Shown here piece after piece: positions 1 through 64,000 of a DNA stretch of 64,000 nucleotides; the first letter of the stretch is position 1, and each line of letters opens with the position of its first letter. The position numbers and the translations under genes are program-made. This DNA is from Herpetosiphon aurantiacus DSM 785. Its GTDB lineage: Bacteria > Chloroflexota > Chloroflexia > Chloroflexales > Herpetosiphonaceae. The DNA lies in assembly GCA_000018565.1 (NCBI GenBank), contig CP000875.1, positions 821,199-885,198 on the forward strand, written 5' to 3'. The notes beneath the pieces were generated by a model that was not told the DNA's origin, did no database searches, and saw only the letters and a list, made by a program, of their open reading frames with translations.

Positions 1-15
1 GAAGGCTTTCATCAT
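1..15 (-). CDS. 5' end of an unidentified gene (partial)
   Basis: On the minus strand a GGAG Shine-Dalgarno at 25-28 lies 9 nt before an ATG at 13-15, and an open frame (MMKAF) runs off the window edge. MKAF is a common beginning of zinc-type or quinone alcohol dehydrogenases, but five codons cannot decide the product. The gene lies downstream of the SDR gene on the same strand, so it may be the third member of the TetR-controlled operon. Confidence 0.35.
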
Positions 16-100
16 AATGTGTTGCTCCTATTGTTGTATTTGGTGCTGCTGATGGGAATTTCGTTTCCTATCAGCGTGCTGCCGTTCGCAGTTCACGAGC

Positions 101-910
101 CTAGGCAGCGGTCTTGTCACCGCTGAACAGACGGCGTTTGAATGCCTCAAATACTGCTTCGGGGAGCACACGCTGGAGCATCAGGGCGATGGTTCCATCC
201 ACGCCAACGGGATAGCGCAGACGGGGTTTGCTAGTTGCGGCCTGCAGGATTACGCGAGCCACCGTGCCAGGCTCCAGCCCCTGCTTAGCATTTGTGGCGA
301 GGCTTTGCTGCGCACGCTGACGACCAAGGGTATAGTCATTAATCAGGGTAGTCGGCGGCTGGGTGACAATCGGGGTATTCACATAGCTTGGCTCGACTAG
401 TGAGACGCTCACGCCAAACTGCCGAACCTCGGCGCTAAGAGATTCGCTCAGGCCTTCTAGGGCAAATTTGCTCGCACTATACAGGCCACCATATGGAGGC
501 GCGATGTGCCCGACAATTGAGCTAACATTGATAATGCGTCCGCTGCCTTGTTGTCGCATAATCGGCATTACCGCCTTGATCATGCGAATAACACCGAACA
601 GATTGGTGTCGAACTGAGCTTGCGCATCGGCAATGCTACTCTCCTCAACCGCACCAAACTGCACATAACCTGCATTATTGATGAGGATGTCAAGTCGTCC
701 AGTCTGGCCTAGCAGCGATTGAACTGCGGCATGCACCGAGTCGTCCGAGCGGACATCCAGCGGTAGCCAAGTAAATGAGTGCTTGTTCGAAATCGGGTTG
801 CGGCTCGTGCCGAAGACCCGAAAGCCATGGGCTGCTAGCAGTTCCGCTGTTGCTTGCCCAATCCCCGATGATGCGCCTGTGATGAGCACGACCTTTTGTT
901 GCGATGTCAT
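101..910 (-). CDS. Short-chain dehydrogenase/reductase
   Basis: Classical SDR of 269 residues that should use NAD(P)(H) to oxidise or reduce a small alcohol or ketone in the cytoplasm. The glycine-rich cofactor motif TGASSGIG is at residues 11-18, NNAG at 78-81, the catalytic Ser near 131 and the YSASK motif at 144-148, so the active site is complete. The C-terminal part resembles the retinol-dehydrogenase/DltE-like SDR group, but the substrate cannot be read from sequence. It lies 62 bp downstream of a TetR regulator on the same strand, and a palindrome in that gap is a probable operator, so expression is likely induced by the TetR ligand. Confidence 0.88.
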   Translation of the reverse strand: MTSQQKVVLITGASSGIGQATAELLAAHGFRVFGTSRNPISNKHSFTWLPLDVRSDDSVHAAVQSLLGQTGRLDILINNAGYVQFGAVEESSIADAQAQFDTNLFGVIRMIKAVMPIMRQQGSGRIINVSSIVGHIAPPYGGLYSASKFALEGLSESLSAEVRQFGVSVSLVEPSYVNTPIVTQPPTTLINDYTLGRQRAQQSLATNAKQGLEPGTVARVILQAATSKPRLRYPVGVDGTIALMLQRVLPEAVFEAFKRRLFSGDKTAA

Positions 911-934
911 TAATCTGTTCCTTTACGAATGGTT

Positions 935-958
935 ATGTTTGAATAATCGTTCAAACAT
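935..958. promoter_or_regulatory. Palindromic TetR-type operator upstream of the SDR gene
   Basis: Perfect 9-bp inverted repeat ATGTTTGAA / TTCAAACAT separated by 6 bp (TAATCG). It lies in the 62-bp gap between the TetR gene and the SDR gene. A related 24-bp site with 19 matching positions is found at the tetR promoter (1594-1617), which supports a shared operator. On the minus strand a TTGACT hexamer sits just upstream of the palindrome, but a convincing -10 box is not obvious. Confidence 0.7.
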
Positions 959-972
959 GAAGTCAAAAAAAT

Positions 973-1554
973 TTAGTTGAAAATCGATAAAGCTGTTTTC
1001 ACGATATCGTCGAGCATTCCCCGCTGTTGTTGGCTCCGCGCTAGCACGCGCAGGCTGACAAAGGTTGCTACCAAGAAATGCGCCAATTGATGGGGATCGT
1101 GTTGCCACGAGAGCTCACCTGCAACCTGCGCTTTGATCAGCAGTCGATAGAGTGCTTCTTCGAACTCATTCAATGCCGACTGGATAATCCCGTTAACCGC
1201 ATGATCATGTGGAGCTATTTCTAAGGATGCATTAACCAAAAAACAGCCACGCCGCGCTGGGTCGTGCAGCAAAGCATCAACCTGGGCTTGGAAAAGCTGG
1301 CCTAATACAACTTGGAGTGAGCCAGTTTGCGCCAAAATAGTCATAGTTTGGGCTTTAATAGCGGCAGTATACTGATTAAGCGCCGCTAGGTACAGCGCAT
1401 GTTTATCGCCAAACGTTCCATAGAGGCTACCGCGCCCGATTCCCGTAACTTGGACGAGATCTTCGATTGATAGCCCTTCGTACCCACGTTCCCAAAAGGC
1501 GTTCATGGCTTTTTCGAGAACCCGTTGAGGCTCAAATGCTTTCTTGCCTGCCAT
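973..1554 (-). CDS. TetR/AcrR-family transcriptional repressor
   Basis: One-domain regulator with an N-terminal TetR helix-turn-helix (residues about 8-55, including GYEGLSIEDLVQVTGIGRGSLYGTFGDK split across the recognition helix) and an all-helical ligand domain of about 135 residues. The open frame extends to 1620, but a good promoter (TTGACT, 18 bp, TATACT) occupies 1584-1613, so translation must begin downstream of it. I chose the ATG at 1552-1554 (MAGKK, a typical TetR start) with AGGAG 13 nt upstream; the ATG at 1564-1566 is the alternative but has only 1 nt spacing. It probably represses itself and the downstream SDR gene. Confidence 0.88.
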   Translation of the reverse strand: MAGKKAFEPQRVLEKAMNAFWERGYEGLSIEDLVQVTGIGRGSLYGTFGDKHALYLAALNQYTAAIKAQTMTILAQTGSLQVVLGQLFQAQVDALLHDPARRGCFLVNASLEIAPHDHAVNGIIQSALNEFEEALYRLLIKAQVAGELSWQHDPHQLAHFLVATFVSLRVLARSQQQRGMLDDIVKTALSIFN

Positions 1555-1583
1555 AAGTCGTCTCATACTCCTGCTTACAGCGA

Positions 1584-1617
1584 AGTATAGCATATGTTGG
1601 AACGATAAGTCAATGAT
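1584..1617 (-). promoter_or_regulatory. tetR promoter overlapped by second operator copy
   Basis: Minus-strand sigma-70-type promoter: -35 TTGACT at 1608-1613, 18-bp spacer, -10 TATACT at 1584-1589. The interval 1594-1617 matches the palindromic operator at 935-958 in 19 of 24 positions and covers the -35 box and most of the spacer, so bound repressor should block polymerase. This is direct support for autoregulation and for a start codon downstream of 1577. Confidence 0.72.
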
Positions 1618-1824
1618 CATAAATGGAAGTGCTAGACCAGATCGTGCTCATTCAATTGTGCTAAGAATAGAGGTGCAGTCGTTTTAACCTCAAACGCTTG
1701 CGAGTAGCGATCAACGAGGGCCAGCTTGCCTGTCGGCTTGGGTTATCCAAGGCGAATCCCCTCTAGGGGTTGAGTGTCAAGGGTTTTCAGCTGGTTATCA
1801 GTGCTAAATAGCGCATTCCAACGA

Positions 1825-1853
1825 TTGAGATGGCTTGATCGGGGTGCTACAAT
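1825..1853 (+). promoter_or_regulatory. Promoter of the Ser/Thr kinase gene
   Basis: TTGAGA (1825-1830), 17-bp spacer, TACAAT (1848-1853), 36 nt before the ATG at 1889, with AGAGG as ribosome site 8 nt from the start. The rest of the 1621-1824 interval holds no gene, tRNA or repeat that I recognise. Confidence 0.6.
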
Positions 1854-1888
1854 AGGATGACAATGCTGCTGCACAAGAGGCTGAATTC

Positions 1889-4474
1889 ATGGTTTGTCCA
1901 CGCTGTTCAACCGAATTAAAAACTGGGGCACGCTTTTGCCCCAAGTGTGGTGCTGGTCTACCCCGTTGGACTGGCCGCCTTGCCAATGGCGATGTATTGA
2001 TTGATCGCTATGTGGTGGTACGCCCGTTGGCCCGTGGTGGCATGGGGGCAGTCTATTTGGCAACCGATCGGCGGCTTGGTGATGCTCCAGTCGCACTCAA
2101 AGAGATGACGGGTTTGCATCAACCAGGCGATACCGATGCTTGGGAACGCGCCGTTGGCGAGTTTCGGCGCGAGGCTTCGCTCTTGGCACGCTTGAGCCAC
2201 CCCAATTTGCCGCGCGTGATCGACCAATTTCGCCATGACGAGAATGAATTTTTGGTGATGGAATATGTCGAGGGCCAAACGCTCCGCGCCGAAATGGAAG
2301 GGCGTGCTGAGCCATTGGCCTTGGAAACGGTGATCGATTGGATGCGCCAATTGACCAACGTGCTGCAATACTTGCATAATCAAAATCCACCGATTATCTA
2401 TCGCGATCTCAAGCCGCCGAATATTATGCTGCGCCCCGATGGCCGAATTGCCCTAATCGATTTTGGTATCGCTCGTTTGTTCAAACATGGCCAAGAAGGC
2501 GATACGGTGATTTATGGCACGCCTGGCTATGCGCCGCCTGAGCAATATGGTTTCGGCCAAACCGATCATCGCTCGGATATTTATAGTTTGGCGATGGTGA
2601 TTCACGAATTGTTGACCCGTTTTGAGCCAGCCAAACGTGAAAGTACCCGTCCGCCATTGGCGCATAATTTGCGTAATACTGTGCCACCTGCCTTGAGTGA
2701 GGTGCTGCATCGAGCTATGCATCCTGATCCTGCTGATCGTTATCAATCGATGCGCGATTTTCAAATGGCAGTCGATAATTCATTAAATCAAAATCAGGTT
2801 GCCGCCTTGCCCGATGCCACGGTGCTACATCAAGCGACGATTGCCAAACCCAAAGCTGCAAATTGGTGGTGGCTGGCGCTGGCCTTGGTTGGCCTTGGCT
2901 TAATTGGCTTCTTGCTGGCCCGCACCTTTGGCGTGTTTTCGCCGGAAGTTCAGCCAACCAGCGTGGCCCAAATTACGCCTAGCCTAGCTGAGCCGACTCC
3001 GATCGAAGCCACAGCTGTGCCGATCGTGATTGGGCCAGCTCCTCCGGGGATGCTGGCGATTCCTGGTGGCACATTTGTGATTGGCAGCGATGCTGGCTCA
3101 CCTAACGAGCAGCCAGTTGGTCGCGGCTATCTGCCAACCTTTTATATTGATCGCACTGAGGTGACGGTAGCAGCCTATCGTGCTTGTGTCGAGCAACAAC
3201 GCTGTAGCGAGCCAGTTGATCGTAGTTCGCTGACGGTCGCTGATTATTACGATAACGCCCAATATGCTGAATATCCGATGATTAATGTTTCGTGGCAACA
3301 AGCGTTGACCTATTGCCAAGCCCAAAATAAACGCTTACCTAGCGAGGCCGAGTGGGAGCGGGCGGCGCGGGGCGCTGAAGGCCGTATCTATCCATGGGGC
3401 GACCAGTGGGATGCCAGTTTGCTGAATGCTTGGGGCGCTGGAGTTGCTGGCGATACCCAAGCAGTTGGCAGTTATCCCAATGGCGCTACACCTGAAGGCG
3501 TTTTAGATTTAGCAGGCAATGTTTGGGAATGGACGAGCAGCCTTGATTTGCCTTACCCCTATAATGCTGCTGATGGCCGTGAAGTGCCAACCCAACCTGG
3601 CTCGCGAATTGTGCGCGGCAGTTTTAGTGGCACGAATCCTGAGAATGCTCGCGCGGCGGTGCGCGAACGGCGCGACCCTGAATTGCCCTTGAATATTATT
3701 GGCTTTCGCTGTGTGACCAACGATTTTTATGTGCCCGAAGGCATGGATTTTATTGCGGGCGGGCGCTGGACGATGGGTGCAACCGCCGAAGATTTGGCGC
3801 ATTACAAAGAAGTCTATGACTGGCAAGGCTTGCAAAACGAAGAACCAGCAACCCCAATTTCGACCACGGCCTTTTATCTTGATCGTACCGAAGTGACCAA
3901 CCAAGCCTATGCTGAATTTATCAATGCGACTGATCGTGCCGCCCCGACCAATTCATTTGATCCGGTTGGGCTTTCGTTGTGGCTGCCAGATCGCACCGTG
4001 CCAATTTCGCTGAGCCAACATCCAGTTGTCAATGTAACCTGGGATGATGCCCGCAGCTATTGCGAATGGCGTGGTAAGCGATTGCCGACCGAAGCCGAAT
4101 GGGAACGAGCGGCGCGTGGCGATCAGCGCACGATTTTCCCATGGGGCGATCAAGCTGATGCGAGTTTGCTTAACAACAAGGATTTTGGGCCAGGCCGAAC
4201 TATGCCCGTTGGCACATTGCCAAACGCTGGCCCCTATGGCACACTAGATCTTGCAGGCAACGTGTGGGAATGGACGCAATCGCTGTATATTCCCTATCCG
4301 TATCATCCCAATGATGGGCGCGAGTTGCCGACTGGAGCAGGTTCGCGGGTGTTGCGCGGTGGTTCGTGGTTCGATGATCTGATGTCGGCACATACCACAG
4401 GCCGCAATTCGTTCCGCCCCGACCTTGCCAATATCAATGTTGGGTTTCGGTGTGCACAGGATGTTGCACCATAA
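1889..4474 (+). CDS. Zinc-ribbon Ser/Thr protein kinase with two FGE-sulfatase-like domains
   Basis: An 861-residue membrane-anchored kinase. A zinc ribbon (Cys3, Cys6, Cys17, Cys20) is followed by a PknB-type kinase domain (about 40-300) with glycine loop at 50-53, Lys71, catalytic Asp173 in the YRDLKPPN motif and Asp191 of DFG, so the kinase looks active. One membrane helix (about 326-348) leads to two tandem formylglycine-generating-enzyme-like domains (about 385-595 and 612-858), each ending in GFRC. Neither has the paired active-site cysteines of true FGE near the RGG/RGS motif, so they are more likely binding or sensory modules. Known architecture relatives are Pkn1-type kinases; the membrane topology places the FGE-like part outside. 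It probably shares readthrough with the next gene 20 bp downstream. Confidence 0.9.
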   Translation: MVCPRCSTELKTGARFCPKCGAGLPRWTGRLANGDVLIDRYVVVRPLARGGMGAVYLATDRRLGDAPVALKEMTGLHQPGDTDAWERAVGEFRREASLLARLSHPNLPRVIDQFRHDENEFLVMEYVEGQTLRAEMEGRAEPLALETVIDWMRQLTNVLQYLHNQNPPIIYRDLKPPNIMLRPDGRIALIDFGIARLFKHGQEGDTVIYGTPGYAPPEQYGFGQTDHRSDIYSLAMVIHELLTRFEPAKRESTRPPLAHNLRNTVPPALSEVLHRAMHPDPADRYQSMRDFQMAVDNSLNQNQVAALPDATVLHQATIAKPKAANWWWLALALVGLGLIGFLLARTFGVFSPEVQPTSVAQITPSLAEPTPIEATAVPIVIGPAPPGMLAIPGGTFVIGSDAGSPNEQPVGRGYLPTFYIDRTEVTVAAYRACVEQQRCSEPVDRSSLTVADYYDNAQYAEYPMINVSWQQALTYCQAQNKRLPSEAEWERAARGAEGRIYPWGDQWDASLLNAWGAGVAGDTQAVGSYPNGATPEGVLDLAGNVWEWTSSLDLPYPYNAADGREVPTQPGSRIVRGSFSGTNPENARAAVRERRDPELPLNIIGFRCVTNDFYVPEGMDFIAGGRWTMGATAEDLAHYKEVYDWQGLQNEEPATPISTTAFYLDRTEVTNQAYAEFINATDRAAPTNSFDPVGLSLWLPDRTVPISLSQHPVVNVTWDDARSYCEWRGKRLPTEAEWERAARGDQRTIFPWGDQADASLLNNKDFGPGRTMPVGTLPNAGPYGTLDLAGNVWEWTQSLYIPYPYHPNDGRELPTGAGSRVLRGGSWFDDLMSAHTTGRNSFRPDLANINVGFRCAQDVAP

Positions 4475-4494
4475 GCTAGATGTGTTAGGAATGC

Positions 4495-6375
4495 ATGAAC
4501 ATTATCAATTTAGAAACTATTTCCAAAGCCTATGGCCCTAAAGTGTTGTTTGAAAATATTTCCTTGGGCTTAGCAAGCGGCGATCGAATTGGCTTAATCG
4601 GGGTCAATGGCAGTGGTAAATCGACCTTATTAAAAATTGCTGCTGGTTTAGAACAACCAGATACTGGCCGCGTAACTTTGCGTAAAGATTGTCGCATTGG
4701 CTATTTGGCTCAAGATCCGCCGATGGATGCTAACCAAACGGTGTTGGAATATGTGTATGCGGCGGCAGGCGAAGGCGCAACCTTACTTAGCCAATATACG
4801 CTCGCTAGCGTGCAGCTTGAGCAAGACCCGAACGATGCTAAAACGCTGGCCGCTGTTGCCGAATTGAGCGAACGGCTGACCACGCTTGATGCTTGGGATA
4901 CTGAGTTGAGCGCTCGCACGGTGCTTTCGCGACTTGGCATTACCACTCTTGATGCCCAACTTGGCACGCTCTCTGGCGGCCAACGCAAGCGCGTGGCGAT
5001 GGCGCGGGTGCTGATCGAAAAGCCCGATTTGCTGATTCTCGATGAGCCAACCAACCATATCGACCCAACCACCGTAGCTTGGCTGGAGGGTTATTTAGCC
5101 AATTTACAAGGCGCGTTACTGTTGATCACCCACGATCGCTACTTTTTGGATCGGGTGGTGACGGCGATTGTTGAGCTTGAAGATCATCAACTCTTCTCCT
5201 ACCCTGGTAATTACGAGCGCTTTGTGGTCGAGCGGATTGAGCGCGAACGCCAACGTGCCAAGGCCGAGCTTGACCATCGCAACGAGGTGCGCCGCGAATT
5301 GGCTTGGTTGCGTCAAGGTGCGCAAGCCCGAACCACCAAACAACAAGCCCGCGTCGATCGCGCCAATGCCTTGATCAACCAAGAGCGTCGTCAAGAACGT
5401 GGCACGTTAGATCTTGAATCGACAGGCCGACGGATTGGCAAAAAGCTGATCGAAATGCATGGCCTGAATAAGCAAATTGCTGGCAAAACCTTGTTGAGCA
5501 ATTTTGAATATCAGCTTACTCGCGACGATCGGCTGGGAATTATCGGCCCCAACGGGGTTGGTAAATCGACCTTGCTCAATTTGATCGCAGGCCGTTTACA
5601 ACCCGATAGTGGCGAATTAGTGGTTGGCGAAACTATCCACGTGGCCTATTACGATCAAAGTAGCAGCGATCTTAACCCCAACCAACGCTTGATCGATTAT
5701 GTCAGTGATGGCGCTGAGTTGGTGCAAACAGGCGAGGGTTTGCGCACCGCCAGCCAAATGCTTGAGCGCTTTTTGTTCCCCAATAATCAGCACTGGGATT
5801 ATATCCACAGCTTATCGGGGGGCGAACGCCGCCGCCTTTATTTATTGCGAACCCTGATGCGCAATCCCAATGTGTTGCTGCTCGACGAACCCAGCAACGA
5901 TCTTGATGTGCAAACCATTGCGATTCTGGAAGAATACATTGAGCAATTTAATGGCGCAGTGATTATCGTCTCGCACGATCGGGCTTTTCTCGATAACACG
6001 GTTGATCATTTGCTGATTTTCGAGGGCGATGGCAAGGTTCGTCACTTTCCAGGCGATTACTCGGCCTATCGTGAAGTCTACGAACGTGAGCAAGCAACCC
6101 TCAAGGCTGTAACCAAACCGTCAACTCAAGAGCGGCCACGCGAGCAAAAACCGCGTAAACTGAGCTTCAAAGAGCAACGCGAATTAAGCGAACTCGAAAA
6201 AACTATCGCCAACTTGGAAGCCCGCCAAAACGAATTGAATGCAGCATTGAATAACGCAGGTAGCGATTATCAAGCCTATACCCGGTTGCACACCGAACTT
6301 GAGCAGGTCAGCCAAACCCTAGAACAAAGCTACGAACGCTGGATGGAACTTTCTGAGCTAGCGTCGGCTTCGTAA
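4495..6375 (+). CDS. ABC-F family ATPase (Uup/EttA-like)
   Basis: Soluble ABC-F protein of 626 residues with two nucleotide-binding domains and no membrane domain. Walker A motifs are GVNGSGKS (about 36-43) and GPNGVGKS (about 352-359); signatures are LSGGQRKR and LSGGERRR; Walker B segments end in LDEPTNH and LDEPSND. The linker between the domains is basic and helical, and the last 70 residues form a Glu/Leu-rich coiled coil like that of Uup. The family acts on the ribosome to rescue or gate translation, or to protect it from antibiotics; which of these applies here is not visible. It sits 20 bp after the kinase gene and 27 bp before a hybrid histidine kinase. Confidence 0.9.
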   Translation: MNIINLETISKAYGPKVLFENISLGLASGDRIGLIGVNGSGKSTLLKIAAGLEQPDTGRVTLRKDCRIGYLAQDPPMDANQTVLEYVYAAAGEGATLLSQYTLASVQLEQDPNDAKTLAAVAELSERLTTLDAWDTELSARTVLSRLGITTLDAQLGTLSGGQRKRVAMARVLIEKPDLLILDEPTNHIDPTTVAWLEGYLANLQGALLLITHDRYFLDRVVTAIVELEDHQLFSYPGNYERFVVERIERERQRAKAELDHRNEVRRELAWLRQGAQARTTKQQARVDRANALINQERRQERGTLDLESTGRRIGKKLIEMHGLNKQIAGKTLLSNFEYQLTRDDRLGIIGPNGVGKSTLLNLIAGRLQPDSGELVVGETIHVAYYDQSSSDLNPNQRLIDYVSDGAELVQTGEGLRTASQMLERFLFPNNQHWDYIHSLSGGERRRLYLLRTLMRNPNVLLLDEPSNDLDVQTIAILEEYIEQFNGAVIIVSHDRAFLDNTVDHLLIFEGDGKVRHFPGDYSAYREVYEREQATLKAVTKPSTQERPREQKPRKLSFKEQRELSELEKTIANLEARQNELNAALNNAGSDYQAYTRLHTELEQVSQTLEQSYERWMELSELASAS

Positions 6376-6402
6376 TTTTCAGCGCATGGATGGAGCACAG
6401 GA

Positions 6403-7998
6403 ATGCAAGCAACACCCGAACTAATTTTGATTGTGGATGATCAAACCACCAATGTGATGGTGTTACAGCGGATGTTAGAACGCGCTGGTTATGCTACTGC
6501 CTGTGCTCGCAGCGGCTTCGAAGCCTTGACCATGCTCGAACAACAAGTTCCCGATTTGATTTTGCTTGACGTAATGATGCCGGAGATGGATGGCTATCAA
6601 ACGCTTCAGGCGATTCGTGAACGTAATCATCTGCCATTTATTCCAATTATCTTTGTTTCGGCCAAGCAAACCACCGCCGATACGGTAACTGGTTTGGATT
6701 TGGGCGCTGATGATTACGTTACCAAGCCCGTCAATCGTGATGAATTGCTGGCTCGTATGCGGGTGCTGTTGCGTTTGAAGCATACGCGACGGGCGCTCCA
6801 TCGTGAACAAGAACGTTTGCGCTTTCTCTATCGGGTTTCGCAAACCTTGCATCGCTCGTTGGATATTGATCAAGTGCTGCCCGAAGCCTTGAATGCGATC
6901 AACGAGCTGTTGGGAGCCAGCCGTGGTAGCGTCTTGCTACTTGATGATCAAAATCGGGTTTGGCGGCGAATTCTGTTTCGACCGCATTTGCCGCCTGCCG
7001 AGGCTGAACAAGCGATTCAGGCGGTGTTGCGTGAAGGTTTGGCCTCGTATGCCTTGCGCACTGGCGAAGTCCAAATCGTCGAAGATGCCCAAAACGATCC
7101 CCGCTGGAAGCATTTTTATGATGATCGCGAGGAAATTGGCTCGGCGCTGGCCTTGCCATTGCATAATTATGCCCAAAATACGATTATCGGCGTATTTATC
7201 TTGGTGCATCCCCAACGCAACTTCTTCCGCACCGAGCTAGAAACCCTGATCAAAGCCTTGACTGATCAATTAAGCGTGGCCTTGACCAATGCGGCGGTTT
7301 ACACTCGTTTGCGCGAAGCTGAAGATAGCCGCGATAGTTTTATTCAGATGCTGACCCATGACTTACGCGCACCTTTGGCGGGCATGGTTGGCTGCTTCGA
7401 TGCCTTGATGACCACCCAACTTGACGATGATGGCAAATTGTTTGTCGAGCTTGGCTTTCGAGCCGGAGCTGCCCAACAACGCCTGATCGACGATTTGCTT
7501 GATGTTTACAAGGCTGAGGCAGGCCGCTTGATGCTTAGCAAGGAAACCACCAGCTTGCAACGTTTGGGTGAATTGCTGAGCGAGCAAGTATTGGGAATTA
7601 CGGTTGAACAACAACTGAGCTTTGAGCTTGATCTGCCAGCCGAGCCATTGGTGGTGCTTGATGAGCATAAAATGGTGCGCGTATTGGCCAATCTGGTCAG
7701 CAACGGCATCAAATGGACAAGGCCAGGTGGTACAATTCGCGTGGTTGGAACGATTGATCAAGCGCAGCAACTGATTACCCTAAACGTCAGCGATACGGGG
7801 CAGGGGATTGCTGCCGAAGATATTCCACATATTTTCGATAAATTTTATCAAGGTCGTACTACCGCCCAATCGCGGGGCACTGGTTTAGGCTTGACCTTTT
7901 GTAATTTAGCAGTTGGTGCTCATGGCGGCACAATTAGCGTGGATAGCCAAGTAGGCAAGGGGACGACGGTCACCGTGCAACTACCTTGGAAGGAGTAA
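6403..7998 (+). CDS. Hybrid sensor: receiver-GAF-histidine kinase
   Basis: A soluble 531-residue kinase with an N-terminal receiver domain (about 7-125; phospho-acceptor Asp in LLDVMMPEMDG), a GAF domain (about 150-300), then HisKA with His319 in LTHDLRAPL and a HATPase_c domain with N box (NLVSNGIKW), G1 (SDTGQGI) and G2 (GTGLGL) motifs. No membrane helix is present, so it should sense a cytoplasmic signal or receive phosphate from another kinase through the receiver. The next gene, 6 bp downstream, is an OmpR-type regulator and its probable partner. Confidence 0.92.
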   Translation: MQATPELILIVDDQTTNVMVLQRMLERAGYATACARSGFEALTMLEQQVPDLILLDVMMPEMDGYQTLQAIRERNHLPFIPIIFVSAKQTTADTVTGLDLGADDYVTKPVNRDELLARMRVLLRLKHTRRALHREQERLRFLYRVSQTLHRSLDIDQVLPEALNAINELLGASRGSVLLLDDQNRVWRRILFRPHLPPAEAEQAIQAVLREGLASYALRTGEVQIVEDAQNDPRWKHFYDDREEIGSALALPLHNYAQNTIIGVFILVHPQRNFFRTELETLIKALTDQLSVALTNAAVYTRLREAEDSRDSFIQMLTHDLRAPLAGMVGCFDALMTTQLDDDGKLFVELGFRAGAAQQRLIDDLLDVYKAEAGRLMLSKETTSLQRLGELLSEQVLGITVEQQLSFELDLPAEPLVVLDEHKMVRVLANLVSNGIKWTRPGGTIRVVGTIDQAQQLITLNVSDTGQGIAAEDIPHIFDKFYQGRTTAQSRGTGLGLTFCNLAVGAHGGTISVDSQVGKGTTVTVQLPWKE

Positions 7999-8004
7999 AC
8001 TCTA

Positions 8005-8715
8005 ATGCCAGCACGATGGCGTATTCTTGTAGTTGATGATGACACGATTATTCGCCGCACGCTCGTGAGCAATTTGCTTAACGATGGGTTTGAAGTAATG
8101 GCGGCAGAATCAGGCCAATCGGCCTTGACCATGGTCGAAAGTTCATGGCCTGATCTGGCGATTCTCGATTTGATGATGCCTGGTATGACTGGCTTTGAAC
8201 TATCCGACCGTTTGCGGCGCTATGTGGAAATTCCGGTAATTATGCTGACCTCGATTTCTGATGAGGCTACGACCGTGCGCGGCCTTGAGCAGCATGCCGA
8301 TGATTATATGACTAAGCCCTATCGCTACCCTGAATTGCGAGCGCGGGTCAACAAACTGCTGACCAAATCGTATGAAGGTGGCTTGCATCCAGGCGAGTTG
8401 GTGGTGATTGACGAAGATCTTTCGGTCAATTTTGGTCAGCATATTCTGTTGCGCAAGGGCGAGGCCATTCCGTTGGAGCCGATTGAGCTACGAGTGTTGT
8501 ATTTGCTGCTCCAAACGCCAACCGTGGCGGTGGCAACCACAACCCTGTTACGTAAAGCGTGGGGTTTGGGCGAAGAGGGCGATCAATCCTCGTTGTGGGT
8601 GCGAATTCGCTCGTTGCGCACCAAACTTGAGGACAATCCATCGAAGCCGATCTACTTAAAAACTGTGCGTGGCGTGGGCTACGTGTTTGACGTACAACCA
8701 CGGCGCGGCTTGTAA
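8005..8715 (+). CDS. OmpR/PhoB-family response regulator
   Basis: A 236-residue two-domain regulator. The receiver (about 5-120) has the acidic pair in VVDDD, phospho-acceptor Asp in AILDLMMPG, Thr in MLTS and Lys in TKPYR. The C-terminal winged helix (about 140-232) has the typical OmpR ending, VRGVGYVFD. It should bind DNA when phosphorylated by the hybrid kinase encoded 6 bp upstream. Target genes are unknown, and I found no obvious direct repeats in front of either gene. Confidence 0.93.
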   Translation: MPARWRILVVDDDTIIRRTLVSNLLNDGFEVMAAESGQSALTMVESSWPDLAILDLMMPGMTGFELSDRLRRYVEIPVIMLTSISDEATTVRGLEQHADDYMTKPYRYPELRARVNKLLTKSYEGGLHPGELVVIDEDLSVNFGQHILLRKGEAIPLEPIELRVLYLLLQTPTVAVATTTLLRKAWGLGEEGDQSSLWVRIRSLRTKLEDNPSKPIYLKTVRGVGYVFDVQPRRGL

Positions 8716-8791
8716 TCTTACTCGTAAACTTACATTCTTATAGTGGTGGTGATGGTTGCCCAAATGATCCATCGCTATAAGGATGTTAAGT

Positions 8792-9115
8792 ATGCTAAAG
8801 ACTGTTTTGCTGGTTGATCCCGACTGGATCACCCGAACGCTTATGAAATATCATCTTCATCGGGCAGGCTATACAGTCTACGAAGCCGATTCCTGCACCC
8901 TCGCGGCTCAATTGAACGAGCAATATCAGCCAGAATTTATCATCCTTGATGAAGCGATTACCATTGAACACAGCAATGCCCTCAATTGCCGCGATCATCA
9001 GAATTATATTTTGCTGACCGATCTGCCCCAACCCCGAACCACTGGCCGCTTGAGTTTAGCCAAGCCAATTACTGGCCATAATTTAATTAGCCAATTACAA
9101 GCCTATCAGGCCTAG
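8792..9115 (+). CDS. Shortened single-domain receiver protein
   Basis: A 107-residue protein resembling a CheY-type receiver but missing part of the alpha3-beta4 region. It keeps the key positions: acidic residues Asp9/Asp11 in VLLVDPD, a candidate phospho-acceptor Asp53 in IILDEA, Thr76 in LLTD and Lys91 in LAKP. The usual MPxxDG loop after the Asp is replaced by an EAITIEH stretch, and the domain is about 15 residues short. I start it at the second ATG because AGGAT is well placed before it. It follows the OmpR regulator and may be a phosphate sink or a pseudo-receiver. Confidence 0.75.
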   Translation: MLKTVLLVDPDWITRTLMKYHLHRAGYTVYEADSCTLAAQLNEQYQPEFIILDEAITIEHSNALNCRDHQNYILLTDLPQPRTTGRLSLAKPITGHNLISQLQAYQA

Positions 9116-9156
9116 GCGCTAGGGATTTAACGCTAGGAATCGGAGATCACGTTGAT

Positions 9157-9240
9157 CCACGAAGAGCACGAAGGACACGAAGAACTGAAACCACGAAGAA
9201 CGCGAAGATCGCGAAGGTTGAGTGTTTCGCCACGAATTGC
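9157..9240. repeat. CACGAAG-type degenerate tandem repeat
   Basis: The 9116-9481 gap contains several imperfect units of the form (C/G)(A/G)CGAAG(G/A), for example CCACGAAGAGCACGAAGGAC, followed by CCACGAATTGC. A related fragment recurs near 20200-20220, and a reverse-type GTGTAATTCGTGGC motif occurs near 28990. The remainder of the gap up to the cheW promoter is low-complexity CATCCCTCATCC sequence with no gene. Confidence 0.6.
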
Positions 9241-9346
9241 CTGAAACATGTATAGCCCATAGTCAATAGCCTATATAGCCCCTTCTCTTTGCTTTCATCC
9301 CTCATCCCTCATCCTTCATCCTTATAAATTACTTGCTTTAGTACGC

Positions 9347-9376
9347 TTGACAGTTGGGCTACCTTGCGACTATGCT
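9347..9376 (+). promoter_or_regulatory. Promoter of the chemosensory operon
   Basis: Consensus -35 TTGACA (9347-9352), 18-bp spacer and -10 TATGCT (9371-9376), about 105 nt before the GTG start of cheW. No other good promoter is visible until the STAS gene, so this may drive much of the cluster to 20179. Confidence 0.65.
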
Positions 9377-9481
9377 AAGCTACGATTTGCTGCTTTAGAA
9401 CGCGCCATTTGTGATGATTCAATGCTTGGTTGCTGCTCAATTGAGCCACACAACCATTATTGAATCATGCGGGAGCCTATT

Positions 9482-9913
9482 GTGAGCCAAGTTGAGGATC
9501 AATTGGCGCAATTTGTGGTTTTTATCCTCGATCAAGAACGGTTTGCTTTGCCAGTTGAGCAGGCGCGTGGCATCGAACGTTGGCGTAATCCAACTCGCAT
9601 TCCAGGCACTGCGACGGCAATTATGGGTATTATCAATCAACGTGGGGTGCTGCTGACGGTGGTTGATATGCGGGTGGTTTTAGGCATGAAGCCAATTACC
9701 CCAACTCGGCGTAGTCGTTTTTTGCTCGTTCACGAACAGATTGATTGTGCAATTGCGGTTGATCAGGTGATCGATATGTTGACCTTGGATGTGGGTTTGG
9801 CCGAGCCAACTCCCCATCGTGGAACGGTCGCGAGCCGAGGTTTGCTGCCAACGCCATTTGGGTTTGCAACTTGGCTTGATCTTAATGCTCTACTTGGGTC
9901 GATCAATGGTTAA
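9482..9913 (+). CDS. cheW: CheW-type chemosensory coupling protein
   Basis: A 143-residue single CheW domain that should link the chemoreceptor to the CheA kinase encoded downstream. Typical features are FVVFILDQERFALPVEQ near the N-terminus, the RGVLLTVVDMR segment and a closing LDLNALL. I chose the GTG at 9482 because GGGAG lies 6 nt before it; the in-frame ATG at 9467 lacks a ribosome site. The end overlaps the start of the next gene by 8 nt, so the two are translationally coupled. Confidence 0.87.
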   Translation: MSQVEDQLAQFVVFILDQERFALPVEQARGIERWRNPTRIPGTATAIMGIINQRGVLLTVVDMRVVLGMKPITPTRRSRFLLVHEQIDCAIAVDQVIDMLTLDVGLAEPTPHRGTVASRGLLPTPFGFATWLDLNALLGSING

Positions 9914-10325
9914 TCCAGTCATTGTCAGCGATCTTTATCCAGTTAATGTTGGCGATCAAACGGTCTTGATTCGCCAAACCGCCTTGGTTGGTGTGGATTA
10001 TGTTGCCAATAGCGGGCAACCAATTAGCAGCGTGGTTCAGCAAACCAATCCAATCGATGTCATTGATCTAAATCAGTGGCTCCAGCAGCCAATTGGCCAA
10101 CAAGCCAATCGCTTAGCCTTATTTGTGGTTGGGCAAACAGCCATGGGCGTGGTAGTCGATCAATTGGGCGACCCGATTAGCACAGCCTTGAGCCTGCAAC
10201 CACTGCCAAGCCTAGTTTCCGATAGTTTGCTCGACCCCAGCATTTTGGGCATTATTATGCTCGATGAACGCCCATGCCTCATGCTTGATCTTGAACTGTT
10301 TGTGCTGGTACACGCCAAGCGCTAG
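9906..10325 (+). CDS. Second, divergent CheW-like protein
   Basis: A 139-residue protein starting at an ATG that overlaps the end of cheW (9906-9913). It has the CheW-fold pattern (VNVGDQTVLIRQTALVGVDYV, then LFVVGQTAMGVVVDQLGD, then CLMLDLELF at the end) but lacks the usual RG(x)PVVDLR core. It may be a second coupler or a competitor for the CheA P5 domain. The open frame extends upstream to 9789, but that part overlaps cheW in another frame and is not needed. Confidence 0.7.
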   Translation: MVNPVIVSDLYPVNVGDQTVLIRQTALVGVDYVANSGQPISSVVQQTNPIDVIDLNQWLQQPIGQQANRLALFVVGQTAMGVVVDQLGDPISTALSLQPLPSLVSDSLLDPSILGIIMLDERPCLMLDLELFVLVHAKR

Positions 10326-10347
10326 ACCAGTGCCAAGGAGTCTGCTC

Positions 10348-11847
10348 ATGGCGAATTTAGGTTCGCTTTTCTCGCTCGATTTTACGAATTTGGCTGATCG
10401 CCGCCGCGTGATTATGCGGATTGTTGCCTTGGCTGCCTTGGTTGTGCCTTTTTTAGTGGTCTTGGTGGCGTGGATTTACGAACGCAATAATCCGCAATTG
10501 TGGGATGCGCTTGGGGTTTTGTTTGTCTCGATGGGCGCGGTTTGGTTGATTGCCTTGTTCAGCTTGCGCATGATTAATCAAGGCCAAGATCAAATTGTTA
10601 CCTATGTTTTAATTGGCACAATTTCGTTGTCAGCCTTGGCTTGTGCCGTGCGTTATGGCGGCATCGATCAAAGCCTGATTGTCTCGCTGTTGCTGGTGAT
10701 GCTGTTTATTGTCGGTTTGGTCGCAACATGGCGCGAAATTGTCTCGTATGGCGTTACGATTACTTTGGCTTATGGCCTGTTATTACTGTTCAAGAGCAAC
10801 CTTGAATCATTTCAAGTGACAACCCTGACCGCTGCCAATAACGCCGGGGTCTATGGGGTTGGTGCGGTGCTGTTTTTTGTTGGCTTGGCTACCACGATTG
10901 TGCTGACCACGATTTTTAGCCGTGCTTTGGCTGAATATTCGCAAAAAAGCGAGCAATGGACAGCCGATTTGATGCGGGCCAATGAACAATTGATCGAGAA
11001 AAATATTCAGCAGATCGAGCTTGGCACTGATCTTTCGTTTGCCGCCACCGAGTTATCGGCAGCCTCGCAGCAACAAGCTTCGGGGGCAACTGAGCAAGCC
11101 TCGGCTGTGGCAGAAGTTTCATCAACCATCGAAGAATTGGGCTTTACCGCGCGACAAATTGCTAGCGCCTCGGATCAAGTCAGCATAGCCGCCCAACAAA
11201 CCTTGACCTCGTTGGCCATGGGTCAGCAATCGGTTGATGAAGCAATTCAAGGCATGGAGCGGATCAAGCAGCGGGTGCAAGAGGTTTCTTCGCGGGTTTT
11301 GAGTTTGGGCGAACGTTCGCATCATATTAGCGAAATTATTGCCTTGATCGATGATGTTTCCGATGAAACCCACCTGCTGGCCTTGAATGCGGCGATCGAA
11401 GCGGCTGGAGCTGGCGAGCATGGTCGGCGATTTGCCGTGGTTGCCGCCGAAGTCAAGAGCTTGGCCAATCGCACGTTGGCCGCCTCGCGCGAAGTCAAAG
11501 ATGTGATTGCCGAAATTCAGGCTGCGACCAACGCCTCAGTGCTAGCCACCGAAGAGAGCGTCAAAGAAGTCGAACAAGGGGTCAGTTTGGCCCATCGTGC
11601 TGGCCAAGAGATGGATTCAATTGTGGTGTTGGGCGAACATACCGCTCAATTAGCCCAAGAAATTAGCCTAGCAACCGCTCAACAACAAACTGCATCGGAG
11701 CAAGTTGTTGAAACCATGCGTGAAATTGCCGAAGTCTCACGTCAAACGGCGGCTGGTTCGCGCCAAACTGCCGATGCCGCATCCAAACTCACCGCGATTG
11801 CAAATCGCTTGCATTCGTTGGTCAACATCGAGGCACATACACGCTAA
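10348..11847 (+). CDS. Methyl-accepting chemotaxis protein with six-helix membrane domain
   Basis: A 499-residue receptor. Six predicted membrane helices (within about 20-215) are joined by very short loops, so there is no sizeable extracellular sensor domain. The cytoplasmic half is a long coiled signalling domain whose tip is ETHLLALNAAIEAAGAGEHG, close to the conserved MCP hairpin; Gln/Glu-rich helices on both sides provide methylation candidates for CheR and CheB encoded downstream. The start has AAGGAG 7 nt upstream. It probably senses a signal within the membrane or through an unknown partner. The 22-bp gap to the preceding gene suggests one operon. Confidence 0.9.
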   Translation: MANLGSLFSLDFTNLADRRRVIMRIVALAALVVPFLVVLVAWIYERNNPQLWDALGVLFVSMGAVWLIALFSLRMINQGQDQIVTYVLIGTISLSALACAVRYGGIDQSLIVSLLLVMLFIVGLVATWREIVSYGVTITLAYGLLLLFKSNLESFQVTTLTAANNAGVYGVGAVLFFVGLATTIVLTTIFSRALAEYSQKSEQWTADLMRANEQLIEKNIQQIELGTDLSFAATELSAASQQQASGATEQASAVAEVSSTIEELGFTARQIASASDQVSIAAQQTLTSLAMGQQSVDEAIQGMERIKQRVQEVSSRVLSLGERSHHISEIIALIDDVSDETHLLALNAAIEAAGAGEHGRRFAVVAAEVKSLANRTLAASREVKDVIAEIQAATNASVLATEESVKEVEQGVSLAHRAGQEMDSIVVLGEHTAQLAQEISLATAQQQTASEQVVETMREIAEVSRQTAAGSRQTADAASKLTAIANRLHSLVNIEAHTR

Positions 11848-11862
11848 GCGAGGAGCTATCGC

Positions 11863-14151
11863 ATGGGCGGTTTTGATTTATCAGCATTTTTTGGCCAGTT
11901 TCGCGAAGAAACTGAAGAGAATGTGCGGGCCTTGACCACAGGCTTATTGGCCTTGGAGTCAAACCCAGGCGATCGCGAAGCGATTGATACGATTTTTCGG
12001 GCGGCGCATACGATCAAAGGTTCGGCGCGTATGCTGGGTCAAGTCGATATGGGGCGGTTGGCGCATACCATGGAAAGTTTGCTTTCGGCCTTGCGCAGTG
12101 GCATGCTAGCCATGAATTCGAGCATTAACGATGTGCTACTGGCCAGTGTTGATGTATTGCTGGTGTTGAATTCCCAAGTCAACGAGCCACCGCCAACCGA
12201 CCCCAACGTTGATCGTTTGGTTGAGCAACTGAATGCCTTGGCTGCTGGCGAAAGCTTGCCTGCTGCGCCGATTGTCGCGCCAGTAACCGAACCAGAACCA
12301 GAGCCTGAGCCAGTAGTGCTTGAGCAACCCAAGCCCGAACCAGCGGTTGCTAAGCCAGCCGCGCCTGCCAAACCCAAAAAATCAGCCTCAGCCGAAGCCC
12401 CCAAGTCGGTGAGTAGCACCCGTTCAACCGTGCGTGTGCCAATTTCGCGCTTAGATCGTTTGTTGAATACCGCTGGCGAGTTGGTCGTAACCCGCCAATT
12501 GCACCTTGAGCATGTCGCTGATCTTGAGGCTTTGGATAAATTGCTGACCAAAAGTGAGCGCCTGAGCCAACAATTGAGCGAACGCTTGACGGGTCAACGG
12601 GTGACCTTTCAGCAACGGCGCGAGGCCAGCGAATTAGCCAGCCAATTGCAAAATCTGGCCCAATCGACCCGCAATCAGTTGCGTTTGCTAACCGAGCGTT
12701 GGAGCAGCCATAGCGCCGCCAGTGAGGCCTTGGTCGATGAACTTGAGGCTGAGGTGATGGCGACCCGTTTGCAACCAGTCGCTGGTTTGTTTGCACCAAT
12801 TCCTCGGGCCGTGCGCGAGCTGGCTCGTTCGTTGGGCAAAGAAGTTAACTTAATCACCGAAGGCGAAACCACCGAGGCCGATCGCAAAGTGATTGAGTTA
12901 ATGGCTGATCCGTTGGTGCATTTGGTGCGCAACGCGCTTGATCATGGCATCGAAAGCCCCGATGAGCGGGTGAAAGCCCACAAGCCTGCCGAAGCAAGCT
13001 TGCGTTTAGAAGCTCGCTCGTTGGGCGGCACGATTGAAATTATTATTAGCGACGATGGCCGTGGCATCGATCCAGCGGTGATTCGGGCAACTGCAATTAA
13101 ACGCGGAATTATCGAGGCTGATACAGCGGCTCGCTTGCGTGATGAAGAAGCTTTGGAGTTGATCTGGCAGCCTGGTTTTTCCACCAGCGCAATCATCACC
13201 GATGTTTCAGGCCGTGGCGTTGGCATGGACGTGGTACGGGCAGCAGTGACCGAGGTTGGTGGGCGGGTCGATGTGCATTCGGTGCTTGGCCAAGGCACGA
13301 CCTTCACGCTGATTTTGCCAATTACCTTGCTAACCACCCGCGTGTTGTTGTTTGATGTGGCTGGCACAACCTATGCCTTGCCTTCGACTGCTTGTCTAGG
13401 TGGGCGGCGGGTTGCTGGCGGGCAAATTCAGACCGTCGAAGGGCGACCAACCGTGCGGGTTGATGAGCGCAGCGTGAGCATTGTAGCGCTTGCGCCCTTG
13501 CTTGAGCAGCGTGGCCCCTTGCCGCAACCATCGGATATTTCCAATTTGGTGATTTTGGGGCCAGCTAATCGCCCATTGGCCTTGTTGGTCGATAAATTGG
13601 TCGATGAACGTGAGGTGGTGGTTAAATCGTTGGGCGCATTGTTGCATGAACAACGTTTGTGTACTGGCGCGATTGCCCTGCCTGATGGGCGTTTGGTGTT
13701 AGTGCTCAATCCCTTGGCGATTGCGGCGCGGGCACGTGAATGGGGCAAACCAGTTGCCTTGCCAGCGCCAACCAAGCTCCAGCCTGCCAAATTATTGGTC
13801 GCGGAAGATTCATTTACCACCCGCGAACTGCTCCGATCCATGCTGCAATCGGCGGGCTATGTGGTTGAAACGGCGATTAACGGCCAAGATGCGCTTGACA
13901 AGCTCAATCACAATTCCTACGATCTGCTGGTAAGCGATGTTGAAATGCCGTTGCTAACTGGCTTTGAGCTAACCCGCCGTGTGCGTGCCCATGACCGTTT
14001 GCGCCAACTGCCAATTATCATTATCACCAGCTTGGCCCGCGATAGCGATCGGCGTGAAGGCTTGTTGGCTGGTGCGCAAGCCTATATCGTCAAAAGCCAG
14101 TTTGATCAAAGCAACTTGCTCGAAACGATTCATCAATTACTTGGCCGCTAA
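11863..14151 (+). CDS. cheA: CheA-type chemosensory kinase fused to a receiver
   Basis: A 762-residue hybrid kinase. The N-terminal Hpt domain has the phosphorylated His49 in AAHTIKGSARML. A Pro/Glu/Ala-rich linker (about 135-185) stands where a P2 domain would be. Next come an enlarged dimerisation domain (about 190-300), the HATPase core with N box LVHLVRNALDHGIE, G1 DDGRGID and G2 GRGVGMDVVR, a CheW-like P5 domain (about 485-625), and a C-terminal receiver (about 640-760) with phospho-acceptor Asp in SDVEMP. No P2 domain is recognisable. This CheA-receiver layout is typical of alternative (non-flagellar) chemosensory systems, in keeping with a gliding organism. Confidence 0.93.
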   Translation: MGGFDLSAFFGQFREETEENVRALTTGLLALESNPGDREAIDTIFRAAHTIKGSARMLGQVDMGRLAHTMESLLSALRSGMLAMNSSINDVLLASVDVLLVLNSQVNEPPPTDPNVDRLVEQLNALAAGESLPAAPIVAPVTEPEPEPEPVVLEQPKPEPAVAKPAAPAKPKKSASAEAPKSVSSTRSTVRVPISRLDRLLNTAGELVVTRQLHLEHVADLEALDKLLTKSERLSQQLSERLTGQRVTFQQRREASELASQLQNLAQSTRNQLRLLTERWSSHSAASEALVDELEAEVMATRLQPVAGLFAPIPRAVRELARSLGKEVNLITEGETTEADRKVIELMADPLVHLVRNALDHGIESPDERVKAHKPAEASLRLEARSLGGTIEIIISDDGRGIDPAVIRATAIKRGIIEADTAARLRDEEALELIWQPGFSTSAIITDVSGRGVGMDVVRAAVTEVGGRVDVHSVLGQGTTFTLILPITLLTTRVLLFDVAGTTYALPSTACLGGRRVAGGQIQTVEGRPTVRVDERSVSIVALAPLLEQRGPLPQPSDISNLVILGPANRPLALLVDKLVDEREVVVKSLGALLHEQRLCTGAIALPDGRLVLVLNPLAIAARAREWGKPVALPAPTKLQPAKLLVAEDSFTTRELLRSMLQSAGYVVETAINGQDALDKLNHNSYDLLVSDVEMPLLTGFELTRRVRAHDRLRQLPIIIITSLARDSDRREGLLAGAQAYIVKSQFDQSNLLETIHQLLGR

Positions 14152-14198
14152 AATAGCGCAGCCCTGAAGGCCTATATTCCCCTGCGAGGAGTTTTTCA

Positions 14199-14558
14199 AT
14201 GAGTGAACGCATCTTAGTTGTTGACGATAGCAAACTGGTTACCGATATTGTCAAAATGCGGCTGGAAATGTATGGCTATGCTGTCGATTTGGCCTACAGC
14301 GGCGAGGAAGCGCTGCAAAAAATCGGCGATCTCACGCCTGATTTGGTGGTGTTGGATGTGCAGATGCCTGGAATTGATGGCTATGAGGTTTGCCGTCAGT
14401 TACGCGCCAATCCCTTGTTTGAAGAGCTGCCAATTATCATGCTAACTTCGATGGATGATAAACGGGCTGGCTTTGAAGCTGGGGTTGACGATTATCTCAA
14501 CAAAGATCTTGATTTGCTCGATTTGCCCAATCGGGTCAAACTGTTGTTGGGTATGTAA
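14199..14558 (+). CDS. CheY-like response regulator
   Basis: A 119-residue stand-alone receiver with acidic pair in VVDDSK, phospho-acceptor Asp in VLDVQMPGIDGYE, Thr in MLTSMDD and Lys in NKDLD in place of the common KP. GAGGAG-type ribosome site lies 8 nt upstream. It is placed between cheA and cheB and its stop overlaps the cheB start, so it is the probable output regulator of the array. The missing Pro after Lys is a minor departure from the family. Confidence 0.9.
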   Translation: MSERILVVDDSKLVTDIVKMRLEMYGYAVDLAYSGEEALQKIGDLTPDLVVLDVQMPGIDGYEVCRQLRANPLFEELPIIMLTSMDDKRAGFEAGVDDYLNKDLDLLDLPNRVKLLLGM

Positions 14559-15640
14559 TGATGACAGGGCCGCTTGCACCAATTCGAGTGTTAGTTGTCG
14601 ATGATTCGGCGGTTTCGCGCCGAGTCATCAGCACTATTTTAGCCAGTGATCCCGCGATTCAAGTGGTTGGCGAGGCCCGTGATGGCCGTGAGGCGGTGCA
14701 ATTGGTGGCAGCATTGCAACCCGATATTATCACGATGGATGTGCGCATGCCGGTGATGGATGGTTTGCAGGCCACCGAAGAAATTATGGCCTATCATCCT
14801 ACGCCGATTTTGGTGATTACTTCATCATTGACCCGCCATGATCGTAATTTAACCTTTCAAATGCTCAATGCTGGGGCTTTGGAAGTTTGGGAGAAACCAA
14901 CCGACCTGACCCTAGCCCAAGGCGAGGCCAATCGCATGCGGCTGTTGGAGCGGGTCAAGGTACTCTCGCGAGTTAAAGTGCTGACCCATTTGCGCGGGCG
15001 ACGGCGCAAATCACCAACAACCGAAACTAATATTCCCTTATTATTGGCTTCGGCTAGCCCGCCAAGCCAACGTTGGCTAATTGTGGTTGGGGCTTCGACT
15101 GGCGGCCCACGAGTGTTATACAAACTCCTGCATAGCCTGCCTGCGAGCATCCCCGCAAGCATTATCATTGTGCAGCACATCGCTGAGGGATTTGTTGGTA
15201 CAATGGTAGACTGGTTGGACAATCATTCGCCCTTGACGGTGGAATTGGCTCAACATCGTGGCAGCTTGAAAAATGGTCATGTCTATGTTGCGCCCGATAC
15301 CCATCATTTGAGGGTTGATGCTACCTGGACGGTGCATTTGGAAACCGAACCCGATAATTTGCTCTATCCATCAGTCGATGTGACCATGCAATCAGCTGCC
15401 AAAGTGTTGCCCAAACAAACGATCGGGGTGCTGTTGACTGGCATGGGGCGCGATGGAGCGCAAGGATTGTTGGCTTTACGCCGCTCTGGCGCTCGCACGA
15501 TCGCTCAGGATCGAGCCACCAGCGCAATTTGGGGCATGCCACGGGCGGCAGAGGAAGCTGGGGCTGCCATGGAATTTTTAGCTGCTGATCTGATTGCACC
15601 GCGTTTGGTGGCGTTGCTCAGCGAAACTGAACGTCGATGA
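14558..15640 (+). CDS. cheB: Chemoreceptor methylesterase/deamidase CheB
   Basis: A 360-residue CheB with an N-terminal receiver (Asp in TMDVRMPVMDG) and a C-terminal methylesterase domain. The catalytic triad is visible: Ser in VVGASTGGPR (near residue 177), His in IVQHIAEGF and Asp in LTGMGRDGAQG. It should remove methyl groups from, or deamidate, the receptor at 10348-11847 when phosphorylated by CheA. Its ATG shares a base with the preceding stop (TAATG), and its own stop overlaps the next start (ATGA). Confidence 0.95.
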   Translation: MMTGPLAPIRVLVVDDSAVSRRVISTILASDPAIQVVGEARDGREAVQLVAALQPDIITMDVRMPVMDGLQATEEIMAYHPTPILVITSSLTRHDRNLTFQMLNAGALEVWEKPTDLTLAQGEANRMRLLERVKVLSRVKVLTHLRGRRRKSPTTETNIPLLLASASPPSQRWLIVVGASTGGPRVLYKLLHSLPASIPASIIIVQHIAEGFVGTMVDWLDNHSPLTVELAQHRGSLKNGHVYVAPDTHHLRVDATWTVHLETEPDNLLYPSVDVTMQSAAKVLPKQTIGVLLTGMGRDGAQGLLALRRSGARTIAQDRATSAIWGMPRAAEEAGAAMEFLAADLIAPRLVALLSETERR

Positions 15641-17097
15641 GCGAGTTGAGCACTGAACAATGGATGATCATCCGCGATTATCTGGCTCAACGGGCTGGCT
15701 TATATCTCGATGATAGTCGTATGCGCCAAGGTCGTATGCTTGTTCAGGAGCGTTATCGGCAATTACAAATTAGCCCCGCTGCCTATACATTGCGAATTCA
15801 AGACCCCACTAATGGCGGCGAGTTGCAATGGTTGGCTGAACGCTTAGCTAACCATGAAACCCAATTTTTTCGCAACCCAGCCCATTTTCGAGCGTTGCGT
15901 GAGCATATTCTGCCTGAATTGCAGCGTTCGCGTTCGCCCTTGCGACCATTACGCTGTTGGAGTGCTGGCTGCTCAACTGGCGAGGAACCCTATAGCATGG
16001 CCATGGTGGCCTTGCAGCAATGGGGCAATCCGCCGAGCCGCCCAATTTCGATTTGGGCCACCGATTTGAGCAATGTGCCCTTGGAGCGAGCGATTGCCGC
16101 CGAGTATCGTGGCCGTTCGCTAACAAATGTGCAAGCCGACTACAGACAATGGTTTGAGCAGCAGGCCAACGGAGCGTTGCGTGTCAGCGAAGCCGTGCGA
16201 TCCTTGGTACAATTTGAGCAGCACAATTTGCTGGATGCCCTGCCACATTGGGCCTATCAACTTGATGTGGTATTTTGCCAGAATGTCACGATCTATTTTC
16301 AGCTGGAAACATGTCGCCAATTGATCGAACGGATTTATGCGGCGATGGCGGTTGGTGGCTATCTGCTCTTGGGCTTTTCCGAGTCGCTGTGGGGCATTTT
16401 TGATCGCTTTGAAACGGTCGAGGTGGCTGGGGCATTCATCTATCGCAAAGGCGATGGTCAGCCTAAACCACGCCCCAACTTGAGCGAAGGACCAATCACC
16501 AAGCCGCTGAATAAGCCAGCCGAGCCAGTACCAGCGCGGCCACGCCCAAGTACGCGGCCATTAGCGCCAGCCAGCCCAATTAAGCCGCCCGATGTGACGA
16601 GCTTGTTGGATGAAGCACGGAAATTGCGCGGCCAAGGCCAGCAGCGACGTGGATTAAGCCTGTTGGCGAGTATTGCGCCCAACCAGCGCCAGCCAGCAAT
16701 TTTGGCTTTAGCCGCGCAATTGCACGCCGATCTTGGGCAGCATGAGCAAGCGGCGGCTGAGGCGCGGCGGGCATTAGAGCTTGATGTGCTGCAAGATGCT
16801 GCCTATGTCGTGCTGGGCATGATTGAACTCAATCAAGGCGCATGGGATAAAGCGATTAATTATCTTGAGCGAGCCAGCTATTTAGTGCCCGATTCGCCAA
16901 CGATTGCCTTTCATTTAGCTGAAAGTTATCGCCATCAAGGGCGAGCAACCGCCGCCTTACGTTATTATCAACATGCCTTGCGCAAATTGGCGCAGCATTC
17001 AAGTAGTACGGTTATTGATGGAATTGCCGTGGGGTGGCTGCGTTCTGCTTGTGAACGCTGGATTGGCGGATTAGAAGCCAGCCAAGGAACATTCTAA
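15637..17097 (+). CDS. cheR: Chemoreceptor methyltransferase CheR with C-terminal TPR region
   Basis: A 486-residue SAM-dependent methyltransferase. The CheR domain (about 1-275) has NHETQFFRN near residue 70, the SAM-binding CWSAGCSTGEEPYS near 105-120, and NVTIYF in the C-terminal half. A Pro-rich linker (about 285-320) leads to tetratricopeptide repeats (about 325-470), as in CheR proteins of alternative chemosensory systems, where TPRs mediate protein contacts. It should methylate glutamates of the co-encoded receptor. The start overlaps the cheB stop by 4 nt. Confidence 0.93.
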   Translation: MSELSTEQWMIIRDYLAQRAGLYLDDSRMRQGRMLVQERYRQLQISPAAYTLRIQDPTNGGELQWLAERLANHETQFFRNPAHFRALREHILPELQRSRSPLRPLRCWSAGCSTGEEPYSMAMVALQQWGNPPSRPISIWATDLSNVPLERAIAAEYRGRSLTNVQADYRQWFEQQANGALRVSEAVRSLVQFEQHNLLDALPHWAYQLDVVFCQNVTIYFQLETCRQLIERIYAAMAVGGYLLLGFSESLWGIFDRFETVEVAGAFIYRKGDGQPKPRPNLSEGPITKPLNKPAEPVPARPRPSTRPLAPASPIKPPDVTSLLDEARKLRGQGQQRRGLSLLASIAPNQRQPAILALAAQLHADLGQHEQAAAEARRALELDVLQDAAYVVLGMIELNQGAWDKAINYLERASYLVPDSPTIAFHLAESYRHQGRATAALRYYQHALRKLAQHSSSTVIDGIAVGWLRSACERWIGGLEASQGTF

Positions 17098-17101
17098 AAC
17101 T

Positions 17102-18196
17102 ATGCAAAAAGCACAATCAGCAATCTATAGTTCACTGCTCAGTCACCGCGCCCAAGGTCGTGTGGCGGTTCTGCTTGAGCCACCAGTACCAACCCCGCCC
17201 GTAGCGCCTGAACCCGACCAACGCCAAGCTGAACTGGAACAAGATTTGCAATTGGCGCGAGATTTGCAACAGGGCTTGATGCTCGAAACCGTGCCGCGCC
17301 TGCCTGGCTGGGAAATGAGCGCGGTCTCATTGCCAGCGCGTGAGCTTGGCGGCGACCTCTATGATTTTTTGGCGGTCAACGGCTCGCAGGGAATTATGAT
17401 TGGCGATGTGAGCGGCAAGGGCTTACCTGCGGCGTTGCGGATGGCGGTAGCACGAACCGTGTTTCGGGCTGAAGTCCGGCGCGGCCAATCGCCAGGCCAA
17501 ACCCTAGCGGCAGTCAATAATATTTTGATCGAAGAAATGCCCCAAGGCATGGTTACGATGCTCTATGCCTTAATCGACCCGCAAACGGGCATGATGCACT
17601 TGGCGAATGCTGGTCACAATTATCTGATTGTGATCAATAATCAAGTGATTGAAATCGAAACGTCAGGTGTGCCACTTGGGGTTATGGAAATTGATTGTTA
17701 TAGTGAATCCATCTTACAACTGAACTATGGCGATTCAGTCATGTTGTACACTGATGGTATTGTTGAAGCGACCAACGAACACCAAGTATTGTATGGCTAC
17801 CCGCGTTTTCAAAGCCTGTTACAAGCAGTTGGCCATCTCAAGCCTCGCGCCTTGATGGCCCGCGTGCTGAGCGAAGTTCGCGCATGGACCCAAGGCCAGC
17901 TTAAACACGATGATGTGACGATGGTGCTAGTCCGGCGGCGCTTGGCCAATTTGCTTGATGAAATGCATAGCATTGTGGCCGATGTGGTTGGGCCAATCAC
18001 TGCTGACGAGTGGTGGCAAGCCTTGAGCTTGGTTGGTACAACCCGCACACCCGACCAATGTTTAGAGTTATTGCGCCCGCTGAATGAAATGGTATCCAGC
18101 CAATTTGGCCGTGGGATTGCCCGCGAACTCCAAGCGCAATTGCGCCCAGTGATCGAAGAATATCGCTTGCTCCAATCCACCAAAGGATCGTCCTAA
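17102..18196 (+). CDS. PP2C-type (SpoIIE/RsbU) serine phosphatase
   Basis: A 364-residue soluble phosphatase, starting 4 nt after cheR. After a variable 55-residue N-terminus and a short helix (LQLARDLQQGLM), the SpoIIE domain (about 75-285) shows the metal-binding acids in GGDLYDF, IGDVSGKGLP, YTDGIVEA and HDDVTMVLV. About 80 residues follow the catalytic domain and are of unknown fold. In the known partner-switch pathway such an enzyme dephosphorylates a STAS protein; the RsbW-like kinase and STAS genes lie just downstream. There is no sensor domain, so activity may depend on the chemosensory proteins. Confidence 0.9.
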   Translation: MQKAQSAIYSSLLSHRAQGRVAVLLEPPVPTPPVAPEPDQRQAELEQDLQLARDLQQGLMLETVPRLPGWEMSAVSLPARELGGDLYDFLAVNGSQGIMIGDVSGKGLPAALRMAVARTVFRAEVRRGQSPGQTLAAVNNILIEEMPQGMVTMLYALIDPQTGMMHLANAGHNYLIVINNQVIEIETSGVPLGVMEIDCYSESILQLNYGDSVMLYTDGIVEATNEHQVLYGYPRFQSLLQAVGHLKPRALMARVLSEVRAWTQGQLKHDDVTMVLVRRRLANLLDEMHSIVADVVGPITADEWWQALSLVGTTRTPDQCLELLRPLNEMVSSQFGRGIARELQAQLRPVIEEYRLLQSTKGSS

Positions 18197-18206
18197 GGGA
18201 ACTGTT

Positions 18207-19763
18207 ATGACTACCAATGTTGACACTTTGAATGTAATGCCGCTGGACCTCGATACCTTTGCTGGGAGCGAGCGTTTTATGGCTGGGACGCGCTTGGGTG
18301 CTGCGTTTGGGCGCGGGATCAAAGCCTATTTGGCCGCCAATTATCCTGATGCAATCGAGCATTTCAAAACTGCATTAATCGCTGCCTATGTTGAAGGCGA
18401 TGAGAAATCGCAAATCTACGATCGCGAGCGGGCGATTATCTATCTGTATATTGGCAATGCCTGTGCTTTTCAAGATGATTGGCCGACGGCTCAGCGTGAG
18501 TATTTGGAATCGGTACAAACCGACCCGCAATTGGCCGAAGCCCACTACAATTTGGGTGTTGCTTTCGGCGCGATGCGCCAAATTGATCGGGCAATTGGCG
18601 CATTCAAGGAAGCGCTTGAACATAATAATGGCTTGTACGAGGCCCATTTTGCACTTGGCCGTGCTTATCAAATGCTCGATGATGCTGGCCGCGCCTATAT
18701 TCACTTTACTTCAGCCCGTGAATTGCGGCCTTACGCTGGCGAGCCTTTGTATTACATGGGTTTGATGCACCAAGCCCATGGTGCTCACGAATTGGCACAG
18801 CGCTGTTTTGCCGAGGCGCTGCGAGTTGAGCCAACCTTTATCTCGCCTAGCGTTGGCCCCGATGAAGTGCTGGTTAGCAAATCGGAGCAAGAGGTTGCCA
18901 ATTGGTACTATCGTTTGAGTGACGACCTTAAATCCCAAGGCTATGATGAAGATGCCAAGCGGATTTACGAGGCTTTGCTGAAATGGCGACCAACCGAGCA
19001 TCGTGCCCGCTATTTGTTGGGCAATTTGTTGGCGCGGGCGCGACGTTGGGAATTGGCTTTGCAAGAATATGGCCGAATTCCACCGCAAGATCGCTACTAT
19101 GTTGATGCGCGACTGCGGATCAGTGCAATTTTGCGTTTTCAGGGCAAGCATCGCGAGGCCTATAACCATTTGTATAGTACCGCCAAGTTGCGGCCCAACG
19201 ATGGTCAAGTGTTCTTGCAAATGGGCAAATTGCTCTATGATTTAGAGAAACATCATGCTGCGATGCGTGCTTTTGAACGCGCGGTCCAACTTTTGCCCAA
19301 AGACCCTAATGCCTACTATTTGTTAGGGTTTATGTACACGGTGTTGGGCCATGAAAGTTGGGCCTTGGCGGCTTGGCGCAAAGCAGTGGAGTTAGCGCCG
19401 CATGCCCATTCATTGCGCTACGATTTGGGCTATATGTACACCCGCCGTCGCCGCTACGATTTGGCTTCGCGCGAATTTAGCCATGTACTGATGCATTGGC
19501 CCGATGATATTGAAACCACCTTTATGCTGGGCACATGTTATAAAGAAATGTTAGAACCAGCCCAAGCCATACCGTTATTTGAAAAAGTGCTGCGCCGCAA
19601 CCCACGTCATACCCAAGCACTCTACTATTTGGGGGCATGCTATCTGCAAGTTGGCAACAGTTCTTTGGGTAAGGCCTACCTGCGCCGCTACGAACATCTG
19701 ATCAACCAACAGGAACAATTACCACAAAAGGGCCGCGCAATGGCTCGTGGAGGTTCGCGATGA
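18207..19763 (+). CDS. Tetratricopeptide-repeat scaffold protein
   Basis: A 518-residue soluble protein built mostly of TPR units, seen as repeated patterns such as AEAHYNLGVAFGAM, LYEAHFALGRAYQ, NAYYLLGFMYTVLG and TQALYYLGACYLQVG. No enzyme motif is visible. It is encoded between the PP2C phosphatase and the RsbW-like kinase and overlaps the latter by 4 nt, so it probably acts as a scaffold linking them or linking them to CheR-TPR. Specific partners cannot be named from sequence. Confidence 0.85.
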   Translation: MTTNVDTLNVMPLDLDTFAGSERFMAGTRLGAAFGRGIKAYLAANYPDAIEHFKTALIAAYVEGDEKSQIYDRERAIIYLYIGNACAFQDDWPTAQREYLESVQTDPQLAEAHYNLGVAFGAMRQIDRAIGAFKEALEHNNGLYEAHFALGRAYQMLDDAGRAYIHFTSARELRPYAGEPLYYMGLMHQAHGAHELAQRCFAEALRVEPTFISPSVGPDEVLVSKSEQEVANWYYRLSDDLKSQGYDEDAKRIYEALLKWRPTEHRARYLLGNLLARARRWELALQEYGRIPPQDRYYVDARLRISAILRFQGKHREAYNHLYSTAKLRPNDGQVFLQMGKLLYDLEKHHAAMRAFERAVQLLPKDPNAYYLLGFMYTVLGHESWALAAWRKAVELAPHAHSLRYDLGYMYTRRRRYDLASREFSHVLMHWPDDIETTFMLGTCYKEMLEPAQAIPLFEKVLRRNPRHTQALYYLGACYLQVGNSSLGKAYLRRYEHLINQQEQLPQKGRAMARGGSR

Positions 19764-20179
19764 ATCGGATTCACCTCAATATTCCATCGGATTTGGTCTT
19801 TGAGCGGGTTGTGCGAGCTAGTGCTGCCGAACTCGGTAGCACAATGGGCTTTCCACGTGAGCGCGTCGAAGATTTGAAACTGGCGGTGAGCGAAGCAGTA
19901 ACCAATGCTATCGAGCATGGTGGTGGCGGCGGCGTGGCTGGTTCGGTCGAAGTGATTTTCTCGTTGCATGCCGATCAATTAGAAGTTGAAATTATTGATC
20001 ATGGCAAAGGCATCGAGCATTTCAACACTGAACGGCGGGTGGTCGAGGAAGATAATCTCGAAGCAGGCATGCTGCGCGGCTTCGGCTCCTATCTCATCAG
20101 CGAGTTAGTTGATCAATACGAAGTGCAAAGTTCGGGCACAGGCACAAGTTTGCGCCTACGGATTTTCAAAGCGAAGTAA
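19760..20179 (+). CDS. RsbW/SpoIIAB-like anti-sigma serine kinase
   Basis: A 139-residue HATPase_c_2 protein. The N box (LKLAVSEAVTNAIEHGG, near residues 43-60), G1 motif (IIDHGKGIE) and the C-terminal GFGSYLISELVD plus SGTGTSLRL motifs are all present. In the known pathway such kinases bind a sigma factor or another client and phosphorylate a STAS antagonist. No sigma gene is adjacent. It overlaps the TPR gene by 4 nt (ATGA), so it is the last tightly coupled gene of the operon. Confidence 0.9.
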   Translation: MNRIHLNIPSDLVFERVVRASAAELGSTMGFPRERVEDLKLAVSEAVTNAIEHGGGGGVAGSVEVIFSLHADQLEVEIIDHGKGIEHFNTERRVVEEDNLEAGMLRGFGSYLISELVDQYEVQSSGTGTSLRLRIFKAK

Positions 20180-20180
20180 G

Positions 20181-20520
20181 GGTCAGGGGCTAGGGTTGAT
20201 CTACGAAGGGCACGAAGCTCGCGGGATCAGGTTTCATGGCTGAGAGTGTTTTATCTGGCCCCTGACCCCTAGTCCCTAGCTGTAATGGTAATGACCAGTC
20301 TGCCCTCACCCCCTGACCCTCTCCTTTCAAGGATAGGTAGTTAACCATGATTTGGGTGGGATTTACTGCCGATTAGCATGCCCTCACCCCCTAGCTCCCT
20401 CTCTCGCCCAGCAGGCGAGGGGTTGGGGGTGAGGGAACGTTGATTTCAAAAAGCCTATAGTCTTTGGATTAAATGCCGATCCCCAGCCCCTAGTCCCTGA
20501 AACCTAGCCCCTGACCTCTC
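20181..20520. repeat. Palindromic GC-rich repeat block between RsbW-like and STAS genes
   Basis: Non-coding block. It begins with GGGTCAGGGGCTAGGG, and the matching inverse form CCCTGACCCCTAGTCCCTAG appears about 80 bp later. From 20301 it carries the CCCTCACCCCCT / GGGGGTGAGGG palindrome that recurs elsewhere in the window, preceded by CTTTCAAGGATAGG. Third-form CCCCTAGTCCCTG copies follow near 20480. It separates the STAS gene from the operon it should belong to. Confidence 0.75.
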
Positions 20521-20556
20521 ATCAGAAATCTGTCATCAAAAATTCATGCGGCTTGG

Positions 20557-20590
20557 TTGCCAAAAATCGTCTGCTCAACTATGATCATAG
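20557..20590 (+). promoter_or_regulatory. Promoter of the STAS gene with dyad element
   Basis: TTGCCA (20557-20562), 17-bp spacer, TATGAT (20580-20585). The -10 box is part of a 12-bp perfect palindrome CTATGATCATAG (20579-20590), which could be an operator or chance symmetry. It lies about 40 nt before the ATG at 20628. Confidence 0.5.
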
Positions 20591-20627
20591 CAGAGTTGGC
20601 CGCGTTGACCAACCTAGGAGATCTATT

Positions 20628-20993
20628 ATGAGCGATGTACAAGCGGTAATTCGACGAGAAGAGTGGGATGATGTCGTGCTGTTGCATATTCTGACCAACA
20701 GCGTCGATGCGGTCTCGGCAGCAACGATCGAGCATGCCTGTACCCAGATGAAACCAATCACTGTTTTAGATTTTGCCGATGTGGCGTTTATCAACTCAGC
20801 TGGCATTTCGGTGTTGCTGAAGTTTGTGGTTGCTGCTCGCAAGAATGGCTATAAAGTCTTTTGTTTACACGTCAGCCCGCACCATCAAAAAATCTTTAAG
20901 ATGGTCGAGATGACGCGCTTTATGCCAGTAATCGAAGAACAAGATTTGGCGGCCTATACCAACGCCCAACAATCATCAATCTCCAATTCTTAA
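20628..20993 (+). CDS. STAS-domain anti-sigma factor antagonist
   Basis: A 121-residue STAS protein of the SpoIIAA/RsbV type. The motif INSAGISVLL aligns with the SpoIIAA DSSG phosphorylation loop, and the Ser at the phospho-acceptor position is retained while the following residue is Ala. It should be phosphorylated by the RsbW-like kinase and dephosphorylated by the PP2C phosphatase encoded upstream. The start at 20628 follows TAGGAG by 7 nt; the frame is open further upstream, but no ribosome site is seen there. It has its own promoter after the repeat block. Confidence 0.88.
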   Translation: MSDVQAVIRREEWDDVVLLHILTNSVDAVSAATIEHACTQMKPITVLDFADVAFINSAGISVLLKFVVAARKNGYKVFCLHVSPHHQKIFKMVEMTRFMPVIEEQDLAAYTNAQQSSISNS

Positions 20994-21040
20994 CGTCCTT
21001 CTTCGTTCTTGTTGCGCGATGAGCGCTGGGTTAAATAGCA

Positions 21041-21068
21041 AGCGCAGGCAATCATTACTGCCTGCGCT
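21041..21068. terminator. Bidirectional hairpin between STAS and desaturase genes
   Basis: Perfect 10-bp stem AGCGCAGGCA / TGCCTGCGCT with an 8-nt loop, between two convergent genes. T-rich tracts on either side are weak, so it is a probable rather than certain intrinsic terminator. Confidence 0.55.
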
Positions 21069-21088
21069 CTAGCGTTTAATCGCAATGA

Positions 21089-22108
21089 TTAGGCGGCTTC
21101 AATTTCAGCGTCGGGCTGCATCGAAATCACAAATTCGCCATCGCGGCCAATTGCGACGTGTTCAGGGCCAAGGCCAGTTGGCAGCAGTTTGGCTTGTTGA
21201 ACGGCTCGTTCGAGGGCGCGTTTATTGTTGAAGCCCATGGCATCGAGCACTGGATTGGCGACAAACCGACCATGTTTGAGTGGCGTGTAGAGTTTGGTGC
21301 GTTCCAATGAGGCTTTCAGTTCCTCGGCATTGGGCAAAATATGCAGCGCTGGCATGTTGAAGCCATTCAGCACGCGAAACACCATATCCAGCGTTTCATA
21401 CGGCAAATAGCGCTTGTAAATATCGATCACTCGCAGAAACATACCGTGGTGGGCAATCTCATCAACCCCAACGATTTTGAAGGCGGCAGCTGCGCCAATT
21501 TGCTTGCCACGTTTGCGCTCTTCTTCGGTGGTTTGTTCGGGCAAGCCATATTCGCTGCGAATCCGTTTGCGCAGTTCTTCATAATTAAAATAGGTAGCGC
21601 GTTCTTGGACCATCGCATAGGCCGCGACCCCCAAGGGCGTGTCAAAGCCAGGATGATTTTCATACATCGTCCAGCGATGCTCGGCAACTTGATCGCGATA
21701 GGTTTCTAGTTGCTCTTTGGTGCGGCGGCCTGAGTGTAACAGTACCAATTCCCAAGCCTCGGCGTGCTTGGATTCTTCAGCGCCCCATTGCAATTGAATA
21801 TTACGCCGTTCGCGCTTGCCATGGACGATGTTGATGGTATCCTCGACATAATCGCCGACATAATCTTCAACGCCCAAGAAACTTTCAACCAAGGTCACGG
21901 TATCTTCGCTGAGCATGTGACCATATTGTTCCATCTCGCGCAGTGGCAAATCATCCCATGGTAACCAATTGCGGGTTTTGACGGCTTTGCGAAAATATTC
22001 GATATAGGCTAATTTTACTTCTTCGGCGATTGCGCGTTCGCGAGCTTCGCGCGTCCATGGGCCATTGATAACTAGCGGGGTTACTGGGGTTTGCTGTTCG
22101 TGTAACAC
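21089..22108 (-). CDS. Acyl-ACP desaturase (ferritin-like di-iron)
   Basis: A 339-residue soluble di-iron protein of the stearoyl-ACP delta-9 desaturase family, which introduces a double bond into acyl-ACP using oxygen and reduced ferredoxin. The two iron-binding motifs are EESKHAEAW and DEIAHHGMF, matching the family E-E-x-x-H and D-E-x-x-H pattern. Acyl carrier protein and the fatty-acid synthesis genes are encoded at 27-35 kb. The start is a GTG with GGAG about 8 nt upstream. It is transcribed alone toward a terminator hairpin at 21041-21068. Confidence 0.88.
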   Translation of the reverse strand: MLHEQQTPVTPLVINGPWTREARERAIAEEVKLAYIEYFRKAVKTRNWLPWDDLPLREMEQYGHMLSEDTVTLVESFLGVEDYVGDYVEDTINIVHGKRERRNIQLQWGAEESKHAEAWELVLLHSGRRTKEQLETYRDQVAEHRWTMYENHPGFDTPLGVAAYAMVQERATYFNYEELRKRIRSEYGLPEQTTEEERKRGKQIGAAAAFKIVGVDEIAHHGMFLRVIDIYKRYLPYETLDMVFRVLNGFNMPALHILPNAEELKASLERTKLYTPLKHGRFVANPVLDAMGFNNKRALERAVQQAKLLPTGLGPEHVAIGRDGEFVISMQPDAEIEAA

Positions 22109-22133
22109 AGAGCCACTCCTTGAATTTTAGGCA

Positions 22134-22160
22134 CACTAAAGAAACCCCGCCGAGACGGGG
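22134..22160 (-). terminator. Terminator of the PadR/HAAS operon
   Basis: On the minus strand a CCCCG / CGGGG stem with a 6-nt loop (22145-22160) is followed by TTTCTTTA, 17 nt after the stop of the HAAS-type gene. This is a compact intrinsic terminator. Confidence 0.65.
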
Positions 22161-22176
22161 CAGCCATGTTAGCGGC

Positions 22177-22713
22177 TTAATACGTCCGTTGTAGTCGGGT
22201 TCCTGTCCACAACAACAAAGGGCCGAAAATGAGATAGAAGCTGCTGAAACTGATCACGGAGGGTAGGCCGATTAATGTTAGGCCGGTGCTACCACTCCAA
22301 AAGAGCCATTGGCCGATGGTTTGTTTGGGCAGCCAAATCCCTACGACTGAGAGAATCGAGCAGATCGCCGCTGTTCCGCCAAGAATGAAGGCCAGTAGAT
22401 TGCCATCAAACCATGGAAAGACAAACGAAAGCACAATCGCGATGCTGGCAATCACGGTGGCAATAATCATCATGGTGCGATGTTTGGCGGCCTCACGTTT
22501 GGCCGAGCGATGGATGCGCTTTAATTTGCGCCCAAATTGATCGGCCTGAAATGGCAAACCTAAGCGTAAAATCTGATCATCGGCGGTTGGGTCAGCGGCA
22601 GCATCGTCGTAGTGCGAGCGTAATTCGCGCAAAATCGCTTCACGTTCGGCAAGGCTGAGCGCTGCTAATTCTTGTTCGAGTTCAGCAAAATAGCTATCAT
22701 TGGGACGGTGCAT
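22177..22713 (-). CDS. HAAS-type (DUF1700-like) membrane protein
   Basis: A 178-residue protein. The N-terminal 60 residues are a helical acidic segment (FAELEQELAALSLAEREAIL, then ELRSHYDDA) typical of the HAAS domain that is usually encoded with PadR regulators. Four hydrophobic segments follow (about 78-165). I start at the ATG at 22711-22713, which overlaps the PadR gene by 17 nt and has GGTGG upstream, rather than the open-frame start at 22761. Its job is unknown; by context it is a membrane-stress or signalling component controlled by the PadR protein. Confidence 0.75.
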   Translation of the reverse strand: MHRPNDSYFAELEQELAALSLAEREAILRELRSHYDDAAADPTADDQILRLGLPFQADQFGRKLKRIHRSAKREAAKHRTMMIIATVIASIAIVLSFVFPWFDGNLLAFILGGTAAICSILSVVGIWLPKQTIGQWLFWSGSTGLTLIGLPSVISFSSFYLIFGPLLLWTGTRLQRTY

Positions 22714-23032
22714 CGGAGACCACCTTTGAAACTGCGGCACTAAATCGACTCCATTGGGCACGGCGTTCGTCTAGGACAGCCTGACCAGCCGCTGTTATGC
22801 GATAGTAGCGGCGATCAACACCATCTTCGCGCCGTTGCCAAAAGCCTTCGATCATCCCTTCTTTTTCCAACCGATGGAGCGCCGGATATAACGACCCCTC
22901 TTTGAGATCAATTACATCGTCGGTGAGCGCACGAATTTCCTTCGCGATCAGGTAGCCATACATTGGGCCTTGCTCGACGAGCGCCATTAGCATCAAACCG
23001 AGGCTACCTTTAAGAAGTTCACGTTCAAACAT
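22697..23032 (-). CDS. PadR-family transcriptional repressor
   Basis: A 111-residue winged-helix regulator with the PadR hallmark LMALVEQGPMYGYLIAKEI, then LKEGSLYPALHRLEKEGMIEG and the wing DRRYYRITAAG. It lacks the long C-terminal helical domain of larger PadR proteins (subfamily 2-like). A near-perfect palindrome at its promoter (23053-23073) indicates autorepression. It is translationally coupled to the membrane protein that follows. Confidence 0.92.
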   Translation of the reverse strand: MFERELLKGSLGLMLMALVEQGPMYGYLIAKEIRALTDDVIDLKEGSLYPALHRLEKEGMIEGFWQRREDGVDRRYYRITAAGQAVLDERRAQWSRFSAAVSKVVSDAPSQ

Positions 23033-23052
23033 AGGCTACCTTGCGATAAAGG

Positions 23053-23103
23053 ATACTTTGTAATACAAGGTATAGAATAATAGATCTGAAGGCTGCTTGT
23101 CAA
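23053..23103 (-). promoter_or_regulatory. padR promoter and PadR operator
   Basis: Minus-strand promoter with consensus -35 TTGACA (23098-23103), 18-bp spacer and -10 TATTCT (23074-23079). Directly downstream, over the expected transcription start, is a 21-bp palindrome (23053-23073) with arms ATACTTTGTA / TACAAGGTAT around one central base, one mismatch. The TTGTA-N-TACAA core is in the style of known PadR operators. Confidence 0.75.
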
Positions 23104-23214
23104 ACATGCAAATTTGGCCCATGATTAACCATAATCAATCCAATTGGTTCGGTAGGCATGGCCCATTGTGTGCTACAGTATTACCAGCCATGCTTTGACT
23201 TAGAGGAGCACGCT

Positions 23215-23571
23215 ATGACTCGTGTTGATTGGTTCGTTTTCGGCTTTTTAGCGGTGTTTGCTGTTCTTGTGTTGTTTGTTTTTCGCAAGCGCTGGCAAGG
23301 TGCTTTGGGCTGGCTAACGCTAGCAAGTGCCTTTGTGAGCGGCTTGGTCTATACCCGCAACGCTGAAGGCCTGTTTGGTTCGGTGGTGATCGCGGTTGCT
23401 GCCGTGATAGGAGTTGGCTTGGTTGGCTTTGATTATTATCGCTTTGAACGCCCCAAGCGCCGTGCTCGGCTTGAAGCTGATGATCCATTAACCCCACCAT
23501 CGCCCTTTAAAATTCGCCGTCGCCCAACCCTGATGCAACGTCGGCGTTTCCAGCGTGAGGTCCGCCATTAA
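23215..23571 (+). CDS. Small membrane protein, unknown function
   Basis: A 118-residue protein with three hydrophobic segments (about 5-24, 31-45 and 50-72) and a very basic C-terminal tail (FERPKRRARLE and RRRPTLMQRRRFQREVRH). The ATG at 23215 is preceded by GAGGAG 6 nt upstream; the frame extends upstream to 23158 without a ribosome site. It overlaps the following oxidoreductase gene by one base (TAATG), so the pair is co-translated. I do not recognise the family. Confidence 0.7.
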   Translation: MTRVDWFVFGFLAVFAVLVLFVFRKRWQGALGWLTLASAFVSGLVYTRNAEGLFGSVVIAVAAVIGVGLVGFDYYRFERPKRRARLEADDPLTPPSPFKIRRRPTLMQRRRFQREVRH

Positions 23572-24611
23572 TGAAAACAATCAGGTTAGGAGTGCTTGGA
23601 GCGGGTTTGGCGGTCAAACATTTGCATCTACCAGCGCTCAAAGCATTACCAAATTGCTTTGAAATTGTTAGCATTTGCGATCATAATTGGGCCAATGCTG
23701 AGGCGCTGGCAGGCTTGCTCGATCTCCACCCAACGATCACTGATTCGTGGGTGGATTTCTTTGCCGATTCCCAAATCGAGGCGGTATTAATTTCGTTGCC
23801 AATTCAGCGTAATGCCGAGGCAATTCAAGCAGCGGTCGCGGCAGGCAAACATGTAATTTGCGAAAAACCCTTGGCCGCCAATTTGCCGCAGGCCGAAGCG
23901 TTGGTCGCAGCCTGTCAACATGCTCCAGTCAAAATTTTGATCGCCGAAAATTTTCACTATCGCGATGATCTCAAACAAGCCCGCGCTTGGATGGATGCTG
24001 GGGCAATTGGCGATTTAGTATTAATTGAACTTCGCGCCACCTTCTGGAGCGATCCCGATCAAGGCTTTGGGGCAACGCCTTGGCGACATGATCATCAATA
24101 TCGTGGCGCAGTCTTGGCCGATGCCGGGGTGCATCAAGCTGCTTTATTGCGCGAACTAGGCGGGCCAATCGAAAGTGCCCATGCTTTCATTAAGGATGTG
24201 CATCCCGTGCTCCGTGGCCCAGACACGATGGTGCTGAATCTGCGTTTTGCCTCAGGCGTGCTTGGTTCGTTGTGTTTTTCGGGCGCAGTGAAAACCGAAA
24301 ATCCCTGTTTTGATTGGACGGTCGTGCATGGAACCCACGGTAGTATTACCATCCGTGGCGATCAGACGACATTATATCGGGCTGATGGTACAATAGAGCA
24401 CTATCAAGCTCAAGATTTGCGTGGCTATATCAGCGAGTTTCGCAATTTTTATGCGGCAATTGTTGAAAACGAGCCAATTGTGGCTAGTTTGGCTACTGCG
24501 CTGGCCGATTGGCGTTTGATCATGCGGGCCATCGATGCTGCTGAAAGTAATAGTGTGCAGCAAATCGACCCAATTGTGCCCTTGGCAAGCTTGAATGATC
24601 TTCCGAACTAA
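23571..24611 (+). CDS. Gfo/Idh/MocA-family oxidoreductase
   Basis: A 346-residue NAD(P)-dependent oxidoreductase, probably acting on a sugar or cyclitol. The Rossmann motif is LGVLGAGLAVKHLHLPAL near residues 5-22; the conserved CEKPLA motif is at about 98-103 and a DAGVHQA segment matches the family catalytic Asp/His region. The C-terminal domain (about 125-330) has the typical open-faced sheet pattern. Substrate is unknown. It overlaps the small membrane protein gene by one base and is followed 18 bp later by a small conserved-looking gene. Confidence 0.9.
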   Translation: MKTIRLGVLGAGLAVKHLHLPALKALPNCFEIVSICDHNWANAEALAGLLDLHPTITDSWVDFFADSQIEAVLISLPIQRNAEAIQAAVAAGKHVICEKPLAANLPQAEALVAACQHAPVKILIAENFHYRDDLKQARAWMDAGAIGDLVLIELRATFWSDPDQGFGATPWRHDHQYRGAVLADAGVHQAALLRELGGPIESAHAFIKDVHPVLRGPDTMVLNLRFASGVLGSLCFSGAVKTENPCFDWTVVHGTHGSITIRGDQTTLYRADGTIEHYQAQDLRGYISEFRNFYAAIVENEPIVASLATALADWRLIMRAIDAAESNSVQQIDPIVPLASLNDLPN

Positions 24612-24629
24612 AACAAGGATTTCGATACA

Positions 24630-24977
24630 ATGACTGAACAATGGCCTGATGATGCCGAACAAATTGGCAATTTAGTATTTGTGCCCAACCGCGACTACCC
24701 CTATCCTTTTAAAGTAGCAGTACCACCACGCTTTTGGATGGAAGAGCAAACTGGCGTTTTAGAAGCTGCCGTTGATGCTTATATGAATGGCGAACGGCTT
24801 GATGAAGCCCAATTAACTGCATTAAAACTCTATTTGACCCAATATGTAGAGCGAGCCGTGATGGCCCACGATGCTAATCGCCAAAAATATGTTGGGCTGA
24901 TCAAAAAAATGCGCACCATCCACGATATCGAATCGATCGCCGACGAGCTAGCCGAATTTGGCGCAGAAGTCTTTTAG
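24630..24977 (+). CDS. Hypothetical small acidic protein
   Basis: A 115-residue soluble protein, rich in Glu and Asp, with predicted helices in its second half (DEAQLTALKLYLTQYVERAV and then MRTIHDIESIADELAEFGAEVF). AAGGA lies about 9 nt before the ATG. No motif, signal peptide or membrane segment is visible. It follows the Gfo/Idh/MocA gene by 18 bp and is likely co-transcribed with it. I do not recognise the family. Confidence 0.72.
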   Translation: MTEQWPDDAEQIGNLVFVPNRDYPYPFKVAVPPRFWMEEQTGVLEAAVDAYMNGERLDEAQLTALKLYLTQYVERAVMAHDANRQKYVGLIKKMRTIHDIESIADELAEFGAEVF

Positions 24978-25055
24978 GAAAGGCAAAAGTCAGAAGTCAA
25001 AAGGAAAACGTTTCTGGTCTATTAGGTAATGGTTGATCGGGTTAACAGGAATTTT

Positions 25056-25160
25056 CATGCCCTCACCCCCTAGCCCCCTCTCCCGCACGCGAGCGAGGGG
25101 GAACCACCAAACCAAAAGTCCCTCTCCCGCCGCCGTGGGAGAGGGGTTGGGGTGAGGGCT
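25056..25160. repeat. Palindromic GC-rich repeat before rsmD
   Basis: About 105-bp imperfect palindrome running from TGCCCTCACCCCCTAGCC to GGTTGGGGTGAGGGC, with inner CCCTCTCCCGC / GGGAGAGGGG arms. It belongs to the same family as copies near 20.3, 28.8, 30.0, 35.1, 36.6 and 60.2 kb. No gene is seen between 24978 and 25224. Confidence 0.8.
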
Positions 25161-25224
25161 TATAAACCTGACTGTTTTGACTTTTGCCCTTTGACTTTTG
25201 CCTTTATTTACGGGGTTACTACCA

Positions 25225-25800
25225 ATGCGGGTGATTACTGGCAGTGCCAAAGGGCGACAATTAAAAGGCCCGCCAGATATTGGCACGCGCCCGATGCTTG
25301 ATCGGGTCAAAGAATCGTTATTTGGCATTTTAGAGGGCTTTAATGCTTTTGAAGGCCGTGCCCTCGATTTATTTGCGGGCACTGGCTCGTTGGGGATCGA
25401 ATGCTTATCGCGCGGCGCTGAATGGGCCGATTTTGTTGAGGCGCGTAGCCATGTTGCTGCTGTGACCAAAGACAACCTAAAAACCACCAAATTGGCTGAG
25501 CGAGCCAAAGTTTGGAACGTTTCGGTCGATAAATTTCTGCAAATCATCGACGAAAAAACAAAATATGCTATAATCCTGCTCGATCCGCCATATGCTATGG
25601 AAGGTATACCCGACCTTGTGGTGCGGGTTGCTGAACACGGCATTTTAGATCCAAATGGCGTTTTAGTTTTAGGCCATTGGCCAAAGCTGGTGATGCCGCC
25701 CCAACTTGGGCCACTGAGTTTGCTAAAGCATCGGCGTATCGGCGATTCCTGCTTCTCAATTTATGAATTGAGCCCAGCGTTACCGCCGCAATCGGAGTAA
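25225..25800 (+). CDS. rsmD: 16S rRNA guanine-N2 methyltransferase RsmD
   Basis: A 191-residue class I methyltransferase that should methylate G966 of 16S rRNA. RVITGSAKGRQLKGP at the N-terminus and RPMLDRVKESLFGIL are RsmD hallmarks; the SAM motif is LDLFAGTGSLGIECLSRGA and the catalytic motif DPPY is near residue 117. The frame runs upstream to a TTG at 25198, but the ATG at 25225 gives the family-typical start. It is followed 6 bp later by coaD, a very common gene pair. Confidence 0.93.
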   Translation: MRVITGSAKGRQLKGPPDIGTRPMLDRVKESLFGILEGFNAFEGRALDLFAGTGSLGIECLSRGAEWADFVEARSHVAAVTKDNLKTTKLAERAKVWNVSVDKFLQIIDEKTKYAIILLDPPYAMEGIPDLVVRVAEHGILDPNGVLVLGHWPKLVMPPQLGPLSLLKHRRIGDSCFSIYELSPALPPQSE

Positions 25801-25806
25801 TCACCT

Positions 25807-26304
25807 GTGACTATTGCTGTCTACCCTGCAAGCTTCGACCCAATTACCAATGGACATCTTGATGTTGCGGCTCGCGCATCACGTTTGTTCGATGAATTGG
25901 TCTTAGCGGTAGCTCATCGTCCGTACAAAAAGTTGCTTTTTACGACTGAGCAACGGATTGCCATGATTCGCGAATCGGTAGCGCACCTGCCCAATGTGCG
26001 GGTGGATGCTTTTTCGAGTTTAGTTGTGGAGTATGCGCTTGAGATTGGTGCAACCGTGTTGGTACGAGGCTTACGGGCTGCAACCGATTTTGAGCACGAA
26101 TTTCAAATGGCGCATATCAATCATCACTTAGCTCCCACGCTTGATACGGTCTGTTTGATGGCTGATCAACGCTTTACGTTGCTTAGCTCAAGCGCGGTAC
26201 GCGAAATTGCGGCCTATGGCGGCGATGTTAGCTCTTTTGTGCCAGCTCATATTGCCCTTGCGCTCAAGCAAGCCTATCAAACGCATGAGGAGTCACGCGC
26301 ATGA
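25807..26304 (+). CDS. coaD: Phosphopantetheine adenylyltransferase CoaD
   Basis: A 165-residue nucleotidyltransferase for the penultimate step of coenzyme A synthesis. It has YPASFDPITNGHLD with the HxGH-like motif (T/N-G-H) and the C-terminal LLSSSAVREIA motif. The start is GTG, with GGAG about 10 nt upstream overlapping the end of rsmD. Its product feeds the phosphopantetheine group of the acyl carrier protein encoded at 34730. It overlaps the next gene by 4 nt (ATGA). Confidence 0.94.
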   Translation: MTIAVYPASFDPITNGHLDVAARASRLFDELVLAVAHRPYKKLLFTTEQRIAMIRESVAHLPNVRVDAFSSLVVEYALEIGATVLVRGLRAATDFEHEFQMAHINHHLAPTLDTVCLMADQRFTLLSSSAVREIAAYGGDVSSFVPAHIALALKQAYQTHEESRA

Positions 26305-26813
26305 GCGAACAATCCCAATGGGGAGAACAGCCCAGTGAACATCAGGAAGCAACCAGCGTGGAGCCAGTCGGGCAACACCAGCGCCCCCCAGAATATGCTG
26401 AGGCCGAGTTTGAGCGCCTGATTAACGAGTTGGAAGAGGTTTTAGCGAGTGGTGGCCGTGTGCCCTTGACCAGCCGATTAATGATCGACGAAAAGCAAGT
26501 CTTCGACATTATCGACCGGATGCGGGTTGCGGTTCCCAATGAATTACGCCAAGCACGCCAGATTGTGCGCGAACGCGACCAACTGATCGAGGCGACCAAA
26601 AAGAAAATTGCGATCACGCTCTCGGAACAGGGCATGCTTGAAATTGCCCAGCGTGAACGCAGCCGAATTATCGCCGAAGCCGAATCAGAAGCCGCCAAAG
26701 TGCGCTCTGAAGCCGATGAATATGCCCGACAAGTGTTATTAAACCTTGAAGAACATATTGGCAAATCGCTGACGATTATTCAAAATGGCCTCGATGAACT
26801 GGGCGTAGTTTGA
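26301..26813 (+). CDS. Coiled-coil protein, ATP-synthase b/DivIVA-like
   Basis: A 170-residue soluble protein with a polar, low-complexity first 35 residues, then a long charged helix (about 60-160; IAQRERSRIIAEAESEAAKV is typical) that resembles the b subunit of ATP synthase or DivIVA-type coiled coils. There is no membrane anchor, so it is not a genuine b subunit. It is coupled to coaD by a 4-nt overlap. A role in cell division or envelope organisation is possible but not shown by the sequence. Confidence 0.75.
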   Translation: MSEQSQWGEQPSEHQEATSVEPVGQHQRPPEYAEAEFERLINELEEVLASGGRVPLTSRLMIDEKQVFDIIDRMRVAVPNELRQARQIVRERDQLIEATKKKIAITLSEQGMLEIAQRERSRIIAEAESEAAKVRSEADEYARQVLLNLEEHIGKSLTIIQNGLDELGVV

Positions 26814-26838
26814 CAGAGCGCGTTCTCGCGCCTATAAT
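26810..26838 (+). promoter_or_regulatory. Perfect-consensus promoter of yceD-rpmF-fab operon
   Basis: TTGACA (26810-26815), exactly 17 bp, TATAAT (26833-26838): both hexamers match the sigma-70 consensus. The -35 box overlaps the stop codon of the preceding gene. The ATG of the yceD-like gene is 42 nt downstream of the -10 box. Confidence 0.85.
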
Positions 26839-26880
26839 GTCACGTCGCTTGCGGGTTGAATTCCAGCAGGAGGTCACTGT

Positions 26881-27417
26881 ATGTCATCCGAACTCCAATT
26901 CAATGTTTCCCAACTATTGCAAGAATATGTTGGGGCGACCCGCCAGTATACTTATGAAAACGAACAGCTTGATTTAGGTGATGGTAGCCGCCTGAGGATC
27001 ACCGAAGGCGATGTCAAACTGACCCGCACCAAAAATGGGGTCTTAGTAGATGCTGCGATGAGCGGCAACGTCACTTTAGAATGCGTGCGATGCTTAAGCG
27101 ATTTCAGCCAACCTGTTGAGTTCGATTTCGCCGAGGAATATTTCGCGACGGTTCATGCAACGACGGGCGCACCGTTGCCAGAACCAGAAGAGCCTGATGT
27201 GTTCAAAATTAACGGCAACCATTTGCTTGATCTTGGCGATGCTGCCCGTGAATACACGCTCATCAACTTACCAATCGCGCCGATTTGTCGCCCCGATTGT
27301 CGTGGTTTGTCGTTCGATGGCCAAAACCTCAACGATAACCCAGAAGCCGATAATTTGGACGATCAAGTGATCGATGAGCGCCTTGCCGCGCTCAAACAAT
27401 TGCTGAAAGGAGCCTAG
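26881..27417 (+). CDS. yceD: YceD-like (DUF177) protein
   Basis: A 178-residue member of the DUF177 family, commonly encoded just before ribosomal protein L32 and linked to 23S rRNA or large-subunit accumulation. Typical are the central CVRCLSDFSQPVE and the C-terminal ICRPDCRGL cysteine segments, which may bind a metal. GGAGG is 7 nt before the ATG. It is 6 bp upstream of rpmF and the pair leads into the fatty-acid genes, as in many bacteria. Confidence 0.9.
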   Translation: MSSELQFNVSQLLQEYVGATRQYTYENEQLDLGDGSRLRITEGDVKLTRTKNGVLVDAAMSGNVTLECVRCLSDFSQPVEFDFAEEYFATVHATTGAPLPEPEEPDVFKINGNHLLDLGDAAREYTLINLPIAPICRPDCRGLSFDGQNLNDNPEADNLDDQVIDERLAALKQLLKGA

Positions 27418-27423
27418 TTTCTC

Positions 27424-27615
27424 ATGGGCGCATTGCCACGTCGTAAAATTACCCGCGAACAACGCGGGCACCGCCGCCAACATCTTGCTTTGACCGCACC
27501 TTCATTGTCGGCTTGTCCAAACTGTGGTGGCTATCGCCGCCCACATCGCGTTTGCTTGAACTGCGGCACCTACAAAGGTCGCCAATACCTCAAGAAGGAC
27601 AATGCTGAAGCATAA
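27424..27615 (+). CDS. rpmF: 50S ribosomal protein L32
   Basis: A 63-residue L32 protein of the zinc-binding type. It begins MGALPRRKITREQRGHRR and contains two cysteine pairs, CPNCG and CLNCG, which form a zinc ribbon. AAGGAG is located in the end of the yceD-like gene. A hairpin with T-run follows at 27637-27679, so part of the transcript may stop before fabH. Confidence 0.96.
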   Translation: MGALPRRKITREQRGHRRQHLALTAPSLSACPNCGGYRRPHRVCLNCGTYKGRQYLKKDNAEA

Positions 27616-27636
27616 GCCATGGTTGGCAGCGAAGCA

Positions 27637-27679
27637 GCGAAAGGGTCGAGACCTATGGTTCTCGTCCCTTTCGCATTTT
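27637..27679 (+). terminator. Terminator after rpmF
   Basis: Long imperfect stem beginning GCGAAAGGG and closing CCCTTTCGC (27637-27674), with an inner CGAGA / TCTCG helix, followed by ATTTTA. It sits between rpmF and fabH and may attenuate rather than fully end transcription, because no strong promoter is evident before fabH. Confidence 0.65.
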
Positions 27680-27735
27680 AGGCGCGTTATTGTGCAGTGC
27701 AGCATGAAACGGCTTCACCACGGGAGTGTTTTGCA

Positions 27736-28722
27736 ATGAATGCAGCTATTACTGGTTGGGGGCGCTACGCTCCCGATCGTGTGCTTACAAACCAAGAACT
27801 TGAACAAATTGTCGATACCAATGATGAATGGATTCAATCGCGGACTGGCATTCAGCGCCGCCATATTGTTGCTGAAGGTCAAGCCACCTCGGATATGTCG
27901 GCTCGTGCCGCGCGGATTGCCCTCGATAAGGCGGGAGTAAAACCCGAAGAGCTTGATTTAATTGTCGTAGCGACTACTTCGCCCGATTTGCTGTTGCCCT
28001 CAACTGCCGCCTTAGTTCAAACCAAACTCGGCGCGATCAACGCTGGCGTGATGGATATGAATGCTGCTTGCTGTGGCTTTTTATATGCGCTAAGCGCCGT
28101 TACAGCCATGATTCGTGGCGGTGGTGTGGGTAAAGTACTACTCTGCGGAGCAGAAACCATCTCGCCATTTTTAAATTGGCAAGATCGCAACACCTGCGTG
28201 ATTTTTGGCGATGCTGCTGGTGCTGTCATTCTTGAAGCGACCGAGCAAGAGCGTGGTTTGCAATCCTACAAACTTGGGGCGATCCCCGATACCGCCGAAT
28301 TATTGTGGATCAAAGCTGGCGCGACGCTCTACCCTGCAACTCACGAGCGACTTGATCAGTCTGAACAGTATATTCAGATGAATGGCTCGGAAGTGTTTAA
28401 GCATGCGGTGCGCTCGATGGTCGATAGTTCGTTACATGTGTTGAACCAAGTTGGTAAAACGCCCGCCGATGTGCAACTGGTTGTTCCGCATCAAGCCAAT
28501 TTACGCATTATCGAAGCCGTCGCCAAACGCCTGAATGTGTCGATGGATCAGGTTTTTGTCAATATTCAAGAATATGGCAATACCTCAGCCGCCACTTTGC
28601 CCGTAGCGATCGCTGAAGCCGCCGATGCTGGCCGCATGCAGCCTGGCGATACGATCTTGCTGACCGCGTTTGGTGGCGGCCTGACCTGGGCTTCGGGTGT
28701 GTTGGTGTGGGGCGGGAAGTAG
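27736..28722 (+). CDS. fabH: 3-oxoacyl-ACP synthase III (FabH)
   Basis: A 328-residue condensing enzyme that starts fatty-acid synthesis from acyl-CoA and malonyl-ACP. The catalytic Cys is in NAACCGFLYAL, His in VPHQANLRI and Asn in EYGNTSAAT, so the Cys-His-Asn triad is complete. The frame extends to a GTG at 27697, but the ATG at 27736 with GGGAG upstream gives the standard FabH length. plsX, which often precedes fabH, is absent here. A palindromic element separates it from fabD. Confidence 0.95.
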   Translation: MNAAITGWGRYAPDRVLTNQELEQIVDTNDEWIQSRTGIQRRHIVAEGQATSDMSARAARIALDKAGVKPEELDLIVVATTSPDLLLPSTAALVQTKLGAINAGVMDMNAACCGFLYALSAVTAMIRGGGVGKVLLCGAETISPFLNWQDRNTCVIFGDAAGAVILEATEQERGLQSYKLGAIPDTAELLWIKAGATLYPATHERLDQSEQYIQMNGSEVFKHAVRSMVDSSLHVLNQVGKTPADVQLVVPHQANLRIIEAVAKRLNVSMDQVFVNIQEYGNTSAATLPVAIAEAADAGRMQPGDTILLTAFGGGLTWASGVLVWGGK

Positions 28723-28729
28723 AACATAG

Positions 28730-28895
28730 ATGTAATGGTTTATAGTTTAACAACGGCCAGCATGCCCTCACCCCCTCTCCCGCACGCGAGGCGAGGGGGA
28801 ACCGCTCTCGGAGTGCTCCCCTCGCCCGCTCTGTGGGAGAGGGGCTGGGGGTGAGGGAACGTGACAATTGGTTGTTAACGCTATGAACCATTACA
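28730..28895. repeat. Palindromic element with terminal inverted repeats between fabH and fabD
   Basis: The core 28761-28860 is the CCCTCACCCC / GGGGGTGAGGG palindrome. It is flanked by longer imperfect inverted arms: ATGTAATGGTTTATAGTTTA on the left (from 28730), and on the right (28871-28895) GTTGTTAACGCTATGAACCA continuing into TTACA. The whole resembles a small MITE. Further right are three AACATAG tandem units and a GTGTAATTCGTGGC motif; no gene lies between 28723 and 29046. Confidence 0.75.
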
Positions 28896-29046
28896 CATAG
28901 AACATAGAACATAGAGTTGGGGATCGGGAATTGGGTGTTGGGTATTAAGCTATAGCCTTACGATGCAACGAAATAATTAGTGAAATTCGTGTAATTCGTG
29001 GCTAAAACCTGACCCCTGATCCCTCTTAATAATAGAAAGATAACCA

Positions 29047-29979
29047 ATGACAATCGGATTGCTTTTTCCTGGACAAGGCTCGCAGAAAGTTGGCATGGGC
29101 CGCGAGGTCTATGAACAATCGCCTGCGGCCCGCGCAATTTTTGCTGAAGCCAATGCTGTGCTTGGTTTTGATCTAGCGGGTTTGTGCTTTGATGGGCCTG
29201 AAGCTGATTTAACTGCGACTGAAAATACCCAGCCTGCCTTGCTGACGGTCAGCGTGGCCTTGTTGGCGGCAATTGCTGAGGCTGGCGTGGATCTGCATCC
29301 AAGCATTGTGGCTGGCCATTCATTGGGCGAATATAGCGCCTTGGTGGCCGCCAAAGCCCTCGATTTTGCTACAGCCCTGCGTTTGGTGCGCCAACGCGGC
29401 GAGTTGATGGCTCAAGCCAGCGAAGGCGCAATGGCCGCCGTTATTGGGCTGGATCTTGGGCCACTCGAAGCAATTTGCGCCAATGTTAGTAAGTTGGGCG
29501 CATGTGTCGTGGCCAATCAAAATGCCCACGGCCAGTTGGTGATTAGCGGGGCCAGTGCGGCGGTTGCGGCGGCTAGTGAACAAGCCAAAGCAGCAGGAGC
29601 CAAGAAAATCATGCCTTTGAATGTGAGTGCCGCGTTTCACTCACCCTTGATGGCGGCAACCGCTGCTGGTTTAGCGCCAGCAATTGCGGCGGCAGCAATG
29701 AGCGCAGCCCACGTGCCATTGATTGCCAACAGCACAGCGCAGCCAATTCAGCGTGCCGAGGATCTTCGCGCTGAACTTATTGCCCAAATTACCGCACCAG
29801 TTCGCTGGATTGCCACAATTGAGCAAGCTGCGGCCATGGGCGTGCAAATTGTGATTGAAATTGGCGCAGGGAGTGTGCTTACAGGCTTGGTCAAGCGGAT
29901 CGATCCCAATTTGCAACGCCTGAATATTGCTAACTTTGATGACATAGCTAAGATTGCCGAGTACAATAACGCCCAGTAG
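29047..29979 (+). CDS. fabD: Malonyl-CoA:ACP transacylase (FabD)
   Basis: A 310-residue acyltransferase that moves malonyl from CoA to acyl carrier protein. It has the N-terminal FPGQGSQ motif, the nucleophile motif GHSLGEYSAL near residues 96-105, the Arg in LRLVRQRGELM and the His in AAFHSPLM. No strong ribosome site is visible before the ATG. The gene is bounded on both sides by palindromic elements inside the fatty-acid operon. Confidence 0.94.
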   Translation: MTIGLLFPGQGSQKVGMGREVYEQSPAARAIFAEANAVLGFDLAGLCFDGPEADLTATENTQPALLTVSVALLAAIAEAGVDLHPSIVAGHSLGEYSALVAAKALDFATALRLVRQRGELMAQASEGAMAAVIGLDLGPLEAICANVSKLGACVVANQNAHGQLVISGASAAVAAASEQAKAAGAKKIMPLNVSAAFHSPLMAATAAGLAPAIAAAAMSAAHVPLIANSTAQPIQRAEDLRAELIAQITAPVRWIATIEQAAAMGVQIVIEIGAGSVLTGLVKRIDPNLQRLNIANFDDIAKIAEYNNAQ

Positions 29980-29985
29980 TATAAG

Positions 29986-30165
29986 CTTTCAAGGGTAGAA
30001 TGAATCGTCGATTGGCATGCCCTCACCCCCTAACCCCCTCTCCCGCCCAGCGAGCGAGGGGGAACCATCCTGGCATGAAGCCTAGAACTCCCCTCTCCCG
30101 CCGCAGTGGGAGAGGGGCTGGGGGTGAGGGCATGGAGCGTATCCTTGAAAACCTACCCTTGAAAG
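29986..30165. repeat. 180-bp palindromic element with perfect 13-bp terminal repeats
   Basis: Perfect terminal inverted repeats CTTTCAAGGGTAG (29986-29998) and CTACCCTTGAAAG (30153-30165) enclose the usual CCCTCACCCC ... GGGGGTGAGGG palindrome. It starts 6 nt after the fabD stop codon and ends 28 nt before fabG. No open reading frame of its own is convincing, so it is MITE-like or REP-like. Confidence 0.85.
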
Positions 30166-30193
30166 AGTAATGTAAGTGGGTGAGGCAGCTGCT

Positions 30194-30943
30194 ATGCGGG
30201 GAATGCAAGACCATGTGGCGATTGTCACCGGAGCATCGCGCGGGATTGGCCGCGCAATTGCTTTGGAGCTAGCCAGTTGGGGCGTTAAAGTCGTTGTTAA
30301 TTATCAATCAAGTGCCGCCAAAGCTGAGGCAGTGGTTGCCGAAATTCAAGCCGCTGGGGGAGTGGCGATGGCAATTCAGGCCGACGTAACCGATCAGCAA
30401 GCGGTTGAAACCATGGTTACTCAAACCTTGGCTGAGTGGGGTACGATTCAGATTTTGATCAATAATGCAGGCATCACCCGCGATAATCTCTTTCAGCGCT
30501 TGAAAGACGAAGAGTGGGACGATGTGATCAAGGCTGATCTGACCTCGGCATTTTTATGCACGCAGGCGGTGTTGCCAGCGATGCGAGCTAATAGTTATGG
30601 CCGAATCGTCAGCATTGCTTCGTTGGCGGGCTTGGCGGGCAATGTTGGTCAAACCAACTATGCAGCGGCCAAAATGGGCTTGGTTGGTTTTTCCAAGGCT
30701 GTGGCACGCGAAGTCACTTCTGATGGAATTGTGGTGAATGTGGTTGCACCTGGCTATATCGACACCGATTTTATCGACCATATTCCGCAATGGCTGCGAA
30801 CCTGGGCGCTTGATGTGATTCCGCTCAAACGCTTTGGCAAAGTTGAAGAAGTTGCGCCAGCGGTGGCCTTTCTGGCATCGCCTGCTGCATCGTATATTAT
30901 TGGCCATGTGCTGACGATTGACGGCGGCTGGGTCATGCCATAG
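30194..30943 (+). CDS. fabG: 3-oxoacyl-ACP reductase (FabG), first copy
   Basis: A 249-residue SDR that reduces 3-oxoacyl-ACP with NADPH. TGASRGIG binds the cofactor; NNAGITRDN, Ser in SIASLAG and YAAAK complete the catalytic tetrad. The last segment (TIDGGWVMP) is family-typical. I start at the ATG at 30194 with GGTGAGG upstream; a GTG at 30176 is also in frame but overlaps the leader of the repeat. Two more FabG-type genes follow within 1.6 kb. Confidence 0.9.
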   Translation: MRGMQDHVAIVTGASRGIGRAIALELASWGVKVVVNYQSSAAKAEAVVAEIQAAGGVAMAIQADVTDQQAVETMVTQTLAEWGTIQILINNAGITRDNLFQRLKDEEWDDVIKADLTSAFLCTQAVLPAMRANSYGRIVSIASLAGLAGNVGQTNYAAAKMGLVGFSKAVAREVTSDGIVVNVVAPGYIDTDFIDHIPQWLRTWALDVIPLKRFGKVEEVAPAVAFLASPAASYIIGHVLTIDGGWVMP

Positions 30944-30952
30944 GGGTGCAGA

Positions 30953-31696
30953 ATGAGTATTAACGATCAAGTGGCGATTGTCACAGGTGGCACTGGTGCG
31001 GTTGGGCGCGAAGTGGTTTCGGGGTTGATTCAACGCGGCGCACGGGTGGTTTTTTGCTATCGTCAGCGCGATGATTTGGCTGAAGAGATGTGCGATACGA
31101 TTGCTGATGAGCAACGTTTGATCGCCATTAAGGCCGATGTGCGCGATGCTGAAGCCATGAATAGCCTGGTTGAAGTGGCTGTGCGGCGCTGGGAACGGCT
31201 CGATATGCTGATCACTGCCCATTCTGCGGTTAACAATGCTCCGGTGGCCGACATGACCCTTGAGCAATGGAACGATGTAATGGATGTGATGCTGCGCGGC
31301 GTGACACGGATTACCCGCGCAGTTTTGCGGCCAATGCAAAAAGCCCGTTATGGGCGAATTATCACAATTACTGGCTATCAGCCCTTAGCTGGTGGCCTAA
31401 CCCAAGCCAACTATGCTGCCGCACTTGGTGGGATTATCGGCTTTTCTAAATCGTTGGCGCGTGAGGTTGCACCATGGGGCATTACGGTGAATAGCGTTGC
31501 CCCTGGGCTGATCTCACGGCCCCATATGTCGAGTTTTGATCCAAGTTATATCCCATGGGCCACCAATATTGTGCCGTTGAAACGCTTAGGCGCACCTGCC
31601 GAAATTACCCCAGCAATTTTTATGCTGGCCAATCCAGAGGCGGGCTATATTACGGGCCAAGTGCTGCCAGTCGATGGCGGTTGGCGCATGGTTTAG
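30953..31696 (+). CDS. FabG-like SDR lacking catalytic residues
   Basis: A 247-residue FabG paralogue. The cofactor motif is kept as TGGTGAVG, but the NNAG motif is replaced by TAHS, the catalytic Ser position (ITISS in the next copy) reads ITITG, and YAAAK has become YAAAL, so the catalytic Ser and Lys are gone while Tyr remains. The frame is intact and the C-terminus (GQVLPVDGGWRM) is normal, so it is a maintained non-catalytic protein rather than a decayed gene. It lies 9 bp after the first fabG and may form a hetero-oligomer with an active copy. Confidence 0.88.
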   Translation: MSINDQVAIVTGGTGAVGREVVSGLIQRGARVVFCYRQRDDLAEEMCDTIADEQRLIAIKADVRDAEAMNSLVEVAVRRWERLDMLITAHSAVNNAPVADMTLEQWNDVMDVMLRGVTRITRAVLRPMQKARYGRIITITGYQPLAGGLTQANYAAALGGIIGFSKSLAREVAPWGITVNSVAPGLISRPHMSSFDPSYIPWATNIVPLKRLGAPAEITPAIFMLANPEAGYITGQVLPVDGGWRMV

Positions 31697-31712
31697 TCTT
31701 GAAGGAGCAATC

Positions 31713-32468
31713 ATGCAACTAGATTTAACTGGTCGTGTCGCAATTGTGACTGGAGCTTCACGCGGGATCGGTCGGGCAATCGCCGAGGCTTTGGCTGCCA
31801 GCGGCGCTGCAGTGGTGGTCAATTATCGTGGCAGCGAAGCAGCAGCGGCTGAAGTGGTCGAGGCGATTACAGCTAAGGGTGGCAAGGCACTGGCAGTACA
31901 AGCCGATGTGGCTGATCCTGCTAGCCACGAAATTTTGCTCAAAGCCACGACCGAAGCATTTGGCCGCGTCGATATTCTGGTCAATAATGCTGGCATTACC
32001 CGTGATAACCTGTTGTTGCGCATGAAAGAGAGCGAAGTTGATGATGTATTACAAACCAACTTGCGCGGGGTGATGTTGCTGACCAAGGCTGTGCTACGCC
32101 CAATGATGAAAAATAAATGGGGTCGTGTGATCACGATTAGCTCAGTTATCGGTCTAACGGGCAATGCAGGCCAAGCCAACTATGCCGCTGCCAAAGCAGG
32201 CTTGATCGGCTTTAGCAAGTCGGTGGCCCAAGAAATGGCTTCACGCGGGATTACCGCCAACGCAATTTGCCCAGGCTTTATTGAAACCGATATGACCCGC
32301 AACGCCATGTCCGAAGAATTGATCAACAAAGCCTTGGATCGGATTCCTTTGGCACGTATGGGTCAACCTGCTGAAATTGCCAACGCGGTGGTCTTCTTGG
32401 CTTCCGATGCTGCGGGCTACATCACTGGCCAAACCTTGGCAGTCGATGGCGGCATGACCATGTATTAG
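31713..32468 (+). CDS. fabG: 3-oxoacyl-ACP reductase (FabG), third copy
   Basis: A 251-residue complete FabG. TGASRGIGRA, NNAGITRDN, Ser in ITISSVIGL and YAAAKAGLIGF form the intact cofactor and catalytic sites; the terminus is GQTLAVDGGMTMY. AAGGAG lies 6 nt before the ATG at 31713; the frame is open upstream into the previous gene but without a ribosome site. This copy is closest to textbook FabG and is probably the main reductase of the operon. Confidence 0.94.
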   Translation: MQLDLTGRVAIVTGASRGIGRAIAEALAASGAAVVVNYRGSEAAAAEVVEAITAKGGKALAVQADVADPASHEILLKATTEAFGRVDILVNNAGITRDNLLLRMKESEVDDVLQTNLRGVMLLTKAVLRPMMKNKWGRVITISSVIGLTGNAGQANYAAAKAGLIGFSKSVAQEMASRGITANAICPGFIETDMTRNAMSEELINKALDRIPLARMGQPAEIANAVVFLASDAAGYITGQTLAVDGGMTMY

Positions 32469-32516
32469 GCGGCAGCGTTGGAACGCTTGCTCGAACGCTT
32501 TAGCTGAGGAACCAAC

Positions 32517-33884
32517 ATGTTACGCAAAATTTTAATTGCCAATCGTGGTGAAATTGCGGTGCGAATTATTCGTGCTTGCCACGAGCTAGGCATCAAAGCA
32601 GTTGCCGCCTATTCCGAGGCCGATCGCGATTCGCTGGCGGTGCGTATGGCCGATGAGGCGATTTGTATTGGCCCGCCACCACCTGCCAAATCCTATTTGA
32701 ATGCGCCAGCCTTGATTAGCGCTGCGCTGATTAGCGATTGCGATGGGATTCACCCAGGTTATGGCTTTTTGTCGGAAAACCCCTATTTTGCTGAAAGCTG
32801 CCGTGAGTGTGGTCTGACTTTTATTGGCCCTTCAGCCGATTCGATTCAGCGCATGGGCGATAAAGCGCTGGCCAAGCAAGCCATGAAGTTGGCTGGCCTG
32901 CCGCTTGTGCCTGGCACCGAAAACCCCTTGACCAGCGTTGAAGAAGCTCAAAGCCTTGCTGATGGTATTGGCTACCCGGTTTTGCTCAAAGCTGTGGCTG
33001 GCGGTGGCGGGCGGGGCATGCGCGTGGTCAATCAGCCTGATGAATTGGCCCGAGCTTTTAATACTGCCCGCGCTGAGGCCGAAGCTGCCTTTGGCCGTGG
33101 CGATTTGTATATGGAAAAATACTTGCCAGTGGTGCGCCACGTTGAAATTCAGATTTTGGCTGATCAACATGGCCATGCAATTCACCTTGGCGAGCGTGAT
33201 TGCTCGTTGCAACGTCGCCACCAAAAAGTGGTGGAAGAAGGCCCATCGCCTGCCTTGACCCCAGAATTACGCCAGAAAATGGGCGAAGCCGCCTTGCATG
33301 GCGTGCGCGAAATTGGCTACTACAACGCTGGCACAATGGAATTTTTACTCGATCATCAGGGAAATTTCTATTTTATGGAAATGAACACCCGTTTGCAGGT
33401 TGAGCACCCTGTGACTGAATGGCTGACCGGACTTGATCTGGTTAAGTGGCAAATTCGGATTGCTTCCGGCGAACGCTTGACGCTCACTCAGGATGACATT
33501 AAAATACGCGGGCATGCGATTGAATGTCGGATTAATGCCGAAGATGCCGACCGTGATTTTATGCCTGCTGGCGGGACTGTCGATCTCTACTTGCCGCCAG
33601 GTGGCCCAGGGGTACGGGTCGATTCGCATCTTTATTCAGGTTATCGCACTCCTACCAACTACGATTCGATGCTTGCCAAAGTGATCGTCTGGGGGGAAAC
33701 GCGGCTTGAGGCAATTGAACGTATGCGGCGAGCATTAAGCGAATGTGTGATCAATGGCATTACGACCACCTTGCCATTTCAACTGCGCATGATGAACGAG
33801 CCAGCTTTTGTGAGCGGCGATGTTGCAACGCACACCTTGGCTGATATTTTAAATCAACAGGCTGCCAAAGAAGCGACAGCGTAG
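32517..33884 (+). CDS. accC: Acetyl-CoA carboxylase, biotin carboxylase subunit
   Basis: A 455-residue ATP-grasp enzyme that carboxylates biotin on AccB. Typical segments are KILIANRGEIAVRIIRAC, the glycine-rich KAVAGGGGRGMR and EMNTRLQVEHPVTEW. It supplies malonyl-CoA for the adjacent fatty-acid genes. No accB gene is next to it, which is unusual since accB-accC is the common order, so the biotin carrier must be encoded elsewhere. AGGA is 8 nt before the ATG. Confidence 0.96.
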   Translation: MLRKILIANRGEIAVRIIRACHELGIKAVAAYSEADRDSLAVRMADEAICIGPPPPAKSYLNAPALISAALISDCDGIHPGYGFLSENPYFAESCRECGLTFIGPSADSIQRMGDKALAKQAMKLAGLPLVPGTENPLTSVEEAQSLADGIGYPVLLKAVAGGGGRGMRVVNQPDELARAFNTARAEAEAAFGRGDLYMEKYLPVVRHVEIQILADQHGHAIHLGERDCSLQRRHQKVVEEGPSPALTPELRQKMGEAALHGVREIGYYNAGTMEFLLDHQGNFYFMEMNTRLQVEHPVTEWLTGLDLVKWQIRIASGERLTLTQDDIKIRGHAIECRINAEDADRDFMPAGGTVDLYLPPGGPGVRVDSHLYSGYRTPTNYDSMLAKVIVWGETRLEAIERMRRALSECVINGITTTLPFQLRMMNEPAFVSGDVATHTLADILNQQAAKEATA

Positions 33885-33903
33885 GGCAGTCTTGGAGAAA
33901 ACT

Positions 33904-34254
33904 GTGAATCAACCATTTGGAACTGTGACAATTGCCCCCGATGTGCTTTCAGCGATTGTCTCGCTGACGGCGCAGGATGTTGCTGGCGTTGCGCGGTTGG
34001 GCAGTGTGCCTGGCCAACAACGCGTCGGTAGCATGTTGGGGAGCGGAACTGCTAATGCTGATGGTGTGGCAATCCGTGTTGTCGATGATAGCGTCAGTGC
34101 CGATTGCTACCTGATCGCCCAACCCGATGTCAACTTGCTTGATCTCGGCGCTCGTGTTCAATCGGCGGTAACCGAAGCATTAAACGAAATGGTCGGCATG
34201 CCGGTCAGTGCGGTTAATGTCTATATTCAGGATGTCGAGCAGAACCGTGGGTAG
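33904..34254 (+). CDS. Asp23/Gls24 family protein
   Basis: A 116-residue Asp23/Gls24 (DUF322) protein, with the typical N-terminal [20 protein letters not shown] and the C-terminal [20 protein letters not shown] plus NVYIQDVE. The family is linked to envelope stress and is often placed between accC and nusB, as here. The likely start is the GTG at 33904 with GGAG 6 nt upstream; a TTG further up is less likely. It overlaps nusB. Confidence 0.9.
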
Positions 34255-34672
34255 CCTTCGCCACCGAGTGCGTGCTGCGGCACTTCAGGCACTCTTTGAA
34301 CTTGATCAAACCACCCACGACCTTGATTCGGTTGTTGCACGCATCAGTGATGATGAAATGTTCAGCGCAGAAGGTCGTGATTTTTTTGCCCGAATTGTCA
34401 ATGGTGCATGGGTTAATCGTCAAGAGATTGATGATTTAATTGCCAAAATTGCCCCATCTTGGCCTGTCCACCAAATGCCTGGGGTGGATATTGCGGTGCT
34501 GCGCATCGCTTTGTTTGAAATTCTCTACGATGCGGCGGCGGATAAAGCTCCGGTTAAAGCCGTGATTAATGAAGCGGTCGAGCTTGCAAAACATTTCGGC
34601 AGCGATAATTCGGGCCGTTTTGTCAATGGTGTGCTCAGTACCGTGGTCAATAAACCTGAATCCGAGGAATAA
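34232..34672 (+). CDS. nusB: Transcription antitermination factor NusB
   Basis: A 146-residue helical RNA-binding protein acting with NusE/S10 in rRNA antitermination. It has [17 protein letters not shown] at the N-terminus and [18 protein letters not shown] followed by [10 protein letters not shown] at the C-terminus. The start at 34232 lies inside the end of the Asp23 gene; a GTG at 34247 is an alternative. The C-terminal part is family-standard, so the assignment is firm even if the start is not. Confidence 0.92.
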
Positions 34673-34729
34673 CTCGGTAATCCCTTTGATTGCCTCGGAC
34701 TTATCCTTATCTATACGGAGAATCCAACA

Positions 34730-34969
34730 ATGTCAGACTTAAACGAACGCTTGAAGAAATTGGTTGCTGAACAATTGGGCGTAGAAGAAGACAAAATTGT
34801 GCCAAGCGCCACCTTCTTGGACGATCTTAACGCCGACTCACTCGATTTGGTCGAGTTGGTCATGTCGCTCGAAGAAGAATTCGGCGTAGAAATTACCGAC
34901 GAAGAAGCTGAAAAGTTGCGCACTGTCGGCGATGCTGAAGCCTTTATTAAAGCAAACATCCAAGAGTAA
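34730..34969 (+). CDS. acpP: Acyl carrier protein
   Basis: A 79-residue acidic acyl carrier protein, with the phosphopantetheine attachment Ser37 in the DSLDLVELV motif. CGGAG is 8 nt before the ATG. It carries the growing acyl chain for the FabD, FabG and FabH proteins encoded upstream and for the desaturase at 21089. A strong terminator follows at 34985-35037, which marks the end of the fatty-acid operon. Confidence 0.97.
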
Positions 34970-34984
34970 TTTGTATGCGAACAG

Positions 34985-35037
34985 TGGACAATGCTGCAAG
35001 GTGTTCAGCCTTGTGTGGCATTGTCCATTTGTTATTT
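34985..35037 (+). terminator. Terminator after acpP
   Basis: Outer stem TGGACAATGC / GCATTGTCCA (34985-34994 and 35018-35027), with an inner AAGG / CCTT helix, followed by TTTGTTATTTG. It lies 16 nt after the acpP stop codon. Confidence 0.85.
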
Positions 35038-35065
35038 GTAATGGTTGGCATCCCTCACCCCCTCG

Positions 35066-35261
35066 CCTTACAAGGGTGGGTTGTTAGCAATGATTGGGTG
35101 GGATTCACCATCGATTGACATGCCCTCACCCCCTAGCCCCCTCTCCCGCCCTGCGAGGAGAGGGGGAAGCGCTCCATCATGAAGGGTAGAACGCCCCTCG
35201 CCCGCCGCAGTGGGAGAGGGGGCTAGGGGGTGAGGGAACGTTAAAACCTACCCTTGTAAGG
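35066..35261. repeat. 196-bp palindromic element with 17-bp terminal repeats
   Basis: Terminal arms CCTTACAAGGGTGGGTT (35066-35082) and AACCTACCCTTGTAAGG (35245-35261), one mismatch, surround the CCCTCACCCCCTAGCC ... GGGGTGAGGG palindrome. It matches the element at 29986-30165 in layout. Similar CCCTCACC and GGGTGAGGGG fragments lie just outside on both sides. No gene lies between 34970 and 35373. Confidence 0.82.
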
Positions 35262-35373
35262 ATATGTCGAGGGTGAGGGGACGCAACGATAAACCATTGC
35301 AGTTATTTGTTGGGCTTTTGGTTAACACTGCTTAAAGCGTTGCCCCAAGCCTGTAGCCAGTGGTCAGACGCTT

Positions 35374-35844
35374 ATGACAATTTTTGGGATTGGCCCGTTT
35401 GAATTTGTAATCATCTTGGTGATTGCCCTGGTGGTGGTCGGCCCTGAGCGCTTGCCTGAAATGTTGTTTCAGATTGGCCAGTGGATCAGCAAAGGCCGTA
35501 AGATGATCAGCGATCTGCGCAATCAGGCTCGTAACGAGCTGGGCGATGATTATGAATCGGTCGAAAAAATGGCCCGCCAAATTCGCGAACTCGACCCGCG
35601 CCGCCAAATTCAAGAGCTTGGGCGCTCGATTCTCTCCGATGATGATCGGGCGATGATTGTCGATCTTGGCTTAGATCCCAAAACGACGGCTGCGGCCAAT
35701 GTGATCGACCCAACCCCCAAACCCCCAGCAGCACGGCCTGAGATTGCCCGCCAAGCGCGAATGATGCTCGATGACGATTTGCTAGATCAGCCGCTAGACC
35801 AAGCATTGCGTGCGCCAGCCGCCGAGGAGCAAACCAATGGCTAA
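35374..35844 (+). CDS. tatB: Twin-arginine translocation protein TatA/TatB
   Basis: A 156-residue protein with one N-terminal membrane helix (about 5-22; FEFVIILVIALVVVGPERLP), the family hinge and an amphipathic helix (GQWISKGRKMISDLRNQARN), then a long acidic and Pro-rich tail. Its length and the VVGPERLPE sequence favour TatB over TatA. It should join TatC, encoded next with an 8-nt overlap, to recognise folded twin-arginine substrates. No clear ribosome site is visible. Confidence 0.85.
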   Translation: MTIFGIGPFEFVIILVIALVVVGPERLPEMLFQIGQWISKGRKMISDLRNQARNELGDDYESVEKMARQIRELDPRRQIQELGRSILSDDDRAMIVDLGLDPKTTAAANVIDPTPKPPAARPEIARQARMMLDDDLLDQPLDQALRAPAAEEQTNG

Positions 35845-36589
35845 ATCAACAACCGCGATTGATGGCACCATGACCTTGCTCGACCACTTGCGCGAGTTGC
35901 GTTCACGGCTCACCAAGGTCTCGATTGCCGTATTAATTGGCATGTTTGGTGGTTTTTACATTGTCAACAGCACTGGCTTTATTAAATATGTGATTTTGAG
36001 CTTTGCTGGCGAGCAGGGCGTGCAAACAACCCAAGTTGCCGAAACGTTTACCACCTACCTTAGTACAGCGCTGACGCTGGGCATTGCGGCAGCCATGCCC
36101 GTGATTATTTATCAACTCTTGGCCTTTTTAGCGCCTGGCCTGACCCGCACTGAACGCAAATGGATTTTTATCGGTTTGCCCATGGTGATTTTCTGCTTTT
36201 TGGGTGGCTTAGCTTTTGGTTGGTTTGTAACAGCTCCAGCGGCAATTAAATTTTTGATCAACTTTGGCATCGAGAATGCTGGTAATTTGATTGAAAATAA
36301 GCCGCGCCTCGATGATTTTCTTTCGATTCTCACCCGCCTGCTGCTGATCAATGGCATTGTCTTTGAATTGCCGATGATCATGTTTACCCTGACCAAACTT
36401 GGCATTTTAAATCCACGCAAGCTCGGGCGCTATCGCCGCTATGTTGTGCTGATCACGGTCGTCGCTGCGGCAATTCTGACCCCAACTGGTGACCCTGCCA
36501 ACTTAGCTTTTTTGGCGGTTCCCATGTATCTCTTGTTTGAATTTGGCTTGTTGCTGGGGCGTTTGGCTCAGCCCAAGCCCGCAAATTAG
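35837..36589 (+). CDS. tatC: Sec-independent translocase TatC
   Basis: A 250-residue polytopic membrane protein with six hydrophobic segments, the main signal-peptide receptor of the Tat system. It starts with TLLDHLRELRSRL, a variant of the highly conserved TatC N-terminus, and contains FVTAPAAIKFLINFG and LTPTGDP. The ATG at 35837 follows GAGGAG by 8 nt and overlaps the tatB end by 8 nt. The open frame further upstream is a shadow of tatB. Confidence 0.95.
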   Translation: MAKSTTAIDGTMTLLDHLRELRSRLTKVSIAVLIGMFGGFYIVNSTGFIKYVILSFAGEQGVQTTQVAETFTTYLSTALTLGIAAAMPVIIYQLLAFLAPGLTRTERKWIFIGLPMVIFCFLGGLAFGWFVTAPAAIKFLINFGIENAGNLIENKPRLDDFLSILTRLLLINGIVFELPMIMFTLTKLGILNPRKLGRYRRYVVLITVVAAAILTPTGDPANLAFLAVPMYLLFEFGLLLGRLAQPKPAN

Positions 36590-37010
36590 AGCCGTCCTCA
36601 CGCCTGAACCCCTCCGTTCAAGGGTCGGTTTTAACGCTCCCTCACCCCCAGCCCCTCTCCCACTGCGGCGGGTGAGGGGCGTTCAAACCTTCTGGTTCCT
36701 CCTCGCCTGCTGGGCGGGAGAGGGGGCTAGGGGCTGCTTACAAGGGTCGGTTTTAACGTTCCCTCACCCCCAACCCCTCTCCCACTGCGGCGGGCGAGGG
36801 GCGATCCAATGATCATGATCAAGGGTTTCCCCCTCGCCTCGCGTGCGGGAGAGCTTACAAGGGTAGGTTTTCACTGCAAACCACGGATGGGCTGGTTCAT
36901 CGGTAGATGAATGCCTGCCGATCCATGCTCTTGAGGGGGTGCAGGGGGATTAAAGCCCCCTGCGTTTCCCGCCTTGAGGCGGGACGGAAGGGTGGTGATC
37001 TACAATGATT
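36590..37010. repeat. Composite repeat block downstream of tatC
   Basis: A block of about 420 bp with at least three CAAGGGT(C/A)GGTTTT units, several CCCTCACCCCCA / GAGAGGGG palindromes, and from about 36920 a segment CTTGAGGGGGTGCAGGGGGA followed by CCCGCCTTGAGGCGGGACGG. That last segment recurs in inverted orientation near 60120-60250. A 91-residue open frame here is Pro/Arg-rich and arises from the repeat, so it is not called as a gene. The 36590-37062 gap holds nothing else. Confidence 0.82.
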
Positions 37011-37062
37011 GTTAAAACCCAATCTTTGAAAGGTTTAGGTTGTGGATGAGGTCATGATATGC

Positions 37063-38139
37063 CTAAACATGTACAATCAAACGCCCAATTTCACTAAGTA
37101 GGGTCAAGATGGCGATTGCCAGCGTGAGCCGACAAACCCGAATCACATAGCGTTCGAAACGGGTAATTTCTTCATCACGCGCCACGCCTTTGAGATTAAC
37201 ATCCTCGCGCAAGGCCTGCCAAATCCAGTCGGTGGGCATACGCACCACCAAGGGCGTGAGCGCCGACCAAACCACATAGCCCACCGCCAGAATCACCAGC
37301 GGTTGCAGATGTTGCAGAAACGAAACCAGAATGAACGAAAGCAAGGTTGTCCAGACGAACATCAACAAGGCTTTGATGTAGCGCAACACCAAGCGCCGCA
37401 AACACAAGGCATAGCGGACAACTGAAATTTCAGTTCGCGCTACCTCTTCGATCAACGTGCGATCCAAAAAGCCCGATAAACCCAAAGCCGTGTTAAAGCG
37501 ATCGATCGCCTGCTGACTGACTTGACTTTGATTAACTCCTTGGCTGGCAAGCTGGGCTGGATCACGGCTGGGCGGCACGATCAAGCCCGCGCTTTGCTGA
37601 TAGACATGATCATAAAAAGCGGCTTCGTGGCGCTCGAAAGGCAAAATAAACTCCAGCAAATCGGAATTATATTGATGCTGAATTACCAGGCGTTTGACTG
37701 CTGGCGCTTCGTCGGTGGAGAAGGCCAAGCCCGAAAGAATAAAGCGCGGGTTAAACAATTTGTGGGTAAAGCCTGGGCTTTGGTTGGCAAAATAGAAATA
37801 GACAATATCCTTGAGCAACAGCAAAAAAGCATACAGCGGGATGCCCAAGGTGGCGATAAACGGAATAAACAGCAAGATATACAAGCCCAAATCGGCGGTT
37901 GCCGACCATGAAAATTGGCCCGCCTGCCAGAGATTGTACAATTGCTCAATCTGGGTCAGCACGATTTTGTTGATATCGCTGATCGCATCGCGAAAAAACA
38001 CTGGCAACAAAATCAACAAGCCAGCCCCATTCAAAAACACCCCAGCAATCCGGTGCATGGTCGAGATGCGCACCTCGGCGCGTTGCAGAAATGCCCGCAT
38101 CGCTTGCCGTTCATCGCTACTTGGTTGATAGGAATCCAT
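37063..38139 (-). CDS. Polytopic membrane protein, unknown function
   Basis: A 358-residue protein with hydrophobic segments near residues 33-50, 85-110, 245-270, 275-295 and 335-352, and a soluble loop of about 130 residues between the second and third (FILPFERHEAAFYDHVYQ lies in it). The ATG at 38137-38139 is preceded by GGGTCAG. No catalytic motif is visible and I do not recognise the family. It stands alone between a repeat block and a terminator hairpin. Confidence 0.78.
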   Translation of the reverse strand: MDSYQPSSDERQAMRAFLQRAEVRISTMHRIAGVFLNGAGLLILLPVFFRDAISDINKIVLTQIEQLYNLWQAGQFSWSATADLGLYILLFIPFIATLGIPLYAFLLLLKDIVYFYFANQSPGFTHKLFNPRFILSGLAFSTDEAPAVKRLVIQHQYNSDLLEFILPFERHEAAFYDHVYQQSAGLIVPPSRDPAQLASQGVNQSQVSQQAIDRFNTALGLSGFLDRTLIEEVARTEISVVRYALCLRRLVLRYIKALLMFVWTTLLSFILVSFLQHLQPLVILAVGYVVWSALTPLVVRMPTDWIWQALREDVNLKGVARDEEITRFERYVIRVCRLTLAIAILTLLSEIGRLIVHV

Positions 38140-38154
38140 TGGATCTGACCCTTT

Positions 38155-38189
38155 AATTCAAAAAGCCCCTAGCATTGCTGCTAGAGGCT
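38155..38189 (-). terminator. Terminator after the small gene at 38211
   Basis: Minus-strand stem AGCCTCTAGCA / TGCTAGGGGCT (38164-38189) with loop GCAA and one G-U type mismatch, followed by a TTTTTGAATT run. It is 22 nt past the stop codon of the 84-residue protein. Confidence 0.85.
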
Positions 38190-38210
38190 GGTTCGTGTGT
38201 TGAGCGAAAG

Positions 38211-38465
38211 CTACTCCGCGCCTTCTTCGGTTGGCAGCGAGGTTGAAATATCGTAAATCAAAATCTGAACATCCAAATCGTGTTCGGTTAACAAGGCGAT
38301 TGAACGTTCGCGAGTGGCATCACGAATCGCGTCTTCGTGGTCAGCCGGGGCATACACCCGAATCGCTAACTCATCGCTGCCTCGTTTTTTATAGCGTAAC
38401 ACGGCATCGGGCGAAACTCCCAAGACCAAGTTGGTCAATTCGGTTTTGGCTTCGTCAAGCGTCAT
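38211..38465 (-). CDS. Hypothetical small acidic protein
   Basis: An 84-residue soluble protein, with segments such as LGVSPDAVLRYKKRGSDELA and DLDVQILIYDISTSLPTEEG. There is no membrane helix or known motif. GGAGG lies 7 nt before the ATG. It is 24 bp downstream of gltX on the same strand and ends at a good terminator, so the two are an operon. The family is not recognised. Confidence 0.78.
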   Translation of the reverse strand: MTLDEAKTELTNLVLGVSPDAVLRYKKRGSDELAIRVYAPADHEDAIRDATRERSIALLTEHDLDVQILIYDISTSLPTEEGAE

Positions 38466-38489
38466 TGAACATCCTCCTGACTAATCGAA

Positions 38490-39977
38490 CTATACAGAGG
38501 CAGAGGAAAGCGCAGCAGCAGCAGTGCTGATTCGGGCGAGCGTCACAGCTTTACCTAAAACCGCCAAGGTTTCGAATAGGCCTGGCGAGGTCGTGCGCCC
38601 ACTGATGGCAACGCGAATAGGCATAAACACTTGGGGAATTTTCAGCCCAAGTTGATTGACAAAATCATGCAAGAGCTTGTCTAAACTGGGGGCATCCCAA
38701 GTTTCGACAGCCTCAAAACTAGCTTTGACTTGGCCCAGTATCTCAACCGTTTGCGCCGGATCGCCCTTCTTTGGCACAAGCAAGGCTGGGTCGTAGCCTT
38801 GTGGGTCTACAAAGAAGAAATCGAGCAATTCTGGCGCTTCACTGAGCAATTTTAGGCGATCTTGCACCAATGGCAAATATTCGGTAATTTTGGCCAATTC
38901 GGCAGCAGTTGGTTCGGCGCTGATCAAGCCTGCCTTGCTGAGATAGGGTGCAACCCGTTGCGCCAACTCAGCAGGAGCCATGTTGCGCAGATAAACCCCA
39001 TTGAAATGCAAAAGCTTATCGCGATCAAACACCCCGCCCGATGGCCGAATCCGATTCAGATCAAAGCGCTCGATCAACTCTTCAAGGGTCATAAACTCTG
39101 TTTTATCATCGTATGACCAGCCGATCAAGGCCAAATAGTTGATAATGGCTTCGGGCACAAAGCCTAAATCGATATACTCGGTGACCGATGTATCGCCGTG
39201 GCGTTTGGAAAGCTTCTTGCCATCGCTGCCCAAGACTTGCGGCACATGCACCCAAACTGGTTGCTCCCAACCGAAGGCCTCGTAAATTTGATGATGAATT
39301 GGCCAGGTTGGAATCCACTCATCAGCCCGCAGCACATGGGTGATCCCCATCAAGTGATCATCGACCATGGCAGCGAGGGCATAGGTTGGGAAGCCATCGG
39401 TTTTCAACAACACTGGGTCGGGCATTTTCAAGGCAGCATTATCAAAGACGATTTGGCCGCGCACAAGATCCTGAACGACGGTTTGGCCAGTCGTTTTGAG
39501 GCTTAGCCGCACGTTATAGTCAGCGCCTGCGGCTTCACGAGCGGCATCGTCGATGCCTGGCAAATTGCGAAACACCAAGAGCTTTGGCTCGCCGCGAGCT
39601 TCACGTTCGGCATTGATCGCCGCAATTTCGTCGGCAGTAGCATACGAACGATAGGCCACACCTTTATCGATCAAGGCTTGGGCGTGAGCTTGGTAAATTT
39701 CCAAGCGTTCGGATTGTTTATAGGGTGCGTGAGGACCGCCAACAATTGGACCTTCATCCCACATTAGGCCGATCGCTTGCAACGAACTGGTTAATTGCTC
39801 TTCTGCGCCTTCGACAAAGCGCTTGCGATCGGTATCTTCAATCCGTAATAAAAATTGGCCGCCAGTGTGGCGAGCCCACAACCAGCTAAATAACACGGTA
39901 CGTAAACTACCGATATGCAGATAGCCCGTCGGACTTGGCGCAAAGCGCGTGCGGGCTGGTGTTGGACGATCCGACAT
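38490..39977 (-). CDS. gltX: Glutamyl-tRNA synthetase
   Basis: A 495-residue class I aminoacyl-tRNA synthetase. The HIGH-type motif is APSPTGYLHIGSLRT, close to the N-terminus, and the KMSKS-type motif is KKLSKRHG. The C-terminal helical anticodon-binding domain is complete. AAGGAGG is 6 nt before the ATG at 39975-39977; the frame continues upstream to 40115 but crosses a -10 box. Discriminating versus non-discriminating activity cannot be judged by eye. Confidence 0.96.
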   Translation of the reverse strand: MSDRPTPARTRFAPSPTGYLHIGSLRTVLFSWLWARHTGGQFLLRIEDTDRKRFVEGAEEQLTSSLQAIGLMWDEGPIVGGPHAPYKQSERLEIYQAHAQALIDKGVAYRSYATADEIAAINAEREARGEPKLLVFRNLPGIDDAAREAAGADYNVRLSLKTTGQTVVQDLVRGQIVFDNAALKMPDPVLLKTDGFPTYALAAMVDDHLMGITHVLRADEWIPTWPIHHQIYEAFGWEQPVWVHVPQVLGSDGKKLSKRHGDTSVTEYIDLGFVPEAIINYLALIGWSYDDKTEFMTLEELIERFDLNRIRPSGGVFDRDKLLHFNGVYLRNMAPAELAQRVAPYLSKAGLISAEPTAAELAKITEYLPLVQDRLKLLSEAPELLDFFFVDPQGYDPALLVPKKGDPAQTVEILGQVKASFEAVETWDAPSLDKLLHDFVNQLGLKIPQVFMPIRVAISGRTTSPGLFETLAVLGKAVTLARISTAAAALSSASV

Positions 39978-39996
39978 AATACCTCCTTGCGTCGCG

Positions 39997-40006
39997 ATTA
40001 TACCAT
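39997..40006 (-). promoter_or_regulatory. Extended -10 promoter of gltX
   Basis: On the minus strand, TATGG is followed by TATAAT (39997-40002), an extended -10 element with perfect hexamer. No -35 consensus is seen at the usual distance. The start codon is about 20 nt downstream of the -10 box, leaving a very short leader that contains the AAGGAGG ribosome site. Confidence 0.6.
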
Positions 40007-40059
40007 AGCCATTGCTGGCGGTGATATTGGCGCGGAACCCTTCTCGCGTTAAACAGCTA

Positions 40060-40095
40060 CGCCACGTTGACAAGTAGCAACTCGTGAACGTGGCG
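40060..40095. other. Stem-loop between SWIM protein gene and gltX
   Basis: Perfect 9-bp inverted repeat CGCCACGTT / AACGTGGCG with an 18-nt loop. Neither side carries a T-run, so it is not a standard intrinsic terminator; it may be a weak terminator, an mRNA processing site or an operator. Confidence 0.45.
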
Positions 40096-40118
40096 CAACC
40101 TTGACCATGGAGCAAACT

Positions 40119-40406
40119 TTAGCCAACCGCCTCGGCAATTTCATCGAAGGTAAATGGAGAACCAGCGCGGCGAGCTTCATCATTTAACATTGGCTCTAAG
40201 ATCCGTTGCAAGGCCATCACGTGCGAGCATGTATTCCAGTGGGCGAAAAATTCACAATCGCAATGCCATTCGCCGCTTGCCAACAACTGGACTTGATGAT
40301 TGTTGCCACCACGGAAGGTAGCGCTAAACTGTTGAATTGCAATTCGTTCAGGTTCTTGGGCGTACCGTTTGGCTTTGTCGATCTTGCTAATCATATCGGA
40401 GTACAT
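40119..40406 (-). CDS. SWIM zinc-finger protein
   Basis: A 95-residue protein with the SWIM motif CxC ... CxH in GEWHCDCEFFAHWNTCSHVM. SWIM domains bind zinc and usually contact DNA or protein; small stand-alone versions are poorly studied. The best start is the ATG at 40404-40406 with GGAGG 8 nt upstream; other in-frame ATGs at 40419 and 40472 lack spacing or ribosome sites. It precedes gltX on the same strand. Confidence 0.82.
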   Translation of the reverse strand: MYSDMISKIDKAKRYAQEPERIAIQQFSATFRGGNNHQVQLLASGEWHCDCEFFAHWNTCSHVMALQRILEPMLNDEARRAGSPFTFDEIAEAVG

Positions 40407-40700
40407 TGGACGATCCTCCATTATATAGCGAAAAACGCCGTGAGCCGTTCCCACGCCGTAGCGTTGGCACAAAAAACGACACAGGCTGATGCCTCTGCCG
40501 TGCTATCGTTAACCCAATTGTCGAATCCAATTCGCATGTGGGTGGGCCTTTCCGTTACAGGAGCCTCTTGCTGTGTATTATAACAGTGCCTGAGAGTGCG
40601 TCAAGGAACATTTGGTGAATCTTTGTGAGCATTTGGTTAGCAATTTACCACCAGATGGGCTATCTAAAACGAGGCTAAATTTTTGAGACCAAGCCCGACC
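40407..40700. other. Divergent intergenic leader, no gene recognised
   Basis: The 355-bp gap between the SWIM gene and the cupredoxin gene. A TATATAAT sequence lies directly before the SWIM gene ribosome site, and the minus strand reads as several small GC-rich stem candidates (for example AGGCATCAGCCT followed by a T-run, and AACGC ... GCGTTTTT). I could not match it to a known riboswitch or RNA family. Confidence 0.3.
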
Positions 40701-40705
40701 CCTTA

Positions 40706-40714
40706 TGCTATAAT
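40706..40714 (+). promoter_or_regulatory. Extended -10 promoter of the cupredoxin gene
   Basis: TGC directly followed by TATAAT (40709-40714), 47 nt before the ATG at 40762. No clear -35 box lies 17 bp upstream, as is common for extended -10 promoters. Confidence 0.6.
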
Positions 40715-40761
40715 TCACCCATAAGAATGCCAACAAACAGATGCTTTTATGGAGGAAATCG

Positions 40762-41625
40762 ATGCCTATTCGGCGCTGGACACGTCCGCTAGCGGGCGTT
40801 TTATTGGCAAGCACATTGGTTGCTTGCGGTGGTACTGCTGATGACAACGTGGGGGTGTTTAAAGGTGTCCCCGATGTCGTTGTTGCTGGCTCAGTAAGCA
40901 ATGATTTGACCATTGACAGTGCCGAAGGTGGTACTTTGGCGTTTGCCAAAACCGAGTTAACCGCTGGTACGGGCGAAATCAAAGTAACCTTTAACAATAA
41001 GGGTGCTGTACCGCATAACTGGGTGTTGGTCAGCCCAGGCGAAGAAGATAAAACCGTGACCGATGCTTCAACTGATGCAAACTTTGAAGCCAAAAATGCT
41101 TTGGCGCATACCCCAACAATCAATGGCGGTGAAAGCAATCAAGTGACATTTAATATCGCTGAAGCTGGAACCTACAGTTTTATTTGTACCTATCCTGGCC
41201 ACTATGCTGGTGGGATGAAGGGTACATTTAAGGTTGTTGCTGCTGGCGGTGGCGGGGCTGCACCTGCAGGCGGCGGCTCTGGCTTGACCGTTGATAGCGC
41301 TGCGGCTGGTGATTTGAAATTTGTCGAAACTGAATTAAGCGCCAACGCTGGTGAAGTAACGGTGACCTTCAATAATGCTGGGGCTATTCCGCATAATCTG
41401 GTGATTGTAAAACAAGGTGAGGAACAAAAAGCTGCTGATTCGGCTGTAACCAATGCTCCTGATTTTGTGCCAGCGCCTGATACAGCAATTGCTTCAACCA
41501 AAACCATCAATGGTGGCGAAAGCGATAGTGTCACTGCAAACCTAGAACCAGGTACCTACAGTTATATCTGTGCTTATCCTGGCCACTATGCTGGTGGGAT
41601 GAAGGGCACGCTCGTCGTCAAATAA
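40762..41625 (+). CDS. Lipoprotein with two tandem auracyanin-like blue-copper domains
   Basis: A 287-residue exported electron carrier. The N-terminal signal peptide ends in a lipobox STLVAC with acylated Cys22. Two cupredoxin domains follow (about 45-165 and 175-287), each with a complete type I copper site: His in PHN, then Cys, His and Met in FICTYPGHYAGGMKG or YICAYPGHYAGGMKG. They are joined by a Gly/Ala-rich linker. Auracyanins of Chloroflexus are similar but, as known to me, have a single domain. The ATG at 40762 follows GGAGG by 6 nt. It probably shuttles electrons on the cell surface between membrane complexes. Confidence 0.9.
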   Translation: MPIRRWTRPLAGVLLASTLVACGGTADDNVGVFKGVPDVVVAGSVSNDLTIDSAEGGTLAFAKTELTAGTGEIKVTFNNKGAVPHNWVLVSPGEEDKTVTDASTDANFEAKNALAHTPTINGGESNQVTFNIAEAGTYSFICTYPGHYAGGMKGTFKVVAAGGGGAAPAGGGSGLTVDSAAAGDLKFVETELSANAGEVTVTFNNAGAIPHNLVIVKQGEEQKAADSAVTNAPDFVPAPDTAIASTKTINGGESDSVTANLEPGTYSYICAYPGHYAGGMKGTLVVK

Positions 41626-41641
41626 GCCCCTGAGCTTAACT

Positions 41642-41681
41642 AAAACCGCGCTGGATCACTGCGATTCAGCGCGGTTTTTTT
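41642..41681. terminator. Bidirectional terminator, cupredoxin and flippase genes
   Basis: Perfect 12-bp stem AAAACCGCGCTG / CAGCGCGGTTTT with a 13-nt loop, followed on the plus strand by TTT and on the minus strand by A/T residues. The flippase stop codon (41656-41658) lies in the loop, so the right arm of the stem is coding sequence of that gene. It serves both convergent genes. Confidence 0.88.
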
Positions 41682-42906
41682 GGCAAGATAGCCATTCGCT
41701 TAAGCCAACGAGCACCAATAAAGCTAGCATTATACCTGCCTGAACCCCAAGCACGTGGTTGATGGTTTGATGGAATAAGCCTAAGGCCACTATTTGCATG
41801 CTGCCAGCCCCAAGTATCAGCCAAACCCCAGCCAGCCGTTGTTGGGCCAATTGATAGCTTACCAGCAGATTGACCAAGGCATAGCCACTGGCAATTGCTG
41901 CATAGCGCCAAAGCACACTCACAATCGGCAAATAGGCCGAGCCAAACAGCGCTTGCACAATCAAATCTGGCATTGCCCAACATGCTAGGCTAAACACGAT
42001 TCCGATGATTGTGGTGATTCCAAGACTTTGCCAAAAAGCCTCACGTTGCTGAATTGTCGATTGATCGGCGCGGAGCAGCTTGGCAAAAAATAGGGTGGCA
42101 ACTGTACTACTTACAAATAAGCCAATTCGGCCAATTAATGCTAGGGCTGCGTATTGCCCCGCAATCTGGCTTGAGAACCACAAGGTAACCAGCACGATAT
42201 CGCTATTGAGCAATAAACCTTGACCAGCCAAGCATAGTCCAATTGGCCACAAGCTTGGAGTTTGGTGGCTTACTCCATCAACCTGAGTTACTGTCGGTTT
42301 GGAGCGGCTAAACCACCATGCGCCCAATAGAGAACTGGTTAGGGCCACACTAGCCTCGGTTACGCCCAAGCTAAGGCTAACCACGATCATTGCACCAATC
42401 AATCGAATAAGCATTTCAAGCAGGGCATTTAGCGCGAGCCGCCCAAACGCCGCTTGACTTTGCATAATTCCCCGTTCAACCCCAAGTGCATAATAACTAC
42501 CTAAGCCTAGGCCTAGAACAAGCAATGGTGTTGGGCTAGTATGAAACTTGCTTTGCCAAAATGCGGCTAAACCAGTGCATACCCCTGCACTAGCTGCCCC
42601 AATACCCCAAGCGATTTGGCGTAATCGACGCAACGTAGCATGATTGTTGGGACGAACACTCGCATTAGCCGCATAGATTTGGAACATGCTGCTGAGTAAG
42701 GTTGCGAGTGCAAAGCAGGTGACGATTAAATTGACTTCAGCATAGACCTGTGGCCCTAACCCACGCCCTAGCACGATTGCAAAGCCATAATTACCAAGAT
42801 TGACCAAGAGCATACTGGCAACTAACCAGAATCCTAGCGCCTGTTTGAGCCGTTGAAGCAGTGGCAGATGGGCAATTGAAAACGTGGATCGTTGAAGAAC
42901 ACCCAT
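41656..42906 (-). CDS. Polysaccharide flippase-like (Wzx/MATE-fold) membrane protein
   Basis: A 416-residue protein with about 12 hydrophobic helices and few charged residues, matching the Wzx/MurJ-like oligosaccharide exporter fold by pattern. It starts at the ATG at 42904-42906 (MGVLQRS); the upstream 27 codons are AT-rich and without a ribosome site. A glycosyltransferase gene lies 215 bp upstream on the same strand, supporting a role in export of a lipid-linked glycan. Specific motifs are weak in this family, so the call depends on topology and context. Confidence 0.75.
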   Translation of the reverse strand: MGVLQRSTFSIAHLPLLQRLKQALGFWLVASMLLVNLGNYGFAIVLGRGLGPQVYAEVNLIVTCFALATLLSSMFQIYAANASVRPNNHATLRRLRQIAWGIGAASAGVCTGLAAFWQSKFHTSPTPLLVLGLGLGSYYALGVERGIMQSQAAFGRLALNALLEMLIRLIGAMIVVSLSLGVTEASVALTSSLLGAWWFSRSKPTVTQVDGVSHQTPSLWPIGLCLAGQGLLLNSDIVLVTLWFSSQIAGQYAALALIGRIGLFVSSTVATLFFAKLLRADQSTIQQREAFWQSLGITTIIGIVFSLACWAMPDLIVQALFGSAYLPIVSVLWRYAAIASGYALVNLLVSYQLAQQRLAGVWLILGAGSMQIVALGLFHQTINHVLGVQAGIMLALLVLVGLSEWLSCQKNRAESQ

Positions 42907-43110
42907 AATAACGTTCTCGCATAAAAATATCGCTAGCTTAACTATAGGTAAATAAAATCTAAAAACCAATAAGTGAATAGTCACCAATAGCTCTGGCTAC
43001 CAATGGGCGAATGGGTGATGCCGGATGGACTATCTTAACCTAGACTTGAGGCTACCTTGGGGGAGTACGTGGCTGCAACTATGCGGGTGAAGCGGCGCAA
43101 TTAACAATCT

Positions 43111-43138
43111 AACCACTGGCTTAGGCAAACCAGTGGTT
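43111..43138 (-). terminator. Hairpin at the end of the glycosyltransferase gene
   Basis: Perfect 9-bp stem AACCACTGG / CCAGTGGTT (43111-43119 and 43130-43138) with the gene's stop codon (43121-43123) in the loop. The minus-strand sequence after the stem, AGATTGTTAATTG, is T-rich. The intergenic region 42907-43110 holds nothing else that I recognise. Confidence 0.6.
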
Positions 43139-43939
43139 GGATTGAGGCGATTTAGATTTTGGGGTCTTAGGCAATGAACTTGGGTAACGCCCACGCCAAT
43201 GATTGATTTGAATCGACATAATATCGCGCAGAAATTGATACGCATCGCGAATGGGATGAACTTTCGAACCAGCAATATCAACCCAATCAACTGGAATTTC
43301 AATTGTTTGATAGCCAAAAATATCGGCAATCACCAATAATTCGAGATCGAAGGCAAAGCTATTAATCGTTTGCACTTGGGCAAGGTGTTTAGCAACGGTG
43401 CGATGAAACAGCTTGAAGCCACATTGACTATCGTGAATATTCAATTTTAGCCCATGTTCAACGATCACGCGCAGCCCTGCACTCATCATACAGCGGCCTA
43501 AACTGCGTTGTTTGGTTTGAAGCAATTGCTTGGCACGTGAGCCAATCGCGATGTCATAACTGCCTAACTCCAACAACGGCAGCATGGTATCCAGCTCAGT
43601 GATTGGTGTGGCGTTATCAGCATCGGTGAACAAAATAAAATTGCCTCTAGCCGCGATAATGCCTGCCCGAACCGCATGACCTTTGCCATAGTTGCGCGTG
43701 CTCTTGATGATAGTGAGGTTGGGGTAGCGCTGAGCTTCAACTAAACTGATGGTTTGATCGCTGGAGCCATCATCGCTGACGATTAATTCCCACGAGCGAC
43801 CTAGGCTATTCAAGTAGTCGATGATTGTATTGATCGTTGGGATAATCCGTTTTTGTTCGTTGAAACAGGGGATAATCACTGAAAGATCGGGGTCTTGCCC
43901 GCTGGCTGTTTGGGCGTTGGTTGGCGTTGGCTGAAGCAT
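43121..43939 (-). CDS. Family 2 glycosyltransferase (polyprenyl-phosphate hexose synthase-like)
   Basis: A 272-residue GT-A enzyme. LSVIIPCFNEQKRI is the nucleotide-binding start, VSDDGSSDQT follows, the metal-binding DxD is in LFTDADN, and SQCGFKLFHR is typical of the dolichyl-phosphate glucose/mannose synthase group. No C-terminal membrane domain is present, so it may be soluble or peripheral. It probably loads a sugar on a polyprenyl phosphate for the neighbouring flippase. The start follows no strong ribosome site. Confidence 0.88.
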   Translation of the reverse strand: MLQPTPTNAQTASGQDPDLSVIIPCFNEQKRIIPTINTIIDYLNSLGRSWELIVSDDGSSDQTISLVEAQRYPNLTIIKSTRNYGKGHAVRAGIIAARGNFILFTDADNATPITELDTMLPLLELGSYDIAIGSRAKQLLQTKQRSLGRCMMSAGLRVIVEHGLKLNIHDSQCGFKLFHRTVAKHLAQVQTINSFAFDLELLVIADIFGYQTIEIPVDWVDIAGSKVHPIRDAYQFLRDIMSIQINHWRGRYPSSLPKTPKSKSPQSNHWFA

Positions 43940-44146
43940 GGTGGCAATCCCGTTAATAATTAAAAGTTGCGTGTTGGCAGCATAGATCTGATAGCCCTTG
44001 GATGATATGGTCTATCAGTCCGCCCTGGGATAGCCCGTTTTGCAAGCTCCTATAATGATTCGTAGCGTTGTGCTTGGGCAACTAGGGGATGACTTTGTGC
44101 TAGCCTGTGGGTTAGGCTTGTTGATATCGCTTGTAGACCGGGGAAT

Positions 44147-44184
44147 TTAAAACCCATCCAATCAAGGTGCTGACTGGATGGGTT
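44147..44184 (-). terminator. Terminator after the HMG-CoA lyase gene
   Basis: Perfect 10-bp stem AACCCATCCA / TGGATGGGTT (44151-44160 and 44175-44184) with a 14-nt loop. On the minus strand it is followed by TTTAAATTCC, 9 nt past the stop codon. The rest of 43940-44146 contains no recognisable gene. Confidence 0.8.
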
Positions 44185-44192
44185 GTGTTTGC

Positions 44193-45179
44193 TTAAACTG
44201 TGCGGCTAGCTTGCTGACCAAGGATTTCGGTTTCGTTCCATGGGCGCATCGTGCCACCTGGAATATGGCCACAAATGCCGCCTTTGATCACTTGACCAGG
44301 CACTTCATGGCCTAGCAAGCTTTCAATCAATTTGGCACATGAAACCAATTTTGGAATATCGAGGCCAGTATTGATGCCCATTTCGTGGAGCATATGTACG
44401 GTGTCTTCGGTGCAAATATTGCCTGGTGCACCTGGCGCAAAAGGACAACCGCCGATCCCGCCGATGCTCGCATCGATTCGATCAATCCCAACTTCGAGGG
44501 CCGCCAAAACATTGGCCAAACCTGCGCCACGAGCGCTATGCGGGTGCAAACGTAAGGGTGCTTGGGGAAAGCGCTCACGCAATGCTCGCACCACCGCTTG
44601 TACCAAGCGAGGATGCGCCATGCCCGTGGTATCACCAAGCGTAATTTGGCTGGCTCCGAGGGCCAAGAGCCGTTCAGTCATGGTTACAACCCGCTCGATC
44701 GGTACATCGTTTTCAAAGGGACAGCCAAACACCACCGAAAGTACCGCCTCAAATTCAATCGAAGCTTCTTTGAGCGCTAAGGCAATATCGGCGGCAGCAG
44801 CCAGCGATTCGTTGATGCTCATGCGCACATTGCTTTGATTATGGCTCTCGGAAGCGCTCAAAAAGACCTGCACCGAATCGGCGCGGGCCTCGATCGCCCG
44901 TTGTGCCCCACGTAAATTGGGCGCAATCGCGCTATAAATCACATCGGGGCGGCGCTCAATTCGCGCGAATACCTCGGCGGTATCGGCCATTTGTGGCACA
45001 TAGCGCGGGTTGACAAACGAACCAACTTCAATTTGGCGCAAGCCGGAATTATTGAGGGCATTGATTAACAGGATTTTTTGCTCGGTGGTGAGGATACGAT
45101 CCTCATTTTGCAAGCCATCGCGGGGGCCAACTTCGCGGATGCTGACAGTGCTGGGCAGGTTAGTTAAGGGAATCATCAT
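44193..45179 (-). CDS. mvaB: Hydroxymethylglutaryl-CoA lyase
   Basis: A 328-residue TIM-barrel enzyme of the HMGL-like family, cleaving HMG-CoA to acetoacetate and acetyl-CoA in leucine breakdown. VSIREVGPRDGLQNE carries the metal/substrate residues, and GGIGGCPFAPGAPGN holds the active-site Cys; the LHPHSARGAGLAN segment has the metal-binding His pair. The second methionine is an equally good start. It lies 72 bp after the jag gene but with a separate promoter region not evident; a hairpin (45198-45225) is between them. Confidence 0.93.
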   Translation of the reverse strand: MMIPLTNLPSTVSIREVGPRDGLQNEDRILTTEQKILLINALNNSGLRQIEVGSFVNPRYVPQMADTAEVFARIERRPDVIYSAIAPNLRGAQRAIEARADSVQVFLSASESHNQSNVRMSINESLAAAADIALALKEASIEFEAVLSVVFGCPFENDVPIERVVTMTERLLALGASQITLGDTTGMAHPRLVQAVVRALRERFPQAPLRLHPHSARGAGLANVLAALEVGIDRIDASIGGIGGCPFAPGAPGNICTEDTVHMLHEMGINTGLDIPKLVSCAKLIESLLGHEVPGQVIKGGICGHIPGGTMRPWNETEILGQQASRTV

Positions 45180-45251
45180 CGACTCCTTGGCTATGTGCTA
45201 GCGGGCGTTGGAGTACAACACCCGCTGAACACGAGCGCTAATCGCCATTGA

Positions 45252-45974
45252 TTAGCGTTTTGGATAAATAACAATTTTTCGATGCTCACCTTCGCCAGCA
45301 CTTTCGGTATAGACTGACGGATCGTCGCGCAGCGCCATATGAATGATGCGGCGCTCGAATGAACTCATTGGCTCAAGTGGCATTGGGCGACCTGATTGGC
45401 GCACCCGTTCAGCCATGCGCAGCGCCAAGCCCTCAAGCGAATCTTGGCGACGTTGGCGATATTGGCCAATATCGATCACCACTTGCGACCAGCGCCCAGT
45501 TTGGCGATGAATCAAGACATTTAGCAGATATTGCAATGAGCGCAAGGTTTCGCCACGGCGGCCAATCATCAGGCCCGTGGTTTCTTCATCGACACCCTCG
45601 ATATGCAAGGTTAGCGTATCTTCTTCATCATCGGAGCCTTTAGCCTTCTGTACAACTGGCGTTACAAAGGCATCGATGTTCATGCGGGTGAGCAACGCCT
45701 CGAGCAACTGGCGAGCGAGCGCCACAGTTTGCTCATCGGTGCTGGCTACACGGCGGCGACGACGTTTGGGTTGCTCCTCATCGTCCTCATCGCCATATTC
45801 AGCGAGCAACTCATCCTCATCATCATCGACGCTGACGCGGACAAGGGCTGAATCAGCGGTTTGCGCTAAAACCTCGATCAGAGCTTCATCTTCATCTTTG
45901 CCGAGTTGGGCGAGGGCTTGAGCCACGGCCTCGGCCACGCTTGCTGCGCGTACTTCAACTTTTTGCAACGCCAT
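45252..45974 (-). CDS. jag: Jag/KhpB-like RNA-binding protein
   Basis: A 240-residue protein with an N-terminal Jag-N domain (about 1-50), an acidic then basic linker (DDDEDELLAEYGDEDDEE and KRRRRR), a KH domain with the GLMIGRRGETLRSLQYL loop (about 130-165), and a C-terminal R3H domain (about 175-238). It binds RNA and is linked to cell elongation or YidC. It is co-transcribed with yidC, 33 bp upstream. The gene ends in a stem CGCTAATC / GATTAGCG (45236-45257) that includes the stop codon. Confidence 0.93.
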   Translation of the reverse strand: MALQKVEVRAASVAEAVAQALAQLGKDEDEALIEVLAQTADSALVRVSVDDDEDELLAEYGDEDDEEQPKRRRRRVASTDEQTVALARQLLEALLTRMNIDAFVTPVVQKAKGSDDEEDTLTLHIEGVDEETTGLMIGRRGETLRSLQYLLNVLIHRQTGRWSQVVIDIGQYRQRRQDSLEGLALRMAERVRQSGRPMPLEPMSSFERRIIHMALRDDPSVYTESAGEGEHRKIVIYPKR

Positions 45975-46007
45975 GTCCTACACGTTCCTCCGAATTATAA
46001 GCCGAGA

Positions 46008-46943
46008 CTAGCGCCGTTTTTTCGGCTTGCCAAGCTGCGCCTTAACATCTTCAATTGCTTGTTCGGCTGCGATGTCGCTGCTACCACTATCGGCGGTAGC
46101 TCCTGCGGCGCTGACATCAACAACTGGTTCTAATTTCCCGAGCGCGGCCCAAAAATCGCGGCGCTGGGGTTGATCACTGGGGGTTTCTGGTTCTTCAATC
46201 GTGATTGTAGCCGATTCTGGCAATGGTTGGTGCAAGAAACCAGTTTTTTCGGGCAAAAATGGCAAATATTTGGATAACAAGCCAAAGCCCGAGGTGAAAT
46301 ATTGTTGCACCAATTGAATCAACGACCCCGTGACCGAGTAGAGGGTGGCCCCTGCTGGGAATTGGAAATAGATAAAGCCAAAGATAAATGGCATAAACAT
46401 CATCACTTTGTTCATTGAGGCTTGCTGTGGGTCGGGGTTCCGTTGCATTGCCATCAAGGTTGTGATGAATTGGAGCGCGATCGCCAAAATTGGTAAGATA
46501 AAGTAGGGGTCGTGGGCACTGTTGACCGTCACGTTATTTTCAATCAAAGGCGTTAAGCGGGGCAACCACAAAAACTGCACTTGCTCAGCGGTTGCCGGAA
46601 CTGAAGTACCAAATAATTGAATCGCTTGCCAAACCCCAAACAAAATTGGCAATGAAATCAAGAGCGGTAAACAACCACCAACCGGGTTGGCTCCATGCTC
46701 ACGATAGAGCTTCATGGTTTCTTGGGTGAGTTTTTCGCGATCCTTGCTATATTTACGTTGCAATTCGCGCAATTTTGGCTGGATCACCATAATTTTGCGT
46801 TGCGAACGTAATTGCTTCAGCGTGAGCGGCAACATGCCCAAACGAACTAAAATCGTAAAGGCGATAATTGCCCACCCCAAGTTGCCAAACAGATGGAACA
46901 GCCATTCGAGAAATGGTAAAAAGATTGGACCAAGAAAATTCAT
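46008..46943 (-). CDS. yidC: Membrane protein insertase YidC/OxaI
   Basis: A 311-residue insertase of the Gram-positive type without the large periplasmic domain. The first helices include AFTILVRLGMLPLT, with the conserved Arg in the hydrophilic groove; QPKLRELQRKYSKDREKL forms the cytoplasmic coiled hairpin, and NPVGGCLPLLISLPILFGVWQAI is typical. The C-terminal 60 residues are soluble and end in a basic KPKKRR tail. It should insert membrane proteins alone or with SecYEG. It is flanked by yidD and jag. Confidence 0.95.
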   Translation of the reverse strand: MNFLGPIFLPFLEWLFHLFGNLGWAIIAFTILVRLGMLPLTLKQLRSQRKIMVIQPKLRELQRKYSKDREKLTQETMKLYREHGANPVGGCLPLLISLPILFGVWQAIQLFGTSVPATAEQVQFLWLPRLTPLIENNVTVNSAHDPYFILPILAIALQFITTLMAMQRNPDPQQASMNKVMMFMPFIFGFIYFQFPAGATLYSVTGSLIQLVQQYFTSGFGLLSKYLPFLPEKTGFLHQPLPESATITIEEPETPSDQPQRRDFWAALGKLEPVVDVSAAGATADSGSSDIAAEQAIEDVKAQLGKPKKRR

Positions 46944-46988
46944 AGCCGTGTATTCCTACGTTGTTATAGCAAAAAACCCTGTGCCAAC

Positions 46989-47195
46989 TTATGGAACAGG
47001 GTCTTCACCACCCTGTGCCCATGGATGGCAACGGGCGATCCGTTTCAGTGTCAACCATGTACCTTTGAATGCCCCATATTTCGCGATAGCTTGATAGCCA
47101 TAGTGGGAACAGGTTGGCGTATAGATACAACTTGGTGGTGTATATCGCGAAAAACGCTGGTACAAGCGAATTAGTGCCAATAAGATCTTACCCAT
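46989..47195 (-). CDS. yidD: Membrane protein insertion efficiency factor YidD
   Basis: A 68-residue YidD protein. Hallmarks are [26 protein letters not shown] with its conserved cysteines (the segment is longer than 20, motif split at PTCSHYG) and [16 protein letters not shown] start at the ATG at 47193-47195, which overlaps the rnpA end by 8 nt and follows GGAAG; the longer frame upstream overlaps rnpA. It is a helper of YidC in membrane insertion. Confidence 0.93.
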
Positions 47196-47559
47196 GGCGA
47201 TCTTCCTGTGATGGTTGTTCACGATCATGCCATAGCTGCGCTTGTTGCAGTAAACGCGAAACGGCCTGCTGAATCTGCTCCCAGGCCGCTGTGCGAAATC
47301 CCGCTCGTACAATAAATATCACATCCCAACCTGGGCGAATTTGATCGTAGACCAAACGTGTTGCTTCGCGCACTTGCCGTTTGTAGCGATTGCGTTCGAC
47401 GGCTGTGCCCAGCGACTTGCGAACGACAATGCCACAACGAACGCGATTGGCTCGCGCTGGTGCGACGCTCAAGACCAAGAGTGGGTGTGACCATGTACGA
47501 CCGCCTTCGCGAACGCGGCGAAAATCGCGTGGCGAGCGAAGGCGCTGTGAACGTTGCAT
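47188..47559 (-). CDS. rnpA: Ribonuclease P protein component
   Basis: A 123-residue basic protein that assists RNase P RNA in tRNA 5' maturation. [14 protein letters not shown] at the N-terminus and [13 protein letters not shown], the RNR motif, are family hallmarks. The ATG at 47557-47559 lies 3 nt after the rpmH stop. It overlaps yidD by 8 nt, giving the classic rpmH-rnpA-yidD-yidC-jag order. Confidence 0.95.
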
Positions 47560-47562
47560 TGT

Positions 47563-47739
47563 TTAGCGATGACCGCCTGGGCCTGCTGGTCGGCGTTTGT
47601 CGCTAACAGTTAACTTCCAGCGGCCACGTTGACGACGTGCTTTCAAAACGGCGCGGCCTGTGCGAGTTTGCATGCGCTCCAAGAAACCGTGAACACGGCG
47701 GCGCTTGATGCGTTTTGGTTGCCAAGTTCGTTTTGGCAT
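47563..47739 (-). CDS. rpmH: 50S ribosomal protein L34
   Basis: A 58-residue L34 not listed among longer frames. It reads [19 protein letters not shown], then [18 protein letters not shown] and [18 protein letters not shown]. The core ends at [13 protein letters not shown]; the last ten residues are a basic Pro/Gly tail, longer than the 44-47 residues common for L34. CGGAGG is 8 nt before the ATG at 47737-47739. It is the first gene of the rnpA-yidC operon. Confidence 0.95.
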
Positions 47740-47845
47740 TGTGCGAATCCTCCGGTGTCAGACGAAACAAAAGCGCGTGCTCGCGCTTCTGTATAGATAA
47801 GACAAAATTGATAGCACGCCGCCATGGACGCGCTGTAGCTTATCT

Positions 47846-47875
47846 ATTATAGCCTGACCGTCCGAACCATGTCAA
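47846..47875 (-). promoter_or_regulatory. Consensus promoter of the rpmH operon
   Basis: Minus-strand TTGACA (47870-47875), 18-bp spacer, TATAAT (47846-47851), both perfect hexamers, about 107 nt before rpmH. The leader in between has a GCGCG / CGCGC mini-hairpin. No DnaA boxes or dnaA gene are visible here, so I do not call an origin. Confidence 0.8.
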
Positions 47876-47985
47876 ATTGTATCATTCTATGCCTAACAAT
47901 TAAATATTGCTAAATAGCTAGGTCTGCGATTTGCTGAATCAGGTAGAATAGCTGTGCGTTGATTTTGTAACCTATTCGGAGTGCA

Positions 47986-48909
47986 ATGATGCAAGTTCCG
48001 CTAACCCAACTAAGCGATCATATCGCCATGATCGATAATGGCCTGCTGACAACCGATGGTTTTGGGGCAACCTATGTGATACAAGGCGATCAGGTTGCCT
48101 TGATCGAAACTGGCACATCATTAACTGCTGAAGCAACTTTGGCTGGTTTGCAACAATTGGGGATTGCGCCCGAAGCCGTTGAACACATCCTCTTAACGCA
48201 TGTGCATATGGATCACAGCGGCGGTGCGGGAATTTTGGCGCAACATTTGCCCAATGCCAAGGTTTATTTACATTCAATGACCGCCGAGCATTTGATAGAG
48301 CCAAGCCGTTTGATGCGTAGCGTCGAACGGGCGGTTGGTCAGATGTGGCATGTCTATGGCACGATGCTGCCGATTGCTGCCGAACGCATGCTTGCCGCTG
48401 AGCATTTGAAGCTGAATCTTGGTAAGGGGATTGTCTTGCAGGCCGTGCCAACGCCTGGCCACTCGCCCGATCATCTGGCATTTTGGGAAGCGCACTCAGG
48501 CACAATGTGGGCTGGCGATTCAATTGGCATTTTGATGAGCACGTTTAATCTGAATATGCCCGTTACTCCGCCACCAGCCTTCAATTTGGCTGATCAACTG
48601 CAAGCCTTCCAAACCTTGGCGCAGTATCCAATTCGCCAATTGTTGCCTTCGCACTTTGGCCCAACTGTGGCAGCACCAGCCTTGGCAATTGAAGAAATGC
48701 ACCAACGCTTAGTCAAGATCGTGCGCGATGTGCGTGATCATCTGCATCTGACAGAATTGCCAGTTGAGGCGATTGTTGAACGAGCGCTACCAACCAACGA
48801 GCCAGTTTCGCCAGCGCTGAATTTGGTGTTGTGGGGCAATTTGTCGATGAGCGTGCGTGGCTTGAAACTATTTTTCGAACGTAACCCGCAGGCTGTCGAA
48901 TTAATTTAA
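47986..48909 (+). CDS. MBL-fold metallohydrolase
   Basis: A 307-residue metallo-beta-lactamase-fold hydrolase. The metal motif HxHxDH appears in LLTHVHMDHSGGAG, a further His in TPGHSPDHLAF, an Asp in WAGDS and His in LLPSHFGP. The region after about 240 is helical and variable. Substrate is unknown; relatives include glyoxalase II and quorum-quenching lactonases. It is alone, with a perfect terminator right after. Confidence 0.9.
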   Translation: MMQVPLTQLSDHIAMIDNGLLTTDGFGATYVIQGDQVALIETGTSLTAEATLAGLQQLGIAPEAVEHILLTHVHMDHSGGAGILAQHLPNAKVYLHSMTAEHLIEPSRLMRSVERAVGQMWHVYGTMLPIAAERMLAAEHLKLNLGKGIVLQAVPTPGHSPDHLAFWEAHSGTMWAGDSIGILMSTFNLNMPVTPPPAFNLADQLQAFQTLAQYPIRQLLPSHFGPTVAAPALAIEEMHQRLVKIVRDVRDHLHLTELPVEAIVERALPTNEPVSPALNLVLWGNLSMSVRGLKLFFERNPQAVELI

Positions 48910-48915
48910 ATGTTG

Positions 48916-48946
48916 AAACGCAGGATCAGCCTGATCCTGCGTTTTT
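48916..48946. terminator. Terminator between MBL hydrolase and acyltransferase genes
   Basis: Perfect 12-bp palindrome ACGCAGGATCAG / CTGATCCTGCGT with a 1-nt centre, so the real loop is 3 or more bases, followed by TTTTTA on the plus strand. On the minus strand it ends in AACATTTAAATT. It separates two convergent genes. Confidence 0.88.
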
Positions 48947-48948
48947 AA

Positions 48949-50241
48949 TTAATCGTTCAAGCTCAAAATCGTATTCGAAATTTGCTCGCCCAAATCGCGG
49001 CGGCGTTGCAAGAGTTGGGTCGTGAGGTCGGGCTGGGTCAAACGTAGCCACGAAGCGGCGGTGGCTTCGCGCACTGCCCGCCAACGTTCGCTCCAGCGTA
49101 GGGCAATAAAACCAAATAATGGAGCTAGCACAAGCACAATCACGCCAGCCTGCCAGATTGTTAATAACCCGATGATCAGACTGCTAATAATCCAGCCAAT
49201 TGGTTGCAGCACGATGCCTGCGATCAACTTAAGCGTGCTCAGTAGCTCTAATTCTTTGGTCATGCGGGTGGCGATAATGCCGCTAAGTCGATACATCGGG
49301 TAACTGAGCACAATGCCGCAGGCTGCTGGAATAAAGGCGAGGGCTGTCCACAGAAATTTGCGCCAAAAGCGCCAACGGGTCGCCAAGGGCAATTGCGGCG
49401 ACCAAGGATCAGCGATGCCCAGAAGCCGCAAAGTACGGGCATAGCGTTGTGCTTTGGCGGCAAGCGTCGCCAATTGCACGCGTTCGGTGGGCGTGAGCGA
49501 GGTGTAGGCTTCGCGGCCACTGGGGCGTTTACGCCGCAAACGATCGACTGTCCAGCCAACCATCACTGGCAGACCACGCAATAATTCGGCATTGCCAGCC
49601 TGAAACACCACGCCACCCAAATGCTCGGCCATGCGAGCGGTCAAACTGGCAACTGCCTGTTCGCGTTCGGCCTCGGCATGCTGAAATTCGGCTACATGGA
49701 TTGGTTTGCCAACTAATAAGAGCACCGAAGAACGAAAAATATGCTTATCTTCATACCATAAGCCAATTGGCACGATGTTGAGATCAAGTTGCCAATTGTG
49801 CTCGGCCTCGGCTCCGAGCGCAATCCGCGCTGCGCCTGAGCGTAGTGGCAACAAATACGCCTCGGAGTGTGATGTGCCTTCGGGAAACAAGGCTAAATAG
49901 CGGTTATCAGCTAATAATTGGCGACAACGAGCAAAGGTTTGTTCATTTTGATCGCGGGTATTCGAGCCTTCGGCGGCATCGCGTTGGCGATAGATCGGCA
50001 ATGCGCCAAAGCTTTGCATCATCCACCGGCCAATTGGGTTGTTGAAAAAAGTGTTTTTGGCCAAAAATGCTACAGGCTGACCGAGAATTAACATCAATAA
50101 GAGCGGGTCGAGCAATCCATTGGGGTGATTGAGCACAAACATCACCCGCCCACGTGGCAACTGCTCCAAGCCTTCGACGGCGATCCGAGGGTAGTACAAA
50201 CGTAAGAGCCGAAATACCAGCCAACGTACAAAACGCCCCAT
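48949..50241 (-). CDS. PlsC-like lysophospholipid/glycerophosphate acyltransferase
   Basis: A 430-residue protein with an N-terminal acyltransferase domain: catalytic NHPNGLLDP (HxxxxD) near residue 38, and FPEGTSHSEAYL (FPEGT motif) near 120. The C-terminal half carries hydrophobic segments (about 285-380), unusual among short PlsC proteins but seen in larger family members. It should acylate a lipid, perhaps lysophosphatidic acid. The ATG at 50239-50241 follows a GGGGG stretch; the longer frame upstream overlaps the next gene's leader. Confidence 0.88.
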   Translation of the reverse strand: MGRFVRWLVFRLLRLYYPRIAVEGLEQLPRGRVMFVLNHPNGLLDPLLLMLILGQPVAFLAKNTFFNNPIGRWMMQSFGALPIYRQRDAAEGSNTRDQNEQTFARCRQLLADNRYLALFPEGTSHSEAYLLPLRSGAARIALGAEAEHNWQLDLNIVPIGLWYEDKHIFRSSVLLLVGKPIHVAEFQHAEAEREQAVASLTARMAEHLGGVVFQAGNAELLRGLPVMVGWTVDRLRRKRPSGREAYTSLTPTERVQLATLAAKAQRYARTLRLLGIADPWSPQLPLATRWRFWRKFLWTALAFIPAACGIVLSYPMYRLSGIIATRMTKELELLSTLKLIAGIVLQPIGWIISSLIIGLLTIWQAGVIVLVLAPLFGFIALRWSERWRAVREATAASWLRLTQPDLTTQLLQRRRDLGEQISNTILSLND

Positions 50242-50290
50242 GAAAATACCCCCAAATTTCTGTGATACGATAGCTGCAAAGGAGGCAGTT

Positions 50291-50911
50291 ATGGATACCA
50301 CCGAACTACGCGAATTGCTTGCTAGTTTGCCCCCAGCCCTGATCCAAGCGCTTGAAAGTGGTGATGTGCTGGCAGTTGAATCCGCTTTTGCTGCGCTATC
50401 GGCTGAGCAGCAAAGCTTGGTTGCCCAGCAACTTGAGCAGTTTCAGCAACTCCAGATTGAGCAAGCCCTAGACCGCTATGCTGAGGCCCCAACCCTTGAG
50501 CAATTGATCGAACAACTGCCCGCTGATTTGCGCGAAGCAGTGCTGAATAATGATCAAGCCCAAATTCAGGCCTTGTACGATCGGCTCGAACGCCATGAAC
50601 AAGACCAACTCGGTGAGTTATTGCTCAGCATTCAAATGCTGGTAGTACAACAGAGTGATGCTGGCGGCGGAATGGATATCGAAGATTTTGCAAGTTTGCT
50701 TGATGCTATTGTAGCAGCAACTGATGATCCTGCGCTACCACGCGCCGAATTACGCCTGACCTTGGCAGACCTTGAGAGCCTTGGTTGGCAACTCAGCGCG
50801 GCAGTTGAGCAGATTTGGGCTGGCGAACGTGATTCCCAACGTTTACTTAATGGCCTTGATGATCGTGATCGTGATTTGATTAACTATATTCTCGCGACGC
50901 TCAAGCACTAA
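50291..50911 (+). CDS. Hypothetical acidic helical protein
   Basis: A 206-residue soluble protein, very rich in Gln, Leu, Glu and Asp and predicted all-helical (ALIQALESGDVLAVESAFAA and DLREAVLNNDQAQIQALYDR are internally similar, suggesting two repeat units). GGAGG is 5 nt before the ATG. The start is divergent from the acyltransferase gene. There is no known motif. It lies 168 bp upstream of a Nif11-like peptide gene on the same strand, but a promoter stands between them. Confidence 0.72.
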   Translation: MDTTELRELLASLPPALIQALESGDVLAVESAFAALSAEQQSLVAQQLEQFQQLQIEQALDRYAEAPTLEQLIEQLPADLREAVLNNDQAQIQALYDRLERHEQDQLGELLLSIQMLVVQQSDAGGGMDIEDFASLLDAIVAATDDPALPRAELRLTLADLESLGWQLSAAVEQIWAGERDSQRLLNGLDDRDRDLINYILATLKH

Positions 50912-51012
50912 TATACTCAACATAACCAACAGTTGATTGTACCCAAAGATACATTGGCTGTTGTAACCGAGGTCTTGATTTAACTGTAAGAATGCGTTGC
51001 AGCGCTGACCTA

Positions 51013-51040
51013 TTGCTAATATCCAAGATCTTTATATAAT
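51013..51040 (+). promoter_or_regulatory. Promoter of the Nif11-like peptide gene
   Basis: TTGCTA (51013-51018), 16-bp spacer, TATAAT (51035-51040), 40 nt before the ATG at 51080, which follows TGGAGG by 9 nt. Confidence 0.6.
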
Positions 51041-51079
51041 GATGGTCAATCCAACACCCGTACTCTGGAGGAATCCCGT

Positions 51080-51292
51080 ATGAGTTCAACGTACAGCGAT
51101 GAGTTTCAACGCCTGATCGATCAAGCCACCTCGGATGAAGCCTTCCGCCAAGAACTGTTGGATAGTAGTAATATTGCTGAAACCCTCAAAAATCATGGCT
51201 TTAACTTAACCGATGACGAATTGCAACAGGTCGAAGCATCTGCCTCTAATTTTCAAGGCTTAGGTATCTCTGCTAGAGGTACTTGGTTATGA
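51080..51292 (+). CDS. Nif11-like leader peptide family small protein
   Basis: A 70-residue peptide. The pattern DEFQRLIDQATSDEAFRQEL, followed by NHGFNLTDDELQQVEA, matches Nif11-type leader peptides of ribosomally made natural products, in which the leader ends near the DDEL segment. A putative core of about 18 residues follows (ASNFQGLGISARGTWL), with Ser, Thr, Gly and Trp but no Cys. There is no obvious Gly-Gly cleavage site, and no modifying enzyme or transporter is encoded nearby, so it may be an orphan precursor or have a different role. A terminator-like hairpin at 51322 follows. Confidence 0.75.
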   Translation: MSSTYSDEFQRLIDQATSDEAFRQELLDSSNIAETLKNHGFNLTDDELQQVEASASNFQGLGISARGTWL

Positions 51293-51321
51293 TTAATGAA
51301 TCTTGGTAGCCATATTTTATT

Positions 51322-51349
51322 GAGCCACAATCTCTGTTGTGGCTCTTTT
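51322..51349 (+). terminator. Hairpin between the Nif11-like peptide and phosphatase genes
   Basis: Perfect 9-bp stem GAGCCACAA / TTGTGGCTC with loop TCTCTG, followed by TTTT. It ends 5 nt before the ATG of the phosphatase gene, so it occupies the place of that gene's ribosome site. It may be a terminator, attenuator or translation-control hairpin. Confidence 0.75.
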
Positions 51350-51354
51350 GACTT

Positions 51355-52746
51355 ATGATATTTCAATCGAACAATGATCTGAGCTCACAAAACCTTGAAA
51401 CATTGACAGATTCGCAACGAAAAGCTGTCTTTCTTAAGCGACTTATAAAAATAATTATTGGAGTTCATTGCTTTTTTGGTAGCTTGATTCTTATTGTTTT
51501 TTTATTCAATCCGGATCGAAATATTATTGGATCTATTTTATCACTTGCAATAAATTCGGGTGTATATTACTTAATTTATACGGTGGTTAAGGATAAAAAT
51601 TCAGCTTTTAGTTATTACTTTTTTTGTATTTATACAAATTCATTGTTTTTAGTCCTTGTGCTAGTAAATTATGATGATAGTGTCAACGAAACTTTATTTT
51701 CATATATGTTGGGTATTTGTATTATGTTCTTTGTGTTCTTCACAGATTATAAAAAGTCTTTGATATCAGCATTTGTTAATACAGCATTTATTCTCTATAT
51801 TGCATATCAACCTAGTTTACAATGGATCGCCCATACACTTCCTATTTTAAGCTTTTTTATTATTATTACTGCCGTAGCGTGGATTTATCAACGGACACTT
51901 GATAATTCGATGATCTCGTTACAAGCGGCTCGTCAGCAATTGATGCAAGATACCCTGATTCGCCAAGAGTTAGCGATTGCCCGTAATTTGCAGCAAGAAC
52001 TCTACCCCAAACCGCAACACTACAGCGAATGCCTCGATATTGGTGCTTCGGTGCAGCCAGCGCTCGAAACTAGCGGCGATTTGTATGATCTGATTCGCCT
52101 GAACGACGATGAGATTGCAATTATTGTGGGTGATGCAACTGGCAAGAGTGTTGCCGCCGCCATGGTAATGGCGATGACCCGCTCGATTATTCGCAGTGAA
52201 GCCCGCCGTTCACGCAATCCAGGCCATGTTTTGCGCCATGTCAACGCCATTTTGCATGCCGATGATGCGGTCAATCAGATGATGACGGTCTGGTATGGAG
52301 TGCTGAATTTGCGCCATCATCAATTACGCTTTGCCAATGCTGGCCACCCCTTTCCGTTGTTGCGGCGCAATGGAGTGGTGCAAGAGCTAGAGGCTTTTGG
52401 CACGCCGCTGCGTTCGATTCGCAATTTCCCCTATGCCGAGCAAACCATCCAATTGCAAGCCAATGATCGCTTGGTGGTCTATACCGATGGCGTGATTGAA
52501 ACTATGAACGAAGACCGTGAATTATATAGTTTTGATCGTTGGTGCGCCGCTGTGCGTGATATTGAAGCTGAAAATACGGCTGGCTTGATCGATGCCTACT
52601 GTGCGGCGGTTGATGAGTTTCGGGGAGCCGCCCGCCAAGCTGATGACTTGACTTTGGTGGTCGTCGATATCATCAAAGATCCTAGCGAAGTGGTAACCCT
52701 TCCCGTTGCCGATACCACAGCTGTTGTTGTAACCGCTGATCAATAA
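51355..52746 (+). CDS. Membrane-bound PP2C-type (SpoIIE-like) phosphatase
   Basis: A 463-residue protein. The N-terminal 180 residues have about six membrane helices (near 29-50, 57-78, 84-106, 114-130, 135-152, 157-178) and an AT-rich base composition; from about base 51900 the codon use returns to that of the neighbours. The C-terminal SpoIIE domain (about 205-445) has ETSGDLYDL, GDATGKSVAAAM, YTDGVIET and ADDLTLVVVD, with the metal Asp residues present although GGD reads SGD. No HAMP linker. It should dephosphorylate a STAS-type protein. No ribosome site precedes the ATG, which directly follows a terminator hairpin. Confidence 0.87.
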   Translation: MIFQSNNDLSSQNLETLTDSQRKAVFLKRLIKIIIGVHCFFGSLILIVFLFNPDRNIIGSILSLAINSGVYYLIYTVVKDKNSAFSYYFFCIYTNSLFLVLVLVNYDDSVNETLFSYMLGICIMFFVFFTDYKKSLISAFVNTAFILYIAYQPSLQWIAHTLPILSFFIIITAVAWIYQRTLDNSMISLQAARQQLMQDTLIRQELAIARNLQQELYPKPQHYSECLDIGASVQPALETSGDLYDLIRLNDDEIAIIVGDATGKSVAAAMVMAMTRSIIRSEARRSRNPGHVLRHVNAILHADDAVNQMMTVWYGVLNLRHHQLRFANAGHPFPLLRRNGVVQELEAFGTPLRSIRNFPYAEQTIQLQANDRLVVYTDGVIETMNEDRELYSFDRWCAAVRDIEAENTAGLIDAYCAAVDEFRGAARQADDLTLVVVDIIKDPSEVVTLPVADTTAVVVTADQ

Positions 52747-54049
52747 TCTCTAGATCTGGCCGTACCCCCAAGACCTTTTGCACATACCATGCACTAAATG
52801 TTGTTTGATCGTCGTTGCTGAGCAATTGACCATTGGGCGGTTGTTGTTGCAATAAGGCGATCGCTTGATCGCGGCTTTGGGTTTGATTGTGTAGCGAAAA
52901 TTGCCAACCGAAGGGTAATGCGATCAAACTCAACACTGGCGCTAGCCACATCCAACGTTCTATGGATTTATAGTGTGCCAACCCCACAACGCCCATGCCC
53001 AGCAACCAACCAGCCAACAAATGGATTGGCAAGAGATAGACTTGGGCATCAGCGCCGCCATAACTGATGGCCCAAAGCAACGTAACTCCGGCCCAGCCAA
53101 TCAACATCGAGCGTTGAGCAACCATGATTTTTGTCCAGCCAAAGCCGATTAGCAATGGCCCGACAATCCACCAATAGCTGGCTAGCAAATCGCGGAATGC
53201 CAAAACAAGCCGTTGAATTTGCTCGCTCAGTGGTACGGCTCCAACTAAATAACGATATTCGCTGGCGCTGATATGGGCAATTGCCCCCTCAACGCTGCGC
53301 CAATCGCCCCAACTTGCTTGAGGAACCGCCGCGCCACGCCATGGCAACACCAAATAACAACCGAGACCAAGCCCAACCATCAGCCAACATAGCCCAATTT
53401 GCCGCCAGCTAATCGACCATTTGGCTTTGAACCAAAACCAGCCGAAGCCAACCAGCCATGCGGCAACTGGCAGTTGCACGCTCAAACCCAAGCCTAAAAC
53501 CAAGCCGAGCGCCGCCAATGTGCTGGTTTGTTGCCAACGTTGCCAGCGCAAACTGAGCCAGAGCAATAAAGCTTGAAACAAATTTGCCAAGGCATAAACT
53601 TCGACTACCAGCGCTTGTTGCCAAATTCGTTGACTTAGCCCAACGCCTAATCCAGCAGCCAACATGGCGCTCCAACGGATTTTGGCTGGTTGCTCGCTGG
53701 CGCTTAATCCAACGCTCGCAGCGACCACGCCAGCACTCAAGGCCGTAGCGATGGCGCTCAGCCACGCTAAACGCTGAGCTGGCTCGCCGCCAAACCAGTT
53801 GAGCGCAATTTGCCCAAACAGCAAATAAGTGGGCATACCTGGCGGATGCGGCACTGCGCCAAACCAGAGTGCCGTCGCCAACTCGCCACTATCGCTGCTG
53901 CCATAGGCTGTACTAATGGTTGGGCTGCTCATCAAGCAATAGAGTGGTAATAAACACCCAACGATTAGCCAAGGAATTGCCCGATCCATCCATTGGTTGG
54001 CTGGCTGCGTGATATAGTGTGACGATTGTTTTGCAGTTTGAGGATTCAT
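52682..54049 (-). CDS. DUF2723-type membrane glycosyltransferase-like protein
   Basis: A 455-residue membrane protein with about ten hydrophobic segments. The motif SSDSGELATALWFGAVPHPP, followed by GMPTYLLFG, matches DUF2723 proteins (GT-C fold, related to protein O-mannosyl transferases). The acidic DSGE and HPPG elements are the conserved family site. Its C-terminus has a soluble tail. The stop overlaps the 3' end of the phosphatase gene by 65 nt in the opposite direction. It is divergent from a glycosyltransferase gene whose start is only 6 bp away. Confidence 0.82.
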   Translation of the reverse strand: MNPQTAKQSSHYITQPANQWMDRAIPWLIVGCLLPLYCLMSSPTISTAYGSSDSGELATALWFGAVPHPPGMPTYLLFGQIALNWFGGEPAQRLAWLSAIATALSAGVVAASVGLSASEQPAKIRWSAMLAAGLGVGLSQRIWQQALVVEVYALANLFQALLLWLSLRWQRWQQTSTLAALGLVLGLGLSVQLPVAAWLVGFGWFWFKAKWSISWRQIGLCWLMVGLGLGCYLVLPWRGAAVPQASWGDWRSVEGAIAHISASEYRYLVGAVPLSEQIQRLVLAFRDLLASYWWIVGPLLIGFGWTKIMVAQRSMLIGWAGVTLLWAISYGGADAQVYLLPIHLLAGWLLGMGVVGLAHYKSIERWMWLAPVLSLIALPFGWQFSLHNQTQSRDQAIALLQQQPPNGQLLSNDDQTTFSAWYVQKVLGVRPDLEIIDQRLQQQLWYRQREGLPLR

Positions 54050-54055
54050 CGATCT

Positions 54056-55213
54056 ATGCTTCCTGTTGTGATTGGGCTGCTTTTAGGGCTAGCCTCATTG
54101 ATTTTATTGGTGCGTGATGCCTTGTTGCTCAACAAGATTCCCAAGATTGAGCCACGACCAAGCCCTGAACCTATGCCCAGCGTTGCTGTGTTGGTGCCAG
54201 CCCGCAATGAAGCGCAAAATATTGGCCATGTGTTGCGTGGCATGGCTCAGCAAACCCGTAGTGATTGGCAACTAACCATTCTTGATGATCATTCAACTGA
54301 TGCCACGGCTGCGATTGTAGCCGATGTTGCGGCGCAGGATCAACGGGTACATTTGCTGCAAGGCCAGGCATTGCCCGCTGGCTGGACAGGTAAGTGCTGG
54401 GCATGTTGGCAATTGGCCGAGGCTAGCACTAGCGAATGGTTGCTGTTTCTTGATGCTGATACCAAGCCGCAGCCTGAGATGTTGCAACAAGCCCTAGCCT
54501 ATGCCGAGGCCGAAAAACTCGATCTGCTGACGTTTTTGCCCTTCTCGGAGCTAGGCAGTTTTTGGGAGCAAACTTTGCTGCCAGCCTTTTTCTCAATCAT
54601 TCAGGCGGCCTATCCGGTCAGCAAAGTTAATACGCCTGGTTCGGGCGTGGTGCTGGCGAATGGTCAATTTATTTTGGTGCGACGCAGCGCTTACCAACGA
54701 GCAGGCGGCCATGCGGCAGTGCGTGATCGAGTGCTTGAGGATGTTGAGTTAGCCCAAGCGATTGTGCGGGCTGGCGGGGTGATGCGGGCGGTGTACGCTG
54801 GTGAGTTGTTGCGCGTGCGAATGTACACCAAGGGCAGCGAAGTTCGCGAGGGCTTGGTCAAAAATGCGATTGCGGGCTTACGTAATGGTGGCGTGCGTTC
54901 TTCATGGGCTGGTTTGCGCCAGATTTTGGTTGGAGTTGTGCCATTCGGGCTGGGTTTGCTAAGCCTATGGGCTTGGCTGCGGCGCTGGACATTCTGGCCA
55001 AAAATCTTATTGAGTGCGATGGCGGTGCTGCTCAATGGCTTTGCTTTGTGGAGTTGGGGCCGTTTTATGCAGCAATTGTATGGCTTATCGCGCCGTCACG
55101 CCCTGCTTTTTCCCTTGGGGATTGTCTGCTATATGCTGCTGGCGGCTGAAGCGGCTTGGCGGATCTGGTCGGGGCGCGGGGTGACGTGGAAAGGCCGCAC
55201 CTACAAAGAGTAA
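54056..55213 (+). CDS. Family 2 glycosyltransferase with membrane helices
   Basis: A 385-residue GT2 enzyme. A first hydrophobic segment (about 2-20) is followed by the GT-A domain: VAVLVPARNEAQNI, LDDHSTDAT and the DxD motif in LFLDADT, then EDVELAQAIVRAGG, and a C-terminal region with three or four hydrophobic helices. The pattern resembles glycosyltransferases acting on carotenoids or lipids (CrtQ/HpnB-like group). The frame upstream begins with TTG and lacks a ribosome site, so I start at the ATG at 54056. A gene for a GT4 enzyme converges with it. Confidence 0.85.
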   Translation: MLPVVIGLLLGLASLILLVRDALLLNKIPKIEPRPSPEPMPSVAVLVPARNEAQNIGHVLRGMAQQTRSDWQLTILDDHSTDATAAIVADVAAQDQRVHLLQGQALPAGWTGKCWACWQLAEASTSEWLLFLDADTKPQPEMLQQALAYAEAEKLDLLTFLPFSELGSFWEQTLLPAFFSIIQAAYPVSKVNTPGSGVVLANGQFILVRRSAYQRAGGHAAVRDRVLEDVELAQAIVRAGGVMRAVYAGELLRVRMYTKGSEVREGLVKNAIAGLRNGGVRSSWAGLRQILVGVVPFGLGLLSLWAWLRRWTFWPKILLSAMAVLLNGFALWSWGRFMQQLYGLSRRHALLFPLGIVCYMLLAAEAAWRIWSGRGVTWKGRTYKE

Positions 55214-56251
55214 TTAAGCTAAAACTAATTGATTGACGACATGTTCCCAGCGAATGTTGGCAACCATCGCTGGTCCATTGCTGCCAAGTTGGGCTGCTAA
55301 ATCGGCAGAAGCCCACAATGCGTCGAGGCGGGCGGCCATGGCCCGCGGTTCGGCTGGCGCAACAAAGCCGGTTGTGCCATCGTGAATAAATTCTAAAACT
55401 GTGCCCGAATCTTGGGCGGTCAGCACTGGCTTGGCCGCCTCAAGCGCTTCGATCGTGGCAAAGCCAAAATCCTCGTCGATCGGGGCATAGAACACGGCGC
55501 GGGCATCGGCATATACATCGATCAGCGTTTGATCATCCATCCAGCCGCGAAACTCAACCCGTTGTTCAAGCCCAAGTTGCTTGGTTAGCCCTTGGAGTTC
55601 TACCAAAGCTGGGCCGCGCCCGCCGATAATCGCCTTAACTGGTTGTTCGGTATGCGTTAGGGCATGCAGCAATAAATCGAGTCGTTTGGCGGGGTCAAGC
55701 CGCGAAATGCTGAGAATATACGGTTCGTAGCGGCCTTGACGTAAGCGCCCGCTATAAATCGACGGTGGATACAGCGGGGTGCTGGCGAGTCCATTGAAGC
55801 GTTGCAAGCGTTGGCTGACAATTTTGGAGATGCTAAAGCGGCGTTTGGCTTCGGCTAAGGCTTGTTGATCGAGCCGCGTCAGGCTGCGAGCGAGTTGATC
55901 ATCATCAGGTTGACTGCCCCAATCGCTCCAGTTTGTGCCGCGCCAATCGTAGAGTTGCCGATGTTGATGTACCAACCAAACGACTTTTTTGGGGTGGGCC
56001 ACCGCATATGAAGGAAATTTGGTACATATTACTTGATCGACTGGTCGATCTTCAACCTGGCTGAGATCGAGCATGCGCCAGGCCAAAGCGCTATTGAGCA
56101 ACTCGCGATGTGGTGTGCGAGTAAAGGGCAAGGCGACTAAATCGGCTTCATGGCCTGCCTTGCGCAAGGCTTGCAGGAGGCCTTCGGCTAACAACTCGGC
56201 TCCACCACGGGCAAAAGGCACTTGGGCTGTACAAACAAGAATCCGTTTCAT
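55214..56251 (-). CDS. Family 4 (GT-B) glycosyltransferase
   Basis: A 345-residue glycosyltransferase. The N-terminal domain has KRILVCTAQVPFARGGAELL, the C-terminal domain has YILSISRLDPAKRLDLLLHA, and EDFGFATIEALEAAKPVLT is the E-x7-E nucleotide-sugar motif of GT4. Its stop abuts the stop of the convergent GT2 gene with no gap and no terminator. It probably transfers a hexose in the same glycan or glycolipid pathway as the two neighbouring glycosyltransferases. Confidence 0.9.
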   Translation of the reverse strand: MKRILVCTAQVPFARGGAELLAEGLLQALRKAGHEADLVALPFTRTPHRELLNSALAWRMLDLSQVEDRPVDQVICTKFPSYAVAHPKKVVWLVHQHRQLYDWRGTNWSDWGSQPDDDQLARSLTRLDQQALAEAKRRFSISKIVSQRLQRFNGLASTPLYPPSIYSGRLRQGRYEPYILSISRLDPAKRLDLLLHALTHTEQPVKAIIGGRGPALVELQGLTKQLGLEQRVEFRGWMDDQTLIDVYADARAVFYAPIDEDFGFATIEALEAAKPVLTAQDSGTVLEFIHDGTTGFVAPAEPRAMAARLDALWASADLAAQLGSNGPAMVANIRWEHVVNQLVLA

Positions 56252-56288
56252 TGGCTCTCAGGGTTAAGCAATCAGCCGCCATTATACT

Positions 56289-56948
56289 TTAGATTTGCTG
56301 GAGCGCCGCTTGAACCCGTAAGGCTAGCTGGGTCAGAATAATTGAGGTTGCGCCCCAAATTTTATGCTCACCATAAGGATAATGCGGCACTTGCAGAGTC
56401 ATGCCACGAATAATCCGTTCTTCAGTTTGTACGGCATCGGCGGCCCAAAGCTGCTGCAAAGGTAAATGTACCACATCGGCAACTTCATTCGGGTTTGGCG
56501 CTAAATCAGGCGCATGATCAAGCCAAGCGACAATTGGCGTGATTAAAAAATTGCTGACCGGAACATACAATTCGCTCAAGCGCCCGATGATTGTGGGTTG
56601 ATGGGTTTGCAAGCCAACCTCTTCGTGGGCTTCGCGCAGCGCGGCGGCCTCAGGGCTGGCATCAGTTGGGTCGATCGAGCCGCCAGGCAGCGAAATTTCG
56701 CCAGTATGGCTGCGCAAATTGCCGCTGCGCACGGTTAATAGCACAAACAACTGCTCAGCTTGCGGATAGAGCAAAGCCAACACTGCGCTATGGCGTGGCG
56801 TAATATGGGCTGGGGGTAATAAATCGCGACTGGGATTGCCGTTGCCGAGGATTGGTAAAAGCCGTGAACGAGCCTCATTATCGTGTTGCAAGTTGACAAG
56901 TTGCGCTTGGAGAGCCGCCACGAACGCTAGATTTGGCATACATCTCAT
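56289..56948 (-). CDS. Nudix hydrolase, CoA pyrophosphatase-like
   Basis: A 219-residue Nudix protein. LLTVRSGNLRSHTGEISLPG is typical of CoA/ADP-ribose pyrophosphatases (NUDT7/YeaB group), and the Nudix box is GGSIDPTDASPEAAALREAH followed by EEVGL. It should hydrolyse coenzyme A or related pyrophosphates. GGA is 5 nt before the chosen ATG; the next ATG three codons on is an alternative. It is 37 bp downstream of the GT4 gene on the same strand, with a terminator upstream. Confidence 0.9.
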   Translation of the reverse strand: MRCMPNLAFVAALQAQLVNLQHDNEARSRLLPILGNGNPSRDLLPPAHITPRHSAVLALLYPQAEQLFVLLTVRSGNLRSHTGEISLPGGSIDPTDASPEAAALREAHEEVGLQTHQPTIIGRLSELYVPVSNFLITPIVAWLDHAPDLAPNPNEVADVVHLPLQQLWAADAVQTEERIIRGMTLQVPHYPYGEHKIWGATSIILTQLALRVQAALQQI

Positions 56949-56959
56949 TCCACTAAACG

Positions 56960-56992
56960 AACAAAGACGTAGGTTGCTCCTACGTCTTTGTT
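56960..56992 (-). terminator. Terminator after the MalK-type ATPase gene
   Basis: Perfect 14-bp stem AACAAAGACGTAGG / CCTACGTCTTTGTT with loop TTGCT. On the minus strand it is followed by CGTTTAG, 23 nt past the stop codon of the ABC ATPase gene. One of the longest perfect stems in the window. Confidence 0.85.
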
Positions 56993-57014
56993 ATTATACC
57001 GTGAGTTGATCGAG

Positions 57015-58118
57015 TTAGATCAAAGCTTTTTCGGTGGCGATGTCGAAGATATGCATTTTTTCCATATCATAGACTGCGCGAATTGGCTGGCCTGGGCGGG
57101 CCGAGGTACGTGGGTCGAAGCGCCCGATGATCGAGTGTTGGCCGCTTTGCAGGTAGGCGTAGATTTCGCTACCCATTGGTTCGGTCACATCGACAGTGGT
57201 TTCAACCACGGCATCGCCGTTAATGCCTGGTGGCAAGAGTGCGGCATCGTGGACATCTTCGGGGCGCACGCCAAGCTCAACTTCTTTGCCAACATGCGAT
57301 TCGATATGGGCACGGCGGCTATTGGGAATTGGCACCGAGAAGCTGCCGCCGTCGAAGAACAAACGGCCATCGCCCTTGGTCAAGGTTCCTTTGATGAAGT
57401 TCATCGAGGGCGAACCAATGAAGCCTGCCACAAATTTGTTGACGGGATGATCGTATAAGGTTTGAGGACTATCAAGTTGTTGCATGATCCCATCGCGCAT
57501 CACTGCAATCCGTGAACCCATGGTCATGGCTTCGGTTTGGTCGTGGGTCACATAGATAAAGGTGGTTTTGAGCCGTTGGTGCAATTTGCTAATTTCAGCC
57601 CGGGTTTGCACCCGCAACTTAGCATCCAAGTTCGAGAGTGGTTCGTCCATCAAGAAGACGGCTGGATCGCGCACGATTGCTCGGCCCAAAGCCACCCGTT
57701 GGCGTTGGCCGCCCGAAAGTTGGCGGGGCTTGCGATCAAGCAAGTGACCAATCGCCATCATTTCGGCGGCTTCTTCGACGCGGCGCTTGATTTCGGGCTT
57801 GGGCACTTTGCGTAGCTTCAAGCCGAACGCCATGTTATCAAACACCGTCATGTGAGGATACAAAGCGTAGCTTTGGAACACCATGGCAATATCGCGATCT
57901 TTGGGCGCAACGTTGTTGACCACGCGATCCCCGATCATAATTTGGCCGCCAGTAATTTCTTCGAGACCAGCCAAACAGCGCAAAGCGGTCGATTTACCAC
58001 AGCCTGAAGGGCCAACCAAGACCAAAAATTCTTGATCAGGAATATCGATGTTGAGATCTTTGAGAACGTGCACATCACCAAAGATTTTATCAACGTGATC
58101 AAACGTAATTGAAGCCAT
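57015..58118 (-). CDS. Sugar ABC transporter ATPase (MalK/MsmX-like)
   Basis: A 367-residue ABC ATPase. Walker A is [10 protein letters not shown], the signature is [14 protein letters not shown], Walker B is [11 protein letters not shown] and the switch His is in THDQTEAMT. The C-terminal 120 residues are the TOBE/OB domain ([19 protein letters not shown]) of the CUT1 family, so it serves carbohydrate importers. No permease or binding protein is adjacent; such orphan ATPases (MsmX type) can serve several sugar systems. It overlaps the LacI gene by 20 nt, so both are one operon. Confidence 0.94.
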
Positions 58119-59031
58119 CGAGATCCTCCTTGAAACCTAATGAACCAATCACCAAGCTTGGGTTGAGCCATGTACGGTGAGCAATGGCGCTCCCATCAAG
58201 CTGTTGTAGGAGTTTTCGCACCAAGGTATGTGCCCAAAGTTCGGTTGGCCAGCGAAAGCCCGAGATGCCGCGTTGGGTATTGCTATGGCTAACGATCAGT
58301 GGTACTTTGGCATGATCGACCATCACCACCCCGGTTGCCAGTTGATTGCCACAGACGATCAAGCCATCATAGTCGTTTTCGCTGGCGGCAAGTGCTTCGT
58401 AAGCAGCAACCCCATCGTGAAAACGATTGTCGGCTGGCTCGACGACCAACGCTGGATCAAAGGCGATGCCTGCGCGGCGTAAAGCGCGTCGATAACCCAG
58501 ATACCAACGGGCCGAGCCTGGAATGCTGCGCGGTAGCGTAATCAGGCCGATCCGTTGCATCCCCGCATGGGTCAAGGTTTCAACCGCGCGTTGTGCAGCA
58601 AAGGCTGCGTCACACAAGACGGCTGGTTGCTCAAACGGGGGGGCTAATGCCCAAATTTGGGGCAATTGTGGGTCGAGTACTGTGCCAAAACTAATCCAAC
58701 CATCGGCCAAATCGCCACGGGCTTGGCTATCGGCAGGTTGTAGTAAGAGACTATAGCCTGCGCTAGTTGCAGCATTGGTTGCTTCGAGCAGCCAGGTGGC
58801 CAAATCGAGTTCACATAATAGATTAGCTTGGGGTAACAGTACGCCAATAGTTAAGGTGCGTTGACGTTGCAGATTACGGCCTTGACGATGGGGTTGATAG
58901 CCGAGTTTGGCAACTGCGGCTAGCACTTTGTTGCGCGTGGCTTCGCTGACCGGCATGCTGTCGTTCAAAACATACGACACCGTGGCAACTGAAACCCCTG
59001 CTAATTGCGCAACATCCTTGATCGTTGCCAT
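58099..59031 (-). CDS. LacI-family transcriptional repressor
   Basis: A 310-residue regulator. The N-terminal helix-turn-helix has the classic [20 protein letters not shown] and the hinge helix [15 protein letters not shown]; the C-terminal sugar-binding domain is somewhat short. The ATG at 59029-59031 follows GAGG by 7 nt; the frame goes four codons further to 59043. A perfect operator palindrome precedes it (59044-59063). It should control itself and the MalK-type ATPase in response to a sugar. Confidence 0.93.
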
Positions 59032-59043
59032 CGTTGGCCTCAT

Positions 59044-59092
59044 CTATTTAAACGTTTAAATAGAGTATACTGCACTTATTTATCCTTGACAA
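59044..59092 (-). promoter_or_regulatory. lacI promoter with perfect LacI-type operator
   Basis: Minus-strand -35 TTGTCA (59087-59092), 17-bp spacer and -10 TATACT (59064-59069). Immediately downstream is a perfect 20-bp palindrome with half-site CTATTTAAAC and a central CG (59044-59063), over the expected start point. The -10 region AGTATACT is itself palindromic, so a plus-strand promoter for the divergent regulator may share it. Confidence 0.82.
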
Positions 59093-59114
59093 GTTGCGAT
59101 TAAAAGGGGGTTGT

Positions 59115-60059
59115 ATGGCGCTTGGGCAACAACTGGTGCATCCTGATTGTTTGGCATTTGTTGCGGTGGTTGAAGAATTATTAGCGCGTCGTCAACAAGG
59201 CCTCGTGCCGCAAAATCGCTGGCAACTCGCCGATGATCCATGGGGGCCACGCGCTTGGAATCGTACCGAGTTGGAAGATATGGTTTATAGCAGCTACAAG
59301 CAGATGCGCAAAGGCCGCATCACCCGCCCGCCACGCCGCGAGGTGGTGATGGATATTGCCGATTATCTGAATTGCACAATCGAGGAGCGCAATCGTTTAT
59401 TGATTGCCGCCGATGGTTCGCCGATTATGCCCTACCTGACTGGCGCGGCGCTCACGCCAATTCTTGAGATTACAATTGAAATTGTGCAACAACTGAGCAT
59501 GCCGGCGTTTGTAATCAATCGTGATTGGCAGATGCACTATTTCAACGAGCATTTGCTGAATTTGTTTGGGGTTACGCCTGAAATGTTGGCGGCGATTGAT
59601 CCTACTCAGTTGAATGTGCTAGGCCTGTTGTGTAACCCCGATTTGCCCTTATACCCGCAGTTGATTCAAAATCGCGCTTCATGGCAATTTATGGTGCGCA
59701 AAACGATTTATGGCTTTAAACAGGCCAATGTGCTATGCCAATATGAGCCATGGTATCAACAATTGGTCGCTGAGTTGTTACAACTGCCTGAATTTGCCAG
59801 CCAATGGCCGACGGTTAGCCTCGATAAACCGCTGGTTACGCCGAATATGGGGCTTGAATCGCCAACAATTGTGCTAGAGGCATTAATTCCGCATACCAAG
59901 CCAATGCCCAAACGGGCTTGGCTGCGACCATTGTTGATGTCGGCGGGCTATTTTCAATTTGATTTTCCGCAAATTGTGGCTTTTTTGCCCGCCAACGCCG
60001 AGAGCCAAGCGATTTATGCAGAAATTGGCGTGCCGCTGGGGATTAATCATAGTAACTAA
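59115..60059 (+). CDS. MmyB-like helix-turn-helix regulator
   Basis: A 314-residue protein. The N-terminal helical region (about 35-105; MVYSSYKQMRKGRITRPPRR, then MDIADYLNCTIEERNRLL) is XRE-like, and the rest matches the MmyB ligand-binding domain (LSMPAFVINRDWQMHYFNEH, and the pattern NLLGLLCNP-like LNVLGLLCNPDLP). The HTH part is atypical, with weak recognition-helix sequence. AGGGGG lies 4-5 nt before the ATG. It is divergent from the LacI gene. The ligand may be a fatty acid, by analogy with known MmyB domains, but that is not shown here. Confidence 0.78.
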   Translation: MALGQQLVHPDCLAFVAVVEELLARRQQGLVPQNRWQLADDPWGPRAWNRTELEDMVYSSYKQMRKGRITRPPRREVVMDIADYLNCTIEERNRLLIAADGSPIMPYLTGAALTPILEITIEIVQQLSMPAFVINRDWQMHYFNEHLLNLFGVTPEMLAAIDPTQLNVLGLLCNPDLPLYPQLIQNRASWQFMVRKTIYGFKQANVLCQYEPWYQQLVAELLQLPEFASQWPTVSLDKPLVTPNMGLESPTIVLEALIPHTKPMPKRAWLRPLLMSAGYFQFDFPQIVAFLPANAESQAIYAEIGVPLGINHSN

Positions 60060-60490
60060 GTTACTCGGCCCTCACCCCCTGACCCCCTCCTTTCAAGGGT
60101 AGGTTTTTAATAAGCATGGGTGATCACCACCCTTCCGTCCCGCCTCAAGGCGGGAGACGCAGGGGGCTTTAATCCCCCTGTACCCCCTCAAGGGCAATCA
60201 GGGCTGGCATCCATGCATTGATGAACCAGCCTATCCGTGGTTCGTCGATGCACCCTACCCTTGGAAGCTCGCTCCCGCTCTCACCCAGCAGGCGAGGGGG
60301 AATCATTCCATCACGAACGGTGGATCGCCCCTCGCCCGCCGCCGTGGGAGAGGGGTCGGGGGTGAGGGATCAACCTACTCTTGTAAGCTGACCCCCTCTC
60401 CCGCCCAGCGAGGCGAGGGGGAAACCTTCATCATGAACGTTGACTCCCCTCGCCCACGGCGGTGGGCGAGGGGCTGGGGGTGAGGGCATC
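60060..60490. repeat. Large composite palindromic repeat block
   Basis: About 430 bp of non-coding repeats. It starts with CCCTCACCCCCTGACC and CTTTCAAGGGTAGG, continues with a segment (about 60118-60250: CCTTCCGTCCCGCCTCAAGG and CCCTGTACCCCCTCAAGGG) inverse-complementary to 36880-37000, then two more GAGGCGAGGGG / CCCCTCGCC palindromes ending in GGGGGTGAGGG. The remaining 60491-60594 has no gene. Confidence 0.85.
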
Positions 60491-60594
60491 TACCATACTC
60501 TCAAAGGACATTTTGTACCTTGTGGTTGGAATAGAATCCATTCAGATAACTCGCCGCGAGCAAACTCGCTTAGCAATGTTGAGGATGGATTGTC

Positions 60595-61395
60595 ATGCCA
60601 ACGAAAACAATTGTCTTGATTCACGGTCTGTTTGTGTCGAAGCATTCTTGGCAGCCGTGGGTTGAATATTACCAAGCGAAGGGCTATACGGTGTTAACGC
60701 CAGCTTGGCCAGGCCGCGATCAAAGTGTCGCCGAATTAAAGCAACGGTCCAATGATCCAGCTTTAGCTCAGCATACATTAAAAGAAAGCATCGATTATCA
60801 TGTGAAATTTATTCAGAGTTTGCCCGAAAAACCAATTGTGATTGGCCACTCGATGGGTGGCTTGATTACCCAAATTTTGGCTAATCGCCAGTTGATTAGC
60901 GCTGGCGTAGCGATCGATTCGGCTCCGCCGCAGGGCGTAATCAGCACCAAATGGTCGTTTATCAAATCGGCCTTGCCCATGCTGAATCCGTTTCGTTCGA
61001 CCAGCAAGCCTTTTATGATGCCGTTTGAGCATTTTCAATATAGCTTTGTCAATGGCATGCCCTTGGCCGAGCAACAAGCGATTTATCAAAACCAAGTTGT
61101 ACCCGAATCGCTGCATAACTTGCGTCAATCGTTGACCAGCGTTAGTCGGGTAGATTTCAAGGCTGAGCATGCCCCGCTGCTGCTGATTGCTGGCGAAATT
61201 GACCATATTATTCCGGCTTCGCTGAATTACAGCAATTATCGCAAATATCGCAATAGCAAATCGCTGACCGATTTCAAGCAATTTGCTGGGCGCAATCACT
61301 ACATTGTCGGCCAACCAAACTGGCAAGAAGTTGCTGAATATGCCTTGAATTGGGTCGAAACTAAGGCTTTGGCCAGTCAATCGGTTGCTCAGTAA
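60595..61395 (+). CDS. Alpha/beta hydrolase
   Basis: A 266-residue alpha/beta hydrolase. IVLIHGLFVSKHSW is the oxyanion strand-turn, the nucleophile Ser86 is in GHSMGG, the acid is Asp in LLIAGEIDHIIPA and the His is in GRNHYIVGQ. Substrate cannot be read; lipase, esterase or lactonase are possible. GAGGAT is about 8 nt before the ATG. It is followed by a strong terminator at 61413. Confidence 0.9.
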   Translation: MPTKTIVLIHGLFVSKHSWQPWVEYYQAKGYTVLTPAWPGRDQSVAELKQRSNDPALAQHTLKESIDYHVKFIQSLPEKPIVIGHSMGGLITQILANRQLISAGVAIDSAPPQGVISTKWSFIKSALPMLNPFRSTSKPFMMPFEHFQYSFVNGMPLAEQQAIYQNQVVPESLHNLRQSLTSVSRVDFKAEHAPLLLIAGEIDHIIPASLNYSNYRKYRNSKSLTDFKQFAGRNHYIVGQPNWQEVAEYALNWVETKALASQSVAQ

Positions 61396-61412
61396 TTGAG
61401 TAGCTGCTGCTT

Positions 61413-61447
61413 AACCGTGGTCTTGCCGCAACGAGGCCACGGTTTTT
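61413..61447 (+). terminator. Terminator after the alpha/beta hydrolase gene
   Basis: Stem AACCGTGG / CCACGGTT (61413-61420 and 61437-61444), extendable by T-G pairs (GGTC/GGCC), followed by TTTTT. It is 18 nt after the stop codon. Confidence 0.85.
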
Positions 61448-61531
61448 GGCGGCCAAATTCGGGCCGATGAATCAACATAAGCATGATGAATGGTGGTAAG
61501 CTAAGGGTTAATCAATCGAGATGAGGTTGCG

Positions 61532-62314
61532 ATGATTGAACAACGACCCTTAGCCGAACTTGCCAACGATCGTCGTTTTCCGCCTGATCCCCAATTTGGC
61601 TTGGTGTATGCTGCTTTGCAGGCTGGCAACTCGCAGGGTTGCTATTGGCAGGCCAATACATGGAGCAGTTGCTGGGATCAAGCAAACAATGTGTTGTATT
61701 TGGCGAGCGATCGTCGGCTTGATCAGGCTGAATTTAACCAACACTGGCTGCAAACGGTGGTTCCGGCGATGCCTGCCCGTCAAGTGATCAAACTGCGCTT
61801 GCTTGGTAATGCTCAACTTGAATTAGACCATGTGCTCAAGCCCTATCAATCCCAACCAAGCAGCAGCTACTTTTTTGCTGATCACGGCCATGCAATCAAT
61901 CAACCACAACTGCCCAGCCAATTTGAGTTAAAGCAACTTGATCCTGAAGTATTACAATTACCAAGCGCTCAGCCAATTATCCAAGAAATTCGTTGGATGT
62001 GGCCAAGCCTTGAGCGCTTTCTAACCAACGGTTTGGGCTTAGCAATTCAGGTCGAGCAAACGTTGGTGGCCTGGTGTACTGCTGAGTATGTTAGTTCGCA
62101 ACGCTGTGGTTTAGGCATCGAAACCTTAGAAGCCTACCAACAACAAGGTTTGGGCTATGCTTTGGCAACCGCAATGATCGTGGCATGTCGCCAACGTGGT
62201 TTGCAAGTGCATTGGGAATGTTCGAGCAAAAATCTTGCTTCGTATCGTTTGGCGCAAAAACTCGGCTTGCAACCACAAGCAGGTTTGATCAACTATGGCT
62301 TGGTTTGGCTCTAG
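61532..62314 (+). CDS. GNAT-family acetyltransferase
   Basis: A 260-residue protein with a C-terminal GNAT fold (about 130-255). The acetyl-CoA binding segment is LGIETLEAYQQQGLGYALAT, where Q-Q-G-L-G-Y-A is the Q/RxxGxG/A motif, and IVACRQRGLQVHWECSSKN and SYRLAQKLGLQ are typical of the C-terminal side. The N-terminal 130 residues are variable (GNAT-like 'GNAT acetyltransferase 2'/FR47 type). GAGG lies 6 nt before the ATG. It converges with the peroxiredoxin-like gene with a 4-nt overlap. Confidence 0.87.
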   Translation: MIEQRPLAELANDRRFPPDPQFGLVYAALQAGNSQGCYWQANTWSSCWDQANNVLYLASDRRLDQAEFNQHWLQTVVPAMPARQVIKLRLLGNAQLELDHVLKPYQSQPSSSYFFADHGHAINQPQLPSQFELKQLDPEVLQLPSAQPIIQEIRWMWPSLERFLTNGLGLAIQVEQTLVAWCTAEYVSSQRCGLGIETLEAYQQQGLGYALATAMIVACRQRGLQVHWECSSKNLASYRLAQKLGLQPQAGLINYGLVWL

Positions 62315-62853
62315 TTGGTTTGTTGCAAGGTTTGCAACACGCTAGACCATTCGGGGTAGCGATAAATTGGGTTGGCCACATGGTGATAGACAATCTGACC
62401 AGCCCGATTGATCGCTGCTGCACCGCCTAGCCGTCGCATTGAGCCAGCCCCATTCAACAACTCCATGCCGCCGACCAAGAGCTTGGCTTGGCGAATGAGC
62501 ACCTGTGGCGAGAGCACTTGCAGCCACGAGCCTTCAACAATCTCAAAATAATCGTAGACCTGTAAACTTTGATCAACATAAATTGGGAAGGGAATGTTAT
62601 ACATCGAGCGAAAACGCGATACTAGCTCAACATTGCCCATCATCAGCACCACAATCTGCCAGCCAGCATCCTTGAAGGCTTGGTCGTAATCACGCAGATT
62701 CAACAAGGTTTGGCGGCAAATACCACAACCAATATTACGCATAAAAAAGATCAAGATTGGCTTTTCCTGCCAAAGACTTTCAAAGCCAACCCGCTCACCA
62801 GTTTCATTCAACACCCATAAATCAGTCATTGGGTTGCTTGCTACTGCTGTCAT
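62311..62853 (-). CDS. Peroxiredoxin-like AhpC/TSA-type protein (first copy)
   Basis: A 180-residue thioredoxin-fold protein of the AhpC/TSA_2 (PRXL2-like) group. The redox site is a CxxC in GCGICRQTL; the rest follows the pattern of an atypical peroxiredoxin lacking a resolving domain. The C-terminus carries RRLGGAAAINRAGQIVYHHV and ANPIYRYP, shared with its neighbour at 62925. The start is uncertain between ATGs at 62851-62853 and 62860-62862 and a GTG at 62881. It overlaps the GNAT gene by 4 nt at the 3' end. Confidence 0.83.
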   Translation of the reverse strand: MTAVASNPMTDLWVLNETGERVGFESLWQEKPILIFFMRNIGCGICRQTLLNLRDYDQAFKDAGWQIVVLMMGNVELVSRFRSMYNIPFPIYVDQSLQVYDYFEIVEGSWLQVLSPQVLIRQAKLLVGGMELLNGAGSMRRLGGAAAINRAGQIVYHHVANPIYRYPEWSSVLQTLQQTN

Positions 62854-62924
62854 CTTACCCATCCAATCGCGCTGTAAATTCACTATTGTAGGCTACGTGC
62901 GCTTGGCGGTATAAGGATGTATGT

Positions 62925-63479
62925 TTAGGCGGCGCGTTGCAGTGGTGGCTCCACATAGGTCAATACTTCATCCCAAGTTGGGTAACGATAAATTGGGTTG
63001 GCAACATGATGAAAGCTAATTTCGGCCTGCGGATTGAGCAACACAATGCCCCCAAGGCGGCGAATCGATTCGGCAGTTAAATTGACTGATGAAGGAATGC
63101 CCTTGAAGGCCAACAGCATCTGACGGGCTAAAACATGGGGGCCAGCAACCGTCCAAAGTGAGCCTTGGCCAATTTCAAAGGCCTCGTAAACGTGCTGTTT
63201 GGGGTCGGAATAGACAGGGAATGGCAACCGATTGAGCTGACGAAAGCCATGGGCCATTTTGGCATCGCCCATAATAATTACGGCAATTTCGCAGTGGGCA
63301 TGGTGAAAGCGTTGTTGATATTCGCGTAAACGGTAGAGCTGTTGGCGACACAGGCCACAACCAACATGGCGCATTAACATTAACAAAAGTGAACGTTGTT
63401 GATAGCGTTGCAGCAAATCAACCGGATGATCGGTTTCATCCACCACCATTAAATTGCGCTCAACAATTTGGCCCTGCAT
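62925..63479 (-). CDS. Peroxiredoxin-like AhpC/TSA-type protein (second copy)
   Basis: A 184-residue paralogue of the preceding gene, with redox CxxC in GCGLCRQQLYRLREY and C-terminal RRLGGIVLLNPQAEISFHHV then ANPIYRYP. The two proteins align along their whole length with moderate identity, pointing to tandem duplication followed by divergence. They may reduce peroxides or act as a thiol relay. The start ATG at 63477-63479 has no strong ribosome site visible. The gap between the two genes is about 70 bp, so they may be co-transcribed. Confidence 0.85.
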   Translation of the reverse strand: MQGQIVERNLMVVDETDHPVDLLQRYQQRSLLLMLMRHVGCGLCRQQLYRLREYQQRFHHAHCEIAVIIMGDAKMAHGFRQLNRLPFPVYSDPKQHVYEAFEIGQGSLWTVAGPHVLARQMLLAFKGIPSSVNLTAESIRRLGGIVLLNPQAEISFHHVANPIYRYPTWDEVLTYVEPPLQRAA

Positions 63480-63503
63480 AACACACCCATCCTTGCTAAA
63501 AAG

Positions 63504-63557
63504 AAAACTGCATCGACCTCTATTCGCTTAAACAAACGTAGGTAGATGCAGCCTTTT
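63504..63557 (-). terminator. Terminator after the small membrane protein gene
   Basis: Stem CTGCATCTACCT / AGGTCGATGCAG as read on the minus strand (63508-63551) with one mismatch and a 20-nt loop, followed by TTTTCTTTTT on that strand; the plus strand also has CCTTTTTTT. Confidence 0.8.
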
Positions 63558-63842
63558 TTAAAGATTGGATGAGGATTCGTTTTGGGCGCGTTGTTCGGCA
63601 ATTTTGCGCAGCCCACTAGCGGCTCGCCAAATAACTGATACTAAGGCCAGCGTGATCAGCAGCCAGATGCCCCAAATCACAACGCTAGAACTACTTTGAC
63701 GGGCAACAAAGGCCAATAATGGCAGCACGCACATTGTTGGCGAAAACAGCATGGCCAAGGCAATCGAACGTCGGAGTTTGCGTTCTTCAGGGCTTAAATT
63801 GGCACGATTGAGCGAACGTGGCTGCTGATCTGGTGACTGCAT
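63558..63842 (-). CDS. Small two-helix membrane protein, unknown function
   Basis: A 94-residue protein with a polar N-terminus (QPRSLNRANLSPEERKLRRS), two hydrophobic helices (about 27-45 and 53-72) and a charged C-terminal tail. No family is recognised. It follows the partial gene at the window edge by 14 bp on the same strand, so it probably belongs to that operon and ends at a terminator. Confidence 0.7.
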   Translation of the reverse strand: MQSPDQQPRSLNRANLSPEERKLRRSIALAMLFSPTMCVLPLLAFVARQSSSSVVIWGIWLLITLALVSVIWRAASGLRKIAEQRAQNESSSNL

Positions 63843-63856
63843 GAAACATCCTTATG

Positions 63857-64000
63857 CTACTTAGTTGCTGGACAGCTCGTGGCTGAGCCAGTTGGTTGGG
63901 CTGCTTGCGGATCACGCTTGAAAATCAGGCTTTGTTGATCGGCATAAACCTCGCGCCAAGCTGAATTGGCTTGGACTGCGCTGATCAATTGTTGGCCGTT
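63857..64000 (-). CDS. C-terminal end of a membrane protein or glycosyltransferase (partial)
   Basis: The minus strand is open for 47 codons up to the window edge: NGQQLISAVQANSAWREVYA, then DQQSLIFKRDPQAAQPTGSA, ending at TAG at 63857-63859. The ending W-R-x-V-Y-x-D-x-x-S-x-I-F-x-R resembles C-termini of GT-C-type (GT39) membrane glycosyltransferases of Chloroflexota, but this is weak evidence. The gene continues beyond the window. Confidence 0.5.
   Translation of the reverse strand, partial: NGQQLISAVQANSAWREVYADQQSLIFKRDPQAAQPTGSATSCPATK

Follow-up and report, generated by a model that had tools for sequence, protein, structure and literature searches.

The window, a 64,000-nucleotide stretch of the Herpetosiphon aurantiacus DSM 785 genome, contained an operon in the order cheW, a second and divergent cheW-like gene (cheW2), mcp, cheA, cheY, cheB, cheR-TPR, PP2C, TPR and rsbW, with a STAS gene lying 448 nt beyond rsbW. 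Every gene named in the initial annotation was found intact and on the forward strand, although its list from cheW to rsbW had overlooked cheW2. The first gene, cheW (9482–9913), had a GTG start, with an ATG at 9467 also possible, and matched Pfam CheW at 77 bits. It was overlapped by 8 nt by cheW2 (9906–10325), which lay on the same strand and had no match in Pfam. Its profile was nevertheless paired with that of CheW by hhalign (96%, E 5e-9), and in a deep Chloroflexota branch (L157–L159) the corresponding position was occupied by a Pfam CheW. The only two CheW-domain matches in the genome were cheW and CheA of this operon. The chemoreceptor gene mcp (10348–11847; MCPsignal, 130 bits) encoded six membrane helices predicted from hydropathy and a long cytoplasmic hairpin, equal in length to that of CtpM and about four heptads longer than that of E. 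coli Tsr; no periplasmic sensor domain was found in the protein. The product of cheA (11863–14151) combined Hpt, H-kinase_dim, HATPase_c and CheW domains with a C-terminal REC, its phospho-His motif HTIKG and its N and G boxes being intact. It was followed by cheY (14199–14558), a single-domain response regulator (REC, 96 bits) with Asp53, Thr83 and Lys102, by cheB (14558–15640), a REC-methylesterase with STGG and MGRDGA motifs, and by cheR-TPR (15637–17097), a methyltransferase (CheR, 175 bits) with C-terminal TPRs. A query with this cheR returned no further CheR match in the genome, of which the operon was the only che cluster.

The core of the ACF class (MCP, CheA, CheW, CheB, and CheR) was complete, and the CheR-TPR and multidomain response regulators of that class were represented here by CheR-TPR and CheA-REC. 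The passages of Munoz-Martinez et al. (2012, PMC3447774) on these pathways class all Chloroflexi chemosensory pathways as ACF and give Chloroflexi with CheR-TPR no ordinary CheR. From gene content and that statement, the che half is of a known kind, the ACF class with CheR-TPR. In the Chloroflexaceae, a REC-GAF-HD-GYP gene lay downstream of the operon. The lack of flagellar genes, originally remarked for this stretch, extended genome-wide for FliG, FliG_C being absent from the H. aurantiacus genome and from those of seven relatives.

The PP2C gene (17102–18196) encoded a SpoIIE/RsbU-type phosphatase without REC (SpoIIE, 159 bits), with intact metal-binding Asp motifs and a fold matching RsbU of Rv1364c, SiaA, RssB, and SpoIIE; residues 284–363 formed a conserved C-terminal helical extension with the motif GRGLARELxQQLRLALEDYR. 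The next gene, TPR (18207–19763), encoded a stand-alone putative adaptor that was strongly conserved (median identity 72%) and was modeled as a TPR superhelix (mean pLDDT 87). Foldseek searches with this model recovered generic TPR superhelices only, and homologues, generic TPR proteins aside, were limited to Chloroflexota. The rsbW gene (19760–20179; HATPase_c_2, 90 bits) encoded an RsbW/SpoIIAB-like serine kinase with an intact ATP site (N box SEAVTNAIEHG, G1 DHGKG, G2 RGFG), which matched PDB RsbW 6m36 (E 4.5e-14) and scored below both the RsbW and the SpoIIAB equivalog cut-offs. The SpoIIAA/RsbV-like STAS protein (20628–20993; STAS, 31.6 bits) had a candidate phospho-Ser57 in FINSAGIS, with Ser57 invariant, the motif invariant except at one position, and an Asn where an Asp usually precedes the Ser; there was one ortholog per genome, with 59–76% identity outside the genus. 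The sequence features of a partner switch were thus present (PP2C with its Asp motifs, RsbW/SpoIIAB-type kinase with its ATP site, single-domain STAS with its Ser), and the kinase and the phosphatase are predicted to act as a pair on STAS. Other RsbW and SpoIIE copies and about 55 other STAS domains occur elsewhere in the genome, so that cross-talk is possible.

A phosphatase, a kinase, a STAS protein, and a TPR protein beside a full chemosensory set, as first reported, were therefore all present. Read from the DNA, the reported ATGA overlaps of 4 nt at cheB/cheR (15637–15640) and TPR/rsbW (19760–19763) and the 4 nt between the end of cheR and the start of PP2C were correct; cheY and cheB overlapped by 1 nt, and 10 nt separated the PP2C and TPR genes. 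The description of one coupled operon held from cheW to rsbW but not for STAS, which was separated from rsbW by a 448-nt spacer (20180–20627) of interspersed and palindromic repeats, and whose start, first placed at 20553, was moved to the ATG at 20628 on the basis of aligned starts and a ribosome-binding site (GGAG). A promoter-like TTGCCA-17-TATGAT was located just upstream of STAS (20557–20585), in promoter and terminator scans that were near chance overall. The repeat spacer is a derived state, given the 4-nt overlap of STAS and rsbW in most relatives. In two sister species, an insertion placed STAS ∼30.5 kb from rsbW; with the 448 nt observed here, this implies that STAS need not be transcribed together with the other genes in this genus.

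Comparison of gene order in relatives, the check proposed for the coupling, showed that adjacency was kept. The same order was found in 34 of 40 loci of the order (Herpetosiphon, Roseiflexus, Chloroflexus, Oscillochloris, and Kouleothrix), in independent agreement with the presence of all six marker genes in 32 of the 38 named genomes with enough flank. The gap between PP2C and TPR was large in many relatives, with a median of 148 nt. In the deep branch the genes were rearranged yet linked, as rsbW-STAS-PP2C-TPR-cheW-cheW2-cheA-cheY-(cheB)-cheR. Conservation across the order together with this rearranged linkage excludes chance.

In Candidatus Chloroploca, PP2C, RsbW, and STAS were lost together, while the che genes and TPR were retained; there was no STAS ortholog, and the only RsbW proteins were paralogues at 37–38%. 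Constraint was assessed by counting changes in Chloroploca at columns invariant elsewhere, with Fisher tests against control genes, in a comparison that represents one loss event in three genomes of one genus. The TPR protein was changed at 31 of 263 otherwise invariant positions (p 7e-12; distance residual z ∼8.7) and CheY at 6 of 59 (p 9e-5), the latter signal being small and conservative, whereas MCP, CheW, CheA, CheB, and CheR together had 3 changes in 477 positions. By the same measure, the other genera had 21 of 2309 for TPR and 2 of 548 for CheY, and the acceleration of CheY was seen only in Chloroploca. The changes were concentrated, with 28 of the 31 in TPR falling within residues 1–222 (p 2e-6) and five of the six in CheY falling, by alignment, in the α4-β5-α5 region; as a natural knock-out, Chloroploca thus predicts these regions as contact surfaces. 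That constraint was relaxed in CheY and TPR where the switch had been lost, with the other che genes hardly altered, points to a route from CheA through CheY and TPR to the partner switch, although a new partner gained in Chloroploca could also explain the changes. Chloroploca is reported to be motile (PMC6180586), and the switch is therefore not essential for movement.

A coupling of the che genes to the switch is thus well supported on comparative genomic grounds: the genes stay adjacent across the order, they remain linked where their order has been rearranged, the three switch genes disappeared together, and loss of constraint was confined to CheY and TPR. Since the operon joins a sensor array to a partner switch via TPR, protein-serine phosphorylation may be the means by which the sensor acts. 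We propose, with somewhat better than even confidence in the whole, a single-receptor ‘alternative cellular function’ array whose output would be the serine-phosphorylation partner switch of the same operon. The six-helix membrane receptor, tuned by methylation through CheR-TPR and CheB, would govern CheA via CheW; CheA would phosphorylate CheY, which would act on the dedicated TPR adaptor, and the adaptor would shift the balance of PP2C phosphatase and RsbW-like kinase on STAS. The phosphorylation state of STAS would be the output, and STAS would most likely bind a non-sigma effector, adjusting filament surface behavior (gliding, pili or polysaccharide). In this scheme we infer the direction of the signal, the CheY–TPR contact, the contacts of TPR with the switch, and the nature of the target.

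The signal might instead flow in reverse, with PP2C, RsbW, and STAS sensing another cue and STAS or TPR adjusting the gain of the array by binding to it or to CheY, so that the switch would be an input to chemosensing. Such a scheme predicts identical linkage and the identical pattern of CheY and TPR in Chloroploca, a STAS-to-chemoreceptor route has been suggested for Campylobacterota (PMC9239204), and PP2C, though devoid of REC, has lineage-specific N- and C-terminal extensions. Nevertheless, PP2C and RsbW have no recognizable sensor domain, the operon itself supplies a receptor, CheA, and CheY, and CheA, MCP, and CheW keep their constraint in Chloroploca, so that we regard reversed flow as unlikely.

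The initial annotation suggested that receptor methylation and CheA signaling feed into an anti-sigma or similar output. In a canonical anti-sigma switch, a sigma factor would be held by the RsbW-like protein and freed once PP2C dephosphorylates STAS. The coupling is upheld by the conserved linkage and by Chloroploca; the anti-sigma output, despite the resemblance of RsbW and STAS in sequence and motifs to RsbW/SpoIIAB and SpoIIAA, is not. The five region-3 sigma factors of the genome were all RpoD-like and none reached the SigB/F/G cut-offs, in a survey confined to region-3 factors; no sigma gene was recognized in the conserved neighborhood, and the equivalog scores of the RsbW-like protein also count against it. 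A canonical anti-sigma output is therefore not supported and seems improbable; direct action of STAS on some other effector is the likelier reading. By phylogenetic profile, the fifth, divergent region-3 sigma seemed absent in the genus without the operon; the genes concerned proved to vary from one genome to another and to be RpoD-like, and it was rejected as a client. Least probable, and rather doubtful, are two separate systems that do not signal to each other directly and are co-transcribed for convenience, being needed in the same growth phase or surface state: the detachable STAS of Herpetosiphon, the large PP2C–TPR gaps, and the che genes kept without the switch in Chloroploca would fit, but co-transcription alone would predict neither linkage outlasting rearrangement in the deep branch nor loss of CheY and TPR constraint after loss of the switch.

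For the favored reading, in which STAS acts on another effector, that effector probably concerns surface motility or envelope polysaccharide. The hosts are gliding, flagella-free filamentous Chloroflexota; according to Kiss et al. (2011, PMC3368417), and similarly PMC5826079, the genes for gliding in this phylum had not been identified. Conserved across a gliding order and with no second che system beside it in the genome, the operon offers a concrete entry point. A type IV pilus link was considered from genus g6 (about 3 Mb), in which neither the che operon nor a convincing PilB/GspE-type ATPase was found; g6 is also reduced, so the link is only suggestive and was not retained. No canonical PilT was found in the H. 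aurantiacus genome.

The closest class is that of ACF pathways with CheR-TPR, which the operon resembles in CheR-TPR, CheA-REC, and a flagella-free host (PMC3447774). In the known ACF outputs given in the same passages, REC shares a chain with an effector such as GGDEF, HK, or a phosphatase, whereas the phosphatase here lacks REC and comes with three partners that those passages do not describe: a TPR adaptor, the RsbW kinase, and STAS. The literature searched held no description of a chemosensory system acting through protein-serine phosphorylation, and the joined operon of che and partner-switch genes looks undescribed. Should the route through CheY and TPR to the switch prove correct, it would show a chemosensory array driving a serine-phosphorylation switch; that it forms a distinct chemosensory class, relaying from CheA-CheY through TPR to STAS (His-Asp to Ser) and controlling surface behavior in gliding Chloroflexota, is put forward tentatively, at a little under even confidence.

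The Frz system of Myxococcus xanthus, which controls surface motility, has two CheW-like proteins, a CheA-REC fusion, CheB, and CheR-TPR, together with a cytoplasmic receptor, FrzCD, and FrzZ, and is not known to include a PP2C/RsbW/STAS module. The operon shares the two CheW-like proteins, CheA-REC, CheB, and CheR-TPR (FrzF in Frz; PMC3447774), but its MCP has six hydrophobic segments, unlike the cytoplasmic FrzCD. SiaABCD and HptB-HsbR-HsbA of Pseudomonas aeruginosa likewise comprise phosphatase, kinase, and STAS and have outputs that are not, or not solely, sigma factors, SiaC acting on a diguanylate cyclase (PMC9239204); they differ in having other inputs, no operon-encoded MCP-CheA-CheY array, and no TPR adaptor. 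Compared by description, Hmp with HmpU/V/W of Nostoc punctiforme also pairs a chemotaxis-like system with PP2C/RsbW/STAS in a filamentous gliding host; it regulates gliding-filament development, with the STAS protein HmpV as presumed output on an effector (PMC6495340, PMC8256260). The Nostoc locus tags are far apart (hmpA-F Npun_F5960-64 and R5959; hmpU/W R5135/R5134; hmpV F5169; PMC10581220), whereas here all of them belong to a single operon that also encodes a TPR adaptor and methylation enzymes.

The che/partner-switch operon described in the initial annotation was confirmed: every gene named there was found intact in the window, and reading of the DNA showed its junction coordinates to be correct. 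An extra gene, cheW2 (9906–10325), had been overlooked. Across the genome (6,785,430 bp in three contigs), CheW-domain matches were confined to this cluster, which thus represents the sole che system. The receptor had six membrane helices, with no extracellular domain recognized. Upstream of the operon were a hybrid histidine kinase (6403–7998) and an OmpR-type regulator (8005–8715), the latter followed by an apparently truncated orphan response-regulator gene (8783–9115).

The four metal-binding motifs were present in the PP2C phosphatase; the RsbW-like kinase showed the N, G1 and G2 boxes, while the STAS protein contained an invariant Ser within FINSAGIS. PP2C was devoid of a REC domain, and its structure model resembled RsbU (Rv1364c), SiaA, RssB and SpoIIE. 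Its C-terminal helical extension (17953–18175, ending GRGLARELxQQLRLALEDYR), conserved in Chloroflexales, is a possible docking helix for the TPR protein (18207–19763). STAS started at 20628, 448 nt from rsbW, and the spacer (20180–20627) was full of interspersed palindromic repeats, with a promoter-like site for STAS. With 15 SpoIIE-type phosphatase and 56 STAS matches, the genome is unusually rich in partner-switch parts; a second SpoIIE domain lay at 52105–52668 of the window.

Searching 120 genomes of the class with CheR-TPR gave close, full-length matches in almost the entire order, and 40 loci of 20 kb each were retrieved for gene-order comparison. The adjacency was kept in 34 of them, with CheR-PP2C-TPR followed by the RsbW-STAS junction on the same strand, and with an exact 4-nt RsbW/STAS overlap in 22 of these; on contigs extending far enough, the che genes lay 5′ of the switch, arranged as CheA-CheY-CheB-CheR. 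The six exceptions were a contig end (L039), three Ca. Chloroploca genomes, and two Herpetosiphon loci (L033 and L034) with about 30.5 kb between rsbW and STAS (found at L074 and L075). The rsbW-STAS junction is a hotspot in Herpetosiphon, holding repeats in the window and the ∼30.5 kb in two sister species that are nearly identical to each other. Outside the genus, median identities to the window were 76% for CheY, 72% for TPR, 71% for STAS, 59% for RsbW, 52% for PP2C, 46% for CheA and 44% for CheR.

Among 400 genomes of the phylum, STAS had one strong ortholog per genome, essentially in this order only. When 84,980 species genomes were scanned with the TPR family, close relatives turned up in Chloroflexota alone (Herpetosiphon, Roseiflexus, Chloroflexus, Oscillochloris, Kouleothrix, Viridilinea, Chloroploca, and a deep branch including Ca. 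Chloroheliaceae); one record labeled Gracilibacteria was probably misbinned. A Chloroflexaceae MAG carried a TPR gene of 72% identity (L127:2076–3665), with no che or switch gene detected within 2 kb upstream or 10 kb downstream. The che operon was absent from seven genomes of one genus of the order (g6: G042, G090, G100, G102, G108, G110 and G115), which were small (about 3 Mb) and gave no PilT-family matches; in G042, the one tested, no convincing PilB/GspE-type ATPase match was found.

In the deep branch (L157, L158 and L159), the order was rsbW-STAS-PP2C-TPR-cheW-cheW2-cheA-cheY-(cheB)-cheR, with no chemoreceptor inside the operon; cheB was not detected in L158 and L159 despite the presence of cheR-TPR. 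That the modules stayed together despite the changed order is stronger evidence of a functional link than plain operon inheritance.

The Ca. Chloroploca loci (L049, L053 and L066) kept che and TPR and were missing PP2C, RsbW and STAS. No STAS ortholog was found elsewhere in these genomes, and only RsbW paralogues of 37–38% identity were left. In L049, a REC gene lay immediately 3′ of TPR, followed by a glycosyltransferase. Among columns invariant in all non-Chloroploca loci, minus four distant ones, Chloroploca had changed 31 of 263 in TPR (Fisher p 7e-12 vs. control genes) and 6 of 59 in CheY (p 9e-5), compared to 3 of 477 for the controls MCP, CheW, CheA, CheB and CheR jointly; in all other genera, change was ≤2.2% for TPR and ≤1.9% for CheY. 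The Chloroploca stem made up 10.5% of tree length for TPR vs. 3.0–4.4% for MCP, CheA, CheB and CheR, and distances were ∼8.7 SD (TPR) and ∼2.5 SD (CheY) above control-gene expectation. Further genomes of the order, outside the column definition, had 0–11 deviating positions vs. 33 in Chloroploca, except for a deep family (42–43). Within TPR, 28 of the 31 changes fell in residues 1–222. This sequence comparison, based on one evolutionary event, sets CheY and the N-terminal half of TPR apart from the other parts: their constraint would have depended on the switch. A new partner could also have caused the changes.

The proposed signal route would run from CheA through CheY and TPR to the switch. 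The earlier interpretation was supported as regards coupling, by the conserved gene order, the linkage kept despite rearrangement and the Chloroploca loss, but not as regards an anti-sigma target: each of the five region-3 sigma factors found was RpoD-like and scored under the SigB/F/G cut-off. For this reason we favor STAS itself as the putative direct output, a role known for SiaC (PMC9239204) and also suggested for HmpV of Nostoc (PMC8256260). The genes 3′ of STAS in Chloroflexaceae encode a single REC protein and a REC-GAF-HD-GYP phosphodiesterase (L059:14838–16869, L061:15937–17974), hinting at cyclic-di-GMP involvement in that family.

The chemosensory half of the operon matches the ACF class; CheR-TPR proteins are typical of that class, and every Chloroflexi system was assigned to it (PMC3447774). 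From this locus, a Herpetosiphon genome paper listed che genes alone (PMC6210107), and no description of the joined operon was found in the open-licence papers searched. The closest functional analogue is Nostoc, where hormogonium motility is served by both a chemotaxis-like system, Hmp, and a partner switch, HmpU/V/W (PMC6495340, PMC10581220), although their locus tags are far apart, compared to the single operon here.
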